Assembly (NCBI RefSeq): GCF_024138165.1
Contig: NZ_CP100001.1
Coordinates: forward strand, 434,001-498,000
Length of the DNA stretch: 64,000 bases
Direction: 5' to 3'
Source of the DNA: Halorussus vallis
Lineage (GTDB): Archaea; Halobacteriota; Halobacteria; Halobacteriales; Haladaptataceae
Below the pieces are notes generated by a model that had not been told where the DNA came from, made no database searches, and was given only the letters and a program-made list of their open reading frames with translations. Within the stretch, counting starts at the first letter, position 1; the number at the start of each line of letters is the position of its first letter. The translations under genes were made by a program, and so were the position numbers. Shown here piece after piece: positions 1-64,000 of this stretch.

Positions 1-941
1 GACACGTCGGTGGCGCCCAGGTTCTCCTCCAGTTGGTCGACCGTGCGCGCGCCGACGATGGGGATGCACTGGAACTCCCGCTGGTCGGCCAGCCACCGCA
101 GCGACACCTGCGCGGGCGTCGCGCCCTCCTCGTCGGCGACCGCTTCTATCGCCTCCAGCACGTCCCACTGGGAGTCGTCGAACCGCTCTCTCCACTCGTA
201 GAGGTCGCCCCGCGACCCTGCGGGGTTGTCGCCCTCGCGGTCGTACTTCCCGGTGAGGAAGCCGCCTTCGAGCGGCGAGTACGGACAGACCGCGAGGTCC
301 TGGTCGGCGCAGACGTCGAGGTAGTCGGCCACCGGGTCCCGGTACGCGGCGTTGAACCGGGGCTGGGTGACCTCGAAGCGTTCGAGGCCCTCGACGTCGC
401 TGGTCCAGAGCGCCTTGGTCAACTGCCAGGCGGCCATCGAACTCGCGGCGAGGTAGTTGACCTTCCCCTCCCGGACGAGGTCGTTCAGCGTCTTCAGCGT
501 CTCCTCGATGGGCGCCTCCTCGTCCCAACGGTGGATGTAGTAGACGTCGAGGTAGCTCGTGCCGAGTCGTTCCAGGGTGCCCTCTATCTGGGCCCGGATG
601 TGCTTGCGCGAGAGGCCGCGGTCGTTCGGCCCGTCGGCGAAGCCGAAGTACACCTTCGAGGCGAGCACGAAGTCCTCCCGGTCGTGCTGGGAGAGCCAGT
701 CGCCGATCCACTCCTCGGCGGTGCCGTTGGGGTCGCCGTAGACGTTCGCGGTGTCGAGGAAGTTCACGCCGCGGTCCCAGGCGGCGTCGAGCAGGTCGTG
801 AGCGGTGTCGCGGTCGGTTTCGACGGTGCCGTCGGATTCCTTGCCGAAGCGCCACGTGCCGAAACAGATTTCGCTGACCTTCGTGCCGGTCGAACCGAGT
901 CGGACGTACTCCATGCTCGCGGTGTCGCCGTCGTCGCCCAT
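1..941 (-). CDS. Aldo/keto reductase, 3' end cut by window edge
   Basis: The reverse strand reads about 313 residues of an NAD(P)H-dependent aldo/keto reductase of the potassium-channel beta/YajO-like group, which reduces aldehydes or ketones in the cytoplasm. The tetrad region is visible: Asp and Tyr in NFLDTANVYGDP, Lys in VLASKVY, His in DVYYIHRWD. The C-terminal cofactor segment CPYSPLEGGFLTGKY is also present. The frame is open to base 1, so the last residues lie outside the window. ATG at 941 gives an MGDDGDTASMEY start. The internal ATG at 914 (MEYVRLG) matches the usual family start and is equally credible. The physiological substrate cannot be inferred. Confidence 0.9.
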   Translation of the reverse strand, partial: MGDDGDTASMEYVRLGSTGTKVSEICFGTWRFGKESDGTVETDRDTAHDLLDAAWDRGVNFLDTANVYGDPNGTAEEWIGDWLSQHDREDFVLASKVYFGFADGPNDRGLSRKHIRAQIEGTLERLGTSYLDVYYIHRWDEEAPIEETLKTLNDLVREGKVNYLAASSMAAWQLTKALWTSDVEGLERFEVTQPRFNAAYRDPVADYLDVCADQDLAVCPYSPLEGGFLTGKYDREGDNPAGSRGDLYEWRERFDDSQWDVLEAIEAVADEEGATPAQVSLRWLADQREFQCIPIVGARTVDQLEENLGATDV

Positions 942-1077
942 AGTTCTGTGCGTGGCGGAGACTGACGGGGAACGCGGGGTCGAAGACGCAGGACGGAATC
1001 AGCTCCTAGCTCTCCGTTTTCGATAACGTAAACGTAAACGACAGAGAAGGACGCGGTCGGGTGAGACGCGGTCGGCC

Positions 1078-1101
1078 GAGACGCGCCGACCGGCGCGTCT
1101 C
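1078..1101 (-). terminator. GC hairpin 3' of the Tat-exported protein
   Basis: Perfect 10-bp stem (GAGACGCGCC / GGCGCGTCTC) with a GACC loop, 38-61 nt downstream of the stop codon of the gene at 1139-2401. No clear T-tract follows. A role in 3'-end formation or RNA stability is inferred from position only. Confidence 0.4.
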
Positions 1102-1138
1102 GGTCGACTCCGTTGCAGGTTCGCGTTCCGCGCGAGCT

Positions 1139-2401
1139 TCAGCCGTCGTCCGATTCGAAGAGCCACGCCTCCGACTGTGCCATCGCGCCGCGCTCGTCGA
1201 CGGCGCGGGCGACCAGCGGACATCCCAAATTCGGCGCGTAGGTGAGTCGCGCGGTGTCGCTCGACCCGTCGAGTTCCGAAACCTCGATCACCTCGTCGCA
1301 CTGGCCGATCCACCAGACGATGCGGTCGAGGTCGCCGTCGGGATCCTCGGCCCGCGCGACGAACTCGACCGGTTCGGTCGAGTCGCGCGAGCCGGTGACG
1401 GCGTCGCCGGTCGGTTCGACCTTCTCGACCGTCGGCGGTCGGTTCCCGTCCGCGGTCACCCGGACCGTCCACTCGACGGTTCCGATGGGGTCTGCGCCCT
1501 CCTCGTCGGCCCGACCGTCGTCGTACAGCGCGGCCTGGACGCGGTGGGTTCCCGTCGAGTCGAACGTCTGCGTGTGGGTGCGGCGACCGTTCGAACCCAA
1601 CTGCCCGTAGAACGCATCGGGGCCGTAGTCGCGGCTCCCGTCGACGTACCAGACGGCGTCGGGGTAGTCGCCGCGATAGCCGCGGGCGAGCGCCTCGAAC
1701 AGGACCGTCGTGCCGGGCCTCGCGGTGAACTCCCGCTTCGGGCCCACGCGGGCGACTCCTCGCGGCGCGTTGCCCGGGGTCAGTCGGTCGCCGTCGAGGG
1801 AGGCGGTCGCGGGACCGACGAGCGCGAACTCCGTCACGTCGCCGGTGTACTCGAACTCGTCGGCGCCCCGGTCGGGGCCGACGTGACCGGCGGCCCGGTC
1901 GCTCGACACCCGGTCGCCGCCGTCGCGCTGTCGGACCGACCCGGTCACCTCGAACTCATAGGCGGCGAAGCCGCCGCCCTCGCTCTCGATTCGGAGGACG
2001 TTCGTCCCGGAACGCGACGGCACGTCCTCGGCCGTGAGGTCGCTGTCGGGTGCCGGATACAGCGACGGGAGGACCCGGTAGTCGTTCCGCAGCACGCGCG
2101 CGGGGCCTGCGAGCGCGAAACTCGTCAGTTCGCCAGAGTACGAGAAGGCGTCGGCGCCGCGGTCGGGGCCGACGTGGCCGCGCGCCCGGTTGCCCGAAAC
2201 CTCGTCGCCGCTGTCTTTCTGTTGGAGCGACCCGCTGACCGTGAACTCGTAGGCCGCCACCCCGCCGCCCTCGCTCACTATCTCGACGGTGTTCGTGCCT
2301 TGGGCGGTCCCGCCGGCCGCGACCGGACCGCCGGCCAGCGTCGCGGCCCCCGTCGCCGCGAGTCCTCGGAGGAACGTTCGTCGGTCGTTCTCTCTCCCCA
2401 T
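1139..2401 (-). CDS. Tat-exported protein with duplicated beta domain and PKD-like C-terminus
   Basis: 420 residues. The N-terminus has a twin-arginine signal (RRTFLRGLAATG) followed by a hydrophobic stretch, so the folded protein is probably exported by Tat and cleaved or anchored. Two tandem copies of a domain of about 90 residues follow (roughly 36-125 and 126-215). Both contain SEGGG.AAYEF, GHVGPDRGAD and a closing FAL.GPA motif. The last 180 residues look like two Ig/PKD-like modules (VWYVDGS; EDPDGDLDRIVWW). No catalytic residues are recognised. A binding or surface role is likely, with unknown ligand. The gene is monocistronic, with its own TATA element and a 3' hairpin. Confidence 0.8.
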   Translation of the reverse strand: MGRENDRRTFLRGLAATGAATLAGGPVAAGGTAQGTNTVEIVSEGGGVAAYEFTVSGSLQQKDSGDEVSGNRARGHVGPDRGADAFSYSGELTSFALAGPARVLRNDYRVLPSLYPAPDSDLTAEDVPSRSGTNVLRIESEGGGFAAYEFEVTGSVRQRDGGDRVSSDRAAGHVGPDRGADEFEYTGDVTEFALVGPATASLDGDRLTPGNAPRGVARVGPKREFTARPGTTVLFEALARGYRGDYPDAVWYVDGSRDYGPDAFYGQLGSNGRRTHTQTFDSTGTHRVQAALYDDGRADEEGADPIGTVEWTVRVTADGNRPPTVEKVEPTGDAVTGSRDSTEPVEFVARAEDPDGDLDRIVWWIGQCDEVIEVSELDGSSDTARLTYAPNLGCPLVARAVDERGAMAQSEAWLFESDDG

Positions 2402-2411
2402 GCGACGCAGT

Positions 2412-2436
2412 ATTCTAGAATGCCACTAAGGTATAC
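2412..2436 (-). promoter_or_regulatory. Promoter of the Tat-exported protein with a 10-bp palindrome
   Basis: A TATA-like GTATAC at 2431-2436 lies about 30 nt upstream of the ATG at 2401. The palindrome ATTCTAGAAT (2412-2421) sits between it and the start codon, close to the expected transcription start. This is where a repressor site would lie. Confidence 0.4.
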
Positions 2437-2480
2437 TCTGCTTATCGAGGCTAACCGGCGACTACTACCGACTACCGGCC

Positions 2481-2509
2481 GCGGAGTCGGACCGACGGTC
2501 CAACTCCGC
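2481..2509 (-). terminator. Imperfect hairpin 3' of alcohol dehydrogenase
   Basis: GCGGAGT C GGACC pairs with GGTCC A ACTCCGC around a GAC loop (12 pairs, one mismatch), about 85-112 nt past the stop of the dehydrogenase gene. It may mark the transcript end. The evidence is structural only. Confidence 0.3.
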
Positions 2510-2592
2510 GACCCGCTCTACTCCGAGACGGCGCAGTCGCGGTCGGGTCGCATTCACAGTCGCGGTCCCGGTAGCGGCCGGCGTGCCGGGCC

Positions 2593-3702
2593 TCAGAACT
2601 CGGTGACGACCTCGACCCCGACCGTGCCGTAGTCGTCCATCGCGGCGAGGCGGTCGGGCACGTCGGCGAGCGCGACCTCCCGGGTCACCAGGTCGGCGGG
2701 CGAGACGGTGCCGCGCTCGACCATCCGGAGGAGTTCGTCGTAGCGGGTCGGCGGCATCCCGCGCGAGCCGTGGAAGGTGATCTCCCAGCGGGTCATCGCG
2801 TCGGTCGGGAGCGACACCTCCCCGCGCTCCTCGTCGGTCGTCAGGCCCAACTGGACGTGCTGGCCCCGCGGTCGGAGGCAGTCGACGGAGTTGCGGCACG
2901 TCTCGGCCGTCCCGAGCGCGTCGACGGAGACGTGCGCGCCGCCCGAGTCGGTCGACGGCGCTCGGCTTCCGCTCCGGGCGCCCTCGCCGTCGGTTCCGGT
3001 CAGCAGGCGAATCGCGTCGGGGACGCCGCCGGGTTCGGCGGCGTTGACCGTCTCGTCGGCGCCGAGTTCGCGGGCTTTCGCCAGTTTCTCCTCGGTGATG
3101 TCGACCGCGACGACGTTCGCGCCGAGCGCGTCGGCGATATGTACCGCGGACAGGCCGACCCCGCCGCAGCCGTGGACCGCCACCCAGTCGCCGGAGGTGA
3201 GGTCGGCGCGGTGGGCCAGCGCGTGGTAGGCCGTCGAGAACCGACAGCCCAGCGCGGCCATCTCGGTCGCCGAGACGCCCCGGGGGAGCGCGACCGCGTT
3301 GTAGTCGGCGTAGGGGATGTGGACGCGCTCGGCGAACGCGCCGGGGGCGTCGGCCTCGAAGCCGAGCGCGATGCCGTCCGTACAGACGTTGCCGTGGCCG
3401 TTCCGGCAGTACTCGCAGTCGCCGCGCCCGAGGTTGAACGGGACCGCGACCCGGTCGCCCTCGCGGAACCGGTCGACGGCCGACCCGACCGCGACAACTC
3501 GGCCGGCGGGTTCGTGGCCGAGAATCTGGCCCGCGGGCACCTGGTCGTCGGCCCACTCGCCGTGGCCCTTCCAGGCGTGCCAGTCGGACCGGCAGACGCC
3601 GCAGGCTTCGGTTTCGATCACGACGCCATGGTCAGCGAGGTCGGGTTCGGGGACGTCCTCGACTGCGAGGTCGCCGTAGTCGCGCAGCACTGCCGCTTTC
3701 AT
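2593..3702 (-). CDS. Zinc-dependent alcohol dehydrogenase (MDR family)
   Basis: 369 residues, a medium-chain dehydrogenase that oxidises alcohols or reduces aldehydes with NAD(P). Catalytic zinc ligands are Cys37 (CGVCRSD), His63 (GHEPAG) and the Cys of LGCRFST. The Rossmann motif is GCGGVGLSA. The structural-zinc loop has only three of four cysteines: Cys96, Cys99 and Cys107 are spaced normally, but position 93, where the first should be, is Arg. A low-complexity insert (DGEGARSGSRAPSTDSGG, about residues 240-258) interrupts the nucleotide-binding domain, and its DNA forms a hairpin (2957-2982). The ATG at 3702 gives a canonical MKAAVLRDYG start. Substrate unknown. Confidence 0.9.
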   Translation of the reverse strand: MKAAVLRDYGDLAVEDVPEPDLADHGVVIETEACGVCRSDWHAWKGHGEWADDQVPAGQILGHEPAGRVVAVGSAVDRFREGDRVAVPFNLGRGDCEYCRNGHGNVCTDGIALGFEADAPGAFAERVHIPYADYNAVALPRGVSATEMAALGCRFSTAYHALAHRADLTSGDWVAVHGCGGVGLSAVHIADALGANVVAVDITEEKLAKARELGADETVNAAEPGGVPDAIRLLTGTDGEGARSGSRAPSTDSGGAHVSVDALGTAETCRNSVDCLRPRGQHVQLGLTTDEERGEVSLPTDAMTRWEITFHGSRGMPPTRYDELLRMVERGTVSPADLVTREVALADVPDRLAAMDDYGTVGVEVVTEF

Positions 3703-3837
3703 GTTCGGTAGTTCGCGGTGAGACGCTTAAATCGCCGCGTCGGGGCAAACGTCTCGTGCGAGTATCCGCCTTCGAGTCTTTCGGGGTGCCGGACCGTCCG
3801 GGGGTTTCGAGGGAGAACCGCCGCCACGGCGCGTGCT

Positions 3838-3866
3838 GGCGCGGTCCCGCGGTTTGGGACCGCGCC
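3838..3866. repeat. 11-bp perfect inverted repeat
   Basis: GGCGCGGTCCC (3838-3848) pairs with GGGACCGCGCC (3856-3866) across a 7-nt loop. It shares the word GGCGCGGTC with the longer palindromes at 17173 and 20436. It lies upstream of both flanking genes, so it is not a terminator of either. Confidence 0.6.
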
Positions 3867-3967
3867 TTCGTCGCGCGAGGGATGAGTGAGTGAGCGGAGC
3901 GAACGAGCGAATCGGTTGGGGAGGAATGTGGTTTGCGGTGGCGGTTGCTGTGCGGTACTCATTTGTC

Positions 3968-4024
3968 GAGTGTAAGTAGCGGTCGCTGGTGCGTTATGGA
4001 GTGCAAGTAGCGGTCGCTGGTGCG
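3968..4024. repeat. 26-bp direct repeat, two copies, 31-bp period
   Basis: Copies at 3968-3993 and 3999-4024 differ at one base (GAGTGTAAG versus GAGTGCAAG) and share TAGCGGTCGCTGGTGCG-type sequence. A 31-bp period is close to three helical turns, which would suit two protein sites on one face of the DNA. No function is known. Confidence 0.65.
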
Positions 4025-4325
4025 GTTGCTGTAGTTGTGGCTGTCGCGGTTTCGAAGGCGGTTGCAGAAGCGATTACGGCCACAGAGTACACGAATTCGA
4101 CGACGTGCACCGGGTCGCGTAGATTGCTTTCGTGCTCCTGTTGGCCTTCCTCGCGGTCTTCCGGGCGTCGGTGATCTCGTCGGTGTTCTCATACGCGAGC
4201 GTCGACACCGTCACCGTCTCGCGTCACGCATTAGCTCCTGGCCGGACCCGGTACGACTCTCGCCTTAGTTACACGTCCATTCGAACACCGATCGAACGGA
4301 CCATCCCCTTTCCGTCTTCGAATAT

Positions 4326-4356
4326 CACCGGTAATAATCACCGGTGGATTTATAGA
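4326..4356 (+). promoter_or_regulatory. Promoter of the NCS2 permease with a direct-repeat operator
   Basis: TATA box TTTATA at 4349-4354 places transcription start near 4377. CACCGGT occurs at 4326-4332 and again at 4339-4345 (13-bp spacing), the second overlapping the BRE position. A regulator bound there would compete with TFB. The untranslated leader to the ATG at 4452 would be about 75 nt. Confidence 0.5.
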
Positions 4357-4451
4357 TGCTGTTTGTCGACTGGTAGGTGAGACGTCATGAGAAATATTAC
4401 CATAGAACGGGCGGCACGCATCGTGAGCACGGCGGCGACGGGTGGCCGACC

Positions 4452-6065
4452 ATGACGGCCGGCGACGACCCCGTCGAGGGCGACATCGCACCGGAGGGGC
4501 CGACGCTCGACCCCGACTCCGAGCAGTCGGACTTCGTCGAGTACGGCATCGACGACAAGCCACCGCTCGGCGAGTCCGTTCTGCTGGGGTTCCAGCACTA
4601 CCTGACGATGATTGGCGCGACGGTCGCCATCCCGCTCGCGCTCGCGGGCGCACTCGGGATGTTCGAGGCCGCGCCCGGCCAGGTCGGACGGCTCATCGGG
4701 ACGTTCTTCGTCGTCTCGGGTATCGCAACACTCGCTCAGACGACCATCGGGAACCGCTACCCCATCGTGCAGGGTGGCACCTTCTCGATGCTCGCGCCCG
4801 CGCTCGCCATCATCGGCGTGCTCTCGACGCAGGGCGTCGGCTGGCAGGGGATGTTACAACACCTGATGGGCGCGGTCATCGTGGCCGGCCTCGTCGAGGT
4901 GCTCATCGGCTACTTCGGCGTGATGGGTGCGTTGAAGCGGTACATGAGCCCCATCGTCATCGCGCCGACCATCGCACTCATCGGCCTGGCGCTGTTCAGC
5001 GCGCCCCAGATTACGGACCCGAACCTCTCGGCTCCGGGGACCGGCCAGAACTGGTGGCTGGTCGGGCTGACGCTCGTGCTCATCGTCGCCTTCTCGCAGT
5101 ATCTCGACACCTACAACCGCGCCTTCCGGCTGTTCCCGGTACTACTCGGCATCAGCACCGCGTGGATTATCGCGGCCGTCCTGTCGGTCGCCGGCGTGTA
5201 CGCCTCGGGGTCGGTCAGCTACGTCGACCTCTCGTCGGTCGCCAGCGCGTCGCTCATTCAGCCCATCTACCCCTTCCAGTGGGGGATGCCCGACTTCCGG
5301 CTCTCGTTCATCATCGGGATGGTCGCCGGGATGCTAGCGTCGGCAATCGAGAGCTTCGGCGACTACCACTCGGTCGCGCGGATGGCCGGGCGGGGCGCGC
5401 CGAGCAAGAAGCGCATCGACCACGGCATCGGTATGGAGGGCCTCGGAAACGCCTTCGCCGGTATCATGGGCACAGGTAACGGCTCGACATCCTACACCGA
5501 GAACGTCGGCGCCATCGGCATCACCGGCGTCGCCAGCCGTCACGTCGTCCAGATCGGCGCCGTCGTGATGGTCGTCGCGGGGTACGTCGGCTACGTCGGC
5601 CAACTGTTCGCGACCATCCCCGAACCCATCGTCGGCGGACTCTACCTCGCGATGTTCGGCCAGATCGTCGCAGTGGGCCTCTCGCAACTGCAGTTCGTGG
5701 ACCTCGACAGCAACCGGAACGTGTTCATCGTGGGCTTCGCACTGTTCGCCGGCCTCGCCATCCCCGGCTACATGGGCGCGGTCGGCGGCGCCGACGCGTT
5801 CCAGCAGGGGATGAGCAACGTCGCCGTCCTCGGGCCGATCCTCGGCTCCGAACTCGTCTCGACGACGCTGTTCGTCATCGGCGGAACCGGGATGGCGGTC
5901 GGCGGCATCGTCGCGTTCTTCCTCGACAACACCATCGACGGGACCCGCGAGGAGCGCGGTCTCGTCGCCATGAAGGAGATGTCCGAGGACGACAGCGACT
6001 TCCAGTCGTTCTGGGACCGCTTCGGCGGGTCCGAACCGGAAGAACCCGCGCCGCGGGCCGACTGA
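4452..6065 (+). CDS. NCS2-family nucleobase (uracil/xanthine) permease
   Basis: 537 residues from the ATG at 4452, with about 12-14 membrane segments. This is a nucleobase:cation symporter-2 of the UraA/PbuX family, importing uracil, xanthine or a related base. Supporting sequence includes the amphipathic entry GFQHYLTMIGATVAIP, the TM1/TM3 region VQGGTFSML and the substrate-helix motifs AIESFGDYHS and GTGNGSTSYTENVG, typical of the family. An in-frame GTG at 4377 would add 25 residues, but those codons (AGA, AAA, TAT, CAT) and their His/Tyr/Arg content do not match the acidic N-terminus, so 4452 is preferred. It stands alone with its own promoter. Confidence 0.93.
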   Translation: MTAGDDPVEGDIAPEGPTLDPDSEQSDFVEYGIDDKPPLGESVLLGFQHYLTMIGATVAIPLALAGALGMFEAAPGQVGRLIGTFFVVSGIATLAQTTIGNRYPIVQGGTFSMLAPALAIIGVLSTQGVGWQGMLQHLMGAVIVAGLVEVLIGYFGVMGALKRYMSPIVIAPTIALIGLALFSAPQITDPNLSAPGTGQNWWLVGLTLVLIVAFSQYLDTYNRAFRLFPVLLGISTAWIIAAVLSVAGVYASGSVSYVDLSSVASASLIQPIYPFQWGMPDFRLSFIIGMVAGMLASAIESFGDYHSVARMAGRGAPSKKRIDHGIGMEGLGNAFAGIMGTGNGSTSYTENVGAIGITGVASRHVVQIGAVVMVVAGYVGYVGQLFATIPEPIVGGLYLAMFGQIVAVGLSQLQFVDLDSNRNVFIVGFALFAGLAIPGYMGAVGGADAFQQGMSNVAVLGPILGSELVSTTLFVIGGTGMAVGGIVAFFLDNTIDGTREERGLVAMKEMSEDDSDFQSFWDRFGGSEPEEPAPRAD

Positions 6066-6123
6066 GCGGCGCGCTCGGGCGCTTCGCGCGTTCGACCGGC
6101 CGCTCGTTTCACAACGACCGCCC

Positions 6124-6130
6124 TTTTATA
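6124..6130 (+). promoter_or_regulatory. TATA box for the 149-residue membrane protein
   Basis: TTTTATA lies about 25-28 nt before the ATG at 6155, the spacing of a leaderless haloarchaeal transcript. This decides for 6155 over the in-frame GTG at 6149. Confidence 0.55.
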
Positions 6131-6154
6131 CGGTGGCCTCCCAACGCTGTGACG

Positions 6155-6604
6155 ATGACAGACGTGGCCGACGCGCTGGACGGCGACGAACGAATCCGGG
6201 AGCGACTGGCGCTCCGAACCGGCGGGACGGTCGCGCTGACCGACGACCGCGTGCTCGTGGACGCCGAGGGGTCCGTCACCGCGGTGGCGCTGGACGACGT
6301 GGCGGAGGTCACGGTCGAGGACCTCGACTGGTTCCTCGCCGTGCTGAGCGCACTGCTCGTGGGTTACGGCCTCTACTCGATTCCGCGGAGCGTCCCGCTC
6401 GGCGTCGCGTTCGCGGCGTTCGGCACCGCGAGCCTCTACTGGACCTACCGCAAGCGCGGGAAGGTCCGCATCAAGGTGGCCGGACGCGCAAAGCCGCTGT
6501 CGGTGTTCCCGGCCGACACCGAGGGCTTCTCGGCGGCGTTCGAGTCGGCGCTGGCCGCCGACCGGTCGGCGGCCAGCACCGACGGCCGGGAGACCGAGGC
6601 GTAG
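6155..6604 (+). CDS. Small membrane protein with PH-like N-terminus, function unknown
   Basis: 149 residues. Residues 15-55 form an alternating beta pattern (TGGTVALTDDRVLVDAEG, VTAVALDDVAEVTVE) like bacterial PH-type domains. Two membrane segments follow (about 58-77 and 80-95), then a basic TYRKRGKVRIK strand and an acidic tail. The order of beta domain plus two TMs resembles YdbS/YdbT-like proteins, but no family was confirmed. It is probably a haloarchaeal conserved protein, transcribed alone as a leaderless message. Confidence 0.75.
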   Translation: MTDVADALDGDERIRERLALRTGGTVALTDDRVLVDAEGSVTAVALDDVAEVTVEDLDWFLAVLSALLVGYGLYSIPRSVPLGVAFAAFGTASLYWTYRKRGKVRIKVAGRAKPLSVFPADTEGFSAAFESALAADRSAASTDGRETEA

Positions 6605-6826
6605 ACGGCCGAGAGTACGAGGCGTGGGCGGCCACGAGAACGAGACGTGGACGGTCGGCGGGTTCCGCCGCGGCGTCGCCCGCGTCTCGCCGCTCTGCTT
6701 TCACCAACCGCCGCCTCTCCGCTCTCGCCGACAGCCCAACCGCCGCCCGCTAACCTCGTCCGTTCAGTTCGCCAACCGATTCACAAAATATTTCTCGGTC
6801 GGACTCGCAGTGGCGCGTGACACCCC

Positions 6827-8146
6827 GTGCCCTCCAGACTCCCCCGCAGACGGTTCCTCGGCGGCTTCGCCGGCGTCGGCGCCGCGAGTTACTCCGGCTA
6901 CCGGTTCCTCCCCGCGACGGCCCTGCCGGACTCGGTTCTCGGCGTCCGTATCGAACGAATCGACGTCCCGGCGGTCGACACCTCGCTGGCGGTCGCGCCC
7001 GACGCGCTCGCGTCGGCGCGCGACCACCTCCGCGACGTCGTCGACCGCGCGGAGTCGGCGTGGGCGAACGTCGACGACTCGGACGTCTCCGGCGAAACCG
7101 AGGAGTTCGACCGCTCGCTCGAGAGCACCCTCGACGGCGCCAGGAAGAAGCTCTCGGCGACGAAGGACGCCGAACCGACCACGGAGGCGCTGAAGGAAGT
7201 CCGGTACGGCGTCAACCGTGGGACGTGGTCGCTCGCCGCCGCGAAGGCCATCTCGGAGGACTACGAGGCCGACGCCCTCCGCGAGCGGTCGGAGGCGCTC
7301 TTCCGCGACGCGAACGACTTCGTCGACGCCACGTCCTACGACGTCGCCGACCCGCGCCGAGGTCTGGCGTACCTCTACCGGACCGAGCGGGCGGTCCACT
7401 TCGCCCGGATGAGCGCCCACGGCGGCACCTACTTCTCGGGCGAGTCGGTCGGCGAGTCCGAGTACGACCACCGCGAGGCCGTCGAAGCTATCCGCGGCGC
7501 GATAGAGGGCCGACGCTGGCTCGGCGACGCGAGGGCCGTCTACGACGCCCACCGGTCGAACCTCGCCGACGCGGAGAACACGACCGACCTCCGAGCGCAC
7601 CTCGACCGGACGTGGCGGGACTTCGCCGAGCGCATCGACGGCCTGCTCCCCGACCGAGAGACGGTCGTCGAACGGTACCTCACCGACGGCGAGGGGGCGC
7701 GCGACAGGGCGGCGAACGAACTGTTCAACAACGGCTACTCCGGGGCCGACGACGCCTCCCCGCCGACCCGAACCCTCCGCAGGGGCCTGCTCGCGCTCGC
7801 GGCGGTCGAACACGCCAAAGCCCTCCAGCACGCCCGCGGGTTCCGGTCGGCGATGGACGCGCTCTACCGGGCTTTCTCGGACAATTCGGTGAATCTAGCG
7901 CGCGCGGAGCGGACCAAGCGAACCGCGGTGAGGCGACTGCGGACCCGCCTCGACGGGTCGAACGACCCCCTCACCCGGGAACTGCTGGCCCGACCCCGCG
8001 AGGAGATAGTCATCGGCGACTGGCCGCTCGGGCTCTCGCCGACGTTCGACTCGGAGTACCCCGCCGCGGAGGCCTACGCGATGTACCTCCTCGCGTCGGA
8101 GAACGTCCGCCACACCGCCGACGTTCGGCGGCTACTGCTCCCCTGA
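6827..8146 (+). CDS. Tat-signal helical protein, function unknown
   Basis: 439 residues from GTG at 6827. The N-terminus carries a twin-arginine motif (RRRFLGGFAGVGAASY), so it is probably exported. The rest is almost entirely predicted helix, rich in Ala, Arg, Asp and Glu, with repeated ERA/DRA-type heptads, suggesting a helical-bundle extracytoplasmic protein. No catalytic motif is seen. An AAAATATTT element at about 6785-6793 would start transcription a dozen bases before the GTG. No neighbour suggests a role. Confidence 0.75.
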   Translation: MPSRLPRRRFLGGFAGVGAASYSGYRFLPATALPDSVLGVRIERIDVPAVDTSLAVAPDALASARDHLRDVVDRAESAWANVDDSDVSGETEEFDRSLESTLDGARKKLSATKDAEPTTEALKEVRYGVNRGTWSLAAAKAISEDYEADALRERSEALFRDANDFVDATSYDVADPRRGLAYLYRTERAVHFARMSAHGGTYFSGESVGESEYDHREAVEAIRGAIEGRRWLGDARAVYDAHRSNLADAENTTDLRAHLDRTWRDFAERIDGLLPDRETVVERYLTDGEGARDRAANELFNNGYSGADDASPPTRTLRRGLLALAAVEHAKALQHARGFRSAMDALYRAFSDNSVNLARAERTKRTAVRRLRTRLDGSNDPLTRELLARPREEIVIGDWPLGLSPTFDSEYPAAEAYAMYLLASENVRHTADVRRLLLP

Positions 8147-8272
8147 CGGCCGGGCGGCGCGTCCGTTGACTGCGGGCAGAACCGGCGGTACGAACCGCCG
8201 TCTCCGCGCCTACTTTCACTTTCACTCTCCAGTATACGCCCCCTTATCTCCTCGCACCTCCAAGGACGGTCG

Positions 8273-9286
8273 ATGGCAGCAACAGAGAAACTCGACGTGC
8301 TCCCAGGAGTCGGACCCGCCACCGAAGAGAAACTCAGAGAAGCCGGCTACGACTCGTACGCCTCGCTCGCGGTCGCCAGCCCCGGCGAACTCTCCAACAC
8401 CGCCGACGTCGGCGAATCGACCGCCGCCGACATCGTCCAGGCCGCCCGCAAGGAGGCCGACGTCGGGAAGTTCGAGACCGGCACGGAGGTCCTCCGGCGC
8501 CGCGGCGAAATCGGCAAACTCAGCTGGGGCGTCCCCGAGGTCGACGACCTCCTGGGGGGTGGCGTCGAAACCCAGTCGATCACCGAGGTGTACGGCGAGT
8601 TCGGTGCCGGCAAGTCCCAGGTCACCCACCAGCTCGCGGTCAACGTCCAGCTTCCCCGCGAACACGGCGGGGCGGAGGGAAGCGCCATCTTCGTCGACAG
8701 CGAGGACACCTTCCGGCCCGAGCGCATCGACGACATGGTCCGCGGCCTCCCCGAGGAGGTCAAGCACGACGCGATGGCCCTCCACCAGGTCCGAGACGAG
8801 GACGAACTGCTGGAATCGGTCTTGGAGAACATCCACGTCGCGAAGGCGTTCAACTCCAACCACCAGATGCTGCTGGCGGAGAAGGCCGACGAACTCGTCA
8901 AGGAGCAAGCCGACTCGGAGTGGCCGGTTCGGCTGGTCTGCGTCGACTCGCTCACCGCCCACTTCCGGGCCGAGTACGTCGGCCGCGGGAAACTCGCCGA
9001 GCGCCAGCAGAAGCTCAACAAGCACCTCCACGACCTGGTGCGAGTCGGGAGCCTCCACAACGTCGCGGTGCTGGTGACCAACCAGGTCCAGTCGAACCCC
9101 GACGCGTTCTTCGGCGACCCGACCAAGCCCATCGGCGGTAACATCCTTGGACACACCTCGACGTTCCGGATGTACCTCCGGAAGTCCAAGGGGACCATGC
9201 GCATCGTCCGACTGGTCGACTCGCCGAACCTCGCCGACGGCGAAGCGGTCATGCGTGTCGAGGACGGCGGCCTGAAGCCCGAGTGA
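8273..9286 (+). CDS. radA: DNA repair and recombination protein RadA
   Basis: 337 residues, the archaeal Rad51/RecA recombinase that forms ATP-dependent filaments on single-stranded DNA for strand exchange in homologous recombination. It has an N-terminal helix-hairpin-helix domain ([17 protein letters not shown]), Walker A GEFGAGKS at 108-115, Walker B LVCVDS with Asp225, and the L2/ATP-cap region with LVTNQV and [11 protein letters not shown]. It is full length and has no intein. The TATA-like TTATC at 8244-8248 sits 25 nt before the ATG, consistent with a leaderless transcript. Confidence 0.98.
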
Positions 9287-9548
9287 ACCGCCCCGGTCGC
9301 CCCCGTCGGAACCGCTCGAACCTCCGCCGCGGCGCGTGACCGCCGAGTAACTGGCGGACACGGCCCGTCACCCCCGATCGGAAGCTTTTCGCCCGGATTT
9401 CGACGACTCGACGCGGCCGCGTCGATTCCGAGCATCCCGCGATTCTCCGGCAGTTAGGGTTACTTCCCGACGAGATGGTGCCCGAGTCGGACCGGCCCCG
9501 CCGCTCCGTCCAGAAAGTACTTATCGGAGTGGTTAGAATCTCGACAGC
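9287..9548. other. Intergenic spacer after radA
   Basis: About 260 bases with no convincing frame on either strand. A TATA-like TACTTATC at about 9517-9525 serves the small gene that starts at 9549. Nothing else stands out. Confidence 0.4.
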
Positions 9549-9761
9549 ATGGAACCCTTCGGACTCCTCCTCGTCCTCTTCGGCCTCCCGGGCGCCGTCT
9601 GGCCCTACAAGATCGCCAAGTTCGGAGAAGCGATGGACGCCATCGGCAGTACCCGGAAGTCCTCCGAAGTCGAACCGGCCGGCTGGAACGTCGCGCTGAC
9701 CCGCCTCGTGAGCGTCGGAATGATGCTGTTCGGCCTCGTGATGACGTTCGGCGGCGCGTGA
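9549..9761 (+). CDS. Conserved haloarchaeal small membrane protein
   Basis: 70 residues with two hydrophobic segments: an N-terminal FGLLLVLFGLPGAVW and a C-terminal RLVSVGMMLFGLVMTFGG. A polar loop between them contains the pattern KIAKFGEAMDAIGS and EVEPAGWNV. Size and pattern match a family common in haloarchaeal genomes, with unknown function. The TATA element is about 27 nt before the ATG, so the transcript is probably leaderless. Confidence 0.8.
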   Translation: MEPFGLLLVLFGLPGAVWPYKIAKFGEAMDAIGSTRKSSEVEPAGWNVALTRLVSVGMMLFGLVMTFGGA

Positions 9762-9822
9762 CCCCCTTCTGCGGCCTGCCCCTTTCCCGTACCTTTTAAC
9801 ACCTCCCACGGTAGCCCCACCC

Positions 9823-11487
9823 ATGACCGACCCGGACCTCGACAGATTCACCTCCCGACGCTCGACCGTCCACGCCCCGAACGGACTGGTCGCCACGAGC
9901 CAACCGCTCGCCGCCGAGGCGGGCGTCCAAATCATGCGCGAGGGCGGCAACGCCTTCGACGCCGCCGTTGCCACCGCCGCGGCGCTCAACGTCGTCGAAC
10001 CAACGAGCACGGGCTTGGGCGGCGACGTGTTCGCGCTCTACCGGACCGCCGACGGAGAGGTCGGCGCGATGCGTTCCTGCGGGGGCGCGCCCGCCGACGC
10101 GACCGTCGAGAACGTCCGGCGGGCGCTCCGGGAGGCAGACGACGTCTCGGCGTACTACCCCGAGTCGCGGGGGTACGCGACCGACGACGTCGAGGACGCC
10201 GGGATGCCGTTCCTCGGCCCGCACGCCGTGACGGTGCCCGGAACCGCCCGCGGGTGGGAGGCCACGGTGCGGGAACTCGGCCGACTGACGCTCGCCGACG
10301 CGCTCGCACCCGCCATCGAGTACGCCACGGAGGGGTATCCCGTCTCGGAGGTCATCGCCTCCCACTGGACCGGCGCCGAGGACCTCTTCTCCGAGGCGCA
10401 CGCCCGCGAGGCCTACCTCAAGGACGGTCGCGCGCCCCGCGTCGGCGAGCGGATGCGCCTGCCGCAACTCGGCGAGACGATGCGGACCGTCGCCGAGGAG
10501 GGCGCCGACGTCGTCTACGAGGGCGACATCGCCGAGCAGATAGCCGGAGAGGTCCAGCGCCACGGCGGGTTCATGACCGTCGACGACCTCGCCGACTTCG
10601 AACCCGAGTTCGTGGACCCTGTCTCGACCACCTACAACGGCGCGGAGATATACGAACTCCCGCCGAACAACCAGGGACTGGTCGCCCTGGAGGCGCTCAA
10701 CATCGCCGAGGAACTCGGCGCGGGCGACCACCCGCTCGACTCGTCCGAGCGCATCCACTACTTCGCGGAGGCGACCAAGCGGGCGTTCCACGACGGGCAC
10801 CGCTACATCACCGACCCCGAGTACGAGGAGATTCCGCCGCTGTCCTCGAAGCAGTACGCGCGCGAGCGGGCCGCGGAAGTCGGCGAGACCGCCTCCGACG
10901 TCTCGTTCGGCGTGCCGGATGCCAACGCCGAGGACGCAGACACCGTCCTGCTGACCGCGGCCGACGCCGAGGGCAACGTCGTCTCCTACATCAACTCCCG
11001 ATTCGCGGGCTTCGGGTCGGGGCTGGTCGCCGGCGACACCGGCATCGCCCTGCAGAACCGCGGGGCGTCGTTCTCGCTCGACCCCGACCACCCCAACAGC
11101 CTCGAACCCGGCAAGCGCCCGTTCCACACCCTGATTCCCGCCGTGGCGAAGTTCGCCGAGGACGACTGGGCGGCCTTCGGCGTGATGGGCGGCTACATGC
11201 AACCGCAGGGTCACGTGCAGGTGATATCGAATCTCGTCGACTACGATATGCCGCTGCAGGCCGCGCTCGACCACCCGCGCTGGCGCTACCGCGAAGACGG
11301 TACGCTGGCCGTCGAGGGCCGGGTCGACGGCGCGGTACAGTCGAAGCTCGCCCGGATGGGCCACGACGTCCGCGTCCTCCCGCCGGTGATGTTCGGCGGC
11401 GCGCAGGTGACGCGACTCGACGAGCGCGAGGACGTCATCTCGGGCGCGACCGAACCCCGGAAGGACGGCACCGCCGCGGGGTTCTGA
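9823..11487 (+). CDS. ggt: Gamma-glutamyltransferase
   Basis: 554 residues. Gamma-glutamyltransferases are Ntn-hydrolases that cleave themselves and then transfer or hydrolyse gamma-glutamyl groups. Haloarchaea use gamma-glutamylcysteine rather than glutathione, which may be the substrate. The nucleophile after autoproteolysis should be Thr374 in EDADTVLLT. Other hallmarks are REGGNAFDAAVA near the N-terminus, STGLGGDVF, and FGSGLVAGDTGI..QNRG downstream of the nucleophile. No signal peptide is visible, so it is probably cytoplasmic. A TTTTAA element near 9796-9801 lies about 25 nt before the ATG. Confidence 0.95.
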   Translation: MTDPDLDRFTSRRSTVHAPNGLVATSQPLAAEAGVQIMREGGNAFDAAVATAAALNVVEPTSTGLGGDVFALYRTADGEVGAMRSCGGAPADATVENVRRALREADDVSAYYPESRGYATDDVEDAGMPFLGPHAVTVPGTARGWEATVRELGRLTLADALAPAIEYATEGYPVSEVIASHWTGAEDLFSEAHAREAYLKDGRAPRVGERMRLPQLGETMRTVAEEGADVVYEGDIAEQIAGEVQRHGGFMTVDDLADFEPEFVDPVSTTYNGAEIYELPPNNQGLVALEALNIAEELGAGDHPLDSSERIHYFAEATKRAFHDGHRYITDPEYEEIPPLSSKQYARERAAEVGETASDVSFGVPDANAEDADTVLLTAADAEGNVVSYINSRFAGFGSGLVAGDTGIALQNRGASFSLDPDHPNSLEPGKRPFHTLIPAVAKFAEDDWAAFGVMGGYMQPQGHVQVISNLVDYDMPLQAALDHPRWRYREDGTLAVEGRVDGAVQSKLARMGHDVRVLPPVMFGGAQVTRLDEREDVISGATEPRKDGTAAGF

Positions 11488-11515
11488 GCGCGGGTCGGCG
11501 GCCGCTCGTTCGCGC

Positions 11516-11698
11516 CTACTCGTCGACTTCCCCGCCGTCGTCGATGGTTATCTTGGTCGGTTCGCGTTCCGGTCGCTCCCGGCGGCTCCGTTTGGCGCGT
11601 CGGGACCCGAGGACGTAGCCGATAGCGAACAGGAGCGCCAGCAGGGCGAGTCGAAACGACGGCGAACCGTCTCCGGCGGCGTCTGTCTGGAGCGTCAC
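11516..11698 (-). CDS. Small single-TM protein
   Basis: 60 residues from GTG at 11698. A short polar N-terminus is followed by one membrane helix (about 14-31, FRLALLALLFAIGYVLG), a basic stop-transfer (RRAKRSRRERPERE) and an acidic tail. It is convergent with gamma-glutamyltransferase, 28 bases away. The composition fits haloarchaeal coding sequence, but function is unknown. Confidence 0.6.
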   Translation of the reverse strand: MTLQTDAAGDGSPSFRLALLALLFAIGYVLGSRRAKRSRRERPEREPTKITIDDGGEVDE

Positions 11699-11762
11699 GA
11701 ACTAGCAGACGAGCGTCGGCGACTTTTCGGTTGCGGTGGCGCGAATCCCGCGGCGGTTTCGG

Positions 11763-12134
11763 TCACCCCTCGTCGCGACGCACCTGGTCGAGGAACCGAC
11801 GGAGCGGGTCCTCGATGGTGATTTCGGTCACCTTCCCCTCCTCGGAGTCGTAGGTGAGCGTCCCGGCCGCCTCGAGTTTTGGCAGGTGGTTGTGGTGGAG
11901 CGTGGTCGCGATCTCGGTCCGCTTCAGCATCGACACCTGGTCCGGAGGCTGTTGGAACTCCCGGCCGGCCACCTCGTCGGTGAGGCGTTCGAGCGGGACC
12001 GGTTCCGGCTGACCGTCGAGGCAGGCGAGAACGTGGCGCCTGTAACGGTCGCTCAAAAGCGAGAAGGTTTCGTCGACTCTGAGACTCGTTTCGTCGCGGG
12101 TCGCGTTCGCGTCCGCGACCGAGTCCTCGGCCAT
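11763..12134 (-). CDS. DUF7344-type winged-helix regulator
   Basis: 123 residues. The core FSLLSDRYRRHVLACLDG ... LHHNHLPKLEAAGTLTYD follows the pattern of haloarchaeal DUF7344 proteins, small winged-helix DNA-binding domains. The N-terminal 20 residues are Asp/Thr-rich and likely disordered. No sensory domain is fused, so the signal, if any, is unknown. It lies downstream of sufB on the same strand but is separated from it by a strong hairpin, so it is probably a separate unit. Confidence 0.8.
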   Translation of the reverse strand: MAEDSVADANATRDETSLRVDETFSLLSDRYRRHVLACLDGQPEPVPLERLTDEVAGREFQQPPDQVSMLKRTEIATTLHHNHLPKLEAAGTLTYDSEEGKVTEITIEDPLRRFLDQVRRDEG

Positions 12135-12253
12135 ACGTACCGTATGCTCTTTGCCGAGTAAACGGCTATCGCATTACTATTAATGCAGTACAAAAGTCGC
12201 GGACGCGGTTCACCCCCCGAACGGCGAACTCCGACGAAACCGACCGGCTGAGT

Positions 12254-12294
12254 GCTCGCCGGGACGGCCGGCATCGCCGGCCGTCCCGGCGAGC
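12254..12294 (-). terminator. 19-bp perfect hairpin 3' of sufB
   Basis: Bases 12254-12272 pair perfectly with 12276-12294 around an ATC loop, 47-87 nt past the sufB stop. It is one of the strongest stems in the window. Placement argues for transcript 3'-end formation or protection. No clear U-tract follows, so a classical intrinsic terminator is not assured. Confidence 0.55.
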
Positions 12295-12340
12295 GTCAAG
12301 GCCCCGACGCGCGTCGAGGTTCGGCGTCTCGAACGCTCGG

Positions 12341-13768
12341 CTATCCGAGACTGCCTTCCATTTCGAGTTCGATGAGTCGGTTGAGTTCGACGGCGTACTC
12401 GATGGGTAGCTCTTCGGTGATGGGTTCGATGAACCCGGAGACGATCATCTGCTTGGCGTCGTCGTCGTCAAGTCCGCGACTCTGGAGGTAGAAGACGTCC
12501 TCGTCGCCGATCTTGCCGACGGTGGCCTCGTGGGCGACGTCGACGCGGCTCTCGTCGATCTCCATGTACGGCATGGTATCGGACGTCGACTCGTTGTCGA
12601 ACATCAGCGCGTCGCACTCGACGCTCGTGCTAGAGTGTTCTGCGCCCTCGGCGATGTGGACGAGGCCGCGGTAGTTGGTGCGGCCGCCGTCCTTCGAGAT
12701 GCTCTTGGACTCGATGGTGGAGTTGGTGCGGGGCGCGTTGTGGTAGACCTTTGCGCCGGTGTCGATGTCTTGACCCTCGCCCGCGAACGCGATGCTGATG
12801 TGGTTCGCAGATGCGCCGCGACCTTTGAGGATGGAACACGGATACAGCATGGTGGCCTTCGAGCCCATCGAGCCCGAAACCCACTCCATGCGGCCGCCCG
12901 AGTCGACCAAGGCGCGCTTGGTGTTGAGGTTGAACGTGTTCTTCGACCAGTTCTGCACCGTCGAGTACTGGACGTGAGCGTCCTCCCTGACGAACACTTC
13001 CACACCGCCGCTGTGGAGGTTGTGGCTGCCGTACTTGGGCGCGGAACAGCCCTCGATGTAGTGGACCTCCGAACCTTCCTCGGCGATGATGAGGGTGTGT
13101 TCGAACTGGCCCATCCCTTCCGAGTTCATCCGGAAGTACGCCTGGACGGGCATCTCGACCGTGACGTCCTCGGGGACGTAGACGAACGAGCCGCCGGACC
13201 ACACTGCACCGTGGAGCGCGGCGAACTTGTTGTCGCTCGGCGGGACGCAGGAGGTCATGAAGTGCTCTTTCACCAGGTCCTCGTGTTCCTGCACCGCTTC
13301 GTCCATGTTACAGAACACGACGCCCTTCTCCTCCCACTGCTCCTGCATGTTCTGGTAGACGACTTCGGACTCGTACTGGGCGCCCACGCCCGACAGCGCT
13401 TTCCGCTCTGCCTCGGGGATGCCGAGTTTCTCGAAGGTGTCCTGAATCTCCTCGGGGAGGTCGTCCCAGCTATCGGCGCCCTCGCGCTTGTCGACGTCGG
13501 GCCGGATGTACGGGACGATCTCCTCGACGTCCAACTGGGTGAGGTCGGGTTGGCCCGGCCAGTCGGTCGGCAGCGGCATGTTCTGGTAGTGCTCGAGCGC
13601 GCGGAGGCGCCGCTGGAGCATCCATTCCGGTTCGCCTTTGTCCTCGCTGATGAGCCGCACCACTTCCTCGGTGAGGCCCTTGTCCGATTTCAGCGCCGCG
13701 CTCTCCTCCTTCTTGAACGCGAAACGCTCCTCGGTGTCGGTTTCTTGGAGTTCTTCGTCGGTACTCAT
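12341..13768 (-). CDS. sufB: Fe-S cluster assembly scaffold SufB
   Basis: 475 residues. SufB is the scaffold on which SufBC2D assembles [4Fe-4S]/[2Fe-2S] clusters. The long beta-helix core carries the family signatures GAVWSGGSFVYVP, EGCSAPKYG, HSGGVEVFV, NLNTKRALV and the C-terminal SRGLDDDDAKQMIVSGF. The N-terminus is the usual extended helical arm. In most haloarchaea sufB sits with sufC and sufD. Here neither flank encodes them (tatA upstream, an HTH gene downstream), so partners must be elsewhere or this is a second copy. The start ATG at 13768 is well supported. Confidence 0.96.
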   Translation of the reverse strand: MSTDEELQETDTEERFAFKKEESAALKSDKGLTEEVVRLISEDKGEPEWMLQRRLRALEHYQNMPLPTDWPGQPDLTQLDVEEIVPYIRPDVDKREGADSWDDLPEEIQDTFEKLGIPEAERKALSGVGAQYESEVVYQNMQEQWEEKGVVFCNMDEAVQEHEDLVKEHFMTSCVPPSDNKFAALHGAVWSGGSFVYVPEDVTVEMPVQAYFRMNSEGMGQFEHTLIIAEEGSEVHYIEGCSAPKYGSHNLHSGGVEVFVREDAHVQYSTVQNWSKNTFNLNTKRALVDSGGRMEWVSGSMGSKATMLYPCSILKGRGASANHISIAFAGEGQDIDTGAKVYHNAPRTNSTIESKSISKDGGRTNYRGLVHIAEGAEHSSTSVECDALMFDNESTSDTMPYMEIDESRVDVAHEATVGKIGDEDVFYLQSRGLDDDDAKQMIVSGFIEPITEELPIEYAVELNRLIELEMEGSLG

Positions 13769-13845
13769 GTACTCGACACTCGGTGCCGAAGCTCCTTAAC
13801 CTCGGGGTCGACGCGGGGGTCGAGGCAACCGGAAGTGGTTACGCG

Positions 13846-13870
13846 CGAGCGACCGCGACGCGGTCGCTCG
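13846..13870 (-). terminator. 12-bp hairpin 3' of tatA
   Basis: CGAGCGACCGCG and CGCGGTCGCTCG flank a single A, so the real loop is formed by opening the innermost pairs. It lies 49-73 nt downstream of the tatA stop and about 80 nt upstream of sufB, separating the two genes. Confidence 0.45.
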
Positions 13871-13918
13871 GGCGTCGGGTGTGAACGGGGACGAAAGCGG
13901 CAGAAGAGGCGTCGTGCG

Positions 13919-14167
13919 TTACGCGTCGGTGTCGACGTTCGCGTCGACGTTGGAGTCGGTCGCGGCCACGTCGCTCTCGGTCATCTCGCTAAGCTCCTCT
14001 TCGACCTCTTGTCGTCCTTTCTTGAACTCGCCCATCGCCTCGCCGGTCGAGCGTGCGAGCTTCGGGATCTTGTTCGCGCCGAACAGCAGGACGGCGATGA
14101 GGAGTATAACCATCATCTCCATCCCGCCGGGCACGGGTCCGAACAGTGGAATCATTTCGAGCGCCAT
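13919..14167 (-). CDS. tatA: Twin-arginine translocase subunit TatA/E
   Basis: 82 residues from ATG at 14167. TatA multimers line the pore that exports folded twin-arginine proteins, the main secretion route in haloarchaea. It has a single N-terminal membrane helix (MEMMVILLIAVLLFG), a hinge and amphipathic helix ANKIPKLARSTGEAMGEF, then an acidic tail. An in-frame ATG at 14182 (adding MVRST) is preceded by a GAGGGG element and is an alternative start. It is divergent from the gene at 14271. Tat-exported substrates in this window include the proteins at 1139 and 6827. Confidence 0.93.
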   Translation of the reverse strand: MALEMIPLFGPVPGGMEMMVILLIAVLLFGANKIPKLARSTGEAMGEFKKGRQEVEEELSEMTESDVAATDSNVDANVDTDA

Positions 14168-14270
14168 CGTACTTCGAACCATCGGCCCCTCACTTGTAGG
14201 CTTTTCCCCAGTCTTCAAATAGGGGCGCGTCCTCGCGAGGCTACGTTCGGCTTCCCTCACCGCGTCTTCG

Positions 14271-14807
14271 GTGCGAACGAATTGCCCCGGTGAACCTACG
14301 AGCGACCGCTCTCCCGACGACGAGAGTGGCGAGCGGAACTCCGCCAGCGATTTCGTCTTCGCCCGCGAACGCCCGGACGTGTCCGACCCCGCCGCGCTCG
14401 CCCGAGAACACGTCCTCGACGCCCACGCCGAAACCGTCGAGGCGGTACTGAACTGCGCCGACGCCGTCGCCGCCGAGTGGGACGGCGACGCCGCGACGTC
14501 TCGGCGAGACGTCGCGCCGCCGCTCCGCGATGCGCTCACCGCGGCGGGCGTCCTCGCGCGCCTGCCCGACGTGCTCGCGGGCGTGGTCGAAGCGGCGGGA
14601 TTCTCCCTGCCGGCGACGCCCGTCGCTGGCCCCCCGTACGTCGCCGTGACGAGCGAGGGACCGCTGCTCCGGGCGACCGTCTCGGCCGGGCGACTCGTCG
14701 TCGCGTTCGAGGTCTTCGCGGTCGAACGCGGCGGGAACGTCGGACCGCCGCGCTACGTCCGGGCCGCGAGGACGCAGGACGCGGCGGTCCGCGCCCGACT
14801 TCGATGA
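14271..14807 (+). CDS. Conserved haloarchaeal protein of unknown function
   Basis: 178 residues from GTG at 14271. The central part (LAREHVLDAHAETVEAVLNCADAVAAEW) is helical. The C-terminal half has a beta pattern with PPYVAVTSEGPLLRATVSAG and RLVVAFEVFAVER. This two-part pattern looks like a single-domain haloarchaeal orphan family. The first 36 residues are polar and may not be translated, since GTG at 14379 (VSDPAALAREH) would give a tighter 142-residue protein. It is divergent from tatA. No functional clue. Confidence 0.65.
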   Translation: MRTNCPGEPTSDRSPDDESGERNSASDFVFARERPDVSDPAALAREHVLDAHAETVEAVLNCADAVAAEWDGDAATSRRDVAPPLRDALTAAGVLARLPDVLAGVVEAAGFSLPATPVAGPPYVAVTSEGPLLRATVSAGRLVVAFEVFAVERGGNVGPPRYVRAARTQDAAVRARLR

Positions 14808-14829
14808 GGTAGCGCGCCGATTCGTACCG

Positions 14830-14847
14830 AATTACGATGACGTAATT
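14830..14847 (+). promoter_or_regulatory. Inverted repeat upstream of the haem-copper oxidase
   Basis: AATTACG (14830-14836), ATGA, CGTAATT (14841-14847) is a perfect 7-bp dyad with a 4-bp spacer. It overlaps a TATA-like TAATTA that would start transcription near 14870. It is well placed to be an operator for the oxidase gene. Confidence 0.5.
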
Positions 14848-14887
14848 ACATGGACCGAAACGGCGATAAGCGTTTTCGGGGGGAACG

Positions 14888-16660
14888 GTGAAACTTCGAC
14901 TAGCGCGTCGTCAAACAGCCATGTACGTGTTAACTGTCCTCACGGCGGTCCTCTGCGTTGGCCTGCTCGGTGCCGGCGTCCTGCGGTTCGGCGGCCGACT
15001 CCCCTCCGTCGACGGTATCATCGACCAGTACGTCGGCCTCCCCGACGAACTGCGGAACAAGCCGCCCGGCCTCACGCGGTGGCTCACGACCGTCGACCAT
15101 AAGGACATCGGCGTCCTCTACGTCGTCTTCGGGACGACCGCGGGCCTGTGGGGCGCCACCGACGCCATCATGCTCCGGACGGAACTGCTCACCCCTGAGG
15201 CCAACGTCGTCAGCGTCGGGATGTACAACGCCCTGTTCACAATGCACGGGCTGACGATGCTGTTCCTGTTCGCCACGCCCGTCCTCTTCGGCCTCGGGAA
15301 TTACTTCCTGCCGCCGCTGGTCGGCGCCGACGACATGGCGTTTCCGCGCATCAACGCCATCGCGTTCTGGCTGTTGCCGCCCGCGCTGTTGCTGATTCGG
15401 TTCGGCCTCATCTCCGACCTGGTGGGCATCGAGGTCCTCCAACCCCCCGAGACGGGGTGGACGATGTACGTCCCGATGACCGCCGAACTCCAGAACCGCC
15501 AGATAGACGTGATGCTGCTCGGCCTCCACCTCTCGGGCATCAGCACGACGATGGGCGCGATCAACTTCATCGCCACCATCTTCACCGAACGCGAGATATC
15601 GTGGCCCGAACTCGACATCTTCTCGTGGACGATGCTGACCACCTCGGGGCTGGTGCTGTTCGCGTTTCCCCTGCTCGGCAGTGCGCTCGTGATGCTCCTG
15701 CTCGACCGTAACTTCGGCACCACCTTCTTCGCGACCCAGGGCGGCGGCCCCCTGCTCTGGCAGCACCTCTTCTGGTTCTTCGGCCACCCCGAGGTCTACA
15801 TCCTCGTCTTACCCCCGATGGGACTCATCAGCCTCATCCTGCCGCGGTTCTCCGGCCGGAAGCTGTTCGGGTTCAAGTTCGTCGTCTACTCGACGCTGGC
15901 CATCGGCGTCCTCTCTTTCGGCGTCTGGGCCCACCACATGTTCACCACGGGCATCGACCCGCGAATTCGCGCCAGTTTCATGGCCGTCTCCATCGCCATC
16001 GCGGTGCCGAGTGCGGTCAAGACGTTCAACTGGATCACGACGATGTACAACGGCAGCATCCGGCTCACGACGCCGATGCTGTTCTGCGTCGGCGCCATCG
16101 CGAACTTCATCGTCGGCGGCGTGACCGGCGTGTTCCTCGCGTCCATCCCCGTCGACATCCTGCTCCACGACACCTACTACGTCGTCGGCCACTTCCACCT
16201 CATCCTCGTCGGGATGATACTGTTCGCGATGTTCGCGGCTAACTACTACTGGTACCCGCTCATCACCGGCCGGATGTACAACCGGCGCGCGGCGAAGGCC
16301 CACTTCTGGCTCACGTTCGCGTTCACCGTCCCCACGTTCGTTCTGATGCTCATGCTGGGGATGGAGGGTCTGCCGCGCCGGGTCGCCGCCTTCCCCGAAC
16401 AGTTCGCGCTCCTCCAGCAGGCCGCCACCGTGGGCGCCTACGGCATCGCGGCCGCCCAGTTGCTGTGGGTGTGGAACATGGTCCACTCCTACCGCGAGGG
16501 CGAGAAACTCACCGACCCCGACCCGTGGAACCTCAAGGAGACCGGCTTCTATTCGCGGGAGTGGCGGTGGTTCGAGGAGCGGTTCGAACGCGAACGCGAG
16601 CGCGTCCGGGGCCGTTCGCGCACGGGCCCGACCACGAGCACGACCGGCGAGGACGACTGA
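14888..16660 (+). CDS. coxA: Haem-copper oxidase subunit I
   Basis: 590 residues, about 13-14 membrane helices. This is the catalytic subunit of a terminal oxidase, which reduces O2 to water and pumps protons. Ligands are all present: low-spin haem His120 and His437, high-spin haem His435, CuB His300 (HPEVY, with Tyr304 available for the cross-link) and His349-His350. The sequence HPEVYILVLPPMG replaces the more usual ILPGFG after the Tyr. Start GTG 14888 or ATG 14921 (MYVLTVLTA); the N-terminal extra helix argues for one of these. No subunit II or III gene is adjacent, which is unusual if this is an operonic oxidase. Confidence 0.95.
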   Translation: MKLRLARRQTAMYVLTVLTAVLCVGLLGAGVLRFGGRLPSVDGIIDQYVGLPDELRNKPPGLTRWLTTVDHKDIGVLYVVFGTTAGLWGATDAIMLRTELLTPEANVVSVGMYNALFTMHGLTMLFLFATPVLFGLGNYFLPPLVGADDMAFPRINAIAFWLLPPALLLIRFGLISDLVGIEVLQPPETGWTMYVPMTAELQNRQIDVMLLGLHLSGISTTMGAINFIATIFTEREISWPELDIFSWTMLTTSGLVLFAFPLLGSALVMLLLDRNFGTTFFATQGGGPLLWQHLFWFFGHPEVYILVLPPMGLISLILPRFSGRKLFGFKFVVYSTLAIGVLSFGVWAHHMFTTGIDPRIRASFMAVSIAIAVPSAVKTFNWITTMYNGSIRLTTPMLFCVGAIANFIVGGVTGVFLASIPVDILLHDTYYVVGHFHLILVGMILFAMFAANYYWYPLITGRMYNRRAAKAHFWLTFAFTVPTFVLMLMLGMEGLPRRVAAFPEQFALLQQAATVGAYGIAAAQLLWVWNMVHSYREGEKLTDPDPWNLKETGFYSREWRWFEERFERERERVRGRSRTGPTTSTTGEDD

Positions 16661-16678
16661 GGAGGGTACGACCGGAGA

Positions 16679-17128
16679 CTACACCCTCGCGCTCGGATTC
16701 GGTTCGGCGGCGACGTCGGCGTCGGCCAACTGGTCGTAGACGGCGCCGAGGATGTAGCCGTACGCGAGGTGGGCGACGAGCGTGAACGCGTAGTAGGGGA
16801 TGAGTAGCGGGCCCGTGATGCCCGCCGACCCGGCGACGACGAACGCGACCCACAGCAGGACCGCGAACGCCATCCCGGTCATCGCGGGGTCGCGGTCGCC
16901 CGGAATCCGGGGTTCGACCGCGAGGAAGACGAGCGGCCAGGCGAACACGCCGGCGAGTACGAAGAGGGCGAACCCCAGCGCGAGGCGCTGGGGCGTTCCC
17001 ACGAAGTCGGCGATGGCGCCGAAGATGCCGATTCGGTAGCCCGTCTCCACGTCGGTCAGTATCAGTCCGAGCGACAGCACCGCGGTCCCGGCCACGCCGC
17101 CGGCTATCGCGCGCAACGCCCTGTGCAT
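16679..17128 (-). CDS. Four-TM membrane protein of unknown function
   Basis: 149 residues from ATG at 17128 (GTG at 17152 would add eight polar residues). Four hydrophobic segments: AIAGGVAGTAVLSLGLIL, LALGFALFVLAGVFAWPLVF, GMAFAVLLWVAFVVAGSAGI, and a C-terminal AFTLVAHLAYGYILGAVY. It resembles haloarchaeal DUF6789-type proteins. It is convergent with the oxidase gene, 18 bases from its stop. A role with the oxidase is possible but not shown. Upstream lies an unusual palindrome plus tandem-repeat array. Confidence 0.75.
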   Translation of the reverse strand: MHRALRAIAGGVAGTAVLSLGLILTDVETGYRIGIFGAIADFVGTPQRLALGFALFVLAGVFAWPLVFLAVEPRIPGDRDPAMTGMAFAVLLWVAFVVAGSAGITGPLLIPYYAFTLVAHLAYGYILGAVYDQLADADVAAEPNPSARV

Positions 17129-17172
17129 ACCCGAACTGTCGGAATCGAACACAAGAAAGCTTTCCGCCGAGT

Positions 17173-17202
17173 CGGGCCGGCGCGGTCGACCGCGCCGGCC
17201 CG
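17173..17202. repeat. 30-bp perfect palindrome
   Basis: Bases 17173-17187 are the exact reverse complement of 17188-17202, with no spacer. The arm includes GGCGCGGTC. It sits upstream of the membrane protein gene that reads leftward from 17128 and directly abuts the 39-bp tandem array. Confidence 0.7.
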
Positions 17203-17203
17203 G

Positions 17204-17318
17204 CCGAACGCTCTCCGAGCGCCGAACACTCGTTCGGAATGCCGAACGCTCGTCCGAGCGCCGAACACTCGTTCGGAATGCCGAACGCTCGTCCGAGCGC
17301 CGAATGCTTGCTCGGGAG
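17204..17318. repeat. 39-bp tandem repeat array, about 2.9 copies
   Basis: Copies at 17204-17241 (one base shorter), 17242-17280 and a partial 17281-17318. Each unit holds two dyads, CGCTCG-TC-CGAGCG and CCGAAC-ACTC-GTTCGG, and is itself two diverged half-units of about 20 bp beginning CCGAAC. There is no spacer variation as in CRISPR. It lies in the shared upstream region of the leftward gene at 17128 and the rightward transcript from 17446. Confidence 0.8.
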
Positions 17319-17416
17319 CGGGCGGTTTCGAGGGGGTGATTTACGACCGTTCAAACGGTTCACGCGGTCGAGGGTCGGCCAGCGTGTCGTAAGTCCAACT
17401 GAACGAACTCCACTCG

Positions 17417-17424
17417 TTATAAAT
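17417..17424 (+). promoter_or_regulatory. TATA box for the 17446 transcript
   Basis: TTATAAAT is centred 26 nt upstream of the ATG at 17446, the exact spacing of a leaderless start at that ATG. Confidence 0.6.
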
Positions 17425-17445
17425 CGTACACGTCTCGTGTCCCAC

Positions 17446-17487
17446 ATGAAACGCACGACGGACCGTCGGTCGGGTGGTCCCGCGTGA
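17446..17487 (+). CDS. Putative 13-residue leader peptide
   Basis: ATG at 17446 opens a 13-codon frame (MKRTTDRRSGGPA) ending in TGA at 17485-17487. The stop overlaps the GTG start of the next frame as GTGA. The upstream TATA box predicts that the mRNA begins at this ATG, so the mini-frame would be translated first and could couple or gate translation of the 61-residue protein. Too short for homology; the case is positional. Confidence 0.4.
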   Translation: MKRTTDRRSGGPA

Positions 17488-17669
17488 CCCGCGACGAGGC
17501 GGTTCCCGTTTCCGGACGACTCGTCCGGCCGACACCGGTCGACGGGACGGTCGTCGACGTCGACTTCGGCTATCTGACGTCGGTCGTCTTGACCGTCGAG
17601 AAGGACGGCGAGAGGTACTACGAGACGTACGGACTCGTGTCGGTAGAGCGAGAGGCGGACGTCGGATAG
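17484..17669 (+). CDS. Small conserved-looking beta protein
   Basis: 61 residues from GTG at 17484. The pattern GRLVRPTPVDGTVVDVDFGYLTSVVLTVEKDGERYYETYGLVSV is an alternating hydrophobic strand arrangement like a small beta barrel. Acidic, with haloarchaeal codon use. The start overlaps the stop of the 13-codon leader frame by 4 bases. Function unknown. Confidence 0.6.
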   Translation: MTRDEAVPVSGRLVRPTPVDGTVVDVDFGYLTSVVLTVEKDGERYYETYGLVSVEREADVG

Positions 17670-17760
17670 CGAGCGCCGCGCCACGCGGCCGCTCGCCGAA
17701 GTCGCTCCGAGACGTTCCGGGACCGAAAACGGTTCGCCCCGGGCGACCGAAGTGTCGACG

Positions 17761-18507
17761 ATGCTTCCGGATTCGGACTCGAAACTCCGCGTAGTCCTCG
17801 GCGCGGCCGCGCTCGGGCTCGGCGGCTACGTCGTGGCAATCGTGGTCGTCTCGGTCGTCTCGCTCCTGTTGGTCGTCGCGGGCGTTCCGCTGACCGAGCG
17901 TCCGACGCTGTTGCTCGGCCTGTCGGTCGTCCTGGGTCAGGGCGTCTCGTTCGGCGGGTTCGCACTGTGGTACCTCCGCCGAACCGGTCGCGGCCTCGAC
18001 TTCGTTCGAGCGCGCGTGCCGACGCTCCGCGACGTCGGCTGGACCGTCGGCGGGTTCGTCGTGTTCTACCTCGGTCTGGTCGTCATCTCGGTGGTCCTCT
18101 CGTCGTTCGGGATTCAGTCGGCGTCCAACACCGTCGAACAGTTCGGCGAACAGGACCCGACGGTGTTCCTGCTGTTGATACCGCTGTCGTTCCTGTTCAT
18201 CGGTCCCGGCGAGGAACTGCTGTACCGCGGCGTCGTTCAGGGGCGCCTCCGCGAGCGGTTCACCCCGACCGTCGCGATTCTACTCGCGAGTTTCATCTTC
18301 GCGGTGATCCACGTCTTCTCGCTCCAGGGCGCGGGGAAACTCACCTACCTCGCCATCCTGTTCGTCCTCTCGCCGATCCTCGGGTTCGCCTACGAGCGAA
18401 CCGACAACCTCGTCGTGCCGTCGCTGATACACGGCGCGTTCAACGCCGTCCAGTTCTACGTCGCGTACCTGACCGCGACGGGCGGACTCCCGTCGGCCGG
18501 CGTCTGA
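17761..18507 (+). CDS. CPBP-family intramembrane metalloprotease
   Basis: 248 residues, seven or eight membrane helices. CPBP (CAAX protease / Abi) proteins are intramembrane metallo-endopeptidases. The conserved motifs are present: EELLYR (Glu151-Glu152, Arg156), His184 in AVIHVF and His224 in LIHGAFN. The active site should therefore be intact. Start ATG 17761; an in-frame GTG at 17752 adds three residues. The substrate is unknown. Archaeal members have been linked to protein maturation and bacteriocin immunity, but nothing nearby indicates either. Confidence 0.92.
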   Translation: MLPDSDSKLRVVLGAAALGLGGYVVAIVVVSVVSLLLVVAGVPLTERPTLLLGLSVVLGQGVSFGGFALWYLRRTGRGLDFVRARVPTLRDVGWTVGGFVVFYLGLVVISVVLSSFGIQSASNTVEQFGEQDPTVFLLLIPLSFLFIGPGEELLYRGVVQGRLRERFTPTVAILLASFIFAVIHVFSLQGAGKLTYLAILFVLSPILGFAYERTDNLVVPSLIHGAFNAVQFYVAYLTATGGLPSAGV

Positions 18508-18542
18508 ACTTCGCCGAAAAATTCCCTAGAGCGCTCACCCGC

Positions 18543-18824
18543 TCACTCGGAACGCGACCACCGAAGCACCCGAAAGCGGTCGTACCCCCCGTAGGCGAGT
18601 TCGAGCGCGCCTATCCACCAGTTCCACTTCTCGGGGAGCGCCAGGTGCTCCGGCGCGGCTTCGAGGTTCTCGAGGACGACCGAAACCGTTAGCTCCCGGC
18701 CCATGTCGGTTTCGAACTGTCCCGAATCCGCGAGGTCGCGCGCCTGTCGCGCGACGACGCGCCGCGCCCCGGCGTCCCCGTCGAACTCGTCGCCGAGTTT
18801 CCGCTCGAATTGCTGGTCGGCCAT
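18543..18824 (-). CDS. Conserved haloarchaeal small protein
   Basis: 93 residues from ATG at 18824 (a second ATG directly before, at 18827). The sequence is soluble and helical with an aromatic block LPEKWNWWIGALELAYGGYDRFRV that looks strongly constrained. Convergent with the CPBP protease. Resembles an orphan haloarchaeal family of unknown function; no catalytic motif is seen. Confidence 0.7.
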   Translation of the reverse strand: MADQQFERKLGDEFDGDAGARRVVARQARDLADSGQFETDMGRELTVSVVLENLEAAPEHLALPEKWNWWIGALELAYGGYDRFRVLRWSRSE

Positions 18825-18978
18825 CATCTTGTATTGTCCCTCGGTCCCGCGTCGCTTCGGTTCTCGGACGGCACGCGCGTCTCGCGAGGTGTCGTGCCGT
18901 CGTTTTTCCCCCGCTCGCCGGAGGTCGACGAAACGCCCGGTCGACCTCCGACGACGTCACGGGATACCCTACGGGCGC

Positions 18979-19938
18979 TCAGTTGTAAAGTCCGATGGCC
19001 TTGATCTGCTCCTGGTAGCGGTTGCGGATGGTGACCTCGGTGACCTGCGCGACGTCGGCGACCTCGCGCTGGGTCTTCTTCTCGTTGCAGAGTAGCGATG
19101 CGGCGTAGATGGCCGCCGCCGCGTACCCCGTCGGCGACTTGCCCGACAACAGGCCCTGCTCGGTGGTCACGTCGATGATCTCGTTGGCCTTCGACTGTAC
19201 CTCCTCGGAGAGGTCGAGTTCGGAACTGAACCGCGGGACGTACTTCTTCGGGTCGACCGGTTCCATCTCCAGGCCGAGTTGCTGGGAGACGTACCGATAC
19301 GTCCGGCCGATCTCCTTGCGCTCGACCCGGCTGACTTCCGCGACCTCTTCGAGGCTTCGCGGGATGCCCTCCTTCCGACAGGCGGCGTAGAGCGCGCTGG
19401 TGGCGACGCCCTCGATGGAGCGCCCCCGGATGAGGTCCTCCTTGAGCGCCCGCCGGTAGATGACGCTGGCTATCTCCTGTACAGACCGGGGGACGCCGAG
19501 CGCCGAGGCCATCCGGTTGAGTTCGCTGAGCGCGAACTGGAGATTGCGCTCGCCCGCGTCCTTCGTCCGGATGCGCTCCTGCCATTTGCGCAGACGGTGC
19601 ATCTGGCTCCGCTTCTTCGAGGAGATAGAACGGCCGTAGGCGTCCTTGTCCTTCCAGTCGATGGTCGTGGTCAGCCCCTTGTCGTGCATCGTGTTCGTGG
19701 TCGGCGCGCCCACCCGGGACTTCTTGTTGCGCTCGGCCGTGTTGAACGCGCGCCACTCGGGTCCGCGGTCCACGTTGCGTTCCTCGACCACCAGTCCGCA
19801 CTCCTCGCACACGAGTTCGCTCCCGCCAGCGTCGGAGACGACCGCCTCGGATTCGCACTCGGGACACATCCGCTCGCCTTCGGACGCCCCGGTCTCTTCG
19901 GTCTGTTCACGCTCGCGCTGGCGAGTGGACCCAGTCAT
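18979..19938 (-). CDS. tfb: Transcription initiation factor TFB (TFIIB homologue)
   Basis: 319 residues from ATG at 19938. TFB bridges TBP-TATA and RNA polymerase and sets the start site. The N-terminal zinc ribbon has Cys25, Cys28, Cys44 and Cys47. The B-finger/linker GPEWRAFNTAERNKKSRVG follows, then two cyclin folds. The recognition helix near the C-terminus (TQREVADVAQVTEVTIRNRY) contacts the BRE. Haloarchaea carry several TFBs, and which one this is cannot be told. A TTTATC box at about 19967-19973 gives a leader of only a few bases. It is divergent from the gene at 20133. Confidence 0.97.
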   Translation of the reverse strand: MTGSTRQREREQTEETGASEGERMCPECESEAVVSDAGGSELVCEECGLVVEERNVDRGPEWRAFNTAERNKKSRVGAPTTNTMHDKGLTTTIDWKDKDAYGRSISSKKRSQMHRLRKWQERIRTKDAGERNLQFALSELNRMASALGVPRSVQEIASVIYRRALKEDLIRGRSIEGVATSALYAACRKEGIPRSLEEVAEVSRVERKEIGRTYRYVSQQLGLEMEPVDPKKYVPRFSSELDLSEEVQSKANEIIDVTTEQGLLSGKSPTGYAAAAIYAASLLCNEKKTQREVADVAQVTEVTIRNRYQEQIKAIGLYN

Positions 19939-20132
19939 AAGTTTGAGATAGTAGGAGTCATTGGTAGATAAACCCTCGGAGAGTACCGGCAATTTCTGCA
20001 CGACCCTTCGACGAGTCCCGAACAGCGCGTCGAGACGTCGATATACGGGCGATTCCAGCGGATTCGCTACGGGGGTATCGCTCCGACGGCGGCGGCCGAC
20101 AGTCTCTTCCCGTCCGGACCGAGTCATCCAAT

Positions 20133-20420
20133 ATGGCATCGTCGCGCCCGACGGTCTTCGCGGTGGACGAATACGAGTCGATGGCGTTCGACGCCGTGCT
20201 CGTGCGTGAGCGCACCGTCGTCTGCCTCGACGGCACCGACAGCGCCCGCGTGATTCCGCTCGACAAGGTGAACCACGTCGACGCCGACCCCGACCTGATG
20301 CTGGTCGAACGCGAGATTCCGGAGTCGTTCTACGGCGGCGGCGACTACGGCTTCGTCGTCCTCGACGAGTACCCCGACCTCCGCGAGCACCTCGAAGACC
20401 TCGAAGCCGAACAGTACTGA
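20133..20420 (+). CDS. Small conserved protein of unknown function
   Basis: 95 residues: alternating strands (TVFAVDEYESMAFDAVLVRERTVVCLDG, ARVIPLDKVNHVDAD) then a negatively charged helix (EYPDLREHLEDLEAEQY). The fold may be a small PH- or SH3-like barrel. Divergent from tfb with starts about 195 bases apart. Followed at once by a 50-bp perfect palindrome. No functional clue. Confidence 0.65.
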   Translation: MASSRPTVFAVDEYESMAFDAVLVRERTVVCLDGTDSARVIPLDKVNHVDADPDLMLVEREIPESFYGGGDYGFVVLDEYPDLREHLEDLEAEQY

Positions 20421-20435
20421 AACCGCCCGCGGGAG

Positions 20436-20485
20436 CGCGTTCGGCCGGGCGCGGTCGCCGCGGCGACCGCGCCCGGCCGAACGCG
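20436..20485. repeat. 50-bp perfect palindrome
   Basis: Bases 20436-20460 are the exact reverse complement of 20461-20485, the longest perfect palindrome I found. It begins 16 nt after the stop of the 95-residue protein gene, and the arm includes GGCGCGGTC. It may serve as a 3' RNA hairpin or a protein site; its length and perfection exceed what termination needs. Confidence 0.75.
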
Positions 20486-20687
20486 ACCGAGCATCTCGTC
20501 GGATTCGTCTTCTCGCCGGTCCGTCGAAGCTCCGATTCGTAATTCTTGCACCTAGGGCCACCCCGTCGCTCAGAAACCAGTTCCGACTCCGACTTAGATT
20601 AGTTCAGTTACCAACTAAAATACCTATAATTACTGTCAATATCCTTCGAAAAGTTTCACGATGTTGGCAGTGAAAGGATGAAGCGAA

Positions 20688-20822
20688 ATGTCCGACACCA
20701 CCGTCGCAGACTACATCGCACAGAATCCGAGAATGGCCGGCGTCCTCTTCACCATCTGCTTGCTCCTCACCCAAGCTAGTAATGCGGCCGCTGCGAATCT
20801 TTCGACGAACGCTGGCCCCTAA
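20688..20822 (+). CDS. 44-residue hydrophobic peptide beside the CHAT module
   Basis: ATG at 20688 encodes 44 residues: a polar N-terminus (MSDTTVADYIAQNPRMAG), one hydrophobic helix (VLFTICLLLTQASNAAAA) and a short polar end. It resembles the small haloarchaeal peptides known as DUF7503, often found near such genes; I did not verify this. An AAAGGA element lies about 8 nt before the ATG and a CTATAATTA box at about 20624-20632, both in AT-rich DNA unlike the surroundings. Its TAA (20820-20822) directly abuts the stop of the convergent CHAT gene. Confidence 0.65.
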   Translation: MSDTTVADYIAQNPRMAGVLFTICLLLTQASNAAAANLSTNAGP

Positions 20823-22967
20823 CTATAAGTCTTCGACGGCAAGTTCCGTGCTCCAACGTAGTTCTCCGTTGAGCCGGACTGGAATCTCTTCAAGATTCAG
20901 GAAACGAGTGAGTTCGTCCTTCTGCATCGAGAACTCCTTATTGACTCCCGCGCTCAGGAAATAAGAGTTATTCTGCTCGATATGGGGCATCACTAAACTT
21001 CCCAGCCCACACTGACTCGTAGGATAGGTATTCATCCGAAGCACGAATCCGTCCCCCTCGCGCTCGATCTCACAGAGGTTCGGCGTCCCGCTCTCCGGTT
21101 GGGCGATGGACAACCCGCCGTCGCCGACCACGATGTACTGACCGCCGACGATACTCTCCCCGCGGGCGATGTTGAGCGCCGCCTGGAGCGGGAACCCGGC
21201 GTTGAGGAGTCGGGCCATCGTCCGGCCGATGCGCACCGCGCCGCTGTTGATGACGTCGCTCAGCGTGACGACGCCGCCGATGCTCCCCGCTTCGAGCAGT
21301 TCCATCCCCTGGGTGTACGACTGACACGCGTTGAGCAGGAACGCGTCGACGGCCACCGCGTCGAGGCTCGTCGCGTCGAACTTCCCGTCGGCGCACTCGA
21401 ACCCCTCGCGGTCGATGTGCCCGATGTAGTGGAGGAAATCTGTCGGGGAGGTCAGGACATCCCGGAGTTCGTCGGTGGTCAAATCGTGGTGGACCGTGAC
21501 GTCGAACGGGAGTTCCTCGCGAGAGCCGTAGTCGGCGTACACCGCGTCGCTCTCCTCGCCCATCTGGGCGTCGTTGCAGACGACCGTGATGTCGATGTCG
21601 CCCTCCGTCGGTGTCCGACCCAGGCGGTTGCGGAACGCCGTGGTCGTCACCTTGTTCGCGCCGACGGGCGTCCCCTCGCCGATCCACGTCTGCTCGCGAG
21701 AGTTCGCCGACGTCGGCTGTACGAACGTCTCCTCGGTCGCCGGTGCCTGACTGGTGCTGCGCGTGAACGTCTCCGCGTCCGCCTCCACCTCTGTCTGGGT
21801 CCGAAGGAACTCCCCGACGGCGTCCGCCTCCTCGGTCCCGCCGGTCACCGTCGTCGCCTCCGGGGTCCGGACGACCGCCAGGTCCTCGACGATGAACGGC
21901 AGCGTCTCGATGCTCGTCGGAGTCGGTTCGACGTGGGAGGTCAGCTTCCACTCCGGAATCTCGTCCTCGACGACGGCGAACGGCACCGCGAGGTACGCTT
22001 CGAGTTGCTCGGCCAGCGGCGCGTCGTACAGCGCCGCGAAGTCGAGGTCGACCTTCGATTCGACGGCCTGCCGCTCGTGGAGTTCGACCTGATAGTACCC
22101 TTCCGTCCGCGTCAGGCAGTCGAGGAAGAACGTCTGCTTGAGGACGCGTTCGACGTCCTCCTCGAACCGACGGCCCGCGGCGAGCGGATACTCGAATTCG
22201 GCGTCGGTGACGATTCGCGGGCGGTCGCCCTCGACCAGCGTGGCACCGAGGTAGTAGGCCAGCGGCGCGGCGACGTAGACCGCGTGGTACGTCGGCGGAA
22301 TCTCGATGCGGACGCCGGTGTCGGGAGCCGCCAACCCGTCGGGGATGTCGAGGGTATCTCCGAGTTCGATGGTCGGCGGATGGCCGCGCAGCGACGGGAA
22401 GGACCGCTCGCAGGTCGTCGTCTTGAGCGCGGAGCCGAACGTCGAGACGGCGGCCATCATGTCGGTCGGGTCGGTCGTCGTCGTGACGGTCGCCGCCGGA
22501 TGTTCGTGGTGCGAGCGGGCACCCAGGAGCACCTCCGTCTCCCCGTCGAATTCGAGGCGGGTCCGTTCGGCGTCGGACGCGACGGTCAGCGAGCCGCGTA
22601 CCTGCAGATAGAGCTTGATGGGGGCGCTGAGTTCGATGCTGTAGACTCCGTCTGGGAACTCCTCGTAGGCGAAGTGCTCGGCCTCGGCGAGCATCTCGCC
22701 CGTCCGGTCGCGGACGTAGACCGCGACGACCGTCGGGAGCGTCAGCGTCTCCGTGGTGACCGCGACGCCCGCGTCGGCGGGGAAGAGAAACTCGCCGGTG
22801 TCCACCGGCGTGGGGGTGACCGGGCGGGAGGTAGCGACCGAGTACCGGTGTCGCTCGATGGAATCGATGACGGTGACACCGTCGCCGTCGGCGGCGGCCT
22901 CGAACGAGATGTTGCCGACTCGCCGGTCGTCGGCGTACTCGGCCGGTTCGGTACCCAGACTGTTCAT
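20823..22967 (-). CDS. CHAT-domain (caspase-like) protease
   Basis: 714 residues from ATG at 22967. The C-terminal third is a CHAT domain, a caspase/separase-clan cysteine protease. His517 in HYIGHID and Cys548 in LLNACQSYTQG form the predicted dyad, separated by 31 residues. Following segments (GGVVTLSDVINSGAVRIG, AALNIARGESIVGG) fit the family core. The N-terminal 450 residues are mostly beta with no TPR or recognised sensor domain, so activation is unknown. The gene lies downstream of a degenerate RecA/KaiC-like gene on the same strand, with a 103-base gap containing two short T runs on the transcribed strand. A role in regulated proteolysis, signalling or defence is inferred from the family, not shown. 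Confidence 0.88.
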   Translation of the reverse strand: MNSLGTEPAEYADDRRVGNISFEAAADGDGVTVIDSIERHRYSVATSRPVTPTPVDTGEFLFPADAGVAVTTETLTLPTVVAVYVRDRTGEMLAEAEHFAYEEFPDGVYSIELSAPIKLYLQVRGSLTVASDAERTRLEFDGETEVLLGARSHHEHPAATVTTTTDPTDMMAAVSTFGSALKTTTCERSFPSLRGHPPTIELGDTLDIPDGLAAPDTGVRIEIPPTYHAVYVAAPLAYYLGATLVEGDRPRIVTDAEFEYPLAAGRRFEEDVERVLKQTFFLDCLTRTEGYYQVELHERQAVESKVDLDFAALYDAPLAEQLEAYLAVPFAVVEDEIPEWKLTSHVEPTPTSIETLPFIVEDLAVVRTPEATTVTGGTEEADAVGEFLRTQTEVEADAETFTRSTSQAPATEETFVQPTSANSREQTWIGEGTPVGANKVTTTAFRNRLGRTPTEGDIDITVVCNDAQMGEESDAVYADYGSREELPFDVTVHHDLTTDELRDVLTSPTDFLHYIGHIDREGFECADGKFDATSLDAVAVDAFLLNACQSYTQGMELLEAGSIGGVVTLSDVINSGAVRIGRTMARLLNAGFPLQAALNIARGESIVGGQYIVVGDGGLSIAQPESGTPNLCEIEREGDGFVLRMNTYPTSQCGLGSLVMPHIEQNNSYFLSAGVNKEFSMQKDELTRFLNLEEIPVRLNGELRWSTELAVEDL

Positions 22968-23070
22968 AGTAGCTGTCCCCTCTCGAAGCAGCGGCAAAAA
23001 CCCATCGGATAGTGGGGAAAAACACCGCGGATACCGGTACGCGACTCGTCACGTGACTGTCGGTGCGTCA

Positions 23071-23796
23071 TCATACTGTCGAGGGGGTGAGCCACTGAGA
23101 CGTGATGTTCTCGTCTCGCAGGTGCCACCGCTGTTGGGCCCGGTCGTCGACGATGCGGAGTTCGATGATCGCGTCGAACAGCGGGGCGAACTGCGCGACC
23201 AGTTCCGAATCGTAGTCGACGGGCAGGTGGAAGTGGGCCATCGCCTGCACGCTCCGGATGCGGCCGACGAGGACGTGGAGGAAACGGAACACCTCCTCGC
23301 GCTCGTAATCCGCGACCAGCGCCGAGAGCGAGTCGAAGCAGACGCGAAGCTCGGAGGGCGCGAGCTCCACGGCGATCTCCTCGAACGCTTCGATCTCGCG
23401 GGAGATGGCGATGCCGAGGTCGGCCAACCGGTCGCTCTCGACGCTCACCGTCGGGATTCCGTCACTCGATTGGTGGGACGGCGACGCCGTCGCGGCGCTC
23501 CGCGATTTGGCGGTCCAGGTGACGAGCGTCGTCCTGTCGGACCGAAGCCGCTCGTGGGACGCCGAGAGGCGGTCGGTGACCGTCGGGAGGGCGGGGTCCG
23601 TCGAGACGAACAGTCGGCGTCTGTCTCTCGCGGTGACGTCACCGAGCATCCGGTGGCACGCCTGCGTTGCGGCGGAGTCGGGGACGCTGCCCACGACGAG
23701 GAGGGAGGACCCGTTCTGCTTCAGATTCTGAAGCGTCGAGACGAATCGCTGGCGCTCGGTGTCGGTGAGTCCGCTCCCCTCGTCGTGAGACACCAT
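23071..23796 (-). CDS. Degenerate RecA/KaiC-like protein upstream of the CHAT protease
   Basis: 241 residues. The pattern SLLVVGSVPDSAATQ near residues 31-45 occupies the P-loop position but lacks GK(S/T). LRVCFDSLSALV further on matches a Walker-B strand. A helix-rich middle and a final beta segment (IIELRIVDDRAQQRWHLRD) fit KaiC/GvpD/RAD55-like folds of the haloarchaeal DUF7504 type. ATP hydrolysis is unlikely; it may sense or scaffold. A TATA element (TTTATCGCG on this strand, about 23818) makes it nearly leaderless. It precedes the CHAT gene, suggesting a functional pair. Confidence 0.7.
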   Translation of the reverse strand: MVSHDEGSGLTDTERQRFVSTLQNLKQNGSSLLVVGSVPDSAATQACHRMLGDVTARDRRRLFVSTDPALPTVTDRLSASHERLRSDRTTLVTWTAKSRSAATASPSHQSSDGIPTVSVESDRLADLGIAISREIEAFEEIAVELAPSELRVCFDSLSALVADYEREEVFRFLHVLVGRIRSVQAMAHFHLPVDYDSELVAQFAPLFDAIIELRIVDDRAQQRWHLRDENITSQWLTPSTV

Positions 23797-24119
23797 TACA
23801 TTCCTCTATTCGAACGCGATAAATGAATGTTTCGTATTCACATCATGTAACGTTTCCTATCGGAAACTGCAGGGCTCTTCCGACGGTTGCTCGTTCTCGG
23901 ACTGCGTTCTTGCGCTGACTCACGTCTTCGTCCGTCGACGCCGAGTAACCCGCGTTCTTCCCGAACCGCAACGCGACCGAAGGGACGGACGACCGCCGGA
24001 CGTCTCGACCTCGGCTCCCGCACGCCAATCTTTTTATAGGTATCCTCTCAGTTATCAGTCAAACGTCTCCGCGTGCGTTCGCCGCCGCAAGCAGTCACCG
24101 ACCCACGACCCGCTCATCG
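23797..24119. other. Divergent promoter region without a gene
   Basis: About 320 bases between the RecA-like gene (leftward) and the transglutaminase operon (rightward). The left promoter is near 23818-23829. The right one is TTTTTATA at 24031-24038, predicting a leader of about 60 nt before the ATG at 24120. The short frames between them look non-coding. Confidence 0.5.
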
Positions 24120-27113
24120 ATGTCCGATAAATCTACGCCGCTCGTCTCGCCCGAAGAACAGTCTCGCGACCGCCTCCGGTTGCTCCTGACCGTCTGCTGT
24201 GCGCTCGCGATTCTGCTTGCGGCGACCCTCGTTCCCGCCGTCTCCACCGCCGACCTCGGCCGCTCGCCGCTCGGCTCTCTTGTCCCGCAACCGAGCGTCC
24301 AGCCGTTCGGCCAGTCCGGGGACGGCGGTCAGAGCGGCGGACTCGGGGATGGTGGCCGACTCGGTGCGTTGAACCCCGGCAGTCGGACCGGTGTCGGCGG
24401 GTCGCTCGCCGGCGCGAACGATTCGTCGGCCTTCCGGTCCCGGAACGCCGAAACCCACTTCACCGTCCGGAGTTCCGTCGCCTCGTACTGGCGCACCGGC
24501 GCGTATGACACGTACACCGGCGACGGATGGAAACGGACCGGCGGTCGGAAACCGTACGCGGGACCGCTGACGGACGGCGGCATCCCGGGTCGGCGGGTCC
24601 GCTACCGAGTGACGCTCGACCGCCCCGCCACCGCGCTCCCGAGCGTCTGGCGGGCCACGAGCCTCTCCCGGCCGAGTTCGGCCGACCTGTACGTCACCGA
24701 CCAGCGAGCCTTCGAGACGGACGAGTCGGTCCCGGCCGGGACGACCTACACCGGCGTCAGCCACGTCCCGCCCCGCGACCCCGCCGTTCTGCGCGCCGCG
24801 GGGCGGGACTACCCCGACCGAATCCGGTCCGAGTACACGCAACTGCCGGCGGAGACGGACCGACGCCTCGGCCGGTTCACCCGAAACCTCACCCGCGACG
24901 CGACCTCCCCGTACGAGACGGCCGTCCGGGTCGAGTCGTGGCTCGAATCGAACAAGCGCTACTCGCTGAACGTGAGCCAACCGCCGGACGGCGACGTCGC
25001 CTCCCAGTTCGTCTTCGAGATGGACGCGGGCTACTGCGAGTACTTCGCGACCGCGATGACCGCGATGCTGCGGTCGCAGGGGGTGCCCGCGCGCTACGTC
25101 GTCGGCTACTCGACCGGCCAGCGGGTCGGCGAGAACGCCTACCGCGTTCGGGGGCTGAACGCCCACGCCTGGGTCGAAGTGTACTTCCCCGACGTCGGCT
25201 GGGTCCGCTTCGACCCGACCCCCGGCGCGGAACGCCTCCGGTCCGAACGGCGAGCCTTCGAACGCCAGCGCGACCGCGGCACGTACTCGCCGACCGAGCG
25301 GGGGAGTCCGAACGAGACGTTCTCGGCGAACGGGAGCGTCGAGTCCCCTTCGGCGCCCGGAACCTCCGGAACTTCGTCCGTGTCAGGGACCCCGTCTGCG
25401 TCCGGAACGCCGTCCACCTCCGGACCCCGGCCGACCGCGAGCGGCACTTCTCGGCCCCGGGACGCGACGACATCCGCGACCGGTCCGGAGACGTCGCCCG
25501 CGACGACCGCGACGACGCTCTCGACCACGACCAGCACGCGCTCGTCGCCGTCCACTACGACCCCGAACGCGTCGCGGGACGAGACGACCGACCGGTCGAC
25601 GCCTTCCACGAGAATCGAACTGAACCGAACGCCGGTTCCCGGTGCGACGGTGACCGTCTCGGTCGTCCGGAGCGGGTCGCCGGTGACGGGCGAGACGGTC
25701 CGGTTCAACGGGCGGGCGGTGGGGACTACCGACGCGGACGGCCGAGTCGTCGCGCGCGTTCCGTACGCGCGGAACCTCACCATCACCGTGGGCGGGACCG
25801 CGACGTCGCCGACGAACGCGCGCGTCGGTCTTCCGCCGCTGGGCTCCGGCATCGTCGCGGCGGCGGCCGACCCGCCGCCGCTTCTGATCCAGGACGCGAG
25901 CGCGAACCGTTCCGCGAACGGCTCGGCGTCGTACTCGCTCGCGACGAACGTCACGCTCACCGTCTCCGGCGACGCCGTCACCGGGAACACCGTCGTCGTC
26001 ACGGCGACGATACGAGGCGTCCCCGTGCGAGACGCGCTCGTTCGACTGAACGACCGGAGGGTCGGGCGTACCGACGCCCGGGGGCGAATCCGCGTTCGGC
26101 TTCCGGAGTCGCCCGGCAACGTGTCGCTGACTGCGAGCCGCGGCCCCGCGACGGGCGAGCGGACGCTCACGCTGCCGACCCTTGCCGTCTCCGCGGAGCC
26201 GACCCTCCCGCTCGCGCTCCCCGGCGGGTCGGTCGAAGTTTCCGCCTCCTACGGCGACGACCCCGTCGCCGGCGTGCCGGTCCGGGTCGCCGGCCGACGC
26301 GTCGGGACGACGGGCGTCGACGGGACGCTCACGGCGTCGCTACCGTTCGCCAACGACGCTCGAATCGAGGTCGCGCGAGACGGCCAGACCCGACGTACGA
26401 CCGTCTCGGGCCTCCTCGTCAACCTCGGCGGCGTCCTCGTCGGTCTGGGCGTCGTCGTCGGCGGTATCGTCGTCGTCGCCCGCCGGCGCGGAATCTCGCT
26501 TCGCTCGCTCGCGGCCCGTGTCGCGAGCGTTCTCCGCCGAGCGCCGGCGCTCTTGGTCGCGGGGCTGTTCGCGGCCGTCGACCTGGTCGAGCGCGCGCTG
26601 ATACGAGCCGACCGACGGCTCAGAGCGGTGCTCGCGTCGCTCGCCGCGCTCTACTGCGGTGACCTGACGCGCGCGGAGGCGCTCGAGCGCCTCCGCGAGT
26701 GGTTCGCCTCCCGTTTCGACTGGATTCGGGCGCGACTCGCCGTGACGCGTTCGCCCGGCGCGTCGGCGGCCGCCGACGCGCCGGCCGAATCCGAGCACGT
26801 CCCCGACGAGTCGTACCTGACGGTTCGGGACGCCTGGGAGCGGTTCCTCGGTCGGACCTCGGTTCGCGACCCGTCGGCAAAGACGCCCGGCGAACTCGCC
26901 GCGCACGCCATCGAGGAGGACGGCCTGCCCCCGAAGCCGGTTCGCACGCTCCGCGACGTCTTCCGGGACGTCGAGTACGGCGCCCGCGACCCGACGGAGC
27001 GGCTTCCGTACGTCGAGCGGGCGGTCGACACGCTCGACCCCGATGGGGCGTCCGATGTCGACGGTGTCGACAGTGCCGGCGGTTCCCGGCCGGACGCCGG
27101 AGGTGACGACTAA
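24120..27113 (+). CDS. Membrane-anchored transglutaminase-like protein with DUF4129
   Basis: 997 residues. After a cytoplasmic start comes TM1 (about 22-42), then an extracellular transglutaminase-like domain with the complete triad Cys306 (AGYCEYFATAM), His349 (NAHAWVEVY) and Asp365 (RFDPTPG). A long Ser/Thr/Pro-rich linker (about 395-500, probably O-glycosylated) leads to three Ig-like repeats with GTTD.DGRV or GRTDARGRI turns. A second TM (LLVNLGGVLVGLGVVVGGIVVV) and a cytoplasmic DUF4129 domain (DGLPPKPVRTLRDVF) close the protein. First gene of a four-gene operon whose other products recur in the second cluster at 36-41 kb. Substrate unknown; cell-surface cross-linking or proteolysis is likely. 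Confidence 0.92.
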   Translation: MSDKSTPLVSPEEQSRDRLRLLLTVCCALAILLAATLVPAVSTADLGRSPLGSLVPQPSVQPFGQSGDGGQSGGLGDGGRLGALNPGSRTGVGGSLAGANDSSAFRSRNAETHFTVRSSVASYWRTGAYDTYTGDGWKRTGGRKPYAGPLTDGGIPGRRVRYRVTLDRPATALPSVWRATSLSRPSSADLYVTDQRAFETDESVPAGTTYTGVSHVPPRDPAVLRAAGRDYPDRIRSEYTQLPAETDRRLGRFTRNLTRDATSPYETAVRVESWLESNKRYSLNVSQPPDGDVASQFVFEMDAGYCEYFATAMTAMLRSQGVPARYVVGYSTGQRVGENAYRVRGLNAHAWVEVYFPDVGWVRFDPTPGAERLRSERRAFERQRDRGTYSPTERGSPNETFSANGSVESPSAPGTSGTSSVSGTPSASGTPSTSGPRPTASGTSRPRDATTSATGPETSPATTATTLSTTTSTRSSPSTTTPNASRDETTDRSTPSTRIELNRTPVPGATVTVSVVRSGSPVTGETVRFNGRAVGTTDADGRVVARVPYARNLTITVGGTATSPTNARVGLPPLGSGIVAAAADPPPLLIQDASANRSANGSASYSLATNVTLTVSGDAVTGNTVVVTATIRGVPVRDALVRLNDRRVGRTDARGRIRVRLPESPGNVSLTASRGPATGERTLTLPTLAVSAEPTLPLALPGGSVEVSASYGDDPVAGVPVRVAGRRVGTTGVDGTLTASLPFANDARIEVARDGQTRRTTVSGLLVNLGGVLVGLGVVVGGIVVVARRRGISLRSLAARVASVLRRAPALLVAGLFAAVDLVERALIRADRRLRAVLASLAALYCGDLTRAEALERLREWFASRFDWIRARLAVTRSPGASAAADAPAESEHVPDESYLTVRDAWERFLGRTSVRDPSAKTPGELAAHAIEEDGLPPKPVRTLRDVFRDVEYGARDPTERLPYVERAVDTLDPDGASDVDGVDSAGGSRPDAGGDD

Positions 27114-27733
27114 TGCGGTTCAGAACCACGGTCGTCGGCGGCGTCGGCGTCGTCTTCACTATCGCGACGGCCGGCGTCCTGCTGGCGCCCGACCGCTTCG
27201 CGCCCCTCGTCGCCGCGCTCGGACAGCGCGACCCCGAACGGCAACTGCTCCTCCTCGGCGGCCTCGTCGGCGCGTACGCCGTCTGGTCGGCCCGGCGCCG
27301 CCGCTCGCCCGCGGCGCCCGAAGACGCGGCCGCGAAACGGTTCGAGCGGGCGCGCAGACGGCCGCCCGAGACCGTCACCCTCGCGGCGGGGACGCTGACC
27401 GGCGCCGACTTCGACGCGACGGTCGAGGCCGCCGTCGCGGGCCGCGAACCCGCCCTCGAACGCGTCTCCGAGGAGTTGGTCGAGACGGCCGTGGAAGCGT
27501 ACGCCCGCGCCGAGGAGTGCTCGCCCGAAACTGCCCGGCGGTCGATCACCGCCGGCGCGTGGACCGACGACCCCGTGGCCGCCGCGTTCCTCGGCGGTGA
27601 GGAGGGGCCGCGGTACCCGCTGTGGGCGCGGCTCCGGGGTTGGCTCGACCCGTCGGCCGAGCGCGACCGACGGATTCGTCGGACGATAGCCGCGCTTCGA
27701 CCGCTCCGGACGCCGGAGGGCGAGTCGCGATGA
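27113..27733 (+). CDS. DUF7269-like two-TM protein
   Basis: 206 residues with two N-terminal membrane helices (TVVGGVGVVFTIATAGVLLA; LLLLGGLVGAYAVWSA) and a cytoplasmic helical domain. The core CSPETARRSITAGAWTDDPVAAAFLGG recurs in the paralogue at 38987 (CSRQVARGRIDDGSWTDDPRAAAFLAR). Its ATG shares a base with the upstream TAA, and its own stop overlaps the DUF58 start, so translation is probably coupled. Function unknown; co-inherited with DUF58 and DUF4129 proteins. Confidence 0.85.
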   Translation: MRFRTTVVGGVGVVFTIATAGVLLAPDRFAPLVAALGQRDPERQLLLLGGLVGAYAVWSARRRRSPAAPEDAAAKRFERARRRPPETVTLAAGTLTGADFDATVEAAVAGREPALERVSEELVETAVEAYARAEECSPETARRSITAGAWTDDPVAAAFLGGEEGPRYPLWARLRGWLDPSAERDRRIRRTIAALRPLRTPEGESR

Positions 27734-29160
27734 CCCGGCGCGTCCGCCGCTGGAACGGTGCGCTCGCAGGAACGCTCGCGCTCGTGACGCTCGGGTTGCT
27801 CTACGCGGAGCCGACGCTGTTCGCGGCGGCGCTCGTCCCCCTCGCGTACGTCGTCGTCGGTAGCGTCTCCCGACTGTCGCCGGCGGCGGCCGTCGAACTC
27901 GAACGGTCGCTCGAGCCGACCGACCCCGCGCCGGGCGACCGGGTGACGGTGACGCTCGCGGTGCGCAACGCGGGCGACGTCGCGCTGACGGACCTGCGAC
28001 TCGTCGACGGCGTCCCCGACCCGCTCGCGGTCGTCGAGGGGTCCCCGCGCGCCGCGGTCGCCCTGCGGCCCGGCGAGTCCCGCGCCGTCACCTACGCCGT
28101 CGTCGCCAAGCGCGGCGACTTCGCGTTCGACGACCCCGTCGTCCGACTCCGCTCGCTCGGCGCGACCCGCGAGCAGACGACCGTCGTCGCCCCCGACGGC
28201 GAGGAAACCCTCTCGTGTGCCCGGGCCGTCGCCGACGCGCCGGCGAACCGGCCGTCGAACTACCGGGTCGGGCCGACGCCGACCGACTCGGGCGGGAGCG
28301 GGGTGGAGTTCCACTCGACCCGCGAGTACCGACCGGGCGACCCGCTCAGCCGACTCGACTGGCGCCGTCTGGCGAAGACCGGCGAACTCACGACCGTCCG
28401 GTTCCGGGAGGAACGAGCGACCAGCGCCGTGGTGGTCGTCGACGTTCGACCGCCGACGCGCGTCGCGCCCCGGCCCGGCTATCCGAACGGCGCGAGCAGT
28501 TGCACCTACGCCGGCGAACGACTCTACGACGCGCTCGTCGACGCGAACGTCGAAACGAGCGTCACCGCCGTCGGCCTAGACGCGACAGACAGAGCCGACG
28601 CCGGAGTCGTCGACGGACTGCCGTGGGCGTCGGCGTCCGGCACGGGGACGGTCGCGGCCGCGAGCGCGGTCTTCGACGCCGCCCAGCGTGCCGCCGACGC
28701 GGACGCCCCGGGAACCGCACCGCCCGAGTCGAACGCCCCGCCGCGGGCGAAGACCGACGGCGGCATCGCCGAGTCGTCCGGAGAACCCGACGAGTCGACG
28801 GAAGACGCGGGCGAGACGACCGACGCAATCGATGGGGTGACGAGCAGTACCGGCGAACTGACCGAGACGCTGCTCGCGCGACTCCCGCAGGACGCCCACG
28901 TGATACTCGTCTCGCCGGCGCTCGACGGCTGGCCGGTGGCGTTCGCCCGGACGCTGGCGGCCCGCGACCGCGAGTTCCTCCTCCTGAGCCCCGACGTCGC
29001 GCCCGGCGACTCGCCCGGCCAGTTCGTCGCGGGGACTCGCCGGGAACTGCGACTCCGGGACGTCGAACTGACCGGCGCGAGCGTCGTCGACTGGACCCTC
29101 GACGACCCGCTCGAACTCGCGCTGAACCGCTCGCTCCGAACGCTGCTCTCGAACGCATGA
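27730..29160 (+). CDS. DUF58 protein (first copy)
   Basis: 476 residues from ATG at 27730, which overlaps the previous stop (ATGA). Two N-terminal membrane helices are followed by a DUF11-like beta domain (RVTVTLAVRNAGDVALTDLRL), then the DUF58 signature YRPGDPLSRLDWRRLAKTGEL and a von Willebrand A-like fold (TSAVVVVDVRPP). A low-complexity acidic stretch (about residues 325-375) sits before the last strands. DUF58 proteins normally work with MoxR ATPases in assembling envelope or metal-enzyme complexes, but no moxR gene is here. Paralogue at 37578. Confidence 0.9.
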   Translation: MTRRVRRWNGALAGTLALVTLGLLYAEPTLFAAALVPLAYVVVGSVSRLSPAAAVELERSLEPTDPAPGDRVTVTLAVRNAGDVALTDLRLVDGVPDPLAVVEGSPRAAVALRPGESRAVTYAVVAKRGDFAFDDPVVRLRSLGATREQTTVVAPDGEETLSCARAVADAPANRPSNYRVGPTPTDSGGSGVEFHSTREYRPGDPLSRLDWRRLAKTGELTTVRFREERATSAVVVVDVRPPTRVAPRPGYPNGASSCTYAGERLYDALVDANVETSVTAVGLDATDRADAGVVDGLPWASASGTGTVAAASAVFDAAQRAADADAPGTAPPESNAPPRAKTDGGIAESSGEPDESTEDAGETTDAIDGVTSSTGELTETLLARLPQDAHVILVSPALDGWPVAFARTLAARDREFLLLSPDVAPGDSPGQFVAGTRRELRLRDVELTGASVVDWTLDDPLELALNRSLRTLLSNA

Positions 29161-30824
29161 CGACCGACGACCACTCCCCGACCGCCGAACGCTCACGAAT
29201 CGACGCGAGAACGTGGAGTCCGGCGCGAGTCAGCACGCTCCTCGTCGTCCTCGGGACGCTCGCGGTGAGCCTTCCGCTGGCGGGTCTGCTCGGCGCGAGC
29301 GTGGGGAAGGGCCTCGTCGCGAGCGCGCTCGGGGCGGGCTGTCTCGCGGGCGCGTTCTGGCTACTGACTTGGGAGCGCTGGCGGGTTCCGGCGACGGTCG
29401 CGGCGAGTCTCCTGTTCGTCCCGGCGGGCGTCGGCGTCACCGTCGGCCTGGGCTACGTGCTTCTCGTGGAGTTCGCCGCCTCGTTCCCCGCCGCGAACTC
29501 GACGCAGGTCGTCGGCCAGACGCTCCGCATCCTGGGAGTCGTGACGGTCGCCGGCGGCGTGACCGCCTCGCTGTTCGGCGCGCTGATGGCCGTTCGGAAC
29601 GTCGTGACGCAGGCGACGGTCGAGGACGGCTTCGACGTTCTCGCCCGGGCCGCGGCGCTCCCCGTCGGGTTCGCCGTCGTCTTCCTCCTGTACGCGCTCG
29701 TGACGAACTTCGGTCCGGGGCTCTCGGGCGTCGACTCGCTCGTCGCGAGGGCCGTCGCGGCGGCCCGCGACTGGCTCTTCGTGACGTCCCCGACGCCCGA
29801 GCGTCCGCGACTCCTCACGTTCTGGCTGCTCGGGTTCGCCGCGGCCTACCTGATCAACCGGGCGCTCGGCGCGCTCCCGACCGCGGAACTCGCCGGCGGC
29901 GCGACGGTCGGCGACGTCTCGCTCGACCGACTCCGGCGGCGCGTCGAACGCGGCTTCGACGCCGCCGCGGCGGTCGGACTCCTCGGCGTGCCGGTCGCGC
30001 TCTTCGTGGCGTTCGTGCTCCCGGCCGGCCTCCTGCGGGCGACGCTGCCCGCTTCGCTCTACGGCGTCCTCGTGGCGGTCACCACGGCGTCGGCGATTCG
30101 CCACGTCTTCGTCTGGCTCGCGGTCGTCGCCGCGGGCGCGCTCCTGGTCGTCCGTGGGGTACGGACGTCGGCGCGGACCGACGCCGAAACCGTTCTCGTC
30201 GGCTACGCGCCGTTGCTCGCCGGCCTGGCTATCGTCGCGGCCGCATTCGCGGTCCACCGACCCGTCCTCCGGGCTCTCGTCTCCTTCGTCGTCGGTCGAC
30301 TCTCCTCACCGCTCTCCGGGCGCTTCGACCGGCTTGCCGGCTCGGTCGTCGAGTTCTACGGCTCCCACACCGTGGTCCTCGGCCTCCTGGCCGGCGTGCT
30401 GGTCCTGACGGCGGCCGCGCTGCTGGTCCTCTGGCTCGCGTTCGCCCTCGGGTTCGTCTCCGACCGGGTTGCGGGCGCGTCCATCGCGAGCGGCGGGCTC
30501 TTCGTCGCCGTCGCGTTCGCCGGGACGGTCGGCGCTCCGCTGCCGGTCGTCCTCGGCGGCCTCGTCGCGAGTCTGCTGGTCTGGGATACGGGGGAGTTCG
30601 CGGCGACGATGGGTCGCGAAGTCGGACGGGTCGCGCCGACGCGCCGGGTCGAACTCCTCCACGCCGCCGGGACGCTCGGCGTCGGCGTCCTGGCGGCGCT
30701 GACCGCGGGCGCGCTCGGAACCGTCGCGATTCCCTCGGCCGGACTCGCCGCGGGGTCGGCGCTCGCCGTCGCGCTCCCCGGCGCCGTCGTGAGCGTCCTC
30801 CTGCTGGCTATCGCGCTTCGTTAG
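29157..30824 (+). CDS. Polytopic membrane protein ending the first cluster (DUF7519-like)
   Basis: 555 residues, about 14 membrane helices and short loops, starting at ATG 29157 in a 4-base overlap with DUF58. Positions match the paralogue at 36067, including a late VWDTGEFAATMGREVGR segment against VHDLGSNASELGTQVGR, which suggests a conserved cytoplasmic helix. It could be a channel, flippase or scaffold; no transport signature is recognised. It closes the tightly overlapped operon. Confidence 0.82.
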   Translation: MTTDDHSPTAERSRIDARTWSPARVSTLLVVLGTLAVSLPLAGLLGASVGKGLVASALGAGCLAGAFWLLTWERWRVPATVAASLLFVPAGVGVTVGLGYVLLVEFAASFPAANSTQVVGQTLRILGVVTVAGGVTASLFGALMAVRNVVTQATVEDGFDVLARAAALPVGFAVVFLLYALVTNFGPGLSGVDSLVARAVAAARDWLFVTSPTPERPRLLTFWLLGFAAAYLINRALGALPTAELAGGATVGDVSLDRLRRRVERGFDAAAAVGLLGVPVALFVAFVLPAGLLRATLPASLYGVLVAVTTASAIRHVFVWLAVVAAGALLVVRGVRTSARTDAETVLVGYAPLLAGLAIVAAAFAVHRPVLRALVSFVVGRLSSPLSGRFDRLAGSVVEFYGSHTVVLGLLAGVLVLTAAALLVLWLAFALGFVSDRVAGASIASGGLFVAVAFAGTVGAPLPVVLGGLVASLLVWDTGEFAATMGREVGRVAPTRRVELLHAAGTLGVGVLAALTAGALGTVAIPSAGLAAGSALAVALPGAVVSVLLLAIALR

Positions 30825-30980
30825 CGGTCGTCGAGAGCGCGGTTTCTTTTGAAGCCTTCGCCCGTAGCCCAGAACGGGGACTCGTTGCGGACGCGCTCGG
30901 TACTCTTCGGGATTCCCTCGGATGCTCAGAACAGAGAAATCGCGCTGCTATCTACCGAGACGTCATCTTCCGCGCTCGTC

Positions 30981-32282
30981 TCACTCCGGTGTCGCGTTCT
31001 CGGGCACCGAGGAATCGGTTTCCCGCGCGACCGGCGGCCGCCAGACCTGCATCGCCGCGCCGGCGACGGCGAACGCGGCCCCGAGTGCGGCCACCGAGAC
31101 CATCGGCGTGAACCAGTCGGCGACGAAGCCGCTGGCGAGCGCGAACGGAATCCGGGCGACGGCGTACACCATCGAGACGGCGCTCAGCACCGTCGCCCGG
31201 CCGACCGACTCGATGCGGTCGTTCAGGTACTGGCCCACGATGGGACTCAGCACCGACCGGGCGGCCCGCATCACGAAGAACATCGGGAACGCCGCGACGG
31301 CGACGAACGCCGGGACCACGAATGCGGCGGCCGCGACGAACGGGACGACCAGCAGCGCGCCCCGAACCCCGAGGGCGGCTTCGAGGTCGCTCGCCCGGTC
31401 GCTGGCGACCGCCGAGACGACGGTGAACGAGGCGTACAGCACCCCGAGCGAGGCGGCCTCCGGCACGCCGATTTCGGCGAGGAACGGCCCCGCGCTCGCC
31501 TCCAGCGCGTCGACGGCCACCGGTTGGACGTAGGCGCTCACGGTGAGCGTGGTGCCGAAGAACAGCGCCACGTAGACGACGAACGGCCGGAGCGTCGGCG
31601 AGGATAGCTGGTCGCGGACGATGGGCCAGGCTTCGAGCACCGTCAGGCGGTCGTTTCCGTCTTCGTCCTCTTCGTCCTCCTCGCCGTCACCGCCGGAACC
31701 GGCGTACTGGGCGGTCTTGGGCAGCGAGGCGACGATAGCGAACGAGACGACGTTCATCGCCAGCGCGGCGTAGTAGGGGTAGAGGTGGTCGACCACGTAG
31801 AGTAGACTGCCGGCGATCATCGTTCCGGCCATCACCCACTGGCCGACCGCGGTGCCCCGACCCTTGACGTAGGTGAACGTGTCCTCGCCGAGGCGCTCTT
31901 CGAGGATGTCGTACAGCCAGGCGTCGGCGCTCCCCGAGACGAACGTGTTGGCGAACGACAGCATCGAGAACGCGACGGTGAAGCCGACGAACCCCTCGGC
32001 CAGCACCATACAGACGTTCGACCCCGTGAACAGCACCTGGGCGACGAGCAGACTGTTGCGCCGGCCGATGCGGTCGCCGACGTAGCCGGTCGGCAGTTCC
32101 CCGCCGACGACGATTACGGCCTGAATCGTGCCGATGACGCCGATCTGGGCGAAGCTGACGCCGTTGGCCAGCAGGTACAGCGTGTATATCGGCATGATGA
32201 ACCCGGGGTTGCCGACCGCCCGGTAGAGGTAGTACTTGAGGACCACGCTCGCGCTCGAATCCGTGTCGTTCGACGTCGTCAT
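30981..32282 (-). CDS. MFS transporter
   Basis: 433 residues with 12 predicted membrane helices in two halves, split by a highly acidic central loop (GGDGEEDEEDEDGNDR). The major-facilitator signature appears after TM2 as GELPTGYVGDRIGRRNSL. These are secondary transporters driven by ion gradients. The family fits drug or metabolite efflux, but substrate cannot be assigned. It is convergent with the DUF7519-like gene, 156 bases away. Starts at ATG 32282. Confidence 0.9.
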   Translation of the reverse strand: MTTSNDTDSSASVVLKYYLYRAVGNPGFIMPIYTLYLLANGVSFAQIGVIGTIQAVIVVGGELPTGYVGDRIGRRNSLLVAQVLFTGSNVCMVLAEGFVGFTVAFSMLSFANTFVSGSADAWLYDILEERLGEDTFTYVKGRGTAVGQWVMAGTMIAGSLLYVVDHLYPYYAALAMNVVSFAIVASLPKTAQYAGSGGDGEEDEEDEDGNDRLTVLEAWPIVRDQLSSPTLRPFVVYVALFFGTTLTVSAYVQPVAVDALEASAGPFLAEIGVPEAASLGVLYASFTVVSAVASDRASDLEAALGVRGALLVVPFVAAAAFVVPAFVAVAAFPMFFVMRAARSVLSPIVGQYLNDRIESVGRATVLSAVSMVYAVARIPFALASGFVADWFTPMVSVAALGAAFAVAGAAMQVWRPPVARETDSSVPENATPE

Positions 32283-32445
32283 CTCTTTCTCTCTGACTCG
32301 CCGGCTCGGAGGGCCGAATCGCGTCAGTGTTCCGGTCGGTCGGCTCCGACTAAAACGCTCGCAGAACGACAGTTATGTAGAATAATTTACCTTTATGCGG
32401 GCGCCGACCCCCGGCACCTTTGGGCCGGACCGCGTAGCGACTCGC

Positions 32446-33444
32446 ATGACCGACGACGAAACCGGTGTCGGTCCCGGAACTCCCGACGAAACGGACGACG
32501 GGACCGGACCCACCGGGGCGACGGGCGGTGGAACCGACGGCCGACTCACGCCCGGGGAGGCGTTCTCGGTCGTCGCCGACGAGACGCGAATCGACATCCT
32601 CCGGGCGCTCGCGGCGACCGAACGGGAGGCGAGCGCACGCAACCCCGTGTCGTTCTCGTCGCTGTTCGACCGGGTCGCGACCGACGACAGCGGCCTGTTC
32701 AACTACCACCTGAAGAAACTGACCGGGCGGTTCGTCCGCAAGACCGACGAGGGCTATCAACTCCGGTACGCGGGCCGGAAGGTCGTCCGGGCGGTCGTGG
32801 AGGGCGCGCTCACCGACCGCGCCGACCTCGACCCGTTCGAGGCCCGGGACCCCTGCCCGGCTTGCGGCGCGCCCGTCGAAATCGGCTACGACGACCGCGA
32901 GCGCGTCGCAATCGAATGCACCGAGTGCGACGAAACCGGCCTGTACGCCCCGTTCCCGCCGAACGGGTTGGCGGGCCGTTCGCCGGTCGAGATAGAGCGC
33001 ACGGTCGACCGCCACGTCCGGGCGAAGTTCGCGCTCCTCGACGCCGGCGTCTGTCCGGAGTGTCGCGGAGAGATGGACGCCGAACTCACCGGCGACTCGC
33101 CCGACCATTGGGAGTACCAAGGTCACGAGGTGCTCGCCCACTACCGGTGTCGGAGCTGTGAGAACCAGTTCTGGACGACGCTCGGCGTCTCCCTGCTCGA
33201 CCACGCCGCCGTGGTCGCGTTCTTCTACGAGCGAGGCGTTGACGTTCGGGACCGGCCGTTCTGGTCGCACCGCTTCGTCGTCAACAACGACCGGTTGACC
33301 GTCGAGTCTCGCGACCCGTGGCGCGTCCGGGCGTGCGTCGAGTGCGACGGCGACGAACTCCGACTGCTGGTCGGCGAACGCCTCGACGTGCTGGAGGTCG
33401 AGTTCCGCCGCGGGGCCGAGGAGCGCGAGGCAGGGACGGTCTGA
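32446..33444 (+). CDS. ArsR-like HTH regulator with zinc ribbons (DUF7351-like)
   Basis: 332 residues from ATG at 32446. The N-terminal Gly/Thr/Asp stretch is disordered. Residues about 35-115 are a winged helix (SVVADETRIDILRAL, LFNYHLKKLTGRFV). Two putative zinc ribbons follow, CPACGAP..CTECDET and CPECRGE..CRSCENQ, and an ending CVECDGDEL. This pattern fits haloarchaeal transcription regulators of the DUF7351 group. An in-frame start at 32395 is possible, but the TATA-like CTTTAT near 32390 would exclude it from the message. Signal unknown. Confidence 0.85.
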   Translation: MTDDETGVGPGTPDETDDGTGPTGATGGGTDGRLTPGEAFSVVADETRIDILRALAATEREASARNPVSFSSLFDRVATDDSGLFNYHLKKLTGRFVRKTDEGYQLRYAGRKVVRAVVEGALTDRADLDPFEARDPCPACGAPVEIGYDDRERVAIECTECDETGLYAPFPPNGLAGRSPVEIERTVDRHVRAKFALLDAGVCPECRGEMDAELTGDSPDHWEYQGHEVLAHYRCRSCENQFWTTLGVSLLDHAAVVAFFYERGVDVRDRPFWSHRFVVNNDRLTVESRDPWRVRACVECDGDELRLLVGERLDVLEVEFRRGAEEREAGTV

Positions 33445-33533
33445 GGCGGTCGAACCGGAGTCCGAGGCGGTTCGACCTGCGGACACGCGGCCGTCCGGAA
33501 AAGTTGACAATCCGACGCGTCCCACCGCCCGTC

Positions 33534-33671
33534 GTGCTGTCAGTTCCGCTCTTCGTTCCCGACGGCGGTTCGCTCTCCCTTCGCTGGTCACTGGCGGTCC
33601 TCCTCGCGGTTATGGCGTGCTGGCGGGTCGTCCGTCTCCTCTCGCGGCGTCTGAGCCAGCGGTCCCGGTGA
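33534..33671 (+). CDS. Possible 45-residue membrane peptide
   Basis: GTG at 33534 opens a short frame with one hydrophobic segment (LRWSLAVLLAVMACWRVVRLL) and a basic end, stopping 7 bases before the convergent nickel transporter. Only composition and hydrophobicity support it. It could be spurious. Confidence 0.3.
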   Translation: MLSVPLFVPDGGSLSLRWSLAVLLAVMACWRVVRLLSRRLSQRSR

Positions 33672-33677
33672 GACGGG

Positions 33678-34526
33678 TCAGAACAGCCCCGTCACGAACC
33701 CAACGCCCATCAGCACCAGCACGGCGGCCGAGAACGCCGGGAGGTAGTCGGTGTAGCGCTCCACGCGCTCCTCGTAGCGCTCGTACCCCGCGATGAGCAA
33801 GAGCGTGAGTGCGACGATGCTCGCGACGACGGTGACCGCGTAGGTGGTCATCAGCGACAGGCAGTGCTCGGACCCGGCGCACATGGCGATGATCTCGAAC
33901 TCCTCCTCGTGGGCGAACCCGAGGACGAACGCGAACCCCGCGATACCCCAGAGGCCGCGTTCGGCCGCGTCGTCGGCCGACCCGTGGCTGTGGCCGCCGA
34001 CGAATGGGAGGGCCAGTTTCATTTTTCCGAGGAGGCCGTCGCTTTCGTCGTGGTGGTGATGGTCGTGGTGTTCGTCGTGGCCGTGGTGGTCGTGGCCGTC
34101 GTCCTCCGTGTGTTCGTGGCTGTGGCCGTGCGTGTGGTGTTCGTCGTGGCCGTGTCCGTGCTCGTGCCCGCCGTGGTCGTGGTCGTGCCCGTGGACGTAC
34201 TCTCGCACGCCGAGCAGTATCAGCAGGACCCCCGCGGCGATTCCCACCGGGCCGCCGATTTCGAACCCCGCGACCGACAGCGGTTCGTTGATTCGCGCGA
34301 GTTCGAAGTACCGCTTGAAGAAGAAGAACGCGACCACCATCGCGATGCTGCTGACGAGGTGGCCGACCCCGAGCAGGAAGCTGGCGGCGAAGCCCGAGAG
34401 CCACTTGTTCGACCGGTCGAGCGCGTAGCTGGCAGCGACCGGCCAGCCGTGGCCCGGTTCGACGCCGTGGACGAGTCCGAGCACGACCGCCCCGGCGAAC
34501 AACCCGACCGCGTCGCTTGGTATCAT
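33678..34526 (-). CDS. NicO/RcnA-type nickel-cobalt transporter
   Basis: 282 residues from ATG at 34526, six to seven membrane helices. The TM1 motif HGVEPGHGWPVA carries the histidines expected of NicO transporters. A long cytoplasmic loop (about residues 110-160) has more than 25 His alternating with Asp/Glu (HDHDHGGHEHGHGHDEHH), a typical metal-binding loop. A second motif, GFAHEEEFEII, is near TM5. NicO/RcnA proteins export or import Ni2+ or Co2+; direction is not given by sequence. The adjacent NikR gene and a NikR-like dyad in the promoter argue for nickel. Confidence 0.9.
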   Translation of the reverse strand: MIPSDAVGLFAGAVVLGLVHGVEPGHGWPVAASYALDRSNKWLSGFAASFLLGVGHLVSSIAMVVAFFFFKRYFELARINEPLSVAGFEIGGPVGIAAGVLLILLGVREYVHGHDHDHGGHEHGHGHDEHHTHGHSHEHTEDDGHDHHGHDEHHDHHHHDESDGLLGKMKLALPFVGGHSHGSADDAAERGLWGIAGFAFVLGFAHEEEFEIIAMCAGSEHCLSLMTTYAVTVVASIVALTLLLIAGYERYEERVERYTDYLPAFSAAVLVLMGVGFVTGLF

Positions 34527-34534
34527 CCGTGGTC

Positions 34535-34555
34535 GTCCTCCGATTGTCGGAGGAC
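34535..34555 (-). promoter_or_regulatory. 9-bp inverted repeat near the nickel transporter start
   Basis: GTCCTCCGA (34535-34543) and TCGGAGGAC (34547-34555) with a 3-base spacer lie between a TATA-like TTTAGG and the ATG at 34526. It may be an operator or a leader hairpin that hides the start. Confidence 0.45.
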
Positions 34556-34568
34556 ACCTAAACGGGTT

Positions 34569-34599
34569 GTTATTACCGATTTCGAGGTCGCGTAATAAC
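34569..34599. promoter_or_regulatory. Candidate NikR operator
   Basis: GTTATTAC (34569-34576) and GTAATAAC (34592-34599) form an 8-bp dyad with a 15-bp spacer. NikR sites in other prokaryotes are 6-8 bp dyads spaced 11-16 bp. It lies between the divergent nickel transporter and HTH-10 genes, with a NikR gene 1.1 kb away. Confidence 0.6.
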
Positions 34600-34673
34600 G
34601 ACCGCCCAGCCGTCGGGTGCACCTTGCGTCTCCACCGCGAGGTTATTCCGCGTCGAACGTCAAGGAGCGAGAC

Positions 34674-35333
34674 GTGAGTCTGATCGCGGAGTTCACCGTC
34701 GAGGCCGACGATTTTGCATTGAGCGACGCGCTGACGGCCGCACCCGAGATGGTGGTCGAGGTCGAGGAGGTCGTCGCGACCCAGGAGGATAGGGTCATGC
34801 CGTACTTCTGGGTCAGCGGCGGCGACCAGTCGGCGTTCGAGGCCGCGCTGAACGACGACGTGTCCGTCCGGAACGTCACGCAGGTCGACGAACTCGAAAA
34901 CGCCGTGCTCTACCGCGCCGAGTGGACCGAGAACATCCAGACGGTCGTCTACGCCTACGTGACCATCGGCGCGACGATCCTCCAGGCGACCGGGCAGGAC
35001 GACCGGTGGGAACTGAAGATGCGCTTCGACGACCACGACAAACTCGCCGACTTTCGGGAGTACTGCGACGACAACGACGTCTCCTTCGAACTCGTCCGTC
35101 TCTCCGAACAGGACCAACCGATGGCGAGCACCCAGTACGGACTGACGCCGAAACAGCGCGAGACGCTCGTGGCCGCGCGCGACGCGGGCTACTACAGCGT
35201 CCCGCAGAAGGTCACCATGCGCGAACTCGCGGAGGACCTCGGCGTCTCCCAGCAGGCGCTCTCGAAGCGGTTGCACCACGGCCACCACAACCTCGTCACC
35301 AGCACGCTGAGCGTCGGCCAACCCGACGAGTGA
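34674..35333 (+). CDS. HTH-10 (bacterioopsin-activator-type) regulator
   Basis: 219 residues from GTG at 34674, preceded by GGAG. The N-terminus (SLIAEFTVEADDFALSDALTAAPEM) and beta-rich sensor domain of about 150 residues are typical for haloarchaeal HTH-10 regulators. The C-terminal HTH is QYGLTPKQRETLVAARDAGYYSVPQKVTMRELAEDLGVSQQALSKRL in pieces. Divergent from the nickel transporter and upstream of nikR, so it may tie the nickel locus to another signal. Ligand unknown. Confidence 0.9.
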   Translation: MSLIAEFTVEADDFALSDALTAAPEMVVEVEEVVATQEDRVMPYFWVSGGDQSAFEAALNDDVSVRNVTQVDELENAVLYRAEWTENIQTVVYAYVTIGATILQATGQDDRWELKMRFDDHDKLADFREYCDDNDVSFELVRLSEQDQPMASTQYGLTPKQRETLVAARDAGYYSVPQKVTMRELAEDLGVSQQALSKRLHHGHHNLVTSTLSVGQPDE

Positions 35334-35403
35334 CGACCGCTCCGCCCGCCAGTGGAATATACAACCCTACGACTCATACCCGACAAGCGACTATCCTCCG
35401 ATA

Positions 35404-35657
35404 ATGGCAACAGGTACGCAGACTGCCGGAGTCGCCGACGCAGTATTCGACGCCCTCTCGCACTCGCGCCGCCGACACGTCCTCGGCCGTCTCGAAGCGG
35501 CGGACGTCCCGATGGCGGTGGCCGACCTGGCCGTGTCCTCTCCTCTCCTCTCCTCTCCTCTCCTCTCCTCTCCTCTCCCCCGTCCCGCGCTTCGACGCCA
35601 CCCCGACGCCGTCCGAACCCGCAACAGCCATCCCCCGGCGCGGACAACCACGGGGAC
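35404..35657 (+). pseudogene. Truncated DUF7344-type HTH gene broken by a pentanucleotide tract
   Basis: ATG at 35404 encodes 44 residues (SRRRHVLGRLEAADVPMAVADLAV at the end) matching the first part of DUF7344 winged-helix proteins. At codon 45 the frame enters a TCCTC tract and then reads low-complexity sequence out of frame with nikR, staying open to 36021. The rest of the HTH domain is absent. A TATA element (AATATACA, about 35354-35361) precedes it and is the only visible promoter for nikR. Losing one repeat unit or gaining two would fuse the 44 residues in frame with NikR. Confidence 0.65.
35536..35580 (+). repeat. TCCTC pentanucleotide tract, eight perfect units plus one
   Basis: Eight perfect TCCTC units span 35536-35575, followed by TCCCC. 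The tract starts exactly at codon 45 of the upstream HTH frame. Five-base units shift the frame with each gain or loss, as in bacterial phase-variable contingency loci. The pyrimidine tract could also form non-B DNA. It lies 78 bases upstream of the nikR ATG. Confidence 0.9.
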
Positions 35658-36047
35658 ATGCGAACGAGCCTCAACGTCCCCGAGGACGTGCTCGCAGAGT
35701 TCGACGCCACGTGGCAGGCAGAGGGTCTGGACTCCCGGTCGCGGGCGGTCCGGGAGGCGATGGCCGAGTACGTCGAGTCCCACGCCGAACTCGAATCCGC
35801 CGCGGGCGAGGTGGTCGCGGTGCTGGCCTACGACTACGAACACGACGCCGTCATCGGCGACCTCCACCACGTCCAGCACGACTTCGAGGACGTCATCACG
35901 GCGACCAGCCACGTCCACCGCGGCGAGTGGTGCCTGGAGACGGCCTTCTGTCAGGGGCCGGCCGAGGAAGTCAGAGAACTGGTGTACCGCCTTCGGGACT
36001 TCGACGCGGTGGCCCGGGTGACCGTGATGGTGCTGGGGGCCGACTGA
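35658..36047 (+). CDS. nikR: NikR nickel-responsive regulator
   Basis: 129 residues. Residues 1-45 are a ribbon-helix-helix DNA-binding domain (RTSLNVPEDVLAEFDATW, SRSRAVREAMAEYVE). The C-terminal ACT-like domain has the nickel ligands His74, His85, His87 and Cys92. The His-Cys loop is one residue shorter (HVHRGEWC) than the E. coli arrangement, which may affect metal choice. NikR binds DNA as a dimer of dimers when nickel is present. It sits in a nickel locus but behind a repeat-disrupted HTH frame with no promoter of its own, so its expression may depend on repeat length. Confidence 0.92.
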   Translation: MRTSLNVPEDVLAEFDATWQAEGLDSRSRAVREAMAEYVESHAELESAAGEVVAVLAYDYEHDAVIGDLHHVQHDFEDVITATSHVHRGEWCLETAFCQGPAEEVRELVYRLRDFDAVARVTVMVLGAD

Positions 36048-36066
36048 CGACTCGCCGCGCCGACCG

Positions 36067-37581
36067 CTACGTCTCCCGAATCAACGCCACGAACGACAAC
36101 ACCGCCAGCAGCACCAGCGCCAGCGCCAGTCGCGCCCGCCACGCCGGCACCGACGTGGTTATCGGTCCGAGGACGTAGGCGCTGGCGGCCGCGAGCGCCA
36201 CGCCGACGCCCGCGACCAGTAGACCGCCGACGGCGTGGGCGACCTCGCCGGTTCGGGTTTCGGCGAACCGGCCGACCTGGGTCCCCAGTTCGGACGCGTT
36301 CGACCCGAGGTCGTGGACGACCAGCGCCCCGGCGACACCGGCGAACACAGCGAGCGGCGCGGCCCCCAGTTCGGCGGCGGCGATCGACCCGGCGAGCAGG
36401 AGGCCGGCCGAGAGCGCGAACCCGCCCGCGGTGTCGGTCGTGACGAACGGTTCGACGAACGCGAAGCCGAACTCCCGGAGCGCGGCCGCCGCCAGCAGCG
36501 TCAGCGCCACCGAGCCCAGCAGCGTCCCCACGACGCCGAACAGCGCGATCTCTTCCTTCCAGACCGTCTCGGCGGCCGCGGCGACGAAGGCGTCGCCGAG
36601 CGGCGACGCCGCCAGCAGCGCGGTCGCGGCGACCGTCACCAGGCCGCCCGCCGCGAACGCGAGCGACCGCGGGGGATTCGTCCCGGCCCAGCTCACGAAC
36701 GTCAACTGGATTGCGCGACCGACCAGGACGACCAACAGGAAGCCCGCGACCGCCGCCAGCGGCAGGTGGAGGACGCCCGAGCGCAACAACAGCGCCACGG
36801 CGTCGCCGAAGGCAGACATCGACGCGAGCAGGCCCGCGAACCACCGCGGTCCCCCGCCCGTGAGCGCGAACAGCAGTTGCCCGCCGAGGAACGCCCAGTA
36901 CGTGCGGGGCACGTCTTCGAGTCGGAAGTCGACGTAGCCGAGTATCGACGCCCGCACGTCGCGGTCGGCGGGGAGCCAGCGGTCGAGCACCGGCACCGCC
37001 CAGTAGAGGAGTTCGGCGACCGCGAGCACCTCGACCTGGAGCGCGATGAGGCGCGCGAGGTCGTGGGCGGTGGCGACGGCGACCAGTCCGTCCGCCGTCA
37101 CGCGGGCGGTGCCGACGAACACGTCGGCGTGGAGACAGACCGCGAGGACGGACGCGACCCCGAGCACGGTCGCCGAGCGCCAGGTCGCCCTGGCGACCGG
37201 CCACGCCAGGTCGTCGTCGAAGTCGACCACGGCGTTGACGATGGCGGCGGTCGCCGCCAGTCCCACGACGAACGCGAGGTAGCGTCCGAACAGCGCGGCG
37301 GCCGCGAACGCGACGGTGCCGAGGACGACGCCGACGCTGCCGGCCGCCCGGCGGTCGTTCGTCTCGATCGTCAGCGCCCGGACGCCGAGCGCCACCGCGA
37401 CCGCGCCGGCGAGGGTGGCGACGACGCCGAGGGCGTCGCCGGCGGCGACGCCCAGCGCGAGCGCGGCCGCCACCGCGACGGTCGCCGCGAGCGTCGCGCT
37501 GAACCGCGTCGCGCCCCGCTCGAACTCGCCTTCGTTCTCGGTTCTGCTCGTGCCGTCGGCGTCGAATCCGTTCGTCGTCAT
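36067..37581 (-). CDS. Polytopic membrane protein, second cluster (DUF7519-like)
   Basis: 504 residues, about 12-14 membrane helices. Last gene of the second cluster and paralogue of the protein at 29157. It shares position, topology and a late conserved segment (VHDLGSNASELGTQVGRFAETRTGEVAH) close to VWDTGEFAATMGREVGRVAPTRRVELLH in pattern. The N-terminus MTTNGFDADGTSRTENEG is polar. Its ATG overlaps the DUF58 stop by 4 bases. Function unknown. Confidence 0.82.
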   Translation of the reverse strand: MTTNGFDADGTSRTENEGEFERGATRFSATLAATVAVAAALALGVAAGDALGVVATLAGAVAVALGVRALTIETNDRRAAGSVGVVLGTVAFAAAALFGRYLAFVVGLAATAAIVNAVVDFDDDLAWPVARATWRSATVLGVASVLAVCLHADVFVGTARVTADGLVAVATAHDLARLIALQVEVLAVAELLYWAVPVLDRWLPADRDVRASILGYVDFRLEDVPRTYWAFLGGQLLFALTGGGPRWFAGLLASMSAFGDAVALLLRSGVLHLPLAAVAGFLLVVLVGRAIQLTFVSWAGTNPPRSLAFAAGGLVTVAATALLAASPLGDAFVAAAAETVWKEEIALFGVVGTLLGSVALTLLAAAALREFGFAFVEPFVTTDTAGGFALSAGLLLAGSIAAAELGAAPLAVFAGVAGALVVHDLGSNASELGTQVGRFAETRTGEVAHAVGGLLVAGVGVALAAASAYVLGPITTSVPAWRARLALALVLLAVLSFVALIRET

Positions 37582-38990
37582 CGTGACCTCCTTGCCGCCG
37601 CGGCCGCGTCGACGGCCGCCCGGATGGGTTCGTCGGGCGACCAGTCTATCACCTCGACGCCGCCGCCCCGGACCTCGGCGAGGCGGTCGGCGCGCTCGAT
37701 TCCCTCGACGGTGCCGCCGGGCGTTCCCGTGCCGGTGACGTCCGGGCTCACGACCGTGACCGGGTGGCCGTAGGCCGCGAACCGCCGGACGAGTTCGACC
37801 GCCATCTCGTCGAGCATCGGCGAGAGGAACAGCACCTGGGCCGCGTCGGGCAGGCGCTTGCGGAGCGTGTCGAAGCGCGACTCGGTCGCGCGGTTGCGCC
37901 GGCGGTCGCTGAACAGGTTCGTCGCGCCCTCGGGCGCGCCGGGGGCCGCTTCGAGCGCGGCCCTGATGCGGGCGGCCTGTTCGTCGCCGCCGGCGGGTGC
38001 GAGGTACTCCTCGGGCGGGCCGAATATCGAGAGGCCGACCCGGTTGTTCCGCCCCAGCAGCGCGTCGGCGAGGCGCTCGGCGGCGTATCCGCCGAGTTCC
38101 ACCGCGTCGGGTTCACCCTCGCGCCGGGCGACGTGGGAGGGCGCGCGCACGTCCACGACGACGACCACCGTCGCGGCCCGAGTTTCGCGGAATTCGACGG
38201 TCGTGAGTTCGCGGGTCCGGGCGTAGCGCTTCCAGTCGACCCGCGAGAGCGGGTCGCCTGGCTGGTACCCCCGAGTGGCGTAGAACTCCACGCCCTCGCC
38301 GCCCGAGTCGGTCGTGACGTGGCCCGGGTACGCTGAGGTCCGGGCGGGCAGGGGGACCTCGTCGGCGTGCGTCTCGCAGGTCACGGTCGCGTCGAGGGAA
38401 ACCGCCTCGCGGCGCTCGACCGACCCGCTGACGTTGCGCGCTATCAGCGTCGTCTCGCCGAACTCGTGGGTTCCCCGGCGCGCCCGCAGGGTGTAGGTGT
38501 ACGTCTCGCTCTCGCCGGGTCGGAGTCCCGTACAGTGGCGGGGCGACCCCGAGGCGACCGCGAGACGCTCGGGGACGCCGTCGACCACCCGGAGGTCGGC
38601 GAGCGACCGGTCGCCCTCGTTGGTCACGGTCACCGCCACCTCGAACTCGTCGCTCGGCGCGGGCGAGCGGTCGGCGACGGCGCGCTCGACCGACACGTCG
38701 AGGTCCGGCGGTCGCGCCCCGTAACGGTAGGCGGCGTAGCAGAACCCGACGACCGCCGCGAGGAACACCGCGGCGTTCTCCAGCAGGATGCCCGCGGCGC
38801 CACAGAGCAGCGCGACGGTGAGGCCGGCGTCCCAGCGCGGTCCCGCGTCGAGGACGTCCGAGAGCGAGTCGTCGGTCCGGCGGCGGCGGTCGGCCGCACC
38901 CCTGCTCGACGCGGTTTCGCGGAAGACGACGAGGTAGAGCGCCGCGACGAGCAGGCCGCCGAGGAGGGCGGCGGTCGTCTGTTCGTTCAT
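37578..38990 (-). CDS. DUF58 protein (second copy)
   Basis: 470 residues. Two TM helices (ALLGGLLVAALYLVVF, AAVFLAAVVGFCYAA), a DUF11-like beta domain, the DUF58 signature YQPGDPLSRVDWKRYARTREL, then a VWA-like domain (ATVVVVVDVRAPSH; VLFLSPMLDEMAVELVRRF). It shares the framework of the first copy but lacks its acidic insert. The start overlaps the upstream gene by ATGA. As with the first copy, no MoxR ATPase gene is beside it. Confidence 0.9.
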   Translation of the reverse strand: MNEQTTAALLGGLLVAALYLVVFRETASSRGAADRRRRTDDSLSDVLDAGPRWDAGLTVALLCGAAGILLENAAVFLAAVVGFCYAAYRYGARPPDLDVSVERAVADRSPAPSDEFEVAVTVTNEGDRSLADLRVVDGVPERLAVASGSPRHCTGLRPGESETYTYTLRARRGTHEFGETTLIARNVSGSVERREAVSLDATVTCETHADEVPLPARTSAYPGHVTTDSGGEGVEFYATRGYQPGDPLSRVDWKRYARTRELTTVEFRETRAATVVVVVDVRAPSHVARREGEPDAVELGGYAAERLADALLGRNNRVGLSIFGPPEEYLAPAGGDEQAARIRAALEAAPGAPEGATNLFSDRRRNRATESRFDTLRKRLPDAAQVLFLSPMLDEMAVELVRRFAAYGHPVTVVSPDVTGTGTPGGTVEGIERADRLAEVRGGGVEVIDWSPDEPIRAAVDAAAAARRSR

Positions 38991-39931
38991 CGGTGGCCCT
39001 CCAGTTCGTCGGCCGTGTAGTGCGGGACGGCGGTCGGACTGCCGTCCGCTTCGGCGGGGACGGTTTTCGCGCGCTCTGCCTCGGCATCTCCCTCCGAGTC
39101 GGTATCGGCCGCCGCGTCGGCGTCGGCCGCTGCACCGACGTCGGTTTCGGCGTCAGCGTCGGTTTCGACGCCGGCGCGGCGGTCCTCGCGCGCTCGCTGT
39201 CCGGACGTCTCGCCCTTCGCAATCGTCGGGTCGGACTCGTCGGCGCCGTCCAGGCCGGCCGCGTCGGCGAGCGAGCGCGGCGAGTCGCCGCGCTCGCTCG
39301 CGCCCGCCGTCGCGGGGGTCGGGTCGGTCGACGTCAGCACCTCGATTTCGGCGACCGCGCGCCGCGCCCGGCGCTCGTAGGCCTCGCCGCTGGCCCAGTC
39401 GCGGACCCGGGTTCGAAGCGGGAGGAGCGACGGACTCCTCGCGAGGAACGCGGCCGCCCGGGGGTCGTCGGTCCACGACCCGTCGTCGATTCTCCCGCGG
39501 GCGACCTGACGGCTGCAGTTCTCGGCGTCGGCCAGGACCGTCACCGCGGTTCGACGAATCCGTTTCCAGGCGCGCTGGCGCACGCCCTGCTCGTCGTCCT
39601 CGCCGTCGAGGACCGCGTCCACCGCGGTGCCCGTCGTCCGCTGTTCGTCGTAGTGGGCGCGCTCGGGGGTCGTCGCGGGCGTCCACAGTCCCGCGTCCTC
39701 GGAGCCCTCGCCCACGGTCCGCTTGAGCGACCAGAGGCCGAGTAGTCCCGCGAGGCCGCCGAACAGCAGGACCGTCCCCGGTCCCGCGAAACCGGCCGCC
39801 GGTCGGAGGACGGCCGCGACGGTCGGCGAGAGCGCGACGCCCAGCGCGAGGACGAGCGCGGTCGATCCGACGAGCGCGAGATTCCGGTCGGTCAGCAGGC
39901 CGCGGACCGTCTCGAGGAGGACGCGAATCAT
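38987..39931 (-). CDS. DUF7269-like protein (second copy)
   Basis: 314 residues. TM helices near 20-38 and 42-62, then the family core CSRQVARGRIDDGSWTDDPRAAAFLAR, matching the shorter first copy. The C-terminal 110 residues are an acidic low-complexity extension (DADAETDVGAAADADAAADT) missing from the paralogue, and within it lies a 16-bp perfect DNA hairpin (39267-39301). Overlaps its neighbours on both sides by 4 bases. Function unknown. Confidence 0.82.
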   Translation of the reverse strand: MIRVLLETVRGLLTDRNLALVGSTALVLALGVALSPTVAAVLRPAAGFAGPGTVLLFGGLAGLLGLWSLKRTVGEGSEDAGLWTPATTPERAHYDEQRTTGTAVDAVLDGEDDEQGVRQRAWKRIRRTAVTVLADAENCSRQVARGRIDDGSWTDDPRAAAFLARSPSLLPLRTRVRDWASGEAYERRARRAVAEIEVLTSTDPTPATAGASERGDSPRSLADAAGLDGADESDPTIAKGETSGQRAREDRRAGVETDADAETDVGAAADADAAADTDSEGDAEAERAKTVPAEADGSPTAVPHYTADELEGHR

Positions 39932-40989
39932 TCGTCGCCCTCCCAGTAGCGCCGGAGGCGGTCGAGCGCCGACCGCGCGACCGATGTGCGGTCGTCGCGG
40001 GGTTTCCCGCCGTAGCGGACCTCCTCGAACGCCCGGGTCAACTGTCGGACCGCGTCGTCGGGATAGCCCCGCTCGACGGCCGCGCGGGCGATTTCGCCCG
40101 GGGTGCGCGACCGGCGGCGACGGCCGGGGACGCGGTCGGCCAGCGTCTCCCAGGCCTCCTCGACGGAGGGCGGGGCGGGTTCGGTCGGGTCGGCGTCGGC
40201 GCTCGACCCGCCGCCGCCCGAACTCCGGCGGGAGTTCGACTTCCCGCCGAAACTCGGCACGCTCAGGTTGTTCGTGACCCCCGAGAGCAGGCCCGGTCCG
40301 GACCCGAGTCCCGAGAGCGCGCGCGGCACGGCGACGAACGCCGCGCCGAGACCGCCGAAGCCGAAGCGGGCGGTCCGACCGAGCGCGGTGCCCAGGCCGC
40401 CGACGACCATCGAGAGGCCGCCGCCGACCTCGCGGAGGAGGGTGCCGGCGTCGTCGAGCAACTGCGGCGCGGCCGACGAGAAGCCGACGACGAGCGTCAT
40501 CGTGCGCTCGGGGAGGCCGCCGACCAGTTTCCCGATGGGCGTCCCCCGGACCGTGATGGTGAACGGGAGCGCGCCGGCCGCCGCCGCGACCGAGAGCATC
40601 CCCGTGCCGAAGCCGAGGCCGGCGATGACGACGGCGGCGAACAGTCCGAGGACCGCGAACGCGGCGCCCGACGCGTCTCCGCCGCCATCGTCTCCGTCGC
40701 TCGCGGCGGTCGTCGCGGTGGTCGTTTCGGTTTCCCGGGCGGTCGTCGTCTCCGTCGTCGTGCCGTCCGTCGTCTCCTGCGTCGTCCGTGTCGAAGTCGG
40801 GACCGGTCGGTCGGGGCCGTCGAACCCGGCTCCCGAACCGGCGGTACCGCCGGGCGCGCCGGCTCCCCGGTCGCTCCAGAACCCGGCGGGGTAGGTTCCG
40901 AAGCCGCTCGCGGGGAGCAGCGACGCGGCCAGCAGTACTGCGAGGACGCAGAGGGCGGCGAGGGCGGCGTGGCGGCGATTGTGTCCCAC
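39928..40989 (-). CDS. DUF4129 membrane protein lacking the transglutaminase domain
   Basis: 353 residues from GTG at 40989. A signal/TM helix (ALCVLAVLLAASLLPASG), a Thr-rich linker (TTQETTDGTTTETTT), a hydrophobic centre and a C-terminal DUF4129 domain (SRTPGEIARAAVERGYPDDAVRQLTRAFEEVRYG). It holds the place of the transglutaminase protein in the first operon but has lost, or never had, that domain. Heads the second operon from a shared bidirectional TATA region. Confidence 0.85.
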   Translation of the reverse strand: MGHNRRHAALAALCVLAVLLAASLLPASGFGTYPAGFWSDRGAGAPGGTAGSGAGFDGPDRPVPTSTRTTQETTDGTTTETTTARETETTTATTAASDGDDGGGDASGAAFAVLGLFAAVVIAGLGFGTGMLSVAAAAGALPFTITVRGTPIGKLVGGLPERTMTLVVGFSSAAPQLLDDAGTLLREVGGGLSMVVGGLGTALGRTARFGFGGLGAAFVAVPRALSGLGSGPGLLSGVTNNLSVPSFGGKSNSRRSSGGGGSSADADPTEPAPPSVEEAWETLADRVPGRRRRSRTPGEIARAAVERGYPDDAVRQLTRAFEEVRYGGKPRDDRTSVARSALDRLRRYWEGDE

Positions 40990-41014
40990 GTCAAGAAACC
41001 GTAATCCTTTCAGT

Positions 41015-41025
41015 CAAATATATTT
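41015..41025. promoter_or_regulatory. Shared divergent TATA region
   Basis: AAATATATTT is symmetrical and lies 26-36 bases upstream of the GTG at 40989 (leftward) and 50-60 bases upstream of the ATG at 41075 (rightward). It could serve both genes. Confidence 0.5.
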
Positions 41026-41074
41026 TCCCTCTCCGCCAAGGTGTAGACGACCGGTCCCCGACACGACCTCCACG

Positions 41075-42157
41075 ATGATACGAGATACAGACCTCACCGC
41101 TCGCATCGCCGCGACGCTCGCGGTCGTGCTCGCGCTCGACGCCCTGCTCGTCGGCGTCGTCGCGTCACTGCTCCGACCGTGGCTCGCGCCGCTCGCGCCC
41201 GGCGCGCTCGCACCGACCGCGTCCGGCACGCCCGGAATCGGCTGGTTCGCCCTCGTCGGCGCGGTCACGCTCGCCCTCGCGTGGGCGCAACTGCGCTACA
41301 CCCGCCGCGAGACGCTGGCCGAGACCGACGCCCGGCCCGCCGACGCCGCCGAGTACTCCGACCTCCACGCCCGCCTCTCACGCCTCGCCCAGGCGGCCGA
41401 CCTCGCGAAACCCGACCTCGCGGTGGTCGAGACCGACCGCGCCAACTGCTTCACCGTCGGCGGCGTCCGGGACGCGACGGTGGTCGTCTCGACGGGCCTG
41501 CTCGACGCGCTGGACGGCGAGGAACTCGACGCGGTCCTCGCCCATGAACTCGCGCACGTCAAGAACCGCGACGCCACGGTACTGACCCTCGCGACCTTCC
41601 TCCCGGCGCTGGCCAGCGACGACTACTCGGTGCTCTCGCTCGGGAGCGCCCGGCCGCTCCTCGTCGGCCTCGCGGCCGTCGTCGGCTACGGCGTCAGCAC
41701 CGCGCTCGCGGGCGTCGCGCCGTTCAGCCCCGCGTCGTTCGTCGCGTTCGGCGGATTCGTGGCGTTCACTGTCCTGTTCGGCGGGGTCGCCGTCGGCGCG
41801 CTGGCGACCCCGGTCGTCTACCTGAGCGCCCGTCTCTCGCGCGACCGGGAGTTCGTCGCCGACCGCGCGGGCGCGCTGTTGGCGGGGTCGCCCGCGGCGA
41901 TGGCCGGCGCGCTCGAAACGCTCGACGCCGGGGCGCCCCCGACGCCGGCCGCCGACGCGCGCGTCGGCGGCGTCCGCGAACTCTGCTTCCTCCCACACGG
42001 ACTGGCCGGCGGCGAGGCCGAAGCCGAGGACGCGGCGCCGCCGGGCGCGACCGTCCCGCTGGCCGTCGAAACTCACCCGCCGACAGAGGAGCGCATCGCC
42101 CGCCTGCGGGAACTCGAAGCCGACGACCGCGCCCGCCGCGACCGCGCCGCCGCCTGA
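41075..42157 (+). CDS. HtpX-like M48 zinc metalloprotease
   Basis: 360 residues from ATG at 41075. Two N-terminal TM helices, then the zinc site HELAH (His157, Glu158, His161) preceded by LDGEELDAVLA, and a later EFVADRAGAL with the third ligand Glu. Two more TM helices flank the middle. HtpX-type proteases degrade damaged membrane proteins. The divergent position beside the second DUF58/DUF4129 operon may be functional or coincidental. Confidence 0.92.
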   Translation: MIRDTDLTARIAATLAVVLALDALLVGVVASLLRPWLAPLAPGALAPTASGTPGIGWFALVGAVTLALAWAQLRYTRRETLAETDARPADAAEYSDLHARLSRLAQAADLAKPDLAVVETDRANCFTVGGVRDATVVVSTGLLDALDGEELDAVLAHELAHVKNRDATVLTLATFLPALASDDYSVLSLGSARPLLVGLAAVVGYGVSTALAGVAPFSPASFVAFGGFVAFTVLFGGVAVGALATPVVYLSARLSRDREFVADRAGALLAGSPAAMAGALETLDAGAPPTPAADARVGGVRELCFLPHGLAGGEAEAEDAAPPGATVPLAVETHPPTEERIARLRELEADDRARRDRAAA

Positions 42158-42200
42158 GGCGGTCGCGGTCGCTGGCGGCCCGGTCCGCCCGTCTACCGCC

Positions 42201-42260
42201 GGAGCGTCGTTTCTGCGGTCGGAGTGTCGCTTCTGCGGTCAAAGTATCGTTTCTGCGGTC
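42201..42260 (+). repeat. 20-bp tandem repeat, three copies
   Basis: Units at 42201-42220, 42221-42240 and 42241-42260 all end TTCTGCGGTC and begin GGAGCGTCGT, GGAGTGTCGC and AAAGTATCGT. They directly precede a 36-bp palindrome, upstream of the histidine kinase. Possible triple operator; two helical turns per unit place the sites on one face. Confidence 0.8.
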
Positions 42261-42261
42261 G

Positions 42262-42297
42262 GGGGCCGGTTCGGGACGGCCGTCCCGAACCGGCCCC
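42262..42297. repeat. 36-bp perfect palindrome
   Basis: Bases 42262-42279 are the exact reverse complement of 42280-42297. It lies 105 bases past the M48 protease stop and 53 bases before the kinase ATG. The context fits either a 3' hairpin of the protease message or a regulatory site of the kinase. Confidence 0.7.
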
Positions 42298-42350
42298 ACT
42301 CTTTCCTTCGAGGGAAATCCTTTTGGCTCGCTCCTGTGGAGTAACCGCCA

Positions 42351-45197
42351 ATGGACGCTGGCCGAATCTCGCCCGACGACGTGCTCGCCGCCTGCGGCGG
42401 GACGCCGACGGCCCACGAACCCGTGACGGCGAGCGAAGTCGCGGCGGAGCTCGACTGCAGTCGGCGAACCGCCTATAACAAGCTCGCCGAACTGGCCGAC
42501 CGGGACGAGGTTCGGTCCAAGAAGGTCGGCGCGCGGAGTCGCGTGTGGTGGCTCCCCGCCGACCGCGCGTCTCCCGAGGACCGAACTCCAGTCGCCGACG
42601 CGTTAGCGGACGAGGTGGCGCTCGACGGCGCGTTCGCCGACGAGGCGGCGCGCGAGCAGTTCGAAACCGAACTGGCGGAGGTGTTCGGACGTATCTCGGA
42701 CGCGTTCTACGCGCTCGACGACGAGTGGCGGTTCACGCACGTCAACGAGCGCGCCGAGGAACTCATCGACTACCGCGGTGAGGGCCTCGTCGGCGAGAAC
42801 CTCTGGGAGACCTTCGAGTGGGCGACCGACTCGAAACTGGGCGAGGAGTACCGCGAAGCGATGGAAACCGGCGAGCCGACCGCCTTCGAGTTCTACTACC
42901 CCGAACCGCTCGACGCGTGGTACGAGGTCCACGCCTACCCCTCCGAGTCGGGGCTGTCGGTCTACTTCCAGGACGTGACCGAGCGCCGCGACCGCGAGCG
43001 CGAACTCGTCGAATCGGAGCGCCGGTACCGGACGCTGGTCGAACACTTCCCGAACGGCGCCGTCGCGCTGGTCGACGAGGACCTCCGGTACCGGACCGTC
43101 GGCGGTAATCCCCTCGGGAGCACCACCGATGAACCGGAGGGGCGTCGGCTCACGGACGCCCTGCCGTCGGAACTGGCGGACGAACTCGCCCCGCGCTACG
43201 AGGCCGCGTTCGAAGGCGAATCGAGCACGTTCGAAATCGAGTACGAGGGGTCGTCCTACCGAATCTGGGTTCTGCCGGTCCGGGACGAGGACGGCGACAT
43301 CTTCGCCGCGTTCGGCATGTCCCAGGACGTCACCGAGCAGAAGGAGCGCGAGCGGTACCTCGACGACGCCAAGTCTCAACTCGAGGCGGCGACCGAGGCC
43401 GGCGCCGTCGGAACCTGGGAGTGGAACATCCCCGACGACCGGTTCGTCACCGGCGCGTCGTTCGCCAAGACGTTCGGCGTCGACCCCGAGGCGGCCCGGG
43501 AGGGCGTGGAACTCGACCGAATCGTCTCGGCCATCCACGAGGCCGACCGCGAGCGAGTCGAACGCGAGATAGAGGCGGCAATCGAAACCTGCGGCGAGTA
43601 CGAGGAGGAGTACCGCGTCTGGAACGCCGACGGCGAACTGCGGTGGGTCGTCGCCCGCGGCCACGTCGAGAGCGACGAGGCGGGCGACCCCGTCAACTTC
43701 CCCGGCGCGCTCGCCGACATCACGGAGCGAAAGCGGGCCGAGCAGGAGCTTCAGGAACACCGGAGACAGCTCGAAACGCTGTTCGAGGTGCTCCCGGTCG
43801 GCGTGGTGGTCACGGACGCCGACGGCACCGTCATCGAGGCGAACGAGGCCGCCAAGGACGTCTGGGACGTCGACACGTTCGACGCGACGGGCGTCGCCGA
43901 CTACGAGCGGTACCGCGGGTGGTGGGCCGACACCGGCGAGGCCGTCGCCCCCGACGAGTGGACGCTGGCCCGCGTTCTCCGGGGCGAGGAGGTGACCGAC
44001 CCCGACGTCTTCGAGATCGAAACCGCCGACGGCGAGCGCAGGGTAATCATGGTCCACGGGATGCCGATTTACGGCGAGTCCGGTGAGGTCACCCGCGGCG
44101 TCGCCACGCTGACCGACATCACCGAGCGCCGGGAGTACCAGCGCCAACTGGAGGCGTCCGAACGGCGCTACCGGACGCTGGCAGAGCACTTCCCGAACGG
44201 TGCGGTCGGCGTCTACGACCCCGACCTCCGGTTCACGCTGACCCGGGGCGCGGTCCTGGGCGAGAAACTCCCCGGTCGGGACCGACTCGAAGACAGTCGG
44301 CTCCGCGAGGTGTTCCCCGAGGGACCGGTCGACGACATCGAACCGCTGTTCCGGGCGGCGGTCGAGGACGGCGAGACGGCGAGCATCGACACGGCGTTCG
44401 CCGGCCGGCACTGGCGCGTCTGGGCGACGCCGCTGCGCGACGCCGACGGCGACGTCTTCGCCGGACTGAGTTTCACCCAGGACGTCACCCGACACGTCGA
44501 GCGCGAGCGCAAACTCGAACGCACGGTCGAGAAACTCGAAGAGTCCAACGAGCGCCTCGAATCGTTCGCGAGCATGCTCGCCCACGAACTCCGCAACCCC
44601 GTCGCCATCGGCCAGATATACGGGCGCCAACTCCCGGCCGAGGTGGCCCCCGACGCGGTCGAGTACGTCACCGAGTCGTTCGACCGCATCGAGGACATGA
44701 TCGACGTGATGCTGGTGTTGACCCGCGGCCGCGACGTGGTCAGCGAGCGAGCGCCGGTCGTCCTCGCCGACGCGGCCCGCGAAGCCTGGGCCGACGTCGA
44801 AGCCCCGGATGCGACCGTCTCCATCGCGGTCGACCGGACGATTCGGGCCGACGGGACGTACGTCCGCCACCTGTTCCGAAACCTGCTGGAGAACGCGGTG
44901 GAACACGGCGGCCCCGGGGTCGACGTCACGGTCGGCGACCTGCCTGACGGCTTCTACGTCGCCGACGACGGTCCCGGCATCCCTGCGGACGAGCGCGAAA
45001 CCGTCTTCGAGGCGGGCTACACGACCGCGGCGGGGAACGGCGGCACCGGCCTGGGACTCGCGTTCATCGAGAAGTTGGCCGGGGTGTACGGGTGGGACTG
45101 TCGGGTGACCGAGAGCGAGTCGGGCGGCGCGCGCTTCGAGTTCACGAACGTCGACTGCGACGTCACCGGCGAGCGGTCTGGTCGCGCCGACGAGTAG
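42351..45197 (+). CDS. HTH-PAS5-histidine kinase
   Basis: 948 residues, cytoplasmic, with no TM. An N-terminal winged helix (TASEVAAELDCSRRTAYNKL) precedes about five PAS domains (105-215, 220-335, 345-465, 470-600, 605-715), most closed by D(V/I)TER-type motifs. HisKA has the phospho-acceptor His745 in LAHELRNP, and HATPase_c shows NLLENAVEHGG and DDGPGIP. The N-terminal HTH suggests that it may also bind DNA. Signals (redox, light, oxygen) are typical of haloarchaeal PAS kinases but cannot be fixed. No response regulator is adjacent. Confidence 0.93.
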   Translation: MDAGRISPDDVLAACGGTPTAHEPVTASEVAAELDCSRRTAYNKLAELADRDEVRSKKVGARSRVWWLPADRASPEDRTPVADALADEVALDGAFADEAAREQFETELAEVFGRISDAFYALDDEWRFTHVNERAEELIDYRGEGLVGENLWETFEWATDSKLGEEYREAMETGEPTAFEFYYPEPLDAWYEVHAYPSESGLSVYFQDVTERRDRERELVESERRYRTLVEHFPNGAVALVDEDLRYRTVGGNPLGSTTDEPEGRRLTDALPSELADELAPRYEAAFEGESSTFEIEYEGSSYRIWVLPVRDEDGDIFAAFGMSQDVTEQKERERYLDDAKSQLEAATEAGAVGTWEWNIPDDRFVTGASFAKTFGVDPEAAREGVELDRIVSAIHEADRERVEREIEAAIETCGEYEEEYRVWNADGELRWVVARGHVESDEAGDPVNFPGALADITERKRAEQELQEHRRQLETLFEVLPVGVVVTDADGTVIEANEAAKDVWDVDTFDATGVADYERYRGWWADTGEAVAPDEWTLARVLRGEEVTDPDVFEIETADGERRVIMVHGMPIYGESGEVTRGVATLTDITERREYQRQLEASERRYRTLAEHFPNGAVGVYDPDLRFTLTRGAVLGEKLPGRDRLEDSRLREVFPEGPVDDIEPLFRAAVEDGETASIDTAFAGRHWRVWATPLRDADGDVFAGLSFTQDVTRHVERERKLERTVEKLEESNERLESFASMLAHELRNPVAIGQIYGRQLPAEVAPDAVEYVTESFDRIEDMIDVMLVLTRGRDVVSERAPVVLADAAREAWADVEAPDATVSIAVDRTIRADGTYVRHLFRNLLENAVEHGGPGVDVTVGDLPDGFYVADDGPGIPADERETVFEAGYTTAAGNGGTGLGLAFIEKLAGVYGWDCRVTESESGGARFEFTNVDCDVTGERSGRADE

Positions 45198-45253
45198 CCC
45201 GACCGACCGGCCCCACCGCGAGACTTTTGTCGTTTCGGCGACGACTCCGACCG

Positions 45254-45862
45254 ATGCGCCGACGCGCCCTCCTCGCGACGCTGGCGGCGACGACCGCCGG
45301 CACCGCCGGCTGTCTCGACCGTCTCACCTCCGGAACCGTCCTCGGGCGAACGACCCCGTCGACCGAATCGCCACCCTCGAAGTCGGTTCGCTGTCGCGGC
45401 GACCCGGTCGCGGTCGAACGGACGCTCGCCGACGAACCGGGGTACGACGACGGCATCGAGTACTTTCCGAGGAACGCGACGGTTCGGTACGTCGCGATGG
45501 AGAACGCCGACGGCCCGGTTTCGTTCGGGACGTTCCGCTTCCGGAAGTGGGCGTCGATGGAAGCGGCCGAGGCGGCCGTCGAGCGCGTGCGCGAGGTCAC
45601 CGAAGCCCGCCTCGGCACCGACCGGTTCGGCTCGGGCGTCGGTCAACCGCCGGGACTCTCGCTGCGGAACTCGCTCGTCGTTCGGCTGGTAGCGCCGGTC
45701 CGCGTCGAAGACGGGACGACGGTCGAGACGGACGCGGTGGAACTCTCGCGGCTGGTCGAAGCCGCGCCCCGGTCGGTCGACGCGACCGTCTCGCTGGCGG
45801 GAGACGAGTTCTCCCGGACGGTGCCGGTGTTCGCCGAGTGCGTCCGGGGCGGTCCCCTCTGA
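45254..45862 (+). CDS. Lipoprotein of unknown function
   Basis: 202 residues from ATG at 45254. The N-terminus MRRRALLATLAATTAGTAGC is a lipobox-type signal with Cys20, probably Tat-routed given the RRR and haloarchaeal practice. The mature part is a compact alpha/beta domain starting from CRGDPVAVERTLADEPGYDDGIEY. An outer-face lipid anchor is likely. No match to a substrate-binding family is evident. Function unknown. Confidence 0.8.
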   Translation: MRRRALLATLAATTAGTAGCLDRLTSGTVLGRTTPSTESPPSKSVRCRGDPVAVERTLADEPGYDDGIEYFPRNATVRYVAMENADGPVSFGTFRFRKWASMEAAEAAVERVREVTEARLGTDRFGSGVGQPPGLSLRNSLVVRLVAPVRVEDGTTVETDAVELSRLVEAAPRSVDATVSLAGDEFSRTVPVFAECVRGGPL

Positions 45863-45948
45863 GCGCACTCCCGTGCGCTCGTCCTCCGCCTGCGATAGAA
45901 GCCGCCACTGAGTTGAATTTAAAGTGGGCGGACGAGGAACGTTCTTCC

Positions 45949-46287
45949 ATGGACGTTCGACGACGCTCGGTGGCGAGTCCGCTCATCCTCGCCGGCGGAG
46001 CGGTCGCCACGATACTGCTGTTCTCACTCGTGTACCCGTTCACGGGGTTCACCTCGACGGTCGGGGGGAACACCATCACGTATCAGCTTTCGGACCCCAT
46101 CGCGCATCCGGAGTGGTACTTGATTATCGTCTGGCAGAAAAGCCTGCATTTGAGCGTTCAGACCTTCGCGTTGGGCGGCCCGACGAATCTCGCGCCGGTC
46201 GGGGCGAGCACCTACCTCGCCGACCTGGAAACGCTGTCGGGACTCGCCTTTCTCGCGCTGTTCACCGCTTCGCTGATTCGGGAGTAA
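45949..46287 (+). CDS. Two-TM membrane protein, function unknown
   Basis: 112 residues from ATG at 45949, with TTTAAA at 45918-45923 placing transcription start at the ATG. TM helices at about 8-28 (SPLILAGGAVATILLFSLVYP) and 92-109. Between them lies a moderately hydrophobic loop (SDPIAHPEWYLIIVWQKSLHL) whose aromatic content could be interfacial. Conserved-looking but no assigned function. Followed at once by a strong hairpin. Confidence 0.7.
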   Translation: MDVRRRSVASPLILAGGAVATILLFSLVYPFTGFTSTVGGNTITYQLSDPIAHPEWYLIIVWQKSLHLSVQTFALGGPTNLAPVGASTYLADLETLSGLAFLALFTASLIRE

Positions 46288-46325
46288 TCGCCGCGAGCGA
46301 CGGCGAACACCGTCGCTCGCGGCGA
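46288..46325 (+). terminator. 16-bp hairpin directly after the two-TM protein
   Basis: Bases 46288-46303 pair perfectly with 46310-46325 around a CGAACA loop, starting at the base after the TAA stop. Likely 3'-end element of that transcript, insulating it from the catabolic island that follows. Confidence 0.55.
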
Positions 46326-46376
46326 CCCTTCGGAGGACCGGGACCCGGGCGTCTTCGCGGCGGTCGTCGCCCGGGC

Positions 46377-46419
46377 TATACACACAATCCGTTTCCAATG
46401 TACACAAAAAAGTTAAACG
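46377..46419 (+). promoter_or_regulatory. doeA promoter with two copies of the island motif
   Basis: TACACA occurs at 46379-46384 and 46401-46406, 22 bases apart; on the other strand these read ATTGTGTGTA and TTTTGTGTAC. The TATA-like TTAAAC (46413-46418) follows directly. The motif also occurs at the other island promoters. Confidence 0.6.
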
Positions 46420-46454
46420 GCTCCTCGGTGAACCCCTTGACGAACTGCGTTGCC

Positions 46455-47633
46455 ATGTCACAAGCTGTCTTCGACCAGAGCGAGTACGACCGCCGCATAG
46501 CCCGAACGAAAGAGCGGATGCGCGAGGAGGAACTCGACGCCCTCGTCGTCACCGACCCGTCGAACATGAACTACCTCACCGGGTACGACGGGTGGTCGTT
46601 CTACGTCCACCAGGGCGTCGTCGTCACGCCGGACCGCGACGAACCGGTGTGGGTCGGCCGCGAGATGGACGCCAACGGCGCGCGAGCCACCACGACGCTC
46701 GCCGAGGAAAGCATCCGCGCCTACAGCGACGACCACGTCCACTCGCCGTACGACCTCCACCCGATGGACTTCGTCGCGGGCGTCATCGAGGACCTCGGCG
46801 TCGACGACGGCCGAATCGGCCTGGAGATGGACGCCTACTACTTCACCGCCAAGTCCTACACCCGACTGCAGGAGAACCTCCCCGAGGCGTCCTTCGAGGA
46901 CCACACCCTGCTGGTCAACTGGGTCCGGGTCAAGAAGTCCGACCGGGAGTTGGAGTACATGGAGCAGGCCGCCCGCATCTCCGAGAACGCGATGGAGGCG
47001 GGCCTGGATGCTATCGGCGAGGGCGTCCCCGAGTACGAGGCCGCCGAGGCCATCTACTCGGCGCTCATCGACGGCACCGATGACTACGGTGGCGACTACC
47101 CCTCCATCGTCCCGCTGATGCCCTCTGGCGACCACACCGGCACGCCCCACCTCACCTGGACCGACCGACCGTTCGAGGACGGCGACCCGGTCATCATCGA
47201 ACTGTCGGGCTGTCGGCACCGCTACCACTCGCCGCTCGCCCGGACGACGTTCGTCGGCGACCCGCCCGAGGAGATTCGGGAGACCGCCGACATCGTGGTC
47301 GAGGGCATCGAGGCGGCGCTCGACGCCGCGGAACCGGGCGTCACCGCCGAGTCGGTCGAGAAGGCCTGGCGCGACACCATCGCGAAGTACGACGTCGAGA
47401 AGGAGGACCGCATCGGCTACTCGATGGGACTGGGCTACCCGCCGGACTGGGGCGAGCACACCGCCAGCATCCGACCCGGCGACGAGACCGTCCTGGAGGA
47501 GAACATGACCTTCCACATGATTCCGGGCCTCTGGTTCGACGACTTCGGCGTCGAGTTGAGCGAGACGTTCCGGGTGACCTCGACCGGAGCCGAAACCCTG
47601 GCAAACTTCCCGCGCGAACTCTTTACCGCGTAA
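46455..47633 (+). CDS. doeA: Ectoine hydrolase DoeA (M24-fold, no metal ligands)
   Basis: 392 residues from ATG at 46455. DoeA/EutD opens the ectoine ring to N-acetyl-diaminobutyrate. The creatinase/aminopeptidase-P fold is clear. DoeA-type segments include [49 protein letters not shown] and [17 protein letters not shown], in part word for word as I recall the bacterial enzymes. The usual M24 metal-binding Asp residues are replaced (IIELSG; HSPLART), as in DoeA and creatinase, which are metal-free. It is the first gene of the island and its stop is one base before glutamate dehydrogenase. Confidence 0.88.
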
Positions 47634-47634
47634 C

Positions 47635-48957
47635 ATGGGAACGGACGAATCAGATCGAACCGAAATCGAAGCGAATCGGCAAGACCGGACGGTCGCCGAC
47701 GGCGGGTCGACCGAACCGGCCTCCGCGCTGGTGACCGCGCGGCGGCAACTGGAGCAGGCGGCCGCCCACGTCGACGTCGACCCCGGCGTCATCGAGCGGC
47801 TCAAACACCCGACGCGGGTCCAGCGGGTCGCCGTGCCGCTGAAGCGCGACAGCGGCGAAGTCGAGGTGTTCGCGGGCTTCCGCGCCCAGCACGACGACGT
47901 GCGGGGACCGTACAAGGGCGGCCTGCGCTACCACCCCGAGGTCGACACCGAGGAGTGCATCGGGCTGTCGATGTGGATGACCTGGAAGTGCGCGGTGATG
48001 GACCTCCCGTTCGGCGGCGGCAAGGGCGGCGTCGCGGTCAACCCCAAGGAACTGAGCGAAGGCGAGCGTGAGCGACTCACTCGCCGGTTCGCCGAGGAAC
48101 TCCGCAACGCCATCGGCCCGAAGAAGGACGTGCCGGCCCCCGACATGGGGACCGACGCCCAGACGATGGCGTGGTTCATGGACGCCTACTCGATGCAGGA
48201 AGGCGAGACGGTCCCCGGCGTCGTGACGGGCAAACCGCCGGTCGTCGGCGGGAGCGAGGGCCGCGAGGAGGCCCCCGGCCGGTCGGTGGCCATCATCACC
48301 CGTGAGGCCATCGACTACTACGACTGGGACATCGGGAACACCAGCGTCGCGGTGCAGGGCTACGGGAGCGTGGGCGCGAACGCCGCCCGACTTCTCGACG
48401 ACTGGGGCGCGACCGTGGTGGCGGTTTCGGACGTCAACGGCGCCATCTACGACCCCTCGGGTCTGGACACCCGCGACGTGCCGACTCACGAGGAAGAGCC
48501 CGAGGCCGTGATGACCCACGACGCGCCCGAGAAGCTCTCGAACGAGGAGATTCTCGAACTCGACGTCGACGTCTTGATTCCGGCCGCCATCGGCAACGTC
48601 ATCACCGCCGACAACGCCCACGACATCCAGGCCGATGTCGTGGTCGAGGGCGCGAACGGCCCGACCACCTTCGCCGCCGACGCGGCCCTGGAGGAGCGCG
48701 GGATTCCGGTGATTCCGGACATCCTGGCGAACGCGGGCGGGGTGACGGTGTCGTACTTCGAGTGGCTTCAGGACATCAACCGCCGGTCGTGGTCGCTCGA
48801 GCGCGTCAACACCGAACTCGAAGAGGAGATGCTCAAGGCCTGGAACGCCGTCCGCGAGGAGGTCGAGGCGCGCGACCTGGGCTGGCGCGACGCCGCCTAC
48901 GTCGTCGCGCTCTCGCGCATCGCCGAGGCGAAGGCGACCCGCGGCCTCTGGCCGTAG
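47635..48957 (+). CDS. gdh: Glutamate dehydrogenase
   Basis: 440 residues. Oxidative deamination of glutamate to 2-oxoglutarate or the reverse, with NAD(P). Catalytic-lysine motifs [11 protein letters not shown] and [12 protein letters not shown], and the Rossmann motif [13 protein letters not shown]. The first 35 residues are an acidic extension. The one-base gap to doeA means co-transcription. A plausible role is to regenerate 2-oxoglutarate from the glutamate produced by the transaminases of the same island, releasing ammonium. Confidence 0.95.
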
Positions 48958-49075
48958 GGTCGGCCCCGCCGACGCCCGTCGATTTCGCTTTTCTGCGACG
49001 CGTAGTCCGTGCGAGAGCGCGACCGAAAACGAGAATCGGAAATCGGTTTTAGAAGAGTGCCAACGGCGCGACTCG

Positions 49076-52000
49076 CTACCGGTCGAGCGCTTCGGCGACC
49101 TTCTCGACGGGGTGGGGCGGTTCGTCGTCGGTCCCCTCCCAGTCGCCGAGTTGGGTCCGGCAGGACGCGCCGGGCGCGACCACCGTCTCGCCGTCGCTCT
49201 CCTCGACCTGCTCGAAGAGGATATCGCCGATGGCTCGGCTCATCGAGTAGTGTTCGGCCTCGTAGCCGAAGCTTCCCGCCATCCCGCAACAGCCCGAATC
49301 GAGCCTGTCGACCTCGTAGCCGACGGCCCGCAGGACGACGGCGGCGTGGCCGTCCTTCTTGGTGGCCTTCTGGTGGCAGTGGCCGTGGTAGGTCAGCGAC
49401 TCCGCGGGCGCGTCGCCCGCGGAGTCGTCCGAATCGGACGGCGCGAGCGCGTCGGTCAGGTCGAAGGCGTCGAGGTACTCCATCACGCCGTAGGTGTTGG
49501 CGGCGACCCGTTCGGTTTCGCGCCCGAGGGTCGCCCGCGGGCGACCCTCGGGCGCCGAGTTCGGCGCTCCGCCCTCGCCCGCCGAGTCCGACGCTTCCAG
49601 TCCGGCCTCGGGGTCGGCGGTCCGGGGTTCGGTGTACTGCTCGCCCGAGCGACTGGCCTCCGGAGTCTCGTCGTCGGCCAGGAGGTCGAGGTAGTCCGAC
49701 TGGACCATCACGGCGTCGGAGGGTTCGACCACGACCACGTCCCAGCCGTCGCGGACCTTCGGCGCGAGCGCCCGCACGTTCGTCTCGGCGCACGCCCGCG
49801 AGACGTCGAGAAAGCCCTTCGAGTGGGCCGACCGGCCCGTGGCGGTCACGTCGGCCGGGATGCGGACCCGCACCCCCGCGGCTTCGAGGACCCGGACCGC
49901 GGCCTTGCCGGCCTCGGGGTGGTTGTAGTTGGTGTAGGTGTCGGGGAGCAACGCGACCTTCCGGGTCGCTTCGTCGGCGGGGACCTGCGGGCCGCCGCGG
50001 GCCTCGAACCAGTCGACGAAGCTCTCGCGGTGGAAGTTGGGGAGACTGCGCTCGCGGGCGATGCCCAGCGTCTTCTCCATGACGGTCCGGGCGCCGGGCA
50101 CCTTCTCCGCCAAGTTCGACACCGGCGCGAGCGCCGACCCCGCGGCGTTGAGACGGTCGACGTGCGCGAACACGTGGTCGCGGAGGCTGGCGCCGTGCTC
50201 CTCGTGGTGGGCGTGCTCGACCTCGGCCTTCAGTTTCGCCATGTCGACCTCCGAGGGACAGTCGCGGGCACAGCCCTTGCAGCCGATGCAGAGGTCCATC
50301 ACCTCGGCCATGAACTCGGTGTCGAGTTGCTCGTCGTCGGGCAGGTCGCCCGACATCGCCTGTCGAAGCGCGTTCGCCCGGCCGCGGGTCGCGGTGATCT
50401 CCTCGTCGGCGGCGCGGTAGGTCGGACACATCACTCCGCCGGTGGTGTCCTGCTGGCCGCGACAGCCCCCGCAGCCGTGACAGAGTTCGACCATGCCCTG
50501 GAAGCCGTTCTCGTTCTCCCAGTTCAGCGCGGGGTCGAGGCCCGCGTCGAACTCGTAGTCGGGGTCGAACCGGAGGTTCTCGGTCATGTCGACGTCGCCG
50601 CAGACCTGCCCCGGATTCAGCAGCCAGTCGGGGTCGAACGCGGTCTTGAGGTCGCGGAACACCTGCCAGACGTGCTCGCCGTACAGTTTGCGGTTCCACT
50701 GGGTGCGCGCCCGGCCGTCGCCGTGTTCGCCAGACACCGACCCGCCGTACTCGACCACCAGGTCGGTCACCGCGTCCGAGATGGATTCCATCTGGTTGAC
50801 GCCCGCGGGGCTCTTGGTGTCGACCAGCGGGCGCATGTGCATACAGCCGGGCCCGGCGTGGGCGTAGAAGCTGGCGAAGGTGTCGTTGTCCTCTAACACC
50901 CGCTGGAAGTCGGCGACGTAGTCGGCGAGGTTCTCGGTCGGCACCGCGGTGTCCTCGATGAACGAGATGTGCTTGGCGTCAGAGGTCCGCGACAGCAGGA
51001 TGGGCATCCCGGACTTCCGGAGCTTCCAGAGCTTCGCACGGTCGGCGTCGTCGTAGGCCTCCAGCGCGTCGAACGCGCGGCGGGGCTGGGCGTCCGATTC
51101 GTCGCCTCCCTCGGCGTCCGGCGCGGCCGCGCCGGCTTCGCCGGTCGCCTCGCCCACCCGGTCTTCGAGCAGAGCCGCGACCTGCTCGCGGCCGTGGGCG
51201 TCGTCCTCGGCGTAGAACTCCACCAGTAGGGCGGTTTCGGTGCCCTCGGGGAGCATCGCGACCACGTCGGCGAACTCCTCGGTATCGCGCGCGAGGTCGA
51301 GCAGGACGTCGTCGATGGCCTCGACCGCGGCGGGGTCGTGACGAGTGACGATGGCGTCGACGTCGGCCATCGCGTCGAGCAGGTCGCGGTAGGTCAACAG
51401 CGCGACCGACTTGGTTTCGGGGACGGGTTCGAGCGAGACGGTCGCCTCGGTGACGATGCCGAGCGTCCCCTCGCTCCCGGCGAACAGGCGCGCGAGGTTG
51501 ACGGTCCCCGAGCCGCTCGCGCCCTCCGCGGCGCCCTGCGCCTCGCGGGCCTCGGTTACGAGCCTGTCGAGGTTGTATCCCGAGACGTTGCGCTTGAGCT
51601 GCGGGTAGACCTCCTCGACGGCGTCGGCTTCCTCCTCGACGATTCGGCGAACCTCGGCGTAGATTCGCGCTTCGAGGTCGCCGTCGGGGTCGGCGCCGTC
51701 CCGGAGTTCGTCGAGCGTCACCGCGCCGAAGGTCGTCACGGTGCCGTCGGCGAGGACGACTTCGACCTCCTCGACGTAGGCGTCGGTCTTGCCGTACTTC
51801 AGCGAGTGAGCGCCCGTCGAGTTGTTCCCGATGGCCCCGCCGATGGTACTTCGGTTGCCGGCGGCGGGGTCGGGCGCGAACTTCAGGTCGTGGGGCGCGA
51901 GTTCGGCGTTGAGGTCGGCGAGGACCGCGCCGGCCTGCGCGCGCGCCCGGCGGTCCTCGGGGTCGACCTCCAGCAGGTCGCCCATGTGTGCCGTGAAGTC

Positions 52001-52384
52001 GAGGACGACTGCCTCGTTGACGGCCTGGCCGGCGAGGCTGGTGCCGCCGCCCCGCGGTAGCACCGGAATCCCGCGGTCGGCGCAGTAGGCCATCACCGCC
52101 GCCACGTCGTCGGTCGATTCCGGCATCACGACGCCGACCGGCGTGACCTCGTAGGCGCTGGCGTCGGTCGCGTACAGCTGTCTGCTGTACTCGTCGAACC
52201 GGACTTCGCCGTCGACGCGCTCGACGAGGTCGGCGACGAGGTCCGTTCGGACCTCGTCGCCGCCGACGTAGTCGTAGTCGGCGCGGGGGTCGGCGGCCGG
52301 GTCACGGGTCGATTCGTCGGGGTTTCGGGACGCGCCGTCGACGGCGTCGCGTGACGCGTCGTCGGTGGTGTCGTTCGTGGCCAT
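49076..52384 (-). CDS. FAD-linked 2-hydroxyacid oxidase fused to Fe-S/CCG module
   Basis: 1102 residues. An N-terminal FAD-binding PCMH domain (PRGGGTSLAGQAVN, GNNSTGAHSLKYGKT) and the FAD-linked oxidase C-terminal domain are fused to a GlpC/HdrD-like part with two iron-sulphur sites (CHGCGGCRGQQ..CP; CIGCKGCARDCP) and CCG signals (YHGHCHQKAT, GCCGMAGSFGY). It oxidises a D-2-hydroxyacid (lactate, glycolate or 2-hydroxyglutarate) and passes electrons to quinone or another carrier. Three low-complexity inserts contain perfect DNA palindromes (49397-49427, 49520-49555, 51118-51135). Start ATG 52384, 6 bases after the dehydrogenase stop. Confidence 0.92.
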   Translation of the reverse strand: MATNDTTDDASRDAVDGASRNPDESTRDPAADPRADYDYVGGDEVRTDLVADLVERVDGEVRFDEYSRQLYATDASAYEVTPVGVVMPESTDDVAAVMAYCADRGIPVLPRGGGTSLAGQAVNEAVVLDFTAHMGDLLEVDPEDRRARAQAGAVLADLNAELAPHDLKFAPDPAAGNRSTIGGAIGNNSTGAHSLKYGKTDAYVEEVEVVLADGTVTTFGAVTLDELRDGADPDGDLEARIYAEVRRIVEEEADAVEEVYPQLKRNVSGYNLDRLVTEAREAQGAAEGASGSGTVNLARLFAGSEGTLGIVTEATVSLEPVPETKSVALLTYRDLLDAMADVDAIVTRHDPAAVEAIDDVLLDLARDTEEFADVVAMLPEGTETALLVEFYAEDDAHGREQVAALLEDRVGEATGEAGAAAPDAEGGDESDAQPRRAFDALEAYDDADRAKLWKLRKSGMPILLSRTSDAKHISFIEDTAVPTENLADYVADFQRVLEDNDTFASFYAHAGPGCMHMRPLVDTKSPAGVNQMESISDAVTDLVVEYGGSVSGEHGDGRARTQWNRKLYGEHVWQVFRDLKTAFDPDWLLNPGQVCGDVDMTENLRFDPDYEFDAGLDPALNWENENGFQGMVELCHGCGGCRGQQDTTGGVMCPTYRAADEEITATRGRANALRQAMSGDLPDDEQLDTEFMAEVMDLCIGCKGCARDCPSEVDMAKLKAEVEHAHHEEHGASLRDHVFAHVDRLNAAGSALAPVSNLAEKVPGARTVMEKTLGIARERSLPNFHRESFVDWFEARGGPQVPADEATRKVALLPDTYTNYNHPEAGKAAVRVLEAAGVRVRIPADVTATGRSAHSKGFLDVSRACAETNVRALAPKVRDGWDVVVVEPSDAVMVQSDYLDLLADDETPEASRSGEQYTEPRTADPEAGLEASDSAGEGGAPNSAPEGRPRATLGRETERVAANTYGVMEYLDAFDLTDALAPSDSDDSAGDAPAESLTYHGHCHQKATKKDGHAAVVLRAVGYEVDRLDSGCCGMAGSFGYEAEHYSMSRAIGDILFEQVEESDGETVVAPGASCRTQLGDWEGTDDEPPHPVEKVAEALDR

Positions 52385-52390
52385 CGTCGT

Positions 52391-53377
52391 TCAGTGCGAC
52401 TCCGACGTCGACGGTTCCGGCGCGAGCACCTCGTTCTCCAGTCGCTCGCCGGTGTCGAGGCGTTCGACGTTGGTCGCCACGATGTCGGCGAGTCGCTCCC
52501 AGTGCTTGGGCGTGTGACCGCCGGTGTGGGGCGTGATGAGGCAGTTTTCGAGGTTCCAGAGCGGGTGGTCCTCCGGGAGCGGTTCGGGGTCGGTCACGTC
52601 CAGGGCCGCCCCGCGAATCTTGTTCGAGCGCAGCGCCGCGACCAGCGCGTCGGTGTCGACGATGGGGCCGCGGGCGGTGTTGACCACGACCGCCTCCGGC
52701 GGCAGGGTCTTGAACTCCTCTTCGCCGACGAGGCCGCGGGTCATGTCGTTGAGAGGGCAGGCGACGACGACGTACTCGCTCCGGGAGAAGGCGTCGTGGA
52801 TGGCCTCCTCCTCGAAGCCGACCACCTCGTCGGTCGGCCCGCCCTTCTCGGGGGTGTAGCGCACGCCTATGGTGTCGACGCCGAAGCCCTGCAGACGCTC
52901 GACGACCTCTTGGCCGATGGAGCCGAGGCCGACGACGGTGACGGTCTTGTCGGTGAGTTCGCCCGACTGGAAGTGTCGCCACTCGCGGTTCTGCTTGCGC
53001 CGCCACCCCTCGTGGAGTCGCCGGGAGAACGTCAGGATGTTGCCGACGGCCTGCTCGGCGATGCCCGGTGCGTGGATACCGCCCGCGTTCGTGACGCCGA
53101 CGCCGCGCTCGGCCAGCGCGTCCATCGGGACGTGGTCGGTGCCCGCGAACGTGCAGGCGAACAGTTCGAGGCGGTCGGCCCGGTCGAGGAGGTCGGCGTC
53201 GACGGTGATGCCGGTGACGATTCGCGCGCCGGCGACGAGTTCGCGCTCCTGGCCCGGCGTCCGGGCGAGCGCGACCGACCGGTCGGGCAGGCGCTCGCGC
53301 AACTCCTCGGCGTACGATTCCATCGACAGCCCTTCGGTCCCCTCGCGGAGGACGACGATGTCCGAATGGTCGCTCAT
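52391..53377 (-). CDS. D-2-hydroxyacid dehydrogenase
   Basis: 328 residues. NAD-linked reduction or oxidation of 2-keto/2-hydroxy acids. Rossmann GLGSIGQEV, substrate Arg in NTARGPIVD, catalytic His in TPHTGGHTPKH. The first gene of a two-gene operon with the FAD-linked oxidase. Together they could shuttle a 2-oxoacid/2-hydroxyacid pair and feed electrons to the chain. Start ATG 53377, TATA-like GCTTAACGG about 25-30 bases upstream. Substrate unknown. Confidence 0.92.
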   Translation of the reverse strand: MSDHSDIVVLREGTEGLSMESYAEELRERLPDRSVALARTPGQERELVAGARIVTGITVDADLLDRADRLELFACTFAGTDHVPMDALAERGVGVTNAGGIHAPGIAEQAVGNILTFSRRLHEGWRRKQNREWRHFQSGELTDKTVTVVGLGSIGQEVVERLQGFGVDTIGVRYTPEKGGPTDEVVGFEEEAIHDAFSRSEYVVVACPLNDMTRGLVGEEEFKTLPPEAVVVNTARGPIVDTDALVAALRSNKIRGAALDVTDPEPLPEDHPLWNLENCLITPHTGGHTPKHWERLADIVATNVERLDTGERLENEVLAPEPSTSESH

Positions 53378-53383
53378 AGTAAC

Positions 53384-53476
53384 TTCTGTGTGACTGCGGT
53401 CCGTTAAGCTACGTATTGCGACAATCTAACTTAGTCCTTTTGTGTAGTCGCTATCAACGAAAACCGTTTACTAATA
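53384..53476. promoter_or_regulatory. Divergent promoter region with two island motifs
   Basis: TTCTGTGTGA (53384-53393) lies next to the dehydrogenase start, and TTTTGTGTA (53438-53446) upstream of a TTTACTAATAAG box (53467-53476) for the M20 gene. Both fit the motif shared across the island, the first with one change. Confidence 0.5.
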
Positions 53477-53503
53477 AGTGGCTGGAGCGCGTTAGGGTCG
53501 CTC

Positions 53504-54940
53504 ATGCCGGAACCGATACGCCAGAGACTCTCAGACGTGCGACGCGAGTTCCACCGCTACCCCGAACCCGCCTGGCGCGAGTTCTACACCACCCACCGAC
53601 TGGTCGAGGAACTGCGGGCCATCGGCGTGGACGAACTCGCCGTCGGCACCGAGGTCTACGACCCCGACGACCGGATGGCCGTCCCGAAGGCCGAGAGCGT
53701 AGACGAGTGGCGCGAACGGGCGCGCGACCGCGGCGCCGACCCCGACCTGCTGGAGAAGATGGACGGTGGGAACACGGGCGTCGTCGCCGTGCTCGACCGC
53801 ACTGACGCCGCCGACGCGGACGCCGGGGGTGCAGACCCCGACGGCGGGACCGACGGTCCCGCCGTCGGTCTGCGGGTCGACATCGACGGTCTGTTCATCG
53901 AGGAGTCGGAGGACGACGACCACGCGCCCACGGCCGAGGGCTTCCGGTCGGAGTCCGGCGAGACGATGCACGCCTGCGGCCACGACGCCCACATGACCTG
54001 GGGGCTCGCGACGCTCGAAGCGATCAAGGACAGCAACTTCTCGGGTCGGCTCGTCGTCTTCTTCCAGCCGGCCGAGGAGACCTCCGGCGGCGGCCACCCG
54101 ATGGCCGAGAGCCGGTACGCCGACGACCTCGACTACCTCTTCGCGGTCCACGTCGGCCTCGACCACCCGACCGGCGAGGTGGTTGCGGGCATCGAGAAAC
54201 CGCTGGCGATGTGCCACGTCGACGCCACCATCCGGGGGACCTCCTCGCACGCGGGCAAGGCGCCCCAGGACGGGAACAACGCGATGCAGGCGCTCGGGAC
54301 GCTCATCGAGAACGCCTACGGCATCCCCCGCCACGAGGACGGGATGACCCGGGTCAACGTCGGAAAGGCCGAGGCCGGCACTTCGAGCAACATCATCGCC
54401 GAGCACGCGGACGTGGTGGCGGAGGCCCGCGGCGAGACGACCGAACTCAAGGAGTACGTGAAGGACAGGCTCCTGCGTGTGTTCGAGAACGCCGCGGAGA
54501 TGCACGGCTGTACCGCCGACGTCGACGTGGTGAGCGAGTCGCCCCGCGCCGACAGCGACCCCGAACTCGTCGAGGTCGTCGCCGACGCGGCCCGCGGCGT
54601 CTCGGGCGTCGAGACGGTGGTGCCGACCGCCGACTTCGGCGCGAGCGAGGACGCCACCTTCCTGATGGAGCGCGTCCAGGAGGAGGGTGGGCTGGCGTCC
54701 TACCTCATCGTCGGCACCGACCACCCGACGAGCCACCACACGCCGACGTTCGACGTCGACGAGCGGAGCCTCGAAATCGGCGTCGAGGTGCTGACCGACT
54801 CGATTCTACGGGTGGCCGAGGACGGCCCCGTCGCGCGGGACGACGCGGTCAGGTCGTCCCGCGCGACCGACGGCGGCGGGTCGGCCGCCCGAGACGACCC
54901 GACCGCGGAGACGGACGCCGGCGCGGGAAGCGAGCCATGA
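53504..54940 (+). CDS. M20-family amidohydrolase (AbgA-like; possible deacetylase DoeB2-like)
   Basis: 478 residues. Metal-dependent amidase with the site MHACGHDAHM (Cys158, His160, Asp161) and FFQPAEET. N-terminal architecture (EVYDPDDRMAVPKAESVDEWRERA) is close to AbgA. In ectoine catabolism the acetyl group of N-acetyl-diaminobutyrate must be removed. The usual DoeB is of another fold, but M20 deacetylases (DoeB2) are known to me as alternatives. The role is therefore plausible, not proven. Two low-complexity segments contain perfect hairpins (53838-53868 and 54830-54867). Its TGA overlaps the next ATG. Confidence 0.85.
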   Translation: MPEPIRQRLSDVRREFHRYPEPAWREFYTTHRLVEELRAIGVDELAVGTEVYDPDDRMAVPKAESVDEWRERARDRGADPDLLEKMDGGNTGVVAVLDRTDAADADAGGADPDGGTDGPAVGLRVDIDGLFIEESEDDDHAPTAEGFRSESGETMHACGHDAHMTWGLATLEAIKDSNFSGRLVVFFQPAEETSGGGHPMAESRYADDLDYLFAVHVGLDHPTGEVVAGIEKPLAMCHVDATIRGTSSHAGKAPQDGNNAMQALGTLIENAYGIPRHEDGMTRVNVGKAEAGTSSNIIAEHADVVAEARGETTELKEYVKDRLLRVFENAAEMHGCTADVDVVSESPRADSDPELVEVVADAARGVSGVETVVPTADFGASEDATFLMERVQEEGGLASYLIVGTDHPTSHHTPTFDVDERSLEIGVEVLTDSILRVAEDGPVARDDAVRSSRATDGGGSAARDDPTAETDAGAGSEP

Positions 54941-56208
54941 GCTCCGAATCGGGGGAAGCCGACGCCGTCCCGAGCGCCGACGAGGTGGTCGCGCTCGCGG
55001 ACGTGGAGGACGCCCGCGAGCGCCTCGCCGACGTGGTCCACCGGACGCCGCTCGACCGCTCGTCCACCTTCGCCGAACTGAGCGGCGCGGCCGCGGTCGG
55101 CCTCAAACTGGAGAACGTCCAGCGGACGGGGTCGTTCAAGATTCGCGGCGCGTACAACAAGATGGCCCAGCTTTCGGACGCCGAGCGCGAGCGCGGGGTC
55201 GTCGCGTCCAGCGCCGGCAACCACGCCCAGGGGGTCGCGCTCGCGGGCGACCTGCTGGACATCGAGACCACCATCGTGGTGCCGGAGGTCACCCCTGCGG
55301 CGAAGATCGAGGCCACCCGGGGGTACAGTGCGGAGGTCGTCGTCGAGGGCGACATCTACGAGAAATCTTACCAGTACGCGCTCGAACTCGCCGACGAGAC
55401 GGGTCTGACGTTCGTCCACCCCTTCGACGACGAGGCCATCGTCGCGGGCCAGGGGACGGTCGGCCTCGAACTCCGCGAACAGCTGCCCGACCTCGACACC
55501 GTGCTGGTCGCCATCGGCGGCGGCGGCCTCATCTCGGGTGTCGCCACCGCGCTGAAGGCCCACGACCCGGACGTCCGGGTCGTGGGCGTCCAGCCAGAGG
55601 GCGCGGCCCACGCCAAACCGTCGCTCGACCGCGACGAGATCCACGAACTGCCGGGCGTCGACACGGTGGCGGAGGGCATCGCCGACACCCGTCTACTCCC
55701 GAAGACGTTCGCGGTCGTCCGCGAGCGCGTCGACGACGCCGTCGCGGTGAGCGACCGCGACATCGCCGCGGCCGTCGCGCTCCTCGCGGAACGCGCCAAG
55801 ACCGTCGCCGAGTCGGCCGGCGCGGCCCCGCTCGCCGCGCTCCTCTCGGGCGAGGTGGACGTCGAAGGAGAGCGCGTCGGCGTCGTCGTCTCGGGAGGAA
55901 ACGTCGACCTCACCGAACACGGCGAACTCGCGCGCGCCGGCCTCGCGGAACTCGGCCGGTACGCGACGGTTCGGCTGGCGGTTGAGGGCTGGCCGGGGGA
56001 CCTCGCGGCGGTCACCGAGACGCTCGAAGACGAGGGCGCGCAGTTGGACGCGGTGGAACGCGCCCGCCGGACCGCAGCCGACGACCCCAATCGCACGCCC
56101 GTGACCGCCAGTCTGGCGGGGAGCGGGCCGGACCACCTCGCCGGGGCGATAGCCGCCCTGGACGACCTCGACGGCGTGGCGGTCGTCGACGACGACCTCG
56201 CGCGGTAA
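54937..56208 (+). CDS. Threonine dehydratase-like PLP enzyme (EutB-like)
   Basis: 423 residues from ATG at 54937, overlapping the M20 stop. PLP-dependent dehydratase; Schiff-base Lys68 in GSFKIRGAYNK, phosphate loop GGGGLISG, SAGNHAQGV. A C-terminal ACT-like half follows (VRLAVEGWPGDLAAVTETL). In hydroxyectoine catabolism a threonine-dehydratase-like EutB acts on the hydroxylated intermediate. Here the coupled position next to the M20 enzyme and in the doeA island suggests that role. An ordinary catabolic threonine deaminase (IlvA/TdcB) is the alternative. Confidence 0.88.
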   Translation: MSSESGEADAVPSADEVVALADVEDARERLADVVHRTPLDRSSTFAELSGAAAVGLKLENVQRTGSFKIRGAYNKMAQLSDAERERGVVASSAGNHAQGVALAGDLLDIETTIVVPEVTPAAKIEATRGYSAEVVVEGDIYEKSYQYALELADETGLTFVHPFDDEAIVAGQGTVGLELREQLPDLDTVLVAIGGGGLISGVATALKAHDPDVRVVGVQPEGAAHAKPSLDRDEIHELPGVDTVAEGIADTRLLPKTFAVVRERVDDAVAVSDRDIAAAVALLAERAKTVAESAGAAPLAALLSGEVDVEGERVGVVVSGGNVDLTEHGELARAGLAELGRYATVRLAVEGWPGDLAAVTETLEDEGAQLDAVERARRTAADDPNRTPVTASLAGSGPDHLAGAIAALDDLDGVAVVDDDLAR

Positions 56209-56273
56209 CCTCCGGCTGCTCGCTCTCACTTCCCCAGCAGTTCGCGAGGAGGGACGGCGAGAGAACGGTGCCC

Positions 56274-57647
56274 CTACACCACCGACGGCGTCTTGCCGGC
56301 CGCCTCGACGGCCTCGTTGAAGATACCGACGCCGAGTTCGATCTCGCGCTCGGTCGAGTCGAGCGGCGGGAGCAGGCGGATGGTCTTGGCGCCACAGCCC
56401 AGGGTGAGCAGGCCGCGCTTCAGCGCCTCCGCGACCACCGCGTCGCGGCGCTCCTTGGTGTCGAACTCCACCGCGAGCATCAGGCCCTTGCCCCGGACGT
56501 CCTCGACGTGGTCGGGCGCGCCGTCGGCGAGCAGCTCCCTGGCCTGGCGGCCCCGTCCCGTGGCGTTGTCGAGCAGGTCGTGCTCCTCAATGGCTTCCAG
56601 GGTGAACGCGCCCTGCATCGACGAGAGCAGGTCGCCGCCGCCGAACGTCGAGCCGAGGCGGTTCTTCTCCTCGGGGAACACGTCCGACCGGGAGATGGTC
56701 GCGCCGACCCGGAGCGCCTTCGCGCTGGCGATGACGTCGGGTTCGAAGTCGTAGTGGTCCGACGCCCACATCTCGCCGGTCCGGCCGATCCCCGACTGAA
56801 TCTCGTCGACGACCAGCGGGATGTCGTACTCCTCACAGACGTCGTTGACCTCGGTCGCGAACGCCTCGTTCGGGAAGCGGTAGCCGCCGACGCCCTGAAT
56901 CGGCTCGACCACGAGGAAGCCGACCTCCTCGGGGTTGATGTGGCCGCCCTCGGGCGAGAGGGCGTTCCTGAGTTGCGAGCCGTCGGCGGTGAAGAAGCCG
57001 CAGTCGCAGGAGCCGTCGGCGCTCGCGGGGTCGTACTCGCGGTCGTCGCAGAACGGCACCGTCCGGACGCCGCCGATTTCGGGGTAGTGGCGGGTGTAGA
57101 CCTCGCTCGACCGGGTGACCGAGAGGGTGCCGAGCGTCCGGCCGTGGAAACTCCCGGTGAACGCGAAGCCGTACTTGGCGGCCGGGTTGCGGTCGTAGGT
57201 GATCTTCATCGAGTTCTCGACCGCCTCCGCGCCGGAGTTGCTGAGGAAGACGGTGTCCATCCCGTACTGACTCGAGACGTCGACCAGTTTCTCCATCAGG
57301 TGGCTCGACCCCGGGAACTCGGTCTCCTCGGGGTCGGCGCCCGCGCCGAAGTACATGTCCTGGCCCGCGATCTTCATCGGTTCGACCAGGTCGAACTCCC
57401 GGAGCTTCGAGAGCACCTTCTCGTTGTCGTAACCGAGCGGGGCGGCGCCGATGTGGCAGGTGAAATCAAGCAGGACGTTGCCGTCCACGTCGGTGACGAA
57501 CGGGCCGTCGGCGTCGCCTGTCACGTCCCAGACGAACTCGTGGGAGTACTCGCTCGGGGCGGCGTGCTCCTTGTGAAACGAAATCCACTTTTTGGCGTTC
57601 GGGCCGGGAAACGCGCCCACGTCGGGCTCCGCGGTATCCCTGTCCAT
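56274..57647 (-). CDS. Class III aminotransferase (GabT/DoeD-like)
   Basis: 457 residues. PLP-dependent transaminase acting on a terminal amine, such as 4-aminobutyrate or 2,4-diaminobutyrate. Key motifs are NSGAEAVENSMK, GSFHGRTLG, VVDEIQSGIGRTG, Schiff-base Lys310 (SAKAL) and STFGGGD. The ATG at 57647 lies inside a TCTGTGTATGG operator-like sequence, and TTTTAATT about 24-31 bases upstream predicts a leaderless message. In the island it may convert diaminobutyrate to aspartate semialdehyde (DoeD). A second class III enzyme at 62028 competes for that role. Confidence 0.92.
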   Translation of the reverse strand: MDRDTAEPDVGAFPGPNAKKWISFHKEHAAPSEYSHEFVWDVTGDADGPFVTDVDGNVLLDFTCHIGAAPLGYDNEKVLSKLREFDLVEPMKIAGQDMYFGAGADPEETEFPGSSHLMEKLVDVSSQYGMDTVFLSNSGAEAVENSMKITYDRNPAAKYGFAFTGSFHGRTLGTLSVTRSSEVYTRHYPEIGGVRTVPFCDDREYDPASADGSCDCGFFTADGSQLRNALSPEGGHINPEEVGFLVVEPIQGVGGYRFPNEAFATEVNDVCEEYDIPLVVDEIQSGIGRTGEMWASDHYDFEPDVIASAKALRVGATISRSDVFPEEKNRLGSTFGGGDLLSSMQGAFTLEAIEEHDLLDNATGRGRQARELLADGAPDHVEDVRGKGLMLAVEFDTKERRDAVVAEALKRGLLTLGCGAKTIRLLPPLDSTEREIELGVGIFNEAVEAAGKTPSVV

Positions 57648-57678
57648 ACACAGAAAATGTATGCACCGTCAATTAAAA
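57644..57678 (-). promoter_or_regulatory. Promoter with the operator motif overlapping the start codon
   Basis: On this strand TTTTCTGTGTATGG (57644-57657) contains the ATG at 57647. GCATACA just before it gives a partial dyad with TGTATGG. The TATA box TTTTAATT is at 57671-57678. A bound repressor would block initiation and the ribosome site. Confidence 0.6.
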
Positions 57679-57778
57679 CTTGTTATCAAACGGGTGGCGT
57701 GGAGCCGCCCGCCGGGTGGAAGTCGGGTCGGTCGGCCGTTCGGACGAGTCGTCCGAACGACGCGTCGCCCTCCGACGT

Positions 57779-59404
57779 TCAGTCGTCGTCCTGGGCGATC
57801 TTCGCGCGACCGGCCGCGCCGTCGGGTTCGCTCGGCTTGCCGAATATCGTCGTCCGGTCCTGGAGGAGGACTCCGCCGGTTTCGGACTGGAACGTCCTGA
57901 TGAGGCCCAGCATCGCGACCAGACAGACGATGGCGAACGGCGCGCCGGTGATGATGGCCGCCGACTGGAGCGCGTTCACCCCGCCGACCACCATCAGGAT
58001 GGACGCGACCGCGCCCTGGAGCACCGCCCAGAAGACGCGGTTGAGCGAGGAGGGATGTTCCTTGCCGCCGGTCGTCATCATCGAGACGGCCAGCGTCGAG
58101 GAGTCGGCCGACGTGACGAAGAACGTCGTCACGAGCACCAGGAACGCGAACAGCAGGACGGTGCCGACGATGGGGAGCGCGCCGAACAGCACGTAGCCCG
58201 ACACCGCTTCGCTGTACTGGTTGATGGGGCCGAGGATGTTCGCGGCGCCCGAGTTCTGCATCAGCACCGCCGACCCGCCGACGATGGCGAACCACGGGAT
58301 GGTCGCCAGCGACGTCGCGCCGATGCCGGCGAACGCCACCTCGCGGACGCTTCGACCCCGCGAGATGCGGGCGATGAACAGGCCGGCGAACGGCGACCAC
58401 GCCAGCGGCCAGAGCCAGTAGAAGACGGTCCAGATGTTGACCCACTTGTTCGCCTCGGTGGCGGTCGCCTGCGCGTACAGGCTCGTCACGAAGAAGTCGG
58501 AGACGAACCGGCCGGTCGCCTGGGTCGCGAGTTCGAGGATGCGGAACGTCGGGCCGAATATCAGCGTGGCGACCATCAGCAACAGGAAGACGGTCATGTT
58601 GAAGTTCGACAGCCGACGGATGCCCTTGTCGACGCCCAGCACCAGCGAGACGGTGAAGATGACCGTCATCCCGGTGATGACGAGGATGGTCCCGATGTCG
58701 CCCAGTTGGATGCCCCACTGGAAGTTCAGGCCGGTGATGAACTGGCTCCCGATGAAGCCCAGCGAGGTGGCGACCCCGCCCAGGGTCGCGAACACCGCCA
58801 TGATGTCGACGATCTTGCCGATCGCGCCGTCGACGTTGTCGGCGCCGAGGATGGGCGTCAGCACTGCCGAGACGCGCAGCGGCGCGTCGTAGTTGTACAC
58901 GAAGTAGCCGATGGCCAGCCCCATCACGGTGAAGCAGGACCACTGGGTCAGACTCCAGTGGAAGATGGAGTACTGCACCGCGACGGGCATCGCCGCGGCG
59001 GTCTTGGCCTGCACGTCGTACAGCGGGGGCACCGTCGAGTAGTGGAACAGCGCCTCGGCGGGGCCCCAGAAGACGATGCCCGCGGCCAGTCCGGCCGAGT
59101 ACATCATCGCGAAGTACGAGAAGAAGCTGTACTCGGGGTCCTCGTCGCCGAGTCTGAGCCGTCCCCACGGACCGAAGATGAGGAACGCGAGGAAGAGGAC
59201 GAAGCCGAGCATCACGAGGAGGAAGAACCAGTTGAAGTGCGCCAGAATCCAGATGCGGATGTTGTCGACGAACTTGTAGGCCGCGTCCGGGCTCAGCGCG
59301 AACGCCGCCACGAACAACAGCGTGATGCCCGCGCCGAACGCGAAGATGGTCGGCTCTATCTCGTCGAGGAACTCCTCGACGGCGCCCTGGTCGGCGTTGC
59401 TCAC
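57779..59404 (-). CDS. BCCT-family compatible-solute transporter
   Basis: 541 residues from GTG at 59404, with 12 TM helices. Betaine/carnitine/choline transporters import quaternary amines or ectoines. The tryptophan box is present in TVFYWLWPLAWSPFAGLFIARISRGR (in parts). The glycine stretch in TM3 reads MYSAGLAAGIVFWGPAEAL, without the GxGxG of sodium-coupled BetP, so coupling may differ. Presence in a doeA island points to ectoine or hydroxyectoine as substrate, used as a nutrient rather than osmolyte. 374 nt from the next promoter-like TTTATC, so the mRNA leader may be long. Confidence 0.92.
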   Translation of the reverse strand: MSNADQGAVEEFLDEIEPTIFAFGAGITLLFVAAFALSPDAAYKFVDNIRIWILAHFNWFFLLVMLGFVLFLAFLIFGPWGRLRLGDEDPEYSFFSYFAMMYSAGLAAGIVFWGPAEALFHYSTVPPLYDVQAKTAAAMPVAVQYSIFHWSLTQWSCFTVMGLAIGYFVYNYDAPLRVSAVLTPILGADNVDGAIGKIVDIMAVFATLGGVATSLGFIGSQFITGLNFQWGIQLGDIGTILVITGMTVIFTVSLVLGVDKGIRRLSNFNMTVFLLLMVATLIFGPTFRILELATQATGRFVSDFFVTSLYAQATATEANKWVNIWTVFYWLWPLAWSPFAGLFIARISRGRSVREVAFAGIGATSLATIPWFAIVGGSAVLMQNSGAANILGPINQYSEAVSGYVLFGALPIVGTVLLFAFLVLVTTFFVTSADSSTLAVSMMTTGGKEHPSSLNRVFWAVLQGAVASILMVVGGVNALQSAAIITGAPFAIVCLVAMLGLIRTFQSETGGVLLQDRTTIFGKPSEPDGAAGRAKIAQDDD

Positions 59405-59990
59405 GCCTGCTCACCTCCGTTGCGACCGCGCGCGACGCTCCGCGGAGTCGTCGCACTTCTGTTCACCCCGGCCGACATGTCGGGATTCGCCCACCGCCCA
59501 CCCTTCATCCCGAGTCGCTCGTTCGCTCGCGTTGCGGTCTGTGCTTGCCGACGACGGCCGTTCGAGTTACATTCCATGGGATAGTCCCTCACTGACCATG
59601 ACTCGCGGTGTCGTACATCACGCATGTCGTGAAATATCGTGATAAACGTTACGATTATTGGAATCGGTGGATACGGAATACGTTTACAGAACCGAGTCGA
59701 GTACGTAATCTGTGTACGGTCAAAACGAATACGCGTCGGCGAGTCGCCGGAGGGCGCGGCCGCGTCGAGCGCCGGACTCGTCTCGTATCTGACGATACCG
59801 AGAGAAAATAACCGATTTCGTTTTGAATTATAGTCTGTCAACGTTATCTGTAAATGGGTCGTTTCGCGGAAACCGTCTCGGATACAGAGAAACGTGGATT
59901 TTGACACTCTCGGGGCCTCCGAGGACGGCCGCTCTTTTCGAACGGTGTCCTTCCGTAACTCTTAATCGTTTTAGTACACACAATCTGTGT
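59405..59990. other. AT-rich regulatory gap between transporter and candidate regulator
   Basis: About 585 bases with no convincing gene. Bases 59620-59990 are much more AT-rich than the genes. They hold a nested dyad (ATCACG 59617-59622 with CGTGAT 59638-59643), a leftward TTTATC box near 59640-59650, the island motif at 59707-59719, and the promoter of the 59991 gene. If the TTTATC box drives the BCCT gene, its leader is about 200 nt, long for a haloarchaeon. Confidence 0.5.
59707..59719 (+). promoter_or_regulatory. Island motif copy in the gap
   Basis: AATCTGTGTACGG shares 12 of 13 bases with the copy at 59982-59994. Preceded by GTACGT. It lies about 60 bases upstream of the presumed leftward TATA box of the transporter gene. 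Confidence 0.5.
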
Positions 59991-59994
59991 ATGG
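59961..59994 (+). promoter_or_regulatory. Promoter of the candidate regulator with motif over the start
   Basis: CTTAAT (59961-59966) is about 28 bases before the ATG. AATCTGTGTATGG (59982-59994) contains the ATG at 59991, exactly as at 57647. TACACACAATCTGTGTA forms a near-perfect dyad. It suggests autoregulation if this gene encodes the regulator. Confidence 0.55.
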
Positions 59995-60644
59995 CGAGTC
60001 CCAGTGACGACACCGAATCCGAGCGAAGCCTCACCTACTCCCCCGACCGGGGCAGGGGCATCCTCACCCCGAGCGACCGCGAGTTCCTCCTCGAACGCAA
60101 GACCGACTACACCGAACACTCCAAGAAGCAGAAGCGAAACCGAATCCGGCGGCGCATCCGGAACGCCATCCTCGACTTCTCGATCATCTTCGAGCATCTG
60201 GAGGACCGGGACCGCGAAACCGTGTTCAACCCCGATGACGACGCCCGGGACGCCTACACCCAGGGTATCACCGACATGCTCGCGTTCCTCCACCTCGGGA
60301 CGATGGGCTACTACACCCCGTTCAAGGACATGCTCGCCCAGGGGGTCAACAAGGCCGAACAGGAACTGGCGGGGTCGGACTATCGGATGGTGACCGTCGA
60401 CTTCAACGTCGACCCCGTCGGTCAGATCGACGTCGACGCGGTGATAGACAAACTGGAGTTCGGCGACTACGAGGAGGTCACCGACGAGGAACTCCGGGCG
60501 TTCGTCCGCCTGCTCTCGGAGTCCGAGGAGTTCTCGGCGACCTCCATCCGCTCGGAGATGAAAGAACAGATGACCGAGTTCATCGAGCGGGTCAACGCCG
60601 CGACCGAACAACGCGACCAGCGCATCGAGGAACTCAACGACTGA
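59991..60644 (+). CDS. Haloarchaeal protein with basic helical domain; candidate island regulator
   Basis: 217 residues from ATG at 59991. The N-terminus RGILTPSDREFLLERK, then a strongly basic helix (KKQKRNRIRRRIRNAILDF) and helical rest. This RGIL..DRE..R(I/V)R.R(I/V)RNAILDF pattern is familiar to me from haloarchaeal proteins of unknown function. The basic helix could bind nucleic acid; no classical HTH is seen. Position within the island and the motif overlapping its start make it the best local candidate for the regulator. Not proven. Confidence 0.7.
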   Translation: MASPSDDTESERSLTYSPDRGRGILTPSDREFLLERKTDYTEHSKKQKRNRIRRRIRNAILDFSIIFEHLEDRDRETVFNPDDDARDAYTQGITDMLAFLHLGTMGYYTPFKDMLAQGVNKAEQELAGSDYRMVTVDFNVDPVGQIDVDAVIDKLEFGDYEEVTDEELRAFVRLLSESEEFSATSIRSEMKEQMTEFIERVNAATEQRDQRIEELND

Positions 60645-60695
60645 GGCGTGGTCGCAGTTCACCACCGTCCGAGTCCGGAAATTCGGTCGCGAGGC

Positions 60696-61457
60696 TCACC
60701 CGCTCTCGTAGCCGCCGTCGACCACCAGCCCGTGGCCGGTCACCCACGACGCGTGGTCCGAGAGGAGGAAGGCGACGCAGTCGGCGACCTCCTCCGGTTC
60801 GCCCAGTCGCTTGAGCGGGTACTGTTTCTCCATCTGCTCGCGGGCCCGCTCGGGGTCCTCCCGCTCCGCGAAGTACCGGTCGGTCAACGGCGTGTCCACG
60901 AAGCCCGGACAGACGGCGTTCACCCGGACGCCGCGCGGCCCGGCCTCCTGGGCGGCCGCGCGCGTGAAGTTCAGCACCGCGCCCTTCGTCAGCGAGTACA
61001 CCGACTGGCGGGGCAGGCCGAGTTTGCCCGCTATCGAGGACATGTTGACGATGGAGCCGTGACCCTGCTCCTTCAGTAGCGGCAGGGCGGCGTGACAGCA
61101 GTTCCACACGCCGTTGACGTTGACGTCCACCACGAAGTCGCGGACGCTCTCGTCGACGTCCTCGATGAACTCGCCGGGGTGACCTACGCCGGCGTTGTTG
61201 AAGAGTCCGTCCAGTCCGTACTCCTCGTGGGCGGCCTCGACGACGCTCGCCACCTGCTCGGGGTCAGTCACGTCGAGTTCGTGCGCCTCCGCGTCGCCGC
61301 CGTCGGCGCGGACCGTCTCCGCGACTTCCTCCGCACCGGGCGCGTCGACGTCCGTGACGATCACTCGCGCGCCGTACTCGCCGCAGCGTTTGGCGGTCGC
61401 TTCGCCGATTCCCGAGCCGGCACCCGTGACGAGCACCGTCTTGCCATCGAGTCGCAT
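60696..61457 (-). CDS. Short-chain dehydrogenase/reductase
   Basis: 253 residues. Classical SDR with cofactor motif TGAGSGIGEAT, NNAGVG, catalytic SSIAG, and YSLTK. The Asp after strand 2 (VTDVDAPG) favours NAD. These enzymes oxidise or reduce hydroxyl/keto groups. In this island it may act on a hydroxylated intermediate, but the substrate cannot be deduced. An AAAGTTATG-like element at about 61477-61485 lies 24-30 bases upstream of the ATG. Confidence 0.93.
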   Translation of the reverse strand: MRLDGKTVLVTGAGSGIGEATAKRCGEYGARVIVTDVDAPGAEEVAETVRADGGDAEAHELDVTDPEQVASVVEAAHEEYGLDGLFNNAGVGHPGEFIEDVDESVRDFVVDVNVNGVWNCCHAALPLLKEQGHGSIVNMSSIAGKLGLPRQSVYSLTKGAVLNFTRAAAQEAGPRGVRVNAVCPGFVDTPLTDRYFAEREDPERAREQMEKQYPLKRLGEPEEVADCVAFLLSDHASWVTGHGLVVDGGYESG

Positions 61458-61590
61458 ACGTGGCCTACGGACCCCCGTCCCATAACTTTGGAACTCGAAA
61501 CGACCGACACCCCGGTCCGCACGGGCGCTCGCGGGCCGTCTAACTCGGCCGTGCAGAAAAGACTGTGTGAAAAGCCCGGGTCGCCGACCG

Positions 61591-61980
61591 TCAGCCCAGA
61601 TAGGCCACGGCGTCCATCTCGACCCGCACGTCGCCAGGAAGCCGCGAAACCTCGACGCAGACCCGGGCGGGCGGGTCGTCGTCGAACCGCGCGCCGTAGG
61701 CGTCGTTGACCCGGTCGTAGTCGTCCAGGTCGGTGATGTAGACGCTCACCTTCACCACGTCCTCGAGTCCGTCGCCGCCGGCCTCCGAGACCACGGCGGC
61801 CACGTTGTCGAGTACGCGGTCGGTCTGGGCCCGCACGTCGCCCTCGACCTCCTCGCCGGTCTCGGGGTCGACGGGGCCGTAGCCCGAGACGTAGAGGGTG
61901 TCGCCGGCCCGGACGCCCTGCGAGTAGGGGTTGTCGTTGCGCGGTGCGTCGTCCGTGACGATTCTGTCGGTTTCGCTCAT
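61591..61980 (-). CDS. ridA: RidA-family enamine/imine deaminase
   Basis: 129 residues. RidA (YjgF/YER057c/UK114) hydrolyses reactive 2-aminoacrylate and other enamines released by PLP dehydratases such as threonine dehydratase. Conserved residues NPYSQGV, the Arg of PARVCVEV and the closing EMDAVAYLG are present. Co-location with the EutB-like dehydratase fits this role. Between the SDR and aminotransferase genes on the same strand. Confidence 0.93.
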   Translation of the reverse strand: MSETDRIVTDDAPRNDNPYSQGVRAGDTLYVSGYGPVDPETGEEVEGDVRAQTDRVLDNVAAVVSEAGGDGLEDVVKVSVYITDLDDYDRVNDAYGARFDDDPPARVCVEVSRLPGDVRVEMDAVAYLG

Positions 61981-62027
61981 AGAAGGTGAGTCGGTGGGTC
62001 GTTCGTCGCGAGTCGTTCGTTCGTCGG

Positions 62028-63410
62028 TCAGGCGGTCTGGCTCCGTCTCGCCCCGGCTTCGCGGACGGCCTCCGCGATGACCTCCATCGCGGTTTCGGTC
62101 AGTTCGCGGGTGATGACCAGCGGCGGGAGGAGTCGCAGGACGTTGCCGTGGCGGCCCGCCTTCCAGACGAGGACGCCGTGTTCGAAGCAGTAGTCCTGGA
62201 TCTCGTCGACGGTGTCGCCGTCGGGGTCGCCGTTCTCGTCGACGAACTCGGCGCCGACGAACAAGCCCTTGCCCCGGACCTCGCCGATTCGGCCGGTTTC
62301 CTCACCCACCTCGCGTAGGCGGTCGCGGATGTACTCGCCCAGTTCCCGGCCGTGGGCCAGCAGGTCGTGGTCCTGTATGTACTCGATTGCGTGCGACCCC
62401 GCGCGCATCGCGACCACGTGCCCGCGGTACGTGCCCGCGTGGTCGCCCGACCCCCACGTGTCGAGGTCCTCGTGGTACATCGTCGCCGACAGCGGGAAGC
62501 CGACGCCGCCCAGCGCCTTCGCCGAAGTCATCGCGTCGGGCGTGACGTCGTACCACTCGCTGGCCCACCACTCGCCGGTGCGACCGAATCCGCTCTGTAT
62601 CTCGTCGAAGACCAGCGTCACGTCGTTGTCGTCGGCCAGGTCGCGCAGGCCCGAGAGGAATCCCTCCGGGGGCGTGACGATGCCGCCCTCGCCCTGGATG
62701 GGTTCGACGACGATGCCCGCCGGGTTGGCGAGGCCGCCGTACGGGTCTTCGAGGATGGCCTGGACCTCTTCGAGCGCGCGGTCGACCGCCTCCTGGGGAC
62801 TCTTGTCCTGACGGAAGGGATCGGGATACGGCGCGTGGGTCACGTCCGACAGCAGCGGGGTGTAGTGGCCCTTGAACTTCTTGTTGCCGGTGAGGCTCAT
62901 CGCGCCGCTGGTCGCGCCGTGGTAGGCCCCGCGGAAGGCGATGAGTCCGTCGCCGCCCGAATTGTACTTCGAGAGCTTGATGGCCGCCTCGATGGCGTCG
63001 CTCCCGGTCGGACCGCCGAACACGACCTTGTTGTTCCCCCGGAGGCCCTCGGGCGCGATATCGTCGAGCTTCTCGATGAGTTCGAGTCTGGCCTCCGTCG
63101 GGAAGTCGACGGTGTGGACGAGTTTGTCGGCCTGCTCGTGGACCGCCTCCATCACGTACGGGTTGGCGTGACCCACGTTCAGTACGCCGATGCCGGCGAA
63201 CATGTCGATGAACGTGTTCCCGTCGACGTCCCGTACTGTCGCTCCCTTCCCCTCGTCGAAAGCGACCGGGATGTCCTCCGGGTACGCGACGGCGCTGCTG
63301 TCGATTTCGCGCTGTTTTTCGAGGAGCCGTCGGGAGTTCGGTCCCGGGACGGCGTCCACGCTCGGCGCTTCGTCGTAGTGCAGTTCGTCGATGGGTGGTC
63401 CCGCTGTCAT
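62028..63410 (-). CDS. Class III aminotransferase (diaminobutyrate-type candidate)
   Basis: 460 residues from ATG at 63410, favoured over 63422 because TTATTTAT (63431-63440) is 26 bases upstream. Omega-amino-acid transaminase with [43 protein letters not shown] and Schiff-base Lys298 (SAKALGG). The segment [15 protein letters not shown] resembles 2,4-diaminobutyrate:2-oxoglutarate transaminases, making it the stronger DoeD candidate. Same strand as ridA and the SDR, gaps of 47 and 133 bases. Motif ATTATTGTGTACGC lies upstream. Confidence 0.92.
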
Positions 63411-63430
63411 ACGTGAACGCATGTGAAACA

Positions 63431-63478
63431 GTCATAAATAACTTATCCACGATTTCCATTCAATGCGTACACAATAAT
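63431..63478 (-). promoter_or_regulatory. Promoter of the second aminotransferase with island motif
   Basis: TATA TTATTTAT at 63431-63440 and ATTATTGTGTACGC at 63465-63478 on this strand. The motif is upstream of the BRE, unlike the copies overlapping start codons, so the same factor could activate here. Confidence 0.5.
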
Positions 63479-63851
63479 CGGTTTCATCGTGGTTACGATT
63501 TCGACCTCACGAGTACGGTACGGGCGATACCCACCGTCGGATTCGGCACTCTTCGTCCGACGGTAGCGTTCGTATCCCGAAGACGAACTGCTCCCGATGA
63601 CGTTCCAGGTGTGTTCGTTCGAGACGGTTTCCGTCGTCTGGACCGTTCGGTACCGAACCGCTTCGATGCCGGCGCCGTGCATCGCCGTAACGTGGGTGAG
63701 AAGGGCTGTCGATGAGCCTCGCAATCGTCAGGCTTTAATTAGTCGGGTGCATCGGATAGAATGGATGCGGCGCTCCGGGGGCGTTCCCCCACGGAGTGGA
63801 CAAGGGACGGAGTTGCCCGGGGCGTGCGAATCTCGCACATCCTCGGCGGGC
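63479..63851. other. Intergenic DNA before the tandem promoters
   Basis: About 370 bases with no convincing gene; the frames present have atypical composition. A CTTTAATTAG stretch (63733-63742) could be a promoter, and a G/C hairpin with CGTT loop lies at 63773-63796. Confidence 0.4.
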
Positions 63852-63981
63852 TTCGACGCCCTTAAGTAAGGTCGTCTCCTACGACTATATCCGAAGAACC
63901 ACCGTCGGTCGGCGACGGTGGGCGGATATCGAGGCCGGTTCGAAGGCCTTATGTAGGAATCGTCCCTTACGATCATATCCG
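63852..63981 (+). promoter_or_regulatory. Two tandem promoter-like units, possible rRNA operon leader
   Basis: Unit A (63852-63893) and unit B (63939-63981) both read TTCGA..CCTTA.GTA..., then TCGTC..C.TACGA..ATATCCG, spaced 87-88 bases. TTAAGT (63862-63867) and TTATGT (63949-63954) hold the TATA position. Haloarchaeal rRNA operons are preceded by several such near-identical promoters. A 9-bp hairpin (63899-63921) lies between. The 16S gene itself would be beyond the window. Confidence 0.55.
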
Positions 63982-64000
63982 CACGAGTCATCGCCGGTCG

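Follow-up and report, generated by a model that had tools for sequence, protein, structure and literature searches.

A predicted CHAT-fold cysteine protease and a small DUF7503 peptide are encoded as a recurrent convergent gene pair in haloarchaea

Gene content of the locus

The window analysed here is a stretch of 64,000 nucleotides from the Halorussus vallis genome, in which the gene of a CHAT-fold protease is flanked upstream by a DUF7504 gene and faces, at its 3' end, the gene of a tiny hydrophobic peptide (Table 1). The reading frames of the peptide (20688-20822, forward strand) and the protease (from 20823, reverse strand) thus leave zero bases between the two stop codons, and both the coordinates and this spacing, as given in a preliminary description made from the sequence alone, were correct on re-check. 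With an alternative TTG start, the protease reading frame spans 20823-22997 on the reverse strand, and the ATG at 22967 is the likely start. The DUF7504 gene ends approximately 0.1 kb from the protease start.

Table 1. Features of the protease-peptide locus (positions within the window)
Feature	Positions	Strand	Evidence and remarks
Promoter-like AT-rich element of the peptide gene	20616..20661	+	Begins 72 nt 5' of the peptide ATG; position-fixed motif
DUF7503 small peptide, 44 aa	20688..20822	+	PF24335, E=6.4e-20; family column statistics; dN/dS; signal-peptide-like core; variable tail ending Gly-Pro
CHAT-fold cysteine protease (predicted), 714 aa from ATG	20823..22967	-	His517, Cys548; AlphaFold2 pLDDT 84.3; fold Z; dyad
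N-terminal beta domain of the protease, residues 18-200	22368..22916	-	Candidate sensor; separate model, pLDDT 85.1; weak fold match
DUF7504 RecA/KaiC-like protein, 241 aa, without P-loop lysine	23071..23796	-	PF24336, E=1.3e-58; same direction as the protease, upstream

Fold and active site of the protease

The His517/Cys548 dyad (numbering from the ATG), which had been described as intact, proved fully conserved, in 53 of 53 relatives aligned and in all seven paralogues of the same genome. In a test of the sequence profile only, the protease scored 14.6 bits (E=0.023) against the Pfam CHAT family PF12770, under the cut-off of 24, and its sequence profile had no credible relative in the PDB. 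Comparison of the AlphaFold2 model gave a Z of 18.6 between the C-terminal half and SAVED-CHAT (8tl0), 18.1 to both separase (5fby) and gingipain R (4ief), and about 12-14 to TPR-CHAT/Csx29 of Craspase. Foldseek matches of the catalytic domain, with E down to 1.8e-07, pointed to the caspase-haemoglobinase fold, and the second look at the PDB (VIA) was restricted to folds on Foldseek's own list, so that others may also match. For the modelled structure, fold comparison and the dyad settle the assignment to the CHAT cysteine proteases, with the Pfam score below its cut-off, and proteolytic activity is predicted. When modelled on its own, the N-terminal beta domain gave a best Z of 8.6, to galactose-mutarotase-like/supersandwich domains of the sugar-enzyme type, with YidC also among the weak matches; this domain is a candidate sensor. 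A literature search on DdvA/CHAT found nothing relevant.

Pairing of protease and peptide across haloarchaea

Relatives of the protease were detected in 131 of the 145 haloarchaeal genomes sampled, with seven copies in the genome studied here, and the family is therefore class-wide and not a local oddity. Gene neighbourhoods were compared at 87 protease loci, comprising the seven own copies and 80 external ones, which are the best 80 of 395 relatives and mostly high-scoring copies. A convergent gene for a peptide of 43-48 residues follows 78 of these 87 proteases (72/80 external, 6/7 own), a count in which two external misses are limited by the sequence available (L041, with 117 nt downstream, and L082, which is cut) and in which Gly-Pro-ending reading frames without a hydrophobic core (L048, L052 and L033) are scored as misses. 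Applied to 1643 random anchors within these loci, the detector gave six hits, of which one was a genuine partner peptide; the placement of the peptide at the protease stop is thus not due to chance. The stop codons abut exactly in 22 of the 78 pairs and overlap by 4 nt in seven. Gaps reach 126 nt, and displaced peptides occur at L141 and at L147 (the same-strand case, on a contig judged from its length of 97,372 to be that of L058).

Among 150 listed matches to the protease, 127 had a listed DUF7503 partner, and a divergent convergent peptide at four own and 13 further copies brings the paired proteases to 144 of 150. The preliminary description had suggested a neighbourhood survey, with independent occurrence of the genes speaking against a unit. 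Protease and peptide were found to recur together: each of the 150 DUF7503 matches listed has such a protease within approximately 1.5 kb, and none of those listed was found away from one. In 148 cases the two genes are adjacent and convergent, in one they converge at a distance of about 1 kb, and in one they share a strand at 1.4 kb. On the other side of the pair, no peptide at all was present for one own copy (F) or for L156, L157, L165 and L166, all five of which have a DUF7504 gene, nor for four distant non-haloarchaeal relatives used as outgroup, which indicates that the protease can work without the peptide. As far as the literature was searched, the protease-peptide module is undescribed; both DUFs were already in Pfam without a function, and what is new here is DUF7503 as the constant neighbour of a protease.

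The peptide and its promoter

The peptide matched PF24335 (DUF7503) with 70.9 bits against a cut-off of 27. It is truly coding and under purifying selection, with dN/dS values of 0.14 in the core and 0.44 in the tail (206 pairs, which are non-independent) and a third-position excess in the gene. The N-terminal half is strongly conserved ([YF]LxxNP[RK]M..LF). The Pro and Arg/Lys of the 75-peptide table were demanded by the detector and are conserved there by construction; P[RK] is also present in 37 of 37 peptides found independently by profile. Core residues are retained (F in 72, Q in 70 and G in 72 of the 75 peptides) to a greater extent than a plain signal peptide needs. An [AV]xA motif occurs at a fixed position in 59/75 peptides and in a looser form in 72/75. 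It is followed by a variable tail of 7-10 residues, with 71 distinct tails among the 75 peptides and a mean pairwise identity of 16%, compared with 60% for the core. Tails are uncharged in 60 of the 75, and a Gly-Pro end, found in 67 of 78, is frequent but not universal. Judged by sequence pattern only, a signal-peptide pattern and a variable C-terminal segment are thus present in a short precursor, and the core is putatively signal-peptide-like, with [AV]xA as a putative signal-peptidase-type site.

A motif upstream of the peptide gene starts at -72 to -74 relative to the ATG in 56 of 69 non-redundant loci. A promoter score of 14 or more was reached by 44 of the 78 peptide genes, by none of 86 protease operons and by 2 of 893 other genes; the matrix is partly in-sample, 69 of the 78 upstream regions of peptide genes scored having also served to train it. 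On this sequence evidence, the AT-rich leader is a dedicated promoter of the peptide gene, conserved in place across the family. The leader had been noted as unlike the chromosome: its AT-richness is real, and an origin in foreign DNA is rejected in view of the position-conserved, family-wide motif.

The DUF7504 partner

The upstream protein matched PF24336 (DUF7504) with 198.9 bits against a cut-off of 27. Its RecA-like fold is suggested by kinship only, through the paralogue L017, which matches KaiC (E=4.9e-07). The Walker A lysine is absent from the window protein and from the aligned protease-linked copies; in the DUF7504 alignment GK is retained only by L017, which is not beside a protease. 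The reported loss of the P-loop lysine is thus a trait of the family. DUF7504 lies directly upstream of 43 of the 87 proteases, and of the 16 copies in the genome studied here, 12 lie elsewhere than upstream of a protease. A parsimony count on the protease tree gives at least seven changes in DUF7504 presence, four of them forced by well-supported branches (labelled with 40 positives, missing L054, L056 and L082). An obligate triplet is therefore rejected, and of the three-gene unit proposed at the outset, the constant pair of protease and peptide stands with DUF7504 as a looser associate. HalOD1 fusions occur among the DUF7504 partners, and fusions with winged-helix domains among other DUF7504 proteins.

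Proposed function and alternatives

The favoured reading, with a probability of roughly 0.55, is a regulatory module of haloarchaea that consists of two genes and, optionally, a third; in it the peptide serves the protease as a dedicated substrate or ligand, and DUF7504 is an accessory regulator. The peptide would insert into the membrane with its N-terminus inside through the signal-peptide-like core, and the cytoplasmic protease would recognise the conserved N-terminal half, [YF]LxxNP[RK]M..LF. Either the protease would cut the peptide, or the peptide would hold or activate the protease. The variable tail, often freed at the [AV]xA site, may be the specificity-bearing output outside the cell, and DUF7504, in places fused to the output domain HalOD1, may gate the protease where present. 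Membrane export, cleavage and output of the peptide are steps that we infer, and cleavage after the conserved P-[RK] is offered as an idea only. A C-terminus outside the cell would leave the tail unreadable to a cytoplasmic protease, which counts against this explanation. Signalling fits the module better than immunity does, because DUF7504 partners may carry HalOD1, and other DUF7504 copies winged-helix domains.

A bolder and tentative proposal treats the peptide as a precursor from which a secreted archaeal signal of 7-10 residues would be made, usually Gly-Pro-ended and with variable residues specific to lineage and paralogue, the protease being its dedicated processing enzyme or an intracellular effector; if true, archaea would possess a class-wide means of communication through peptides and proteases, with multiple channels. 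Bacteria have convergent peptide-regulator pairs, which favours the related possibility that signal peptidase frees a pheromone-like peptide and the protease acts as intracellular receptor or effector. The conserved core next to diverse, mostly uncharged tails and the [AV]xA site agree with such a secreted signal; however, no receptor domain was recognised, the core is conserved beyond what a signal peptide needs, and the known disk-forming signal of Haloferax, described as a small molecule, withstands proteinase K (PMC12240190). This possibility is considered unlikely. Antisense coupling alone, in which the convergent transcript regulates the protease mRNA and the peptide product is irrelevant, would suit the abutting or overlapping stops and the strong dedicated promoter, but selection at the protein level, the longer gaps and the displaced peptides make it the most improbable of the explanations.

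CHAT and caspase-fold proteases are known effectors of cell death or defence. The hydrophobic peptide and the structural similarity of the protease to Craspase TPR-CHAT and SAVED-CHAT are compatible with a toxin-antidote or regulated cell death pair, in which the peptide would inhibit a harmful protease or be its activated lethal product; yet the module is near-universal and multi-copy, often lies amid housekeeping genes, and includes proteases without a peptide in the same genome and in the outgroup, so that a pair of this kind is improbable. An antiviral defence module, for which the presence of CHAT proteases in bacterial defence systems and the location of some copies on plasmids (in 24 of the 72,556 records for plasmids) might speak, is less probable still, given that the module is multi-copy and present in 131 of the 145 genomes. 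PADLOC gave zero matches for the three window proteins. No recurrent defence family, and only scattered PADLOC matches, appeared among 147 flanking proteins, a selection from 166 counted (L008:8579-8818, L087:5-544 and L088:10019-10315 being among those left out), and no relatives of the module were found in the phage and viral-contig collections searched. The immune unit that had been suggested is rejected as the main reading on these results.

Implications

A caspase-fold protease family of about nine in ten sampled haloarchaeal genomes gains a partner, and therefore a testable substrate or ligand, and two Pfam families without a function are tied to it. The tractable model Haloferax volcanii carries both DUF7503 and DUF7504 in its genome, so that the module can be knocked out. 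In this species, zVAD-FMK inhibits a caspase-like activity for which the 2012 paper (PMC3615174) did not identify the gene; a literature search found no later paper naming the protein, and the CHAT-fold family is a candidate for this orphan activity. As a class, CHAT proteases are not typically Asp-specific. The module is also a gene candidate for archaeal peptide signalling, the quorum-sensing signal of H. volcanii being still unidentified in PMC12240190. A link to the disk-forming signal of that species was rejected as unsupported, because that signal is proteinase K-resistant (PMC12240190); DdfA is described as a HalOD1 protein and not as a member of the families studied here.

Comparison with known systems

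The protease shares the fold of its C-terminal half and the His-Cys dyad with separase, SAVED-CHAT, TPR-CHAT/Csx29 and gingipain R (clan CD). It differs from known CHAT proteases in that no Cas7-11, SAVED or securin partner was seen, in its dedicated convergent peptide, in its score below the Pfam CHAT cut-off, and in the lack of a PDB sequence relative; an N-terminal beta domain takes the place of the TPR of TPR-CHAT. Unlike the CHAT defence systems Craspase, SAVED-CHAT and CHAT-gasdermin, it has neither a PADLOC model match nor a recurrent defence partner. The window proteins score far above the cut-offs of DUF7503 and DUF7504, Pfam entries without a function. Rgg-SHP, Rap-Phr and PatX with HetF are bacterial short-peptide regulatory pairs, and the haloarchaeal pair resembles them in its tiny precursor, hydrophobic core, functional C-terminal end and adjoining regulator gene; the partner here is a protease without a recognised peptide-binding domain, and secretion and sensing are putative. 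In haloarchaea, PMC12893001 describes a protease that cuts a precursor to yield an active peptide (HFX_0892/HlyR4); that enzyme is a serine protease that works outside the cell on a precursor that is secreted, whereas the present locus combines a CHAT protease with an adjacent peptide of 44 residues.

Protease-peptide pairing

The stop codons of the peptide and protease ORFs abut in the window with 0 nt between them, in agreement with the preliminary description. The host is a haloarchaeon with a genome of 5.05 Mb, and neither NCBIfam nor PADLOC assigned any of the three window proteins to a noteworthy family.

Feature coordinates (window positions, or locus positions for the fetched loci L009, L171 and L045)
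Source	Feature	Position	Strand	Remarks
Window	DUF7503 peptide ORF	20688-20822	+	44 residues; Pfam DUF7503
Window	Protease ORF	20823-22997	-	724 residues from ORF start, 714 from ATG at 22967; sub-threshold Pfam CHAT match
Window	DUF7504 ORF	23071-23796	-	241 residues; Pfam DUF7504; upstream protein
Window	TFB transcription factor gene	18979-20139	-	386-aa ORF; adjoins peptide promoter
Window	95-aa ORF	20133-20420	+	No assignment; adjoins peptide promoter
Window	Protease residues 638-676 (724-aa numbering)	20970-21086	-	Weak GspG likeness
L009 (H. vallis)	Protease paralogue	7075-9408	-	
L009 (H. vallis)	Protease paralogue	10983-13034	+	
L171 (genome G012)	Peptide copy	2508-2663	+	
L171 (genome G012)	Tandem peptide copy	2450-2800	+	
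L045 (Haloplanus ruber)	DUF7504, ORF one	4762-5259	+	
L045 (Haloplanus ruber)	DUF7504, ORF two	5743-5889	+	

By searching from -100 to +400 nt around the protease stop for a convergent ATG ORF of 43-48 residues with a P-[RK]-hydrophobic pattern, a peptide could be detected at 78/87 protease genes (72/80 external loci, the best 80 of 395 relatives, and 6/7 H. vallis copies), compared with 6/1643 random anchors in the same loci, one of the six being a genuine partner peptide. The reverse test, from DUF7503 to the protease, is the stronger of the two. DUF7503 is present in 120/145 genomes of the class, and among the 150 matches listed, 128 are convergent with and adjoin a listed protease. The regions of the remaining 22 all contain a protease, which is adjoining and convergent in 20; in one region it is convergent about 1 kb away, and in one it is encoded 1.4 kb away on the strand of the peptide. 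Among the 150 proteases listed, 127 have a listed DUF7503, and 4 from H. vallis and 13 others face a divergent peptide in convergent position; no peptide accompanies H. vallis copy F or those of loci L156, L157, L165 and L166, and one more is a displaced case. Of the triplet in the preliminary description, protease and peptide form a near-constant pair; DUF7504 lies directly upstream of the protease in 43/87 loci.

The two divergent paralogues of L009 fit into a 6-kb stretch, and both are accompanied by a convergent peptide of their own and a nearby DUF7504 gene. The tandem peptides of L171, identical in core and tail, share one protease. L045, in which DUF7504 is split and the peptide was not found, is possibly a decaying module.

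Peptide and promoter

The peptides (75 distinct) begin with a polar, acidic stretch, followed by [YF][LI] at five and four residues ahead of Pro. P-[RK], although imposed by the detector, also occurs in all 37 peptides found by profile. Conserved positions include Gly +4 (68/75), Leu +6 (70), Phe +7 (72), Leu +13 (70), Gln +15 (70) and Gly +17 (72), and [AV]xA occupies a fixed position in 59/75 peptides (72/75 in a looser form). The tail after it has 7-10 residues (nine in 48/75) and ends in Gly-Pro in 64/75, the others ending in TIS, TIR, GI and similar. Variability is greatest in the hexamer preceding the last two residues (2.7-3.2 bits); mean identity is 60% in the core and 16% in the hexamer, and 71/75 tails are distinct. 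With dN/dS of 0.14 for the core and 0.44 for the tail (206 pairs, not independent), the peptide is under protein-level selection. Judged by its sequence, the peptide resembles a precursor destined for secretion or for the membrane whose end has diversified. Conservation of Phe, Gln and Gly goes further than a generic signal peptide would require and suggests a specific partner, for which the protease would be the obvious candidate.

The AT-rich leader noticed earlier corresponds to a position-fixed motif that begins 72-74 nt ahead of the peptide ATG in 56/69 non-redundant loci. A matrix score of at least 14 was reached by 44/78 peptide genes (largely in-sample), 0/86 protease operons and 2/893 other genes; thus, the peptide gene appears to be under the control of a dedicated promoter that is not the one of the protease operon.

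Protease fold and distribution

The AlphaFold2 model of the protease (53 aligned relatives as input) has a mean pLDDT of 84.3, and its predicted C-terminal half groups with CHAT, separase and gingipain R folds (Foldseek, VIA: SAVED-CHAT Z 18.6, separase 18.1, gingipain R 18.1, anti-sigma factor DdvA 16.8, TPR-CHAT/Csx29 about 12-14). The dyad recognized earlier, His517/Cys548, is invariant in 53/53 relatives, as are His513, Cys525, Asp527, Asn546 and Ser550. The N-terminal beta domain, a candidate sensor that was modelled separately (pLDDT 85.1), weakly resembles galactose-mutarotase-like supersandwich domains (best Z 8.6) and the YidC periplasmic domain (Z 7.6). The C-terminal domain also has a weak match to the pseudopilin GspG (Pfam T2SSG E=0.029; PDB profile E=0.57), probably by chance.

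H. vallis carries 7 protease copies. Relatives occur in 131/145 genomes and 51/58 genera of the class, and a search among species genomes found 395 relatives. In a phylum-wide draw, a relative occurred in 23/148 genomes, 19 being H. vallis and its order and 4 another family. No such peptide was found at these 4 loci (L172-L175), so the partnership looks like a haloarchaeal trait; all four contain an ORF of 152 residues at most a few kb away. Plasmid records contain the protease in 24 cases, and the 20 listed are mostly annotated 'hypothetical protein', with one 'CHAT domain-containing protein' and one 'caspase family protein'. No relatives were found in phage records or viral contigs.

DUF7504 and flanking genes

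Parsimony on the protease tree, using a slightly stricter label (40/87), requires 7 gains or losses of DUF7504, of which 4 are imposed by branches with good support. In H. vallis, 12/16 DUF7504 copies do not precede a protease gene. Loss of the P-loop lysine from this RecA/KaiC-like protein, reported earlier for the window copy, extends across the alignment with the sole exception of the L017 copy, which matches KaiC. Some protease-linked copies (L097, L167) carry HalOD1, and other DUF7504 copies carry winged-helix domains. According to PMC10869688 and PMC12240190, HalOD1 is a domain of DdfA, an H. volcanii shape regulator required for the quorum-sensing response. Together with the lysine loss, these fusions point to a role of DUF7504 in signal transduction rather than as an ATPase.

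Among 147 flanking proteins, the recurrent families were Response_reg (10), glyoxalase (8), HalX (7), aminotransferase (7) and TrmB (4), and PADLOC matches were scattered (at most 2 members per family). In Haloferacaceae loci (L054, L070, L050, L035, L045 and similar), gene positions and the family tally suggest a HalX response regulator just past the peptide gene, on its upstream side and with the same orientation.

Proposed role

The peptide, expressed from its own promoter, would enter the membrane through its core, and the protease may bind its conserved N-terminal half as substrate, perhaps cleaving it, or as regulatory ligand. The variable tail, outside, could be the specific output or recognition end, and DUF7504 would gate the protease in about half of the loci. 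We give a probability of roughly 0.55 to the peptide being a substrate or ligand paired with the protease in a signalling role. The stronger reading, a pheromone with its receptor, seems unlikely.

No description of the module was found in searches of the open-licence literature on archaeal CHAT proteins, haloarchaeal orthocaspases or caspase-like proteins, DUF7503/DUF7504 and archaeal peptide pheromones. CHAT proteases and peptide-regulated systems are already known, whereas the class-wide, convergent pairing of a protease with a peptide appears to be new.

Follow-up and report, generated by a model that had tools for sequence, protein, structure and literature searches.

Short perfect palindromes enriched in a lineage of Halorussus, probable footprints of template-switch DNA synthesis

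The genome of the haloarchaeon Halorussus analysed here contains many perfect inverted repeats with short arms, within as well as between genes, which were probably left by template-switch (inverted-copy) DNA synthesis over short distances, a process to which the lineage would have a heritable bias and in which the copied tract, at about 15 nt, would be stereotyped. Repeats generated by template switching are known, and a search of the literature returned no earlier account of such palindromes in haloarchaea. Perfect palindromes destabilise DNA. In a survey of perfect inverted repeats across 118,019 genomes, their density was lowest in archaea, haloarchaea being absent from the main text of that study (PMC13155455).

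Number, location and size of the palindromes

The window, i.e., the whole 64-kb stretch (68.7% GC) that was analysed, belongs to a 557.5-kb contig of a 5.05-Mb genome, hereafter G000. A scan for perfect inverted repeats, with a minimum arm of 13 bp and a maximum loop of 8 nt, returned 16 (Table 1), the longest being a 50-bp perfect palindrome; in third-order Markov shuffles the expectation is 0.1. Lowering the minimum arm to 9 bp yields 35 sites versus 11.7 expected, and the long ones make up most of this excess. Ten of the 16 lie in predicted genes and six are intergenic, as judged with a home-made gene caller that was trained on in-frame hexamers and places gene ends approximately.

Table 1. 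Perfect inverted repeats of the window (arms of at least 13 bp, loops of at most 8 nt) and two of the genes that carry them.
Feature	Position	Arms and loop	Strand	Context
Perfect inverted repeat	1076-1103	13-bp arms, 2-nt loop		Intergenic
Perfect palindrome	6550-6577	14-bp arms		Near 3' end of gene 6149-6604 (+)
Perfect inverted repeat	12254-12294	19-bp arms, 3-nt loop		Intergenic, downstream of SufB-like gene
Perfect palindrome	17173-17202	15-bp arms		Intergenic
Perfect palindrome, 50 bp	20436-20485	25-bp arms		Intergenic
Perfect palindrome	26672-26697	13-bp arms		In transglutaminase-like gene 24180-27113
Perfect palindrome	26755-26784	15-bp arms		In transglutaminase-like gene 24180-27113
Perfect inverted repeat	39267-39301	17-bp arms, 1-nt loop		DUF7269 gene 38987-39931, variable C-terminal part
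Perfect palindrome, 36 bp	42262-42297			Intergenic, upstream of PAS/kinase-like gene 42351-45197
Perfect inverted repeat	46288-46325	16-bp arms, 6-nt loop		Intergenic
FAD-binding oxidase / Fe-S protein gene	49076-52384		-	FAD_binding_4, FAD-oxidase_C, CCG; three palindromes inside
Perfect inverted repeat	49397-49427	14-bp arms, 3-nt loop		FAD oxidase gene
Perfect palindrome, 36 bp	49520-49555	18/18 pairs		FAD oxidase gene; surrounding segment missing in most orthologues
Perfect inverted repeat	52231-52262	15-bp arms, 2-nt loop		FAD oxidase gene, conserved N-terminal region, no indel
Peptidase M20 gene	53504-54940		+	Two palindromes inside
Perfect inverted repeat	53838-53868	15-bp arms, 1-nt loop		M20 gene
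Perfect inverted repeat	54830-54867	15-bp arms, 8-nt loop		C-terminal extension of M20
Perfect palindrome, 30 bp	55558-55587			Conserved core of PALP (threonine dehydratase-like) enzyme, no indel

A first-pass annotation of this DNA had listed several perfect palindromes in coding sequences. The symmetry reported at 49520-49555, 49397-49427, 53838-53868, and 54830-54867 was borne out (18 of 18 pairs for the first, arms of 14, 15, and 15 bp for the others), and so was that at 39267-39301, except that its arms are of 17 bp rather than 16. The 18-bp palindrome described at 51118-51135 is real, but its 9-bp arms are near chance level, and at 2957-2982, where another had been proposed, only 8 of 13 positions pair and there is no palindrome. 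The strongest sites had been overlooked (20436-20485, 12254-12294, 42262-42297, 46288-46325, 17173-17202, 26755-26784, 52231-52262, and 55558-55587). Nor does the statement hold that such palindromes always sit in low-complexity inserts in coding DNA, as 6 of the 16 are intergenic, and those at 52231-52262 and 55558-55587 fall within conserved cores of the proteins, which show no insert when compared with orthologues.

Under the same thresholds, 165 repeats were counted in 764 kb of G000, on the chromosome as well as on the megaplasmid (21.6 per 100 kb), which by extrapolation amounts to about 1,100 in the whole genome. Of these 165, 89 (54%; 13.7 per 100 kb) are in genes and 76 (67.8 per 100 kb) outside them, where they are thus five times denser; this intergenic bias is explained by purifying selection. 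Intergenic sites show a mild excess in convergent gaps (16 vs 11 expected) and a deficit in divergent ones, and otherwise track gap lengths. Codon bias, which the first-pass annotation had named as a possible refutation, was addressed with gene-by-gene shuffles of synonymous codons that preserve both the protein and its codon usage: the coding DNA in 364 kb of G000 holds 42 repeats, while 20 such shuffles gave a mean of 1.3 and a maximum of 3, and codon bias is therefore ruled out.

The size distribution is peculiar. For loops of 0-1 nt, repeats with arms of 7-10 bp occur at expectation in G000 (238 vs 239, 85 vs 76.5, 31 vs 28, and 4 vs 6.5), and a hump is seen at arms of 13-19 bp, where none are expected; in 820 kb from low-rate Halorussus genomes, there are no repeats at all with these loops from 13-bp arms upwards. 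When 16-bp arms are sorted by number of mismatches, G000 has 35 perfect sites versus 0.1 expected, and the excess dwindles by 3 mismatches, with no perfect site in the 820 kb of the low-rate genomes. Loops in G000 are mainly of 0-4 nt and few exceed 8 nt. Among sites with arms of at least 14 bp, loop 0 is commonest (52 sites), followed by loops of 1, 2, and 3 nt (26, 26, and 16 sites, respectively). Another genome, G013, has the same arm size as G000, but with a preference for loops of 1-3 nt. Because short arms are missing, the copied tract would typically be near 15 nt. Such a typical tract is not predicted by ordinary quasipalindrome correction and is the main unexplained feature.

Origin of the arms at individual loci

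In the cases that can be aligned, one arm matches the orthologues and the other is a reverse-complement copy of it, either inserted in frame or written over the existing bases. At 49397-49427, for instance, the arm for DAPAES is the conserved one (DAPxES) and the arm encoding DDSAG is a new inverted copy, with a net gain of 30 nt, in frame, relative to several orthologues. Similarly, at 53838-53868 in the M20 gene, GPAVG marks the conserved arm and PDGGT the new one (net gain of 48 nt relative to most orthologues), and about 10 residues have been gained at a 46-bp palindrome of a threonine-synthase-like gene, as compared with its homologues. Clear net inserts are multiples of 3 and reading frames remain open.

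Other sites have been changed without any indel. At 55558-55587, all 15 pairs at the centre form in G000 versus 6-11 of 15 in the other 23 orthologues. At a G013 site with 20-bp arms (L118), 20 of 20 pairs form versus 4-13 of 20 in 88 other distinct sequences, and RACEGEV of the nearest homologue has become TEVCGEV. G000 and G001 both have a perfect repeat at 52231-52262, with a covarying pair that is T-A in the former and C-G in the latter; both arms have therefore changed together, even though both are protein-coding. In alignable coding cases, overwriting in place is commoner than insertion, as expected if inserts are rejected by conserved regions.

These comparisons also bear on the nature of the palindromes as first suggested, i.e., species-specific, in-frame inserts recalling the palindromic elements of Rickettsia. 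At the sites compared with orthologues, the palindromes do prove species-specific. In-frame inserts are indeed present at some of them (+30, +48, and +63 nt among alignable cases), but many alignable cases have none. The proposed kinship with a Rickettsia-like inserting element fails, given that there is no common sequence, that flanking direct repeats do not exceed chance, and that one arm is the conserved sequence of the host gene itself. Pairs of near-identical paralogues with and without a palindrome were also sought; no recent pair was found, the sole good pair being a repeated RNA-like structure. The palindromes are products of the local sequence and were not carried in.

Distribution in Halorussus and candidate genes

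Counted with the same thresholds (arms from 13 bp, loops up to 8 nt), repeats per 100 kb number 25.8 in G013, 20.3 in G000, 18.5 in G001, and 11.4 in G003, then 7.8, 3.6, and 2.6 in G006, G004, and G009 (based on 4, 2, and 3 sites, respectively), and 0-1.8 in other Halorussus genomes. The raised rates (2.6-26 per 100 kb) of G000, G001, G006, G009, and G013 fall on one side of a well-supported split, G003 standing elsewhere. This split receives 100/99 support in a Rad50 tree, in which G017 is an unreliable long row, and the complementary group of 13 receives 100 in a joint FEN1, PolY, and Rad50 tree, in whose alignment the FEN1 frames of G005 and G009 were picked wrongly. G003 does not belong to this clade, and no repeats are present in 111 kb of its sister G014. 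In other haloarchaeal species, loci of about 23 kb contain 0-3 repeats each (arms of at least 12 bp); this excludes a metagenome contig (L085) that looked palindrome-rich at first and was dropped as an (AT)n run.

As part of the template-switch reading, it is likely that the tendency to form palindromes is heritable and has risen strongly in a single lineage of Halorussus, as well as separately in a further genome. With G009 at a low rate and G003 standing alone, this history goes beyond one simple gain. A lineage with about 1,000 palindromes beside near-empty sister lineages provides a natural contrast for mapping the cause of template switching.

Candidate repair genes (Mre11-Rad50, ExoVII, FEN1, PolY, RNase HII, and Hef) were judged by presence and frame only, and none of them tracks the trait across the Halorussus genomes searched. 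Rad50, FEN1, RNase HII, and Hef are found in all of these genomes, and PolY in all but the incomplete G016; of note, the Pfam zinc-hook model alone missed most Rad50 genes. Loss of Mre11-Rad50 was rejected as a cause, both genes being present and apparently intact in G000 and Rad50 being found across the genus. The same holds for ExoVII, FEN1, PolY, and RNase HII, whose presence does not track the trait, and for Hef/ERCC4, of which a second, short ERCC4 gene is patchy, yet present in G000. FEN1 and RNase HII are related to yeast genes whose loss increases such events (PMC5677150, PMC3820800). Loss of known suppressors might be expected of a mutator, although the footprint does not require it, and was not seen for FEN1 or RNase HII.

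Template switching as the probable mechanism, its alternatives and known parallels

In the mechanism proposed here, a nascent strand would quit its template, copy about 15 nt of neighbouring complementary sequence, and then return, the product being a perfect inverted repeat built from local sequence. The return point would decide whether the second arm is overwritten in place, thereby perfecting a weak pre-existing dyad, or added as an insertion, and within genes only tolerable in-frame outcomes would survive. A polymerase would presumably make the copy. The switch would mostly be to the opposite strand and not to a self-folded hairpin, because a self-primed hairpin requires a loop of a few nucleotides and most loops, at 0-2 nt, fall short of this. 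Frequent zero-length loops similarly seem to favour either an opposite-strand switch or the opening of hairpin ends. The rate would have been raised by an inherited change in replication or repair, and, more conjecturally, the upper limit on arm size may reflect cutting of longer hairpins by Mre11-Rad50. Such a process would show how a single event can give a protein a short in-frame segment or several substitutions at once, and would readily account for some of the acidic or alanine-rich inserts seen in proteins of haloarchaea.

Several hallmarks of template switching are found. A clustered multinucleotide change corresponds to one inverted copy at L118 of G013 and at 55558-55587, source and target are a short distance apart (loops mainly of 0-4 nt), and one arm is ancestral and the other its reverse complement in alignable cases. 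Template switching is, moreover, a documented maker and corrector of repeats (PMC7202029), which creates and maintains hairpins (PMC8794818) and alters yeast proteins (PMC8604942). What counts against it is the peak at 13-19 bp without an excess at 7-10 bp, for which generic quasi-palindrome correction needs an extra size rule. It is possible, if doubtful, that a clade-specific enzyme or an altered replication or repair factor actively generates, beside their source, reverse-complement copies with a fixed length of about 15 nt, and hence acts as a genome-wide palindrome-making mutator altering proteins in single steps.

The prevalence of blunt palindromes also brings to mind hairpin-closed ends, or folded flaps, that would be opened off-centre and rejoined, possibly after Mre11-Rad50 has shortened the stems to less than about 20 bp. 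In V(D)J joining, P nucleotides are palindromes left by just such off-centre opening of hairpins. The predominance of loop 0 among sites with arms of at least 14 bp (52 sites) is what opening of blunt hairpins would give, and the sharp upper size limit could be due to hairpin cleavage by Mre11-Rad50, both genes of which look intact; this route would, however, not easily produce loops of 1-4 nt, found at about half of the sites, nor overwriting in place without indel, and we regard it as rather unlikely. That the palindromes are selected as functional hairpins (terminators, or structural signals in RNA or DNA) is quite improbable. Their fivefold higher density between genes, the slight excess in convergent gaps (16 vs 11), and their defined stem and loop size would fit such a role, but 89 of 165 lie inside genes, a T-rich flank accompanies 1 of 165, most orthologous sites examined in relatives lack them, and no Rfam match was obtained within the window. 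Intrinsic terminators would combine a position downstream of genes with a T-tract, and this is not what is observed. In addition, the commonest loop is of 0 nt, versus the 4 nt favoured by bacterial terminator-type repeats (PMC13155455).

A family of mobile palindromic elements inserting in frame, similar to those of Rickettsia (RPE) or to REP/MITE elements, would account for the in-frame inserts that orthologues lack at some palindromes. Members of an RPE-like family would share sequence, and the whole palindrome would be the insert that orthologues lack; neither is the case here. A shared local match of at least 16 bp exists in only 98 of 13,530 palindrome pairs, and GC-rich codons readily give such matches; target-site duplications are absent, flanking direct repeats being not beyond chance; and one arm is host sequence, many cases having no insert. 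This explanation therefore has very little to recommend it. Even less credence is due to an artefact of base composition, codon bias, or sequencing and assembly error: GC-rich genomes do contain more short chance dyads, but the Markov and synonymous-codon nulls are too low by a factor of at least 30, Halorussus genomes of similar GC have no such repeats, frames stay open with clear net inserts in multiples of 3, and the repeats are present in several genome assemblies.

Rickettsia palindromic elements form a recognisable repeated sequence family. They resemble the Halorussus palindromes in being palindromic in-frame inserts in genes, from which the latter differ by their lack of common sequence and often of any insert; the Rickettsia elements nonetheless lose their repeat identity over time (PMC6649704). 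Closer in mechanism is quasipalindrome template-switch mutation as described in E. coli and yeast, in which local reverse-complement copying perfects inverted repeats, spacers are short, and coding sequences undergo multinucleotide changes in place (PMC7202029, PMC8604942). Most of what is known of this process comes, however, from reporters, single hotspots, or a set of 39 yeast genes, whereas G000 alone has about 1,000 perfect repeats (extrapolated), of a kind restricted to a clade, with arms of 13-19 bp and no excess of shorter ones. As for the hairpins of RNA genes (PMC8794818), a single event likewise yields a perfect stem, with covarying pairs that need no selection on two separate mutations, but the Halorussus stems are in protein-coding and intergenic archaeal DNA. 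The nearest parallel is that of nematomorph mitochondria, with many perfect palindromes in protein-coding genes that are dynamic between species and possibly maintained by conversion (PMC6649704). Those are mitochondrial, with repeats of up to 284 bp and both arms in conserved protein, while the Halorussus palindromes belong to a cellular archaeal genome, have short arms, occur between genes as well, and can be set against low-rate relatives.

Palindromes in FAD-oxidase genes and in an intergenic repeat

In three Halorussus genomes (G001, G003, and G013), a perfect inverted repeat codes for the peptide LDAAR(S/E)RAASN of the FAD-binding oxidase. The three repeats occupy homologous positions and belong to different paralogue groups of the oxidase: either the site is a hotspot that has been hit repeatedly, or the dyad is very old. 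An intergenic repeat rich in hairpins, centred around ACTGAAAGGGGCCGGTCGC and GCGACCGCGAGCGGGCGGGGCTTTC, was also found in at least six copies, and two of the 165 H. vallis palindromes (arms of at least 13 bp) fall within it. It has the appearance of either a structured RNA or a family of repeats, and an Rfam search with it gave nothing scoring near the gathering score.

Nuclease and ATPase genes

In H. vallis (G000), the gene next to RNase HII encodes a short nuclease of the ERCC4 type, about 250 aa long. Its distribution across the genus is patchy: it is found also in G002, G004, G007, G011, G012, G014, G016, and G017. In the genus comparison it is absent from some genomes with low palindrome rates and from the other genomes with raised rates (G001, G003, G006, G009, and G013). 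In addition to the standard Rad50, G013 encodes a divergent second Rad50-like ATPase with a zinc hook, also matched in G004 and G007, with one internal TAA in those matches as listed.

Coordinates of the features (L, sampled loci; G and C, genomes and contigs)
Feature	Position	Remark
Inverted repeat encoding LDAAR(S/E)RAASN	L017:12432-12461	
Same	L117:3860-3889	
Same	L118:1644-1673	
Hairpin-rich repeat	L325:15850-16010	
Same	L340:17924-18083	
Same	L174 near 9570-9825	
Same	L175 near 6520-6785	
Same	L175 near 13035-13270	
Same	L177 near 17610-17900	
Short ERCC4-type nuclease	G000:C1:1644977-1645348	
Second Rad50-like ATPase	L179:214-3018	G013:C3
(AT)n run	L085:6819-6856	contig QS_4_69_34

An AT-rich run

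A long (AT)n run lies in a haloarchaeal contig of 68% GC.
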